From positions 1,034,580 to 1,058,095 of the forward strand of contig NW_003122409.1 of the NCBI RefSeq assembly GCF_000003605.2: DNA of 23,516 nucleotides, given 5' to 3'. The notes under the pieces were generated by a model that searched no databases, was not told where the DNA came from, and saw only the letters and a list, made by a program, of their open reading frames with translations. Made by a program: the position numbers and the translations under genes. This document shows, in pieces, positions 1 through 23,516 of the stretch (position 1 is the first letter of the stretch; each line of letters opens with the position of its first letter). The DNA is from Saccoglossus kowalevskii. Lineage: Eukaryota > Hemichordata > Enteropneusta > Harrimaniidae.

Positions 1-2460
1 TATTTGTAATTCGTTTTTTTTTCTATCCAATCATTGACAGAAATAACCGAAAAAGGAAAAAAACAGAAAAATGGTTTGGTTCAAGTGTAAGTCTGTGCGT
101 CAAATGAGGTGCATTTGTAAAATCTTTTCACACCCACCCGACAACCAACTGCTATGCAATACTACTGTCCGATTATCAATTTGTATTTAATGGTGAATGT
201 AGTCTGACGCCATGACCAATATTTATCAATTAAGTTTCAGTTGGGGGTAGGGGGGTTTGGAAAAAAACTAAAGGAATTAAGTTTTTTTATCCGACATCGA
301 TCATTTGACGTCGTCCCTTACGGGCAGTGTTCGCAGGATAACTATACAAGAAAATATGCTGCACAAGTTCCAAGGAGTCGTATAATTCAGGTTAAAATTT
401 TTTTTTTCTTCAATGTTTTCCACTAAAAAGAACAGCAAATTTTTTTATCTATGTTTTTCATCTAATACAGCATCCCTACCAATAATAAAAACAAACGTGA
501 AAATACTTTCATCACAAGAGGGCAGTGTCCTAAAGTAAATCAAGGTGTACATGTGACAGACAAGTGAAGTAAAAATCACCAATGCCACACATAAAGTGTG
601 GCTCATCACAATATGAATATGACACTTCTGAAAATATCAGCATATTTAAACATTTCAGCCTTCTGAACAAAAATTCACTATATCGTAATAAAACAGCTCC
701 CTAAATATCAGCCTTTAAAAAACATGAAATAAAATAAATTTACATGTACAGCCACTATTATTGCTTTTTAATTTTGTTCTAAAATAAACACTATAAACAC
801 ACATCTATGTAGCACAGCACACACAATACAAATGTACAAGGAATGCCAAAAAAAAAAAATACAGCAAACACTTTTTTAAAATAGTGTTTGTTTTTGTGTG
901 AAAAAGGAACAAATGAACATTGTAAATCAAACTGATTTGACAAAGATTTATATCAAAAACAGAACATGGGTAGAATCAGATAAAGCTTCATTTTAAAGAA
1001 CTTTTCTGAAATTCATATTTTCCCAGAATTACGGCAAGAATTTCAGAGATATCAGCAACACAGATTTCCATTTTTTTTAAAGACATACAGATATTAATCA
1101 AAGATAAAATTGTTCAAAATAAAGTAGGGTGGTAAGCAGGATAAGATTCATTATAACCTTTGTTTTTTTTATTCAATATTCTGCACTAATTGTCCATTTT
1201 GTGCAAAAGAACTACAAAATGACATCATTTTTCAGCCATATTCTTTAAATTTCTGAAAATACAAAATTAAAATATGAAAAAGAAGTCATGAATAAATCAT
1301 CCAATAATAACCAACCTTATATAAATTACTTCAGGTATTTATGTAAAATTACATTAAGTGCACCCTCTAGAGGTGACTTTGAGAGAATAGCCAGCATTTT
1401 ACACCATCTGGTTGTGAGTTTTGTTCTGTACTCTATTGTTGATTATTATTTTCAGGCAGTTACATGCTTCCTGGCACCTGGTTACATGCTTATTGGCACC
1501 CGGTTACATGCTTCCTGACACCCATATTGAAAACATGAATTTGCCATGAGCGAATGTTTTTAAACATGCAAAACTGTTATTGACTACCGGTAGTTAAAAT
1601 CACATGAATATTGTAAATCATTTTTAAAAAGCTGCATGCCATTTTAACCCCCTTTTCTCCCAAAATCGTGATGCAACATTTTGTACATTTTTTTTTATGC
1701 TTTCTTAATAGTTAATTTTGGACCGAATAGACATGATTTTCCATTGGCTGCAGATGAAAATGTTTGAAAAAATTATCTTGTAAAAAAGCATATTTGACTT
1801 TTTTTTCCAAAGGTGAATCAAGAAAATTTTAATTAACAGAACCTTAATTAGCCAAAATCTGTTATGCTCAATTAACAAAAAACAAATGATAGCTAAATTA
1901 GGTAAAATATCATGCATGTTAACATTATAGTATTATTAATTGGCACCTAGAGAAATATAAAACTTTTACTAAATCAAACTGATATTAAAGTACTGCAAAC
2001 AAACTAACTTTGTTTTATAGTTTACACAACTGATGTCTTCCAGTTGATCACAAAGGAATTTCAGTAAATTTCAGAGTTAGTATAAATCCGAGAAAATGGC
2101 GTAAATTAGTAAGATGCATCTAAATAATAACACATCCCAGCCATGGTGTTACCCATGGGTCCCACATAAGGTATTCAACAAGTGTGTAAACAATATAAAA
2201 AAAAAATGATTTTGCAATCTAGCATTCAGCATACCAATAAGACATGTGCCATAAGGTAAAAACCTAAATATATTTTCATTGTTCATCCAAAATAAAAATA
2301 CTTTCATTTACTGAAACAGTAAAATATCAACATGTTTATGCAAGAATGAATCTATATTCTTTAGTTGGATTCATTGCGATCAACTGGTGACAATTACATT
2401 TCAATAATTTCCTCTAAAAATAAAACAATTAAACACAAGGCAAGTATATTACAATAAATC
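1..2460. other. 3' flank or long 3'UTR of alpha-catenin; no gene seen
   Basis: AT-rich sequence with many homopolymer A or T runs and no open frame resembling a known protein on either strand. It could be partly distal 3'UTR of alpha-catenin or intergenic DNA. The only clear structure is a three-copy 22-bp tandem repeat at 1459-1524. Confidence 0.6.
1459..1524. repeat. 22-bp tandem repeat, three copies
   Basis: Three adjacent 22-bp units starting GTTACATGCTTCCTGGCACC at 1459, 1481 and 1503. Unit 2 has TATT in place of TCCT, and unit 3 has ACACCC in place of GCACC. The array is short and diverged at two to four positions per unit. Confidence 0.85.
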
Positions 2461-2592
2461 AGTTGTATAAATTTATTACACTATGCAATAATGGTGTATT
2501 TAGATAATTATTAGAAACTTACTAGTCTATATAAAAGCTATGAAAGATAATTTGGTTATCAGTAGTATAAATTTATTACACTATACAATAAT
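2461..2592 (-). promoter_or_regulatory. duplicated candidate polyadenylation signals, start of 3'UTR
   Basis: Below the stop codon at 2653 the minus strand carries AATAAA at about 2572-2577 and again at about 2472-2477. Both sit inside a 32-nt direct repeat (2561-2592 and 2461-2492, spaced exactly 100 bp, about 30 of 32 identical). If either is used, the 3'UTR would be only about 100-220 nt. Other AATAAA-like runs occur further down, so a longer 3'UTR is equally possible. Confidence 0.35.
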
Positions 2593-2652
2593 ATAATTCT
2601 TAGTTGAGGAGACTGTGCTGTATGGTAATAAGAATGGTATATAGCTGTTATA

Positions 2653-2823
2653 CTACACTGATGTGAAACTATCACTTCCTTTGAATTCACTAAGTTCTTG
2701 TACTGGGTTGATGTCTTTCTGTTTGGATGCTTTTCTCACTTTGGCTCTGAGTTCATCTGGATGTTCACGCTTCACCAGAGGTTTCTTGTCTGGTGCCTTC
2801 ATTTTCCACATGACAACAGGGGA
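2653..2823 (-). CDS. CTNNA: alpha-catenin terminal coding exon with stop
   Basis: A 171-nt terminal segment of 56 codons plus TAG (plus-strand cta at 2653-2655). It begins SPVVMWKMKAPDKKPLVKRE and includes RAKVRKASKQKDINPVQEL and SEFKGSDSFTSV. Vertebrate proteins end WKMKAPEKKPLVKRE...KKHVNPVQALSEFKAMDSI. The C-terminus is extended by three or four residues compared with vertebrates and ends TSV, which has the form of a class I PDZ-binding ligand (S/T-x-V); that reading is inference. The acceptor is tttgttgcag before TCCCCTGTT. It is too short and cross-framed to be seen from open frames alone. Confidence 0.95.
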   Translation of the reverse strand, partial: SPVVMWKMKAPDKKPLVKREHPDELRAKVRKASKQKDINPVQELSEFKGSDSFTSV

Positions 2824-5800
2824 CTGCAACAAACAAACATTTCAATGCATGGTAACTGGAGACTACATCAACCCAACAAACAATTCAAGTTGATACATGT
2901 ACAAAGGTAAAACATAATTGGACACATAGTGGACGTTGATTATTTTTTTTTTATTAGTTTATTTCAAAAAAACATCAGAAATCAGAACATGTCATCAATA
3001 ATTTCCAGAGGTGCTTGAGCTGATTTTAATCAAACTTGTTAATGACATCACTAACAGTGAAATTGAATTATTGGTGGCTATTTCGTGTTTCCCACAATTG
3101 GAGGTACTTCTTCTGTTATTTTTGGAATTTAATTTAACCAACTCAGTGATGGCAGGGAGTCGCTCAATTGCCAGGTGACTTGGTACCATCATTGTCTTCA
3201 AAAGAAGAATTAAAGGAGTGGTTTTTCATGGTAAGGCAGTTTAGAAATCAATTTATGCGAAATTGACCAAAAAAGATTACAAATTACTGTTGATATAGTC
3301 TCGGTTTTATTCAGTTTTTAGCCAAGTGAAAATTAGTACACTGTCTCTAACATTTAACTGATGGTGCGCCATAAAAATGGTTAACTGTTAACCTGACTTT
3401 AATAGTATGCTAAGATTTACCTGAAGCTGTGTACATTTTGTATATTATTACAATGTTGTTGTTGGCTGATATATCCTATGTATCTCACCTGCAGCTGAGT
3501 CTTATTAAGTTCACCTATAGCATTCATTTAGTATTTCATATAATGTGTCTCATTTAGGGGCTGTTCTTATGGTACATGGATTATAATAGTAGCAGCTCAG
3601 AGGGTGAATCCCCAAAAACAATTTCTCAGGTACGCCTGGACCAATTTTATTTAAACTTCACTGATGGTGGGTTACTAATGCAGGTCAATTTGTTTCACAA
3701 TCAGATTGCATTACCGACTGGTAGCCATATTGTTTCTATTTTCAAGAGCCCTTAGCCATACTGTAAAGGGGTTAATTATTCACTGGGTTTTAATTTTGCT
3801 TATTTCGCTGACTGGAAAATGTGCTAAATTAAAACCCAGTGAATATGTAAAATTTAGCATAGAACACATTATCTAAATGATAAAACCGTGAATTTAAAAC
3901 CCACTGAATATGCCTGAAATGGTAAATCAGCAAAATTTAAACCCAGTGAAAATTAGTCATTTTACAGTATATTGAATGTACCCTGACCGATTCTTTTTAA
4001 AGTTGGTACAAAGACCAAAATAACGGTATACAAACGCATGTTGATTTGTTGCATATCTCAAGCCATGCATTGGCCGATTAACTTGGCATGAACATCACAC
4101 ATATGGTTTTGAAACATGTCAGTTTGCTTTATGATTTGATTCAAAATGGCTGATTGGTGACCATGTTGGCTTTACTATTTCTCGGACATACTTTTACTGA
4201 TTTTGAAAAGAAAATTGTCCTCACACAGTTGGTAGCACATTATGCTGAATACATTTAGTATACATGTTTAATTGTTTACAATTCACACATTCACTGTTTG
4301 GTGACTAAAATAATAAAAAATAAAAATAGCTTTTCGTTATTAAAATAGTATCATCCCAAGTAAATAATGAAAGGATCTCTATCAAGAAACAAAAAACAAT
4401 TGGCAACACCAAAACTGATGTAGTGCACTACTACAGGCAAAGTATATATAATCTTTTGTTTTTCTCAAAAGACCAATCACAATCAGTCACTTACTTTTGC
4501 TTGTCCTTTCTGTCTTGCATACTTAGTAGATGCCACATATGATGCTTTTACTGTTTGTACAACAGCTGCCATTAAATTCTTAGCAGCTTGGATTAAAGAT
4601 GTTGCACTGTCGAGCTGTCAAAAAAAGGAAACTAATGAGAAAATACCAAAATATTGAAACAAGTTAAAACAGTTTAAATTATTATGTTACTTACTAGAAC
4701 AAAAATGTTTTTTTTTTTTTGATGCATTAACAAAAGAGACCCAGAAAAGATATTTATGTTTCTAGTCATCATACACATCTGTTAAAAATGTGTGATCGTA
4801 GCTTTTTTCAGAATTTAAAAAAAATTTTTTTTAATTTTCATGGAGAATTAAAATAAAATTATTATTTTTTTTGAAAATATTAAAAAAATTAAATAAAATG
4901 ATTTCAGGGTAACAGAATTAACCAGAAACATTTTTCTTTCCCGGGTTTAATAACTATAAATGTTTTTCACAAAAGTAATTTTATGTCTCAAAACTCTTGA
5001 CTAGTATATAACGGGTTTAAAAATGACAAATCATATATCGCTATGGTAATGGTTGCCATGGTAAAGATTTATAAATACTTAAAAGATATTTTTAGATCAC
5101 TCACAAGCAATGGAAGACTACACAAAATCTAAATTCAACAATAAGGGGAATCAAGAACTGCATGCAATTGAACTCTAACATGGAGGGGGGGTCAAAAGAA
5201 GATTAGTCTTCTTAATTTATGTTATGTTTTGCCTATTCTTATGTCACATGTGCAGCAAATAGAGCAGGATTAGATAAATTTGGAATGCGTACATTACAGA
5301 CGAACAGCGCTAATACAAACAGAGTAAGAAATGTGTGAACATAGTGCTGGTATATCTCTTAAAATATTCTCTGAATGTGACATTAAAATGAGCAATTTAC
5401 TGTCAAACTAATTTTCACATTTTTTGTGTATTTATACCAAATTTATTTCAAGATCATACCTGGGAGTCATATGAAACATATAAGTTTGATTCAAAATGGA
5501 AACATAACTTTTTAAGTGTCAAAGTTTCACCAAATAAACCACTACCATTTTTACTCCATATTTTCATCAAAAAGTGATCAAGCCAGTAGTCAATGACAAA
5601 TTATGTATATTTGGTAGAAAATTAATACCGGAAATATAGTAAAATACTTAAAAACAGTGCAAAATGTTGCATCAATTTTAGCGGGACAAATTATGGCACT
5701 TTATGGCAAATTATATACAATTGATCACTAAACTGAATGAAGCAGACAACATTGACAATTTCAACCAAACTGTTACTTTTCTTTTTTCGGTTGCAAACCC

Positions 5801-8800
5801 CAAGGATGTTTCTTGATAACATTTTTTTATTTTTTGTTTACGTATTGTTTTTCTGAATTAGATGTTTTCATATATAGTTAATCACATGATGTAAGGCTTA
5901 GTGAAAACGATTGTGAACTATGCTCCACAGTTTACGTGGGATCCTAATGCACGTGGACTTCTTGATTACTGGTAAAATGGCTGCAACATAAAAGTTGGAA
6001 TTCCATTCTAGTCTGAAAACTGACCAATAAAATTACATGGCACAGATATAATCCGATCTAATTATAGAATATATTGTGATGAGATTTATGTATAACATCA
6101 ATTAATATGAAGTAACAAAGGTTTTGAAGAACAGGTTATAATTTACTAGATGAACTTACATGCCCCTGTGTAGATCAACCTTCTCACCCCCAGATGTACT
6201 CATATTTTGGTATGATCTGATTGTTTTTCACCAGTGACAACAGAGATACTTAATATATGCAAGGAGCTTAATTTAAATGTTAGTATAAACCATGCATGCA
6301 CTCCATGTGTGTGAATAATTACTATTTTATAAAAGGGTGCAGACTGTCCAGCGTAGTAGGTTTATACCAAAATGCTAACCTTTCCACATCCAATTGCTGG
6401 AGGGTGGATTATAGGTCCACCCTGAGAAAACAACAGGATCATACCAATATTCAATACAGTACAGGGGGAGAAGGTTTAAAAAAGATGTGATGAAAAGTTA
6501 AACATGTTTATCACAAGCAGACAATGAATGCATGCAGTTTAACAGACAAAACTGAACAAGATATAAAAATAAAATCATGCAATGATGAAACAATAATGCA
6601 TAATACAGATGTATATAGCGTGCAGATAGTTGGCTGGTAATACTGGTAGTGTTGTATAGTTTTATGTCCTTGTCACACTGTCAGATTTGCTCAAGTTTTC
6701 AATAAATATTTCTCTCCCCATTTCACTCAAAATCAGTGTGAAATGGGTTGAATTCAGTGTTTGAGTTTTGAAAATAAAAAAAATCAATACAGTGCAAAAT
6801 TATATTCAATTCCAAATTAAATTATTATTTTCTGATACATTAGGATTTTATTAAAAAAAATAAAAAAAATAAATAAAAAATTATTTAATATAATCAGAAT
6901 GCTGTATCCAAATATTAGCAATATATAGAGTTATGCTAAAGCAAATTAAGGTTAATGCAAGAAATATTTTTTTTTGTAGCTCGTGAATGTTATCGTCATC
7001 ACATGCAAGGGCATATAAACTATACAAGCAGAATCACATGCTTTTCATGCATATCTTGGCAGTTGAAAAGATTTCCCAGCATGTTAGTATTCATAATACC
7101 GAGGGTATTTATATTTATTGCAATACATTTTATCTATAAACAATCACAAATTTAGTATTGTCTATTTCAATATATTGTAAGACTACCGTAAATATTAACA
7201 GATTGTACAAAAATATGATATTTTGAATTTCTCGCATGTTTCACCGAAATCTCTGCCGAATATTTTCATACTTCCATACATTGTGTATAGTAACCCTAAA
7301 GTAGTTTACCACTGATTGTAGAATATTTTATCTTTCGCCTATCTCAATTCATTGAGACATTTACTTTAACAGATATTCAACAGTTTCGAATTCTCTGGTC
7401 TATGTTTTCATATGTGAAAGGTAGTTGATATCACCATGGTCATTACGAATTTATAGTTTTACGAAGATCAGTTTTGCATCAAATCTGTTAAAATTACTCA
7501 TCTAGGTTAATTTTAGTACCACAAAGACTGCACAAAGGCGTACGGTTGTCGTATCCTGGATGATATGAAAATAGAAATCGCATATTATGTTCGAGAAATA
7601 TTACAAACTTTTTCTGTTATTCAAGTTATTCAGCTCTGTAATGCTTGAGAATTTTTTTTAAATGCAGCATGCACCAAACCATCTTACAAATGACTAGACA
7701 TAAAACAAACCGCTCTTTCATGGAATAAACCGTGGCATAAGTTCAGTAGTGTAATAAACCTGAAACTTGTTCAACACATGGCCTGCTGAAAGTTTCCATG
7801 GATACGAGTAGCCAAAAAATGGAAAAACAGACATCAGCGGTTGATGCGTTAAAACCTTATACAATAAGGTGGAGAACACATTGACAACTGCCAAGACACA
7901 AACATAACATGCAAATGATATCACTGTGTCCCTACATAGACAACACATGCACATGCAGTCCATATACAGACAACTTACTGCAGACACCACAAGTTCACCA
8001 CTAACACTCTGCACACCAGCTTTCACTTTACTACATATGTTCAACTGGTGACAATACAGAGCAATTCTCTGCAGGTAAGCTACAAGGTCATCTTTGGACT
8101 GTGAATGTGGACACAATTCGGCAATTTGCCGGGCCAGTTTGTCCAATTTCGAGCCCTGATCTGCAATTCTTCTTGCTGCGTGGATTACATCCATTGTCGT
8201 TTTCAAAGGACCACGACCTCTGCAACAAATTTAAATTTCATTTCAATCTATTAAAAATTAAACAAATAACACTAAAGACACAAGCATATTACAAGAATTG
8301 CAAATTATGCAGTATGATGGTTGTATTGGCCAACAACTTTGTGTCATTCTCATCATAACTTTATTATCATACATCTTTTCATATTTGTAAAACAGCACAA
8401 AATGACAGCGATTATTTTTTTTCACAAATATGCTTGCGTAATTGCGAAACACCCAAGGTAAACAAAGGATAGTATTAACTTGAATATCCTAATTGTGAGG
8501 CTCACACACATCATAATACAAAGAATATTTTATTTTGTTTTTACTCAATAAAAACACAATCACCATGGTTACCTTGTGAAGTCAGTCATTTCCATCATAA
8601 TCATACACATATTTTTGGCCAATATGATAATATCATTGCCGGAGTCATCCCACTGGTATATCACTTGTTGTTCAAGTCTTTCTTTTTCAAGTTCAAATTC
8701 TTCCACTTGCTGTGCAATCTGTTCTCTCTCTTCTTCAGTAAATTGTGCTAAAGATTTCCTACGTCAATAAATCACATCACACAGTGTCTTGAATGAGTTT

Positions 8801-11800
8801 ATAAATCACAGGGGGCATTACATGTGGCTGAAATGTATTACTTATTTACCGGTACACACAAATTGACCATTGACAGGCAGGGTACAATGGCTGCCCTAGC
8901 TTTAACCAACAAACGTCAAATTTATCACTTCACAAAACAAAACAAATTAACCGACAGGATAGTTTTCCATATTTTTCTCAAAAATTTTGATCCAGACCTG
9001 TAGGCAATGACAAATTATACCAATTTGGTCAAAAATTTACAGAAAAATTAACATATTATAGCAAAATATATAAAAATGTTGATTGGGAAACACAATTGAT
9101 GAAAAGTTTTTTATGATGGTTTTATCAATTATCTACTACTGGTTGCCATCTATAAAACAGCAATGAATAATTTCTACTTACATTGTACTCTCATGAGAAT
9201 ATTTTTAAATCATAAAATTTTGTATAAACAAAAATATATATTAACACATTGTCAACTTCACATGTGACCCATATCGAACACAACACATCATGGTGACCAC
9301 CACCCTTTAACAGTTTCTAATTCTGTTTATGGGTCTTGAGGAAAGAGCTGTTAAACCTGTGGCAATTTAACTTATTCTGCGGTAACATTGTGCATTCATA
9401 TTTTAGAATATTGTGGACTAAAATACATGTGGTTTTGGAAAAGAATAACACCAACTGTGTTGTTCATTGTACTAAACCTGAATGCTCCCCAATCGAGATT
9501 AATAACATAAATTGTAGTAGAGGATAAAAGGATTTAGAAACTGTGATATGTTTGTGGGAATGGTTACCAAAATAGTCTTTGAAGACAGCTCTATTACATT
9601 GGAAATATCAAGCAGATGAGCAAAATATCAAATATTGTGTAGGAAAACATTTCATAAAAGTAAGAGGAAAAAACTTAGGCAGAGGGTTCTCCGAACCCTG
9701 CGTATTCACATAGTTCATACTCATCATAGACTTCGGTCAGTCAAAATTACTATTTTGAACTGTAGGCATTAATCAGCGATTCTGTCGGTGAGGAGAGATA
9801 GAATCTAGGTCAGGGGAAGCCCCATGACCCCAAGATTCTCTTTCCCTTACGTCACAAACCACGTGACCGAGGCCATATGGCAGCGCCATAAACGGCTGTA
9901 CAATCACTCTGGTTCCTTTCTCTCCGTTTCAAGGACTTAGACCAACGCTATGGAAAGAGTGGGGTGGTTGGGGGGGACCCAGAGTCTATGGTGGGTATGA
10001 ACTATGTGAATAGGTGGGTTCGGAGAACCAACTGCCTAAGTTCACTACGTTCAATTACCCACCATAGACTCCGGTCAGTCAAAATGACTATTTTGAACTG
10101 TAGGCATAGTCAGGTGCCGATAGGTGGCGGGTTTTTCGAGCAAACAGAAAAATGATGAAAGTCTTTTCCCAGTCTGGGATGAAATACAATTATCAGTCAA
10201 CACCCTAAATAAGGCCTGCGCTGTCCCCGGAGCAAGAACCCAAAATGCTGCTACGGTGACAGGGTCGGTGTGCCAGAGAAAGCTAGACCCCAACCCAATT
10301 CTTAGGGGTAGTAAGCTTTCGAAGTAAAGACCGAAACAGTTCTGTATGAGGGCATAGGCGGGACCTGGGAGCTTCCAGGTGAGTGCCGAGACTGACTTAT
10401 TGTCTATGCGCAGGGACCATTGTGGTTGTTCTGGCTGGGTCAGCAAACCAAGGCTGACCTGCTACGACGGGACCCAACTTAAAGAGACCTTCCTCAATGG
10501 ATTCGGTGTCTGTTAGGTGGTAGTTGATAAAGACGTTCTGCATTCTCCAGAAGCCTACCCTCCGTGTGTGCTCGAGGGGGACACCTGACGCTAGCACTAG
10601 TGAGTTGGCAATCGCACAGACCTCATGCGCTCGTTCTTGGTGTCTCTGCAAGCTCTGTGTCGAGGAAGTTAAAGTATTATAGACCTCTAATACAGTCGCA
10701 GTAAACCACCTGGTTATGGAAGTTGGGGAGGCTGGCCCATCCTGCCTGCCTGGGCCGAAACACAAAGACATGTGCCTGGCACCCCGTCCCGAATCCTTAG
10801 TACGGTTGGTAGCAACTCCGTGCTCAAACCAGGCAGAGAAGTAATTCCTCCTGACCCTCCGGGCAGACAAAAATTTGACAGCCGGGGGATGACGATAGGG
10901 TGAGGATCGTGTCCTGGGATTTGGTTCTAGGCGAGAAACCCGATTCGTGTCTTTCGTACAACTTGATTGTCCATAACGACGGCCGAGAATGACAATGCCC
11001 CCAGCTTTGGTCGACGCCTACCTGAGGCGAGGGCCAGTAGGAAGACTATTTTCTGTGTCAAAAAATTTGAGTGGTGCTGATCAGAGAGGCTCAAAGGGGG
11101 GTCTGCTTAGAGCGGACAACACAGCCAACAAGTCCGAGTTGGGCGGTTCCCTTGTATGGGGTCTTGGCGTCTGGAGATAGTCTCCTAATAGTAGGACAAT
11201 CGGCTAGTCTTGTTCCTGTACGCTTTCAATGGTGGGGGACAAGGCTGACCTGTAGCCAACGATCGCTGCATAGGACAAACCCACTTCGTCAAACAGGTGG
11301 ACGAAGGAGCCTGCTACCTGGCCAATAGAGGGATGGTATGGATCAATCTCCCTTCTGCTACACCAATCAGTGTATGCTCGCAGCCTAGGAATGTAGGCTG
11401 CATTGGTGGAATCCCTGTTTGCCCTGGCCAGGACATTGGCAGCCTGCTCAGATAAAGCTTTCGTATGTACGGGTCTAATGAGAGCCTCTATGCGTGTAAG
11501 TGATACCCGCTGGGCTCGTTGGTAGTGCGCCGTCTGGTTAGGATGGCAGGTCCGGTAAGTCTGGAAGCACTACTGGTGTTTCGACTAGCATTTCCGACAG
11601 AAGTGGAAACTAGGCCTTGTTTGGCCAATTGAGTGCGACCAATAATAATATCATTATGCAGGTGTGCACCTGCCGAAGTTTTCTCCGGTGTCCGGTGAAC
11701 TTGTGGGAAGGGAGGAAAGGCATACATAACTGTGGGTCCACGGGGTTAGCAAAGCGACCCTGGCCCAGGGTCCTGGAGTCGGCAGGAGTGTTACGTACGT

Positions 11801-14800
11801 CGGGAGCTTGGCCTTCCGGGGTGCAGCAAACCGGTCTAACCTTGGACCGTCCTACAGCCGAAACAGCCTGGAGGCTTGTATTAGCCACCCCATGTTATGG
11901 AGACGGAGCCGCCCTGAAGGGGCGTCTGCCAGACTGTTTCTTACCCCTGGAAGGTGGTGTGCGGTTAGCTCCACATTGTATTCCTGGCACCAAAGGAGGA
12001 TTCGCTCCGCTAGGACTGACAACAATGAGAAACGCGTCCCCCCTTCCTTCTCTAAGGAGACCACCATTGCGTTGCCTGTGCGGAGCAGGACTCTGTGGTC
12101 TCAAACTACGGGTAGAAAGCGTGGTAGTGCTAAGTTCTGTAAAGGGGGTAATTATTCACTGTGTTTTAATTTAGCTTATTTCGCTGACTGGAAAAATGCG
12201 CTAAATTAAAACACAGTGAATATGTAAAATTTAGCATAGAACACATTATCTAAATGACGAAGCCGTGAATTTAAAACCCACTGAATATGCCTGAAATGGT
12301 AAATCAATGAAATTTAAACCCAGTGAAAATTAGTCATTTTACAGTATACTACTTTCAGTTCGAGCCGGTTGATATGGTAGTCCCAAACAATCGCGGGGCC
12401 ATATCTTTGGATTTGTTCGTCCAATAGATGTGCTCCCCAACCTTGGGAGGAGGCATCAGTTACCAGAGTCATACCTGTGGCGAGCGGGTCCAAGGGGGCC
12501 CCCTGTCTGAGGTTGGCCAGTGACGGCCACCAGGGCAGGGCTTCCTTCACTTGGTCCCAGATCAAAACCCGCCTATCTAGTTCCCATAGGAGAGCTCAGC
12601 ATTATAACAAGCGTTATACCGGGCGGCTGCGTAGTGCGGCCTGGAGAACGACCCTTTGAACCGAGGTCATCATTCCGATGATCCGCATTAGTTATCGGAG
12701 GGACACTGAGGGAAGGCTGACTAGGCATTCGGGTAGGCTGCTTAGCGCTAAGCAATACCCTTGAAATAGCTAAACCAAGCTTACCTCTGTGTCAAAACTC
12801 CATGCCCAGGGACACCAACTGCGTGTTGGGTCGAGGTGGGACTTGTCGATTTACTAAAGAGCCCAACTGGTGAAGTAAATCCTGTGTTAGCCTGATGTGT
12901 TTGGCTATCAACCCCTTGTCCGGGTTGTGTAGTAACCAGTAGTCTGGGTACAGATTGAGGTGTACCGACATTTGGTAAAGCAGCAGCACTACCTGTTTCA
13001 TCACTCTGGTGAACACGTAGGGCGCTGTGTCTAACCCGAATGGGGGGGCACCCAAAATTCGAATACTTGGCCCAGCTGGACGATTCGAAGGAGATAGCAA
13101 CTTGCTGGGTGCATCAGTATGTGCAGGTAGGCCCCGCTTAAGTCTAGTGGGGCTAGCCAGTCAAAACTGTGGATGGAGAGAAGAACCCTGAATGTTGTCT
13201 CCATGTGGAACCGATCAAGGAGCACGTACTGATTCTNNNNNNNNNNNNNNNNNNNNNNNNNNNNNNNNNNNNNNNNNNNNNNNNNNNNNNNNNNNNNNNN
13301 NNNNNNNNNNNNNNNNNNNNNNNNNNNNNNNNNNNNNNNNNNNNNNNNNNNNNNNNNNNNNNNNNNNNNNNNNNNNNNNNNNNNNNNNNNCATTGAAGCA
13401 ATCTAAGGTGGTCGCCTTAGGATCAAGGGTGGGGGTATTTACATCATATCACTGGGATCGATGATACTCCGCATCAACCCAAAAGCGTGGCTTTTGAGTC
13501 ATTTTGAGTCAAACCGAGTCATTACGAATGGAAGACTCTGAGGGACCGCCTGGAGTACCAGCTGTATCTGAGCGAACTGCGTCTCCCTTCACTTTAAATA
13601 TGTGAGAGGGAGTGTGTAAAAATTCTATGTGCGTCTCATGATAGAATCGGTTCCCCCTGAGGACGCCCATGGGTCGGTAAGAAGAGAGTCAAAACCCACA
13701 GAGGAGACCGGACATAAGGATAAATTCGTTACCGTTTCCGTTACCGCGCGACAAACCCTGGCTGGCTGAAAGTAGGGGGGGTCAGCGTGTGCCCTGCCCT
13801 GCCTCGAGATCGGAGGCTTGGCTGCCAGCACCTCATTGGCATTCAGTGCCCAAGGCTCCAGAGGAGGCCTGGTGCAATTAGCCTGAGCCTCACCCTCACC
13901 CAAAGTTAGTGGGAAAGCCGCGGCTGGAAATGGGGGTTCCCGGAAGAAGCACCGGTAGCCGAGCGTGAGGACTTTCCACTCATGCCAAACACGCAACTCA
14001 CTTTAACCGATTTGTTTACTGGACGCGCGACCTTGCTGTGAAGAAACGAGCGACGCGCGGTCAGTCTCAGCGATTTTGATGGCTCTGAAAGAAAATCTCA
14101 GGCCTCAGAACTCCAGTGAAAAACACACGCCTTCACGGCAAAACCCTGAACCACGTACGCAGCTACGACAAAAGTATCTCAGATGCGGGTTCTATGCTGG
14201 TAAATTCTGAATATAACCACTGCACAGCCGACTCGAAACACGAGGAGACCAAAAAAAAAACGGCAGCGAGCCCTGGTGCTGTCATTACATCTATACATTT
14301 CTAAATACATTGTAAATAAAAGACGACATGCATGAGGGAAACAAAATACAATTGTAAAAAGGTGCCGCCGCGAAACCAACCTGTGGTTACGTAGTGGCGC
14401 CGGGTTTTAATTTCTTTGTTGTGGAAAAAACATTACACACAAAGGGGAAAATGACACGAGGGTAAAAAAGACAAGAAAAACTTATCCTACCAGCTAGAAT
14501 GTCATATGCCACAGCTGTGGCAATAACCCACGCTAGAAACCCGGACAGGAAAAAGCAAACGAGCCAGGCAGAGCCGCTCAGAATCATTCCTGACGCGGCG
14601 GAGATGAAAGAAAGAGTGATTTGTACAGCCGTTTATGGCGCTGCCATATGGCCTTGGTCACATGGTTCGTGACGTAAGGGAAAGAGAATCTTGGGGTCAT
14701 GGGGCTTCCCCTGACCTAGATTCTATCTCTCCGTAACTGGCAGAAACCCTGATTAATGCCTACAGTTCAAAATAGTCATTTTGACTGACCAGAGTCTATG

Positions 14801-17800
14801 GTGGGTAATTGAACATAGTGAATTCAGTTCTCCCCATTCAAATTGTTATTTCAGTTTTCAGAATAATATCACTGGTTACCAGAATGGAAAATTTATTTCA
14901 AATGTAGCACACATTCTCATTACTATTTTGACATTTATACATCCTCAACTGGTGATGGTTATCACCAATGATGAATGACAATAATTACCTCTCTGGTCTG
15001 GACATTTGGATCTTGGCGCATCATTCTAGCTTCCCTTGAACGTTGCTCATCGGCGGCAGCTTGCTCCCAGTCTGGTTCGGTAACAATATTCCAACCACCT
15101 GGTGCCAGTAAGGGATCATATTTCTGCCAACCGACAACAGGTCTACCATCAGCACCAAGCAGTTTTCCATCTGGGCTTATCACAATGGGTCTTCCATCCA
15201 TTCCTATAATTGGCTGACCATCAGCGCCGAGGAGTCTACCTTCACGATCTAAATACATCGGCTTACCATCAAGACCAAGTATCGGCCGTCCATCTGAGCC
15301 AATTAACATACCATTTGCATCAATTGATATAGGTCTCCCGTCTGCATCTAACAGCCTGCCATTCGGTGCAATGGTTAGTGGTTTACCATCAGAAGTCATA
15401 ATGGGTCTACCAAAGGCACCGACAAGTGCACCCCCAGGACCAATGGGTAATGCTCTTCCATCTGCACCTACCAATCTTCCATCAGGAGTGATGGAAATCA
15501 AAGGTCTTCCGTCACTACCATATAACTTACCATCTTCACCAATTGTAACAGGCTTGTTATCTGGACCAGTAAGTGCATATCCATCTGACGTCATCAATCT
15601 GCCATCCGGATCTACCATAAGAGGATTCCCATCTGGCCCAATAATAGGTCTACCATCAGCGCCAACAAGGTATCCATTATTATCAACATTTATAGGGTTT
15701 CCATTAGAATCAATTAATGTTCCATCCGGAGCTATTAAAATAGGTCTTCCATCTGGTCCCAGTATTGGTCTACCATCTGGCCCATAAAGATATCGACCTA
15801 GTTCTTCCTCTCTTGATCCCTGTCCTCCGGGTCCACTTACTCCATACCTGGCTACAGCGGCTCTCCTGAGATCTGAACCATACTCATCAAGCAGGTGGTC
15901 CTGCACAGAATCACTCTCATCAAATTTACTTTGTCCATACGAACTGGGGAATGCACCAGCTGCAACAGAAGATGAGGTGGTTTTTTTCACAATTTCATCT
16001 AGTTCCACTTTGGGACCCTCACCAGTGAAATCTTTTGGGAATATGACAGACACCATAGGCAGTGTACTGTATTTATTAACATCAATAGTCCTGGTGGTGC
16101 TATAAGTCGAACTACCAGCAGGAGGTTTGGGTTTACTACTCAGCAAAGTCGCACTCCTTCGTGAATAGTCCTTTGTCGCTAATTGCTCTCCATAGACAGT
16201 GCTGGGGAGAGGTGCTGGTGGCAGAGGAGGTGGGGAAGATGGGGGAGGAGGAGGTGGTGGTGAAGTTGGGGGCAGATCTTTATCACTATCTGTATCAACA
16301 TGAGATATAGTTGATGTCGGTGATGTCGGTTTGCTCCATCTAGCAGGTGGCGGTGGTGGAGGGCTTTTGCTTTTTGCTGGAGACGGAGGTAGCGGCGATG
16401 TGCTTTGTTTTGCTTGTTCAGTTTTATAAAAGTTTTCTCTCATTTGTTTCAAGTGCTGCTGAAGCTGATTTCTTTCAGCTTTAGTCACTTTTCGTTCCTT
16501 TGTATGTACTGGTGGCATGGCAACCACAATTCGTTCAGTTTTATGCTGCAAAGGATGCATGAGAGGAGCCGGAGGCCGTGGAGGGGGTACATCTTCATCT
16601 TCGTCTTCAATCAGTTTGAGTTCTGCTTGTTTGCCATAATAATGCTCAAGTTTGGATATAAAAGTGGGTGCTGCAGAGAGGAAGATGGGAAAGAAAAGAG
16701 AGGAGAAAAAAAGGATGTGATGGAAAGAACAAAAACAATACAAGGAAGACAAAAAAAAATAAAACAGAAACACACCAAAACAAAGCATGTTAATTTTACA
16801 AGGCAGCCCAATTGGCAAAGTGACAATTGGCTTAAAGTTGGATCCGAAACTAATAAGTAAGACTGCAGTGAATTAACTACTATTTTTATTCATTCATTCA
16901 TAAATATCTCTAATTATTTGATATCTATCTTAACAATCTATCGTTTAATTATTTTGTTCTCTATCATTGTTTCTCAAACATAAATTTATTACAGTACAAA
17001 TAAAAACATGCTAGATTCATGCATTTTGTGTATATATGTTATTAGTACATTTGTCATTCTACACTAAAACTATTGTTTTACATATAATACCAATATTTCC
17101 TATCAAATACATAAACAGATTTTTTTTTTTTTTTAAATAAATTTTTGTACCAGGCGACAGTTCTGGACATTTTTAGTGTCACTGTTTTCTCTCCTGACTT
17201 TTTCTTAAGCAAATGATGGATGACCAAGAACCAAATATTTTCATCCATGGAATGTTATTCTAACACAGGATTAATTTACCATGCTATTAAAACTAGTTTT
17301 TCAGAGAATTTTACCCCCAAATGCAAATAGTTGGCGCCCTCACAGCACCACAGAGATACAAGTGTTGGCACCCTCAGGGTGTGAGAAAGATGTCTGAAAT
17401 GAAAAATTTAAACTCCTTTTCAGCTAGATTTTTTTTTTTAATTAATATTTAATTAATATTTTTTCGTTCAATTTTCCTGTAGGATTTTTCATCAAAAATT
17501 CTCTGTGTTCAGATTTTGTAGGTGCCATCACAGATTGGTGAACAAGATGTGTGGATTAACATGGCTGGTACACTATAAAGGGTTGACAAATTGAAACTCC
17601 TTCACCTAGTTTTGTGCTCAATCTTTTGTCTTACTCCATCAAATGTAAGAATATAAGTTTATAATGTTTTGATGTTTTGTTGTTAATTTACAGTAGGTGA
17701 ACCTAAAAAATGTCATGGACAGAATAAAGTAGCCATTCCCTTGATGTCTGATTATCTAAAATGAGAGAAGATTAGCGTGGCGTAAAACAAATAAGACTCT

Positions 17801-20800
17801 ATCCCACACATGATGGTTGCCTAAGGTATATTGTTATCAGATTATGACGTACCAAAGTACGTGATGAGTTTGATTCTGAATTTAATAATAATAAATATCA
17901 TAATTTGGATTCAGAGATAAAGAATTTTGTTGTTATCTAAAGTTAAAATAAGTAATTGTGCAGTCATAAATGCAACTATATATTCAGGTGAAATGGTAAG
18001 TACACAGACAAAGAAAAATATATAAGATTGATGCAGGGAAAGGTAGAAAGAAAGGTGCAAGCAGTGACACAAGATGCAACGTGCATAGCATACAGTAATC
18101 ATGACAAACAAACAGTTCAATATTTATTAATTCGGTTAGTTTTCATATCATCTGCATCTACTTTTGCAGCTGGTTGCAAAATTATGTGATTCCATATTCA
18201 AGATAAATTTGAGATAAGTTGGTGGTATGTTGATTTCTCATTAGTGAGTTAGTTACTGGTAAAAGGTGGGTATAATTAGCACATCGCCGCCATCCAGGAG
18301 TGTACGAGACAATTCAGACCTGTGAATGATGTTGTAATATATGCTATACTTACCGTTGGTGTCATATAACTCGTCTATATCACTTGGTAAATCATCATCA
18401 CGATCATCCTGGAAATTAATGCAATAACAATATTGGGTAAGCACTAGGTAACATGATTATCATATTCACTTTGTGAACCAAATTTGCCAAAATTGTACAA
18501 ACAAACAAAAATTCAACAAGAATCGCAAATTTTTCATTTAAAAATATTGCAAATTGCAAATTGAACTGACTTGTGTGTATTGACTTGTATATGAAACATG
18601 GTGTAAAACTCACAATTGTTTTGGAATAAATTCAGACACAATTGATTAGAGTTTGATTTCCTGTGCTGATTATACATTATAATGAAAAATGCACGAAAAT
18701 TAGTACGGTGGTTGGTAGTATTTCAGGTAATGAATACATATATCAGATAAAAAAAGGTCCTGCTTCTCATCATTGTAACTGCATGCATCAGTTTTAAATT
18801 TTGAAAGCCACTGAAGTGCAGCATATACGTTAAAATAAATTCAAAATGGCATATTTTTTCAATTTCCCCTTGGAAGAGAAGCAAAACTTTGAGGGTAGGA
18901 GGCTTAGTATTTTATTAGCAAATTCTAAGAACTGCTTGTAAACAATACAACATTAGAAGGAAAATATAGAAGAGATATATACCCTATTACAAGTACAGCT
19001 CTTCTGATATCTCTGACACCACTATAAACCATTTGGGCAGCATCCATGAACTCTTCTTCATCAAGTGGTTTCCGTGGACGTATCGTCAAGGCTTCGACTG
19101 CATCTTCCACTTCCTGTGCAAATTTTGGCATCACTAAAAAAACAATCCATGACATCTACTGAGACATGGCTCTTTTTGGAACTGATTGATATGCTCACAA
19201 TCAGCCAATGATATTTGATGATTTGTATAGATTTTTATCAAAATATTAAATAAATACTAAGAATTTTCAAACTAGGAATGTATATATTTGTATTGACTGC
19301 CTCATTTAAAAACTAAAATTCAAGAAAAAAAGATTGAATTTGCATTAAGTTTCAGAGCAGAGCGCCACCGGTGGCAATAGTTATACATTATTTTGTTTTT
19401 ATAGTCTATTACAATTATGACTGTGTGAGCTGCAATAAAAACAAAATCAACTTAGTTTCTCACTGTGGGGGCGTCCTTTAAGTTTTACCACTACAACTAC
19501 AACAAGGCAAGAGATTTTTATTTAATATGATACAAGATTAGTACTTGCTTATATATGTGGACCTTAATTATATATTGTATATGAAGAGTTTAAATGTAGT
19601 GAGATACAATGTTCCACAATAGATAATCAACTTACTGACCTATTTAAAAATGTCATCATAAACAAGATAACATTTTGGAAAAAAACAAAACACAACATGA
19701 ATCTGGCATATCAGTTGCCCTGCAAAACTCTGAATCTGTCATGTTTACTGGACTTATCTAAATCCTATCACCATCGGGTAAATTGTATAATGTGAACAAT
19801 AGTCCACACAATTCAGCTGTGGGATACACTTATCTACTTTCAATTTCTTCAAAAATAGCTAGGTAAATAAATAGCTAAATTAGATAAGGTTGTTTTCTGA
19901 AAGTATCAATGTTTTTCTTGAGATGAATGAAATCAGGTCATATCAAATTATTTTGATTTTTGTGGAACATCTTCAGGCCAGTAAAATGTTAAACGGTTTG
20001 AAAATCAATGATGTTTGTGAGAAAACCTGCATGTAATCATCCTTGCTAATTTTTTCTTTCACCCAAAACAGTACTGCGGTTCATCCTTTAAGCTGGTGTG
20101 TGAAAGTTAACTACTAATAAAGTAACTGATATTTGATAAATAAATTATGGGAAAGTGGAGTATATGTAACCAACAAAGGTGAAATTCAACCACATGGTAT
20201 AAATTGGTCCTATGCCATTTTATATTTAAACGCCAATTCAAATATCATTACAAAAAAAATATAAATACCTCTTTCTCTAAGACTGTCTACAGCATTGATC
20301 ACTCTGTCTGTGTATGGATTTGGTACATAGTTTTGCATTTCAGCCTCAACCACATGACATACGCGAGCAGAACGTCCACGTATAGCACCAGCACAGCGAT
20401 CCAATTTATCACCGTCTGAATCTCTCAAAGCCTCATTACATTTACCAATATCTTCAAGAATATGTTTCTCTGTTCAGAAAAAAATTAAAATAAATTGTAG
20501 TAATAACACTTAGATAAAGTATGCCAAGCATCTATTGATGTAATTGTGACAATGGCATATGAATGTTACTCATAGACCTTTCAGCTTTACGTGAACACCA
20601 AAGGCCAACTTTTGTCACTTTTCACAAAATAAAACTGCAAACAATTTTTCCATATTTTTTTTAAAACAAAACTTGTGGATTTTAGGAAATTATGCTAATT
20701 TTGTCCAAAATAAATAAATTGTAGAAAAACACATAAAAAATGGCAAAACGTTGCACCAAATTTGTTGGGGGAAAAAATATGGCATACAAAGTGTTATTTG

Positions 20801-23288
20801 AAAAGCCAGGAATTTACTTGAATATAAATAATTGATTAATTTGAAAACTATTACAGCATATTACCCCCAATTTTATTTCAACACTGGTTTAGCATGGCAG
20901 TTCACTCTTCTCTAGCAATTCATATCTGCACAGATTTGTCCATACCTGATACAGCAAGGAAATCATCCAGCGTTGTGATTTCATCTACAGCCTCTGTGAG
21001 TAACCGCACTTGTTTCTCCCATTGATCTTTGAATGCATCCATGTTCTCTAAGGCAGCTTTACTACGTGGCCGAGCAGCCAATATACGGGCAGCGTTGATG
21101 ACCTGCAATTACAGACAGACAAAGTCATGGCAATGTTTAAAAAACACTGCATATATTAAGACACAGCAAGGAAACATTTATATGAAAATTTCATAAAACT
21201 ATTTCAGGATCATAATTCCTAACATTTAATTTACACATATACCAGTATATTATCAAGGGATTTATATAATGCATTCATTTCATTTGATGTGATTTGCACA
21301 ATGATCACAAAATTGCAAGACAAATTACTAGAAATTTAGGCAATCTAGATGACTGATAGCACCGTTTTTATCAATCCACACTGTGCAGAGAAAAAAACAG
21401 AGTGATTAAGAGGACAAAATGACTGTGACTCATTGCCTCGGTCACGTGGTTTGTGACGTAAGGGAAAATCTTGAGGTCGTGGGGCTTCCCCTGACCCAGA
21501 TTTCTCTCTCCGTCATTGGCTGAATCGCAGATTAATGCCTACAGTTCAAAATAGTCGTTTTGACTGACCAGAGTCTATGGTGGGTAATTGAATGTAGTGA
21601 ATGTAAATGTAAATGAGAGAACAGGTGTGATTGGTCAAAACAGGTGTGATTGGCAACTTGCATTCAACTCACATAGAATGCTGACATAATGGCATTATAG
21701 CAATTTATTGTGCTATCGTTGAATCTTTGCCTTCCCATGTGATTCTACATCACACTCATCCACGGTTGATGATTGTGGTTAAACCTACATGTAGGTAGGC
21801 ATTGAACTCTGGACTACTGATCACATGACCAATGCAACAACCATCACAAGTAACAAGTTGCAAAGTATCTTATAATCTGTGGTAAATACCTGGGGGCAGA
21901 GGTTTTCTAATTGTTGTGCAGCAAGTCGTACACACTTCACTCCTTCTTCATTGGCCGACATAGAACAAGCAAGATTGGCAACCTGTGACATTGAAATAAA
22001 AAATAAGAAGTTACTGCTGAAGGTTTCATACCACAATTGAAATTCGTATCAAGGTGTTTGGTTATGCAAGTACCCATGAATCTAATTCACTATTTTGGAA
22101 TGTTTTAACTGTTTAGAGTGAGGAGTCAGCTCGGTAAACTTTTCTAATACTGGCAACAATACTGCATTTCAAGTGATTACATTATTGTTTATAGGGAGTT
22201 TAATTGTAGCATGTGATGTAAAGAACTATCTTGAATACTTCATCTCAAATGTATGGCAGTGGCTTTGAAGCATGTATTGAACTGTTGGATATATTTCCTA
22301 TCATACACATGGTGAAATATATTCATAAAATACTGTAGCTAATATCTCAGCAACATCAAAGCCACTAAAATTAAACACACAGGTACAGTAGAAGAAATAC
22401 ATCAAGCTGAAAAAACATAGAATTTACTTTAATACTAACCACTGGAGAACATAAGCCTTCAGAAATGTTTGTAGAAAACTAAAATAACATTTTCACTTTA
22501 ACAGCAATGATTTGTTTCTCTATCTCCACTATCTCTTTGAACATTCAATAAAAATCAAAATACACGTACAACGATTTTTGGGGAAATGTAAGAATTTAAG
22601 TCTCACCTCTACAAGTTTGTTGGCATGTTCCTGGAAGACGCCAGCATATTCTTCTACTTCTTTCTCATTACCACTCTTAGCAGCTTCAATTAGCACAAGA
22701 AGAGGAAGATTGGTTTCAAGAAAAGAATCTGATATATGGTCTACCACAGCCTTTCGTAACTACAGAGTCAAATAGAGCATACAAAATGTATCAGAACAGA
22801 AATTTATACAGATTAATTATAAATTTATAATCACAAAATGTACAGACTCTCTCAATGACTTAACAAATCAGGTTAACTTCATTAGGGCAAACAAAAAATC
22901 CTTGTTTGAACCTGCTTGCACCTGCCATATAATATTTTAGAATTTTGCAAGATTCTCAAGATGAGAGTTGGCTATGCATTTTTCCAACTGCATTCATAGC
23001 CACAATATTGAGGATGAGTGTATGCAAACAAACAAAATGAACATTAGTTCTTCATCTTTTTTAATTTCACACAATAAATTTGTTTCCATTTTCCTCATGA
23101 GAATTTCTCTTACTCCGCACATCATAATGTTTCTCTGAGTATCAAAAAAACTACATTTAAACATAAAATGTTCTAATGTCTCCTCTTCCTCTTTGTTATA
23201 GACTTACCTGGCGACGTAAATCTCTGGTTTTGTTAAACATTCTCTCTATTGCCCTATCAAGTGGATCACTCCTTTCTTTACGACCAGC
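2653..23288 (-). CDS. CTNNA: alpha-catenin gene, 3' two-thirds (12 recognised exons, 5' end outside window)
   Basis: Alpha-catenin links beta-catenin/cadherin complexes to F-actin at adherens junctions and belongs to the vinculin/alpha-catenin helical-bundle family. Exons lie at 23208-23288, 22607-22759, 21890-21982, 20946-21102, 20269-20469, 18991-19133, 18354-18408, 14989-16670, 8573-8758, 7979-8219, 4495-4614 and 2653-2823. Every border is GT/AG and all junctions keep frame except 14989 to 8758. Diagnostic stretches include AGRKERSD, FLETNLPLLVLIEAAK, ENMDAFKDQWEKQV, LDRCAGAIRGRSARV, WDDSGNDIIILAKNMCMI, LAYLQRIALYCHQLNICSKV-like (V for L at the start) and WKMKAP. The coding sequence visible here is 3283 nt, of which 1682 nt is one unusual linker exon. 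The N-terminal beta-catenin-binding exons are upstream of the window. Family assignment is very secure; which vertebrate paralogue it is closest to cannot be told by eye. Confidence 0.96.
2824..4494 (-). other. alpha-catenin intron (before terminal exon)
   Basis: Intron with donor gtaagt at its 4494 end and acceptor tttgttgcag at its 2824 end. It contains one complete MITE copy (3761-3967). The surrounding 3600-4200 stretch has phrases such as CTGGACCAATTTTATTTAAA and CAAAATGGCTGATTGGTGAC that look like an older interspersed repeat interrupted by the MITE. No coding signal was seen. Confidence 0.85.
3761..3967. mobile_element. MITE-like element, copy 1
   Basis: A 207-bp element with imperfect terminal inverted repeats beginning CTGTAAA and ending TTTACAG, flanked on both sides by TA, which could be the target duplication of a Tc1/mariner-type transposase (inference). 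It is about 90 percent identical by eye to 12137-12344 throughout. Inside, ttcactgggttttaatttt-type and aaaacccagtgaa blocks repeat about four times in both orientations, so the single strand could fold extensively. It has no coding capacity and so is non-autonomous. Confidence 0.8.
4495..4614 (-). CDS. CTNNA: alpha-catenin exon: actin-binding tail, penultimate
   Basis: A 120-nt exon of 40 codons, phase 0/0, not long enough to stand out as an open frame alone. It begins LDSATSLIQAAKNLMAAVVQ, continues TVKASYVASTKYARQ and ends KGQAK. Vertebrate alpha-catenins read DSATSLIQAAKNLMNAVVLTVKASYVASTKYQK. The acceptor is tttgacag before CTCGACAGT; the donor is GCAAAA|gtaagt. The short variable end (ARQKGQAK) matches the region where family members differ (insect TRQGTVSS). 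Confidence 0.96.
4615..7978 (-). other. alpha-catenin intron, 3.4 kb, AT-rich; no gene
   Basis: A long intron with donor gtaagt at 7978 and acceptor gacag at 4615. It holds AT-only low-complexity stretches (about 4797-4905 and 6840-6890) and a diverged interspersed repeat at about 5553-5700. No open frame on either strand resembles a protein I know. The downstream gaaattt-rich sequence near 7180-7600 shows no structure I can name. Confidence 0.8.
5553..5700. repeat. old interspersed repeat, copy 1
   Basis: Shares an ordered set of short blocks with 8967-9085 and 20649-20790: CCATATTTT near the start, GTCAATGACAAATTAT, then A-rich sequence, then AAATGTTGCATCAATTTT and a final G-run with GACAAATTATGGCA. 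Identity is low and the copies differ in length, so the family is old. Boundaries are approximate. Confidence 0.45.
7979..8219 (-). CDS. CTNNA: alpha-catenin exon: actin-binding tail core
   Basis: A 241-nt exon: one base completing Arg, then 80 codons. It begins GRGPLKTTMDVIHAARRIAD and includes KLDKLARQIAELCPHSQSK, YLQRIALYCHQLNICSKVKA and SGELVVSA. It is almost colinear with vertebrate GKGPLKNTSDVISAAKKIAE...YLQRIALYCHQLNICSKVKAE...GGELVVSG. These residues form the central helices of the C-terminal actin-binding bundle. The acceptor is gttgcag before AGGTCGTGG; the donor is TCTGCA|gtaagt, phase 0. Open reading continues into the intron, but the perfect gtaagt donor and homology end the exon at 7979. 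Confidence 0.96.
8220..8572 (-). other. alpha-catenin intron, 353 bp
   Basis: Short intron between the two main actin-binding-tail exons, donor gtaacc at 8572 and acceptor gttgcag at 8220. AT-rich, with no further feature. Confidence 0.9.
8573..8758 (-). CDS. CTNNA: alpha-catenin exon: start of actin-binding tail
   Basis: A 186-nt exon. One base completes an Arg codon, then 61 codons and two bases. It begins KSLAQFTEEEREQIAQQVEE and contains WDDSGNDIIILAKNMCMIMM and EMTDFT. Vertebrate text is ARAIMAQLPQEQKAKIAEQV...WDDSGNDIIVLAKQMCMIMMEMTDFTR. The acceptor is gacgtag before GAAATC; an in-frame TGA lies just upstream of that AG, so the exon cannot extend. The donor is ACAAG|gtaacc. It requires two bases (AG for Arg) from the preceding exon, which the giant exon does not supply. 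Confidence 0.95.
8759..9673 (-). other. intron sequence between DIRS element and tail exon
   Basis: Non-repetitive intron left over on the 3' side of the DIRS insertion, with one old interspersed repeat at about 8967-9085. At least one small exon should lie in the intron that contains this stretch. Two weak candidates here have the required length (2 mod 3): 8 nt at 9182-9189 with a perfect gtaagt donor but no pyrimidine tract, and 20 nt at 9357-9376 with cgcag acceptor but a poor gtttaa donor. Neither is convincing enough to annotate as coding. Confidence 0.5.
8967..9085. repeat. old interspersed repeat, copy 2
   Basis: Resembles 5553-5700: CCATATTTTTCTCAAAA, then GGCAATGACAAATTAT, TTTGGTCAAAAATT and AAAAATGTTGATTGGG in the same order. 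Boundaries are approximate. Confidence 0.45.
9674..9912. repeat. DIRS terminal repeat (3' end of element)
   Basis: Starts CTTAGGCAGAGGGTTCTCCG. From about 9724 to 9910 it is the reverse complement of 14613-14805, about 90 percent identical, including ATAGAATCTAGGTCAGGGGA and GCCATATGGCAGCGCCATAA. The outermost about 50 bases (9674-9723) are not shared with the other terminus but are matched in reverse complement by 9982-10040 in the internal complementary region. Confidence 0.9.
9982..10107. repeat. DIRS internal complementary region
   Basis: Two adjoining halves meet at 10040/10041. The first (9982-10040) is the reverse complement of the outer end of the terminal repeat at 9674-9730. The second (10041-10107) is the reverse complement of the outer end of the other terminal repeat, 14756-14822. 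In DIRS elements this region is proposed to template the joining of both ends into a circular DNA intermediate that the tyrosine recombinase inserts. Its position next to the 3' terminal repeat fits the canonical order. Confidence 0.9.
10397..11500 (-). pseudogene. DIRS tyrosine recombinase, broken
   Basis: Fragments in more than one frame, in order. A core-binding domain at about 11500-11210 (ALSEQAANVLARANRDSTN, YTDWCSRREIDPYHPSIGQV, ending at a stop after VQEQD). A first catalytic block at about 11170-11000 (PPFEPL, then FLLALASGRRRPKLGALSF). A second at about 10640-10500 (RAHEVCAIANSLVLASGVPL, VGFWRMQNVFINYHLTD). Related DIRS recombinases have AHEVR and a Tyr near the end of that last motif; here the Arg is Cys and the Tyr position appears to be His. 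The enzyme would have inserted the circular element DNA. Stops and frame changes show it is inactive. Confidence 0.82.
11501..12136 (-). pseudogene. DIRS RNase H, C-terminal part, and connector
   Basis: Minus-strand remnant continuing the RNase H after the MITE: LALPRFLP, then VLLRTGNAMVVSLEKEGGTR, CQEYNVELTAHHLPGVRN and SLADAPSG. The usual DIRS motif is RTDN; here the Asp is Gly. It continues through a connector (YAFPPFPQ; ILLLVALNWPNKA) that in intact elements precedes the recombinase. There is a stop in DHRVLL's upstream codon and frames shift near 11720. Confidence 0.8.
12137..12344. mobile_element. MITE-like element, copy 2, nested in DIRS RNase H
   Basis: A 208-bp relative of 3761-3967 with the same termini (CTGTAAA ... 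TTTACAG). The 3' side is followed by TA and the other side by TT, so one flanking base of a TA duplication may have mutated. It splits the RNase H motif directly after NRLELKVV and before LALPRFLP, so it inserted after the DIRS element was already in place. Confidence 0.85.
12345..12700 (-). pseudogene. DIRS RNase H, N-terminal part
   Basis: Remnant reading MRIIGMMTSVQRVVLQAALR, then three in-frame stops within about 12580-12615, then IWDQVKEALPWWPSLANL, MTLVTDASSQGWGAHLLDEQ and IVWDYHINRLELKVV. TDASSQGWG carries the first catalytic Asp of RNase H and NRLELK the Glu. The sequence is interrupted by the MITE at 12344. Confidence 0.85.
12792..13236 (-). pseudogene. DIRS reverse transcriptase, broken
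   Basis: Reads HMETTFRVLLSIHSFDWLAP, LDLSGAYLHILMHPAS and GQVFEFWV in one frame, then GAPPFGLDTAPYVFTRVMKQ, LNLYPDYWLLHNPDKG and PNTQLVSLGMEF in another. The frame change sits at a run of seven G near 13045. LDLSGAY corresponds to the family LDLxDAY catalytic motif. YPDYWLL stands where DIRS elements have YLDDWLL, so one catalytic Asp is Tyr. The N-terminal part is lost in the assembly gap at 13237-13390. Confidence 0.87.
13237..13390. other. assembly gap (154 N)
   Basis: Run of 154 undetermined bases inside the reverse transcriptase region of the DIRS element. Its true length is unknown. Open frames crossing it are artefacts. Confidence 0.99.
13391..14612 (-). other. DIRS 5' internal region, unassigned
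   Basis: Between the 5' terminal repeat and the reverse transcriptase, where DIRS elements usually carry a Gag-like frame. The longest minus-strand frame is 13996-13625 (123 codons, MRVWHEWKVLTLGYRCFFRE ... LLTDPWASSGGTDSIMRRT). I do not recognise it, and it may be a Gag remnant only by position. A second short hydrophobic frame at 14587-14387 has no similarity I know. Confidence 0.45.
14613..14822. repeat. DIRS terminal repeat (5' end of element)
   Basis: Reverse complement of 9724-9910 over most of its length, ending ...GGGTAATTGAACATAGTGAA. The last 67 bases are matched in reverse complement by the right half of the internal complementary region. A third relative lies at 21435-21601 and ends at the same point, supporting this element boundary. 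Confidence 0.9.
14989..16670 (-). CDS. CTNNA: giant linker exon: proline-rich FH1-like region plus DGRP repeat array
   Basis: A 1682-nt open exon (two bases plus 560 codons) between acceptor ctctctgcag|CACCC and donor GAGAG|gtaatt. It starts (A)PTFISKLEHYYGKQAELKL, then an acidic run (EDEDED) and polyproline tracts at about 16560-16600, 16340-16400 and 16200-16285. A charged helical piece (KAERNQLQQHLKQMRENF) lies at about 16440-16490, and a Ser/Thr-rich spacer follows the proline region. About 27 repeats of the type GxDGRPI/xPDGRLx occupy about 15128-15795. The tail reads GWQKYDPL...EARMMRQDPNVQTRE. NVQTRE may correspond to vertebrate SVQTED, tying the 3' end to the ancestral linker. The entry phase fits the preceding exon exactly; the exit phase (0) does not fit the next recognised exon. 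I do not recognise the repeat. It could be an alternatively used exon, or less likely part of a nested gene. Confidence 0.8.
15128..15795 (-). repeat. protein-level tandem repeat array (GxDGRPI units) inside the giant exon
   Basis: About 27 consecutive units of 7-10 residues, for example YGPDGRPI, LGPDGRPILI, APDGTLI, GADGRPII, GPDGNPLMV, DPDGRLM, GSDGRPIL, GLDGKPMYL, DREGRLL, GADGQPII, GMDGRPIVI, SPDGKLL. Many fall into a higher order of two or three units (about 17-25 residues), alternating xxDGRPIxI with xPDGRLL. Each unit has a D/N-G turn flanked by short beta-prone hydrophobic residues (I, L, V), which would suit a repetitive beta-turn or solenoid-like fold; this is inference. The DNA copies are diverged (different codons), so the array is old and selected at protein level rather than a recent expansion. 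Confidence 0.88.
16671..18353 (-). other. alpha-catenin intron, 1.7 kb; no gene
   Basis: Intron between the short acidic exon and the giant exon, donor gtaagt at 18353 and acceptor ctctctgcag at 16671. The acceptor side is strongly pyrimidine-rich on the minus strand (tttttctcctctcttttctttccc-like run at 16680-16720). The interior is AT-rich with TTAATATTTAATTAATATT near 17440 and two similar TTGGC(G/A)CCCTCA phrases at about 17331 and 17364. No coding signal. Confidence 0.85.
18354..18408 (-). CDS. CTNNA: alpha-catenin exon: short acidic linker
   Basis: A 55-nt exon of 18 codons plus one base, DDRDDDLPSDIDELYDTN followed by a split codon. The acceptor is atttccag before GATGATCG; the donor is AACG|gtaagt. 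It falls where vertebrate alpha-catenin has the acidic, phosphorylated linker (TPEELDDSDFETED) between M-III and the actin-binding tail. The Ser in PSDID has acidic residues at +1 and +3, a casein-kinase-2-type context (inference). Only the position and acidity are conserved, so the assignment rests on frame, splice sites and location. Its final G plus CA of the long exon gives Ala. Confidence 0.78.
18409..18990 (-). other. alpha-catenin intron, 582 bp
   Basis: AT-rich intron with no repeat or coding signal seen. I looked for an extra microexon carrying the missing family residues after RRAVL and found none convincing. Confidence 0.8.
18991..19133 (-). CDS. CTNNA: alpha-catenin exon: end of M-III
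   Basis: A 143-nt exon: two bases that complete Val, then 47 codons beginning MPKFAQEVEDAVEALTI and ending YSGVRDIRRAVL. Vertebrate alpha-catenin reads MPRFTEQVEAAVEALSS...YDGIRDIRKAVLMIR. The acceptor is gtttttttag before TGATGCC. I place the donor at CTT|gtaata because it gives phase 0, which the next exon requires. The alternative donor a few bases later (ATAGG|gtatat) would put the next exon into a frame with a TAG stop. The last two or three family residues (M-I/N-R) are therefore missing or replaced. Confidence 0.9.
19134..20268 (-). other. alpha-catenin intron, 1.1 kb
   Basis: AT-rich intron, donor gtattt at 20268 and acceptor tttttttag at 19134. Nothing recognised. Confidence 0.85.
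20269..20469 (-). CDS. CTNNA: alpha-catenin exon: M-III
   Basis: A 201-nt exon starting in phase 1 and ending in phase 1, encoding the rest of Glu, 66 full codons and the first base of the next codon. It begins KHILEDIGKCNEALRDSD and contains LDRCAGAIRGRSARVCHVV, the most recognisable M-III motif (vertebrate LDRTAGAIRGRAARVIHVV), followed by EMQNYVPNPYTDRVINAVD. The acceptor is ctgaacag before AGAAACATA and the donor is AGAG|gtattt. The junction to the next exon restores a Val codon before MPKFAQ. The first half of the exon is less conserved than the AGAIRGR core, as in other invertebrate alpha-catenins. Confidence 0.96.
20470..20945 (-). other. alpha-catenin intron with old repeat
   Basis: A 476-bp intron. 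About 20649-20790 resembles the diverged repeat seen at 5553-5700 and 8967-9085. Nothing else was recognised. Confidence 0.8.
20649..20790. repeat. old interspersed repeat, copy 3
   Basis: Begins CCATATTTTTTTTAAAACAA and ends GTTGCACCAAATTTGTTGGG then AAAATATGGCAT, in the same block order as the two other copies. The copy is much diverged. Confidence 0.45.
20946..21102 (-). CDS. CTNNA: alpha-catenin exon: M-II to M-III
   Basis: A 157-nt exon of 52 codons plus one base (ends phase 1). It begins VINAARILAARPRSKAALEN and includes MDAFKDQWEKQVRLLTEAVD and ITTLDDFLAVS. Vertebrate counterparts read VINAALALAAKPQSK, DLFKEQWEKQVRVLTDAVD and ITSIDDFLAVS. The acceptor is aattgcag before GTCATCAAC and the donor is TCAG|gtatgg. 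The last base G combines with AG of the next exon to make a Glu codon, giving LAVS-E-KHILED. Confidence 0.96.
21103..21889 (-). other. alpha-catenin intron holding a DIRS end fragment
   Basis: A 787-bp intron, donor gtattt at 21889 and acceptor aattgcag at 21103. It contains a solo DIRS terminal fragment (21435-21601) and, directly after it, two copies of ACAGGTGTGATTGG at about 21621 and 21640. Confidence 0.85.
21435..21601. mobile_element. solo DIRS terminal-repeat fragment
   Basis: A 167-bp relative of 14648-14822 in the same orientation: GGTCACGTGGTTTGTGACGT, GGGGCTTCCCCTGACC, TGCCTACAGTTCAAAATAGT and TCTATGGTGGGTAATTGAA, ending GTAGTGAA at the element boundary. A few internal bases are deleted. 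No DIRS internal sequence adjoins it, so it is a truncated copy or a non-autonomous derivative. Confidence 0.88.
21890..21982 (-). CDS. CTNNA: alpha-catenin exon: M domain
   Basis: A 93-nt exon of 31 codons, phase 0/0: it begins VANLACSMSANEEGVKCVR and ends LENLCPQ. It matches vertebrate VANLACSISNNEEGVKLVR...LEALCPQ. The acceptor is gtcacag before GTTGCCAAT and the donor is CAG|gtattt. The upstream intron starts directly after GAG of the preceding exon, so the junction reads KLVE-VANLA without a gap. The segment belongs to the M domain, which keeps the protein in a force-sensitive closed state in characterised homologues (known of the family, not shown here). Confidence 0.95.
21983..22606 (-). 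other. alpha-catenin intron, 624 bp
   Basis: AT-rich intron with no feature recognised. Confidence 0.85.
22607..22759 (-). CDS. CTNNA: alpha-catenin exon: M-II helices
   Basis: A 153-nt exon of 51 codons, phase 0/0, beginning LRKAVVDHISDSFLETN and ending FQEHANKLVE. It is nearly identical to the vertebrate stretch LRKAVMDHVSDSFLETN...EHANKLIE. The segment LPLLVLIEAAKSGNEKEVEE forms part of the M-II helical bundle in known alpha-catenin structures. The acceptor is ctgtag before TTACGAAAG and the donor is GAG|gtgaga. Joining it to the previous exon gives DLRRQ-LRKAV, exactly as in the family. Confidence 0.95.
22760..23207 (-). other. alpha-catenin intron, 448 bp
   Basis: AT-rich intron with donor gtaagt at 23207 and acceptor ctgtag at 22760. 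No further feature recognised. Confidence 0.85.
23208..23288 (-). CDS. CTNNA: alpha-catenin exon: start of M-II region
   Basis: An 81-nt exon encoding 27 residues, phase 0 at both ends. It starts AGRKERSDPLDRAIERM and ends TRDLRRQ. Vertebrate alpha-catenin has AGRKERSDALNSAIDKM then TRDLRRQ at the same place, around residue 370-400, near the boundary between the vinculin-binding M-I bundle and M-II. The acceptor is tttcag directly before GCTGGTCG on the minus strand, and the donor is CAG|gtaagt. It is the most 5' exon in the window. Preceding exons (N-terminal and M-I, including the vinculin-binding site) must lie above base 23516. Confidence 0.93.
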
Positions 23289-23516
23289 CTGAAACATACG
23301 ATAAAATGATACTATTATGTAGAGAATACTGTAGTTATTATGTAAACAGGTGGTTATTCTGGAGCAGCTGTCAATACCTTGGGTCATACCAGGGCATTGT
23401 TTCTAAGTTTTGATGGGAAATATGAAAATTACAAATGCAATTTCTTGAACACAGTTTATCATCTACGATTAAAAATATAATTTATTTATGGAACTGTCAA
23501 TAGTTTTTATGGTTAT

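Follow-up and report, generated by a model that had tools for sequence, protein, structure and literature searches.

α-Catenin ties cell-cell junctions to actin, and force passes through its hinge on the way to actin; in vertebrate αE-catenin, the P-linker sites are S641, S652, S655 and T658. The available text of PMC11744050 describes the P-linker, which connects the M domain to the actin-binding domain (ABD), as unstructured and phosphorylated. The acorn-worm α-catenin gene analysed here has a linker at the same place between M and ABD and with an acidic start (DDRDDDLPSDIDE); however, the human linker counts ~35-40 residues, whereas the acorn-worm linker would count ~274 or more and is proline-rich. 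The vinculin hinge has the same position relative to a homologous head and tail and shares a VPPPRPP-like motif (human sequence) and poly-proline, but the acorn-worm version in the α-catenin gene is much longer and the sequence likeness shown is limited to short proline motifs. The vinculin of the same genome (contig C2221) has YPPPPPAPEP at the position of the proline hinge, with YPPPPPAPEPIPEEQFPGPP as the hinge start; its tail exons gave no match in the Pfam Vinculin genome scan or in the searches made with human sequences. In metavinculin, according to the available text of PMC6726196, an extra exon adds a 68-residue insert to the vinculin tail. There, as here, a vinculin-family protein is changed by one exon near the tail; by contrast, the metavinculin insert as described in that text is short and lies inside the tail, while the acorn-worm α-catenin exon lies in the hinge.

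A text search of the open-licence PMC literature found no genome report on a hemichordate α-catenin, no report of an α-catenin isoform without the actin-binding part and no paper on the repeat motif described below. Similarly, no such α-catenin insert is mentioned in the available text of PMC13245172, in which the words insertion and linker are absent, or in that of PMC5968619, in which insertion occurs once, in the title of a reference. Because the text searches covered open-licence PMC papers only, this absence is weak evidence of novelty.

The window, i.e. the whole stretch of DNA that was analysed (23,516 nucleotides, C1491:1034580-1058095), was studied together with a genome of 572 Mb in 4830 contigs. 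Its minus strand carries M-domain and ABD exons of α-catenin, and the human CTNNA1 sequence matches ten stretches of it in tblastn with 58-85% identity. The best PDB matches of the second ABD exon are Catenin alpha-2 and alpha-1 (E 3e-33 to 6e-32), and this exon matches C. elegans HMP-1 with E 6.5e-27, VIN1 with 1.5e-06 and vinculins with 2.8e-05 or worse. By these comparisons, α-catenin rather than vinculin is the closer match of the M and ABD exons. When the whole genome was scanned with the Pfam Vinculin family, 19 matches were found on three contigs, C1491, C2221 and C1731. C2221 is the vinculin locus, as judged by comparison with human vinculin, and C1731 is only 29-46% identical to the CTNNA1 query; thus, on the evidence of these searches, the gene in the window is the only clear α-catenin locus found in the genome. 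N-terminal β-catenin-binding exons were not detected in the ~30 kb upstream of 1058095 on C1491, in a search without a positive control, and a genome-wide search for which residues 1-354 of the human protein, or 144 core residues of these, were the query, likewise without a positive control, gave no match to the N-terminal domain. These exons were perhaps missed through an assembly gap, an incomplete assembly or a very distant location.

At 1459-1523, the window contains a 22-bp unit in three tandem copies. The mitochondrial contig of the genome (C4830; 17,037 bp) has TGA at Trp sites, ATA at positions expected to be Ile and AAA at conserved Lys sites, features that we take to fit the mitochondrial code of an enteropneust hemichordate (acorn worm), and cox1 lies on the strand opposite to most of the other protein genes.

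The exons and other features are listed in Table 1. Donors and acceptors were scored with general-purpose site frequencies that were not derived from this animal, and all scores are from the second version of these weights. The M-domain exon in the first row is one of several upstream exons within 23297-18983. The donor of the last M3 exon is ambiguous, i.e. 18983 (phase 2, score -0.8) or 18991 (phase 0, score -3.6), and only by way of the weak donor 18991 does this exon meet the 55-nt linker exon in phase. The junction between the M3 exon and 18408 therefore works only with a weak donor, another acceptor or an overlooked microexon, and the 55-nt exon itself is uncertain. At the other end, the first ABD exon opens with G|AAA TCT at 8758 (phase 2), and a TGA stands shortly before it in the same frame; a second AG gives an alternative start at 8747, 11 nt further in and in phase 1.

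Table 1. Features of the α-catenin gene and of its large intron, with positions in the window
Feature	Position	Strand	Evidence and remarks
M-domain exon	22607..22759	-	85% identity to human CTNNA1, tblastn; acceptor 2.3, donor 7.0
Last M3 exon	18983..19134	-	60% identity to human residues 583-632
Acidic linker exon DDRDDDLPSDIDELYDTN	18354..18408	-	55 nt; acceptor 2.8, donor AACG|GTAAGT 6.6; exits in phase 1
Proline-rich part of large exon	15848..16670	-	acceptor 6.6, donor 5.7; in-frame join to 8758
Repeat-bearing in-frame extension	14989..15847	-	286 full codons, 27 DGRP-type turns, charged segment ending VQTRE
TGA stop of the same frame, reached without use of a donor	14962..14964	-	end of ORF
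AATAAA, possible intronic poly(A) signal	14892..14897	-	motif scan
DIRS-like retroelement	9668..14829	-	ends of matches elsewhere in the genome and inverted ends
First ABD exon	8573..8758	-	Pfam Vinculin 8e-20; 60% identity to human 670-731
Second ABD exon	7979..8219	-	Pfam Vinculin 6.9e-36; best in PDB Catenin alpha-2, 3e-33
Third ABD exon	4495..4614	-	phase 0 in, phase 0 out; CTNNA1 tblastn, frame
Last coding exon	2653..2823	-	ends SDSFTSV*; ORF, CTNNA1 tblastn, frame

An earlier note on this DNA had drawn one uninterrupted exon of 1682 nt (16670-14989, minus strand), with a good acceptor and a fitting entry phase, between the M and ABD exons. All of these features were confirmed. One frame is open throughout, with 0 stops compared to 29 and 57 in the others, and by simple arithmetic with equal codons 560 full codons without a stop have a chance of ~2e-12. 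The sequence TTCCTCTCTGCAG before the exon has the top score among the seven acceptors scored (the other six, -0.5 to 5.6), the entry phase 1 fits the donor at 18354 with G + CA giving Ala, and the flanking exons match α-catenin in the CTNNA1 tblastn search. At the DNA level, the large exon was found once in the genome. When its protein was searched against the genome (E up to 1), nine places besides itself were found (E 7.8e-10 to 0.10), and the two best of these (L031 and L032) are tandem satellite-like frames. Overall, these results support a large coding exon in the α-catenin gene at the hinge from M to ABD.

The exit of this exon is a different matter. The earlier note had the exon continue into the tail as an insert of 560 residues; however, the donor at 14989 (GAG|GTAATT, score 3.6) exits in phase 0 whereas entry into the ABD at 8758 requires phase 2. 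Joined to 8758, the full exon reads VQTREEIFSTIY, with the junction VQTRE-EIFSTIY and a stop after seven codons, and a direct join of the full exon to the acceptor at 8747 was rejected, the ABD frame being lost. Because the exit phase misfits the tail exon, an M-to-ABD insert of 560 residues is not supported as drawn. Thus, a giant linker exon in α-catenin stands as far as its open frame, place and entry are concerned but fails at an in-frame exit from 14989 to the tail.

Several other donors reach the ABD in frame on paper. When the donor at 15848 (CCAG|GTATGG) is joined to 8758, the frame stays open to the native stop through a split Arg codon; this variant of the exon has 823 nt, enters in phase 1 and leaves in phase 2, and the join reads DLRRAAVA-R-KSLAQFTEEEREQ and continues through all four ABD exons to the native end. 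The same hexamer, GTATGG, recurs in the best donor near the M exon end at 20946. In the human protein the junction is GQSA-R-AIMAQ, the Arg of which aligns with the split Arg of AVA-R-KSLAQ. Overall, the likeness of the 15848 junction to the human linker is weak, with a rank of 51 among 528 pseudo-junctions, the best of which lie mostly inside the repeat. The joins of donors 16023, 15531, 15267 and 15099 to 8747 are all in frame to the native stop, as is that of 14966 (ATTG|GTGATA, phase 2) to 8758. Skipping of the exon (18354 to 8747) also keeps the frame, and thus the gene may have an exon-skipped form of α-catenin with a short linker. Donor look-alikes are frequent in the large exon, with three scoring at least 5.6 and six at least 3.6; therefore, the choice of 15848 is a judgement.

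If the Ala shared at its start and the Arg split at its end are included, the proline-rich half has 275 residues, of which 16% are Pro and 20% Ser or Thr, and its hinge motifs comprise VPPPRPPAP, two LPPxP and proline runs of six and seven. It has no Pfam family above the cut-off (best E 0.14) and no PDB sequence match up to E 10. Judged by position and composition, this is a proline-rich segment between a homologous head and tail, as in vinculin. The hinge of ~274 residues is probably disordered and, from its motifs, could in principle recruit SH3, Ena/VASP-type or profilin partners directly.

The repeat half is built from turns of an xDGRPIxG-type motif with the consensus [PAS]-D-G-[RK]-[PL]-[IL], spaced by 7, 8 or 9 residues and once by 10, and its self-match peaks lie at 40, 24 and 16 residues. 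Between repeat units, amino-acid identity is 0.45 while identity at codon positions 1/2/3 is 0.57/0.70/0.40, as expected if the units are kept for their protein sequence. Because this half looks plainly coding, it should be translated in some transcript. Moreover, the charged segment is coding-like and ends at the donor-like 14989, which speaks for the use of 14989 as a splice donor.

In Pfam, the best match of the repeat half is PF22692 (E 2.5e-05; 30 residues), which with 24.8 bits is below the cut-off of 27, and the sequence match to PDB 6tjf (Cake6, a designed β-propeller) is weak (1.3e-05 at best). A single-sequence model of the 286 residues has a mean pLDDT of 60, and matched three PDB rows with E 2.7e-04 to 8.1e-04; all are β-propellers (3hxj twice, 7ax2) with TM 0.16-0.18 at 16-20 Å. 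A model of 96 residues, for which five further stretches of this repeat, partly overlapping, served as the alignment, reached pLDDT 79 and pTM 0.66 and has short strands at regular intervals; it gave no PDB or viral-model match at E 0.001 or better, the best TM to the query among the PDB matches listed being 0.36. The repeat half resembles β-propellers, both natural (PQQ type) and designed (Cake, Scone-E), in its predicted short strands with DG turns and in its periods of 40, 24 and 16, but differs in the low TM of its model and the weak sequence match. We regard it as a predicted β-repeat without a reliable match to a family or fold and with a faint lean to the propeller. No confirmed relatives of the repeat were found in the viral and prokaryote collections, and no relatives of the first ABD exon in the viral contigs.

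Past the donor 15848, the frame runs on to the TGA after VIIVIHHW and is followed by AATAAA; both the stop and AATAAA are less than 100 nt from where the coding-like stretch ends. AATAAA occurs 23 times on the minus strand of the window, i.e. ~1 per kb or ~1 in 10 by chance per 100 nt, and is therefore weak support for poly(A) use. The layout suggests a composite terminal exon with intronic polyadenylation.

The intron downstream of the large exon is largely occupied by the DIRS-like retroelement, the bounds of which were placed where matches elsewhere in the genome end; its inverted terminal repeats are 89% alike, and it carries reverse-transcriptase- and recombinase-like frames, named by eye from ORFs. 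The part of the window from 9000 to 15000 has at least 221 genome matches including itself, and among the matches listed the pieces elsewhere are 70-94% identical; a gap of 154 N lies inside the element at 13237-13390. Because the element fills the rest, the native intron consists of 14988-14830 and 9667-8759 (~1.07 kb). In this native intron, no small exon leading from phase 0 to phase 2 stands out from shuffles. The best candidate, 8890-8850, has a score near that of the genuine first ABD exon, and its joint would likewise yield an Arg codon; when the right-hand piece (867 bases) was Markov-shuffled 200 times, a fraction of 0.445 of the shuffles matched or exceeded it, and it was not retained. 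The left-hand piece has one candidate, with a score of -14.2. The shuffle test covered phase 0-to-2 candidates, while phase 0-to-1 candidates were listed only. Over the whole interval, small-exon candidates fell mostly inside the retroelement or the large exon itself and were discarded.

We tentatively favour an explanation in which the ABD-containing form would have a vinculin-like, proline-rich hinge of 274 residues and the repeat half would serve as an alternative isoform end. The short M-to-ABD hinge would have become one large exon in the α-catenin gene of this acorn worm. In the ABD-containing form, we infer that the exon ends at the internal donor 15848 and that the repeat half is left out. 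Where 15848 is bypassed, 286 codons, mostly repeats, would be read to the stop at 14964-14962, with AATAAA (14897-14892) after it, giving an isoform that would keep the M domain and the hinge and in which the repeat domain would replace the ABD. Such an isoform would therefore compete with the actin-linked form at junctions. In favour of this explanation, 15848 outscores 14989, and the repeat half is coding-like and in the same frame as the proline-rich half; against it, one in three donor look-alikes would be in phase 2 by chance, the 15848 junction is only weakly like the human linker, AATAAA is common on this strand, the charged segment reaches the donor-like 14989, and the 8890-8850 candidate scores near the first ABD exon. 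A possible but doubtful alternative is that the whole exon, repeats included, lies between M and ABD, by way of 14966, of 15099 to 8747, of an additional small exon in the interval from 14989 to 8758, or of a one-base error in the assembly. The in-frame joins of 14966 and 15099 and the coding-like segment that reaches 14989 agree with this alternative; moreover, weak donors may occur in the gene, as at 18983 and 18991, and a small exon at 8890-8850 is possible. However, 14989 fits the frame of neither tail acceptor and phase 0-to-2 small exons do no better than shuffles. Donor 14966 scores -1.3, less than the top site near all ten α-catenin exon ends and near 15 of the 17 ends of vinculin alignments (each value being the maximum over the interval scored), and its junction ranks only 199 of 528 for likeness to the human linker.

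A splice from 14989 to the third ABD exon (4614) agrees in phase (0/0) and is in frame to the native stop; however, this agreement alone has a one-in-three chance, and the resulting repeat-bearing form would skip the first two ABD exons and lose most of the ABD, and we consider this broken form improbable. Neither half of the exon matches α-catenin in the PDB and Pfam searches, as would be the case if the exon, or its repeat half, were a separate transcript unit with its own promoter nested in the intron. Such a unit is distinctly improbable, given a good acceptor in phase with the upstream α-catenin donor on the same strand, a single unbroken frame across both halves, and the lack of a clear duplicate or parent gene at the ten genome places, of which the two best besides the exon itself were inspected. 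That the frame is open by chance and without function is hardly credible in view of 560 stop-free codons and the protein-level likeness between repeat units.

In its fullest form, the favoured explanation, with 15848 as an optional donor, becomes one of one gene and two proteins, i.e. an ABD form with a 274-residue, vinculin-like proline hinge and a second form, where the ABD gives way to a new DGRP-octad β-repeat domain via intronic polyadenylation, letting cells switch between actin anchoring and other engagement; as a whole, this proposal is rather unlikely. If true, a natural isoform that ends in repeats and lacks the ABD would be a built-in uncoupler. Moreover, if true, a natural α-catenin with vinculin-like proline motifs and a hinge many times longer would be a test of whether hinge length and partner recruitment can vary without loss of junctions.
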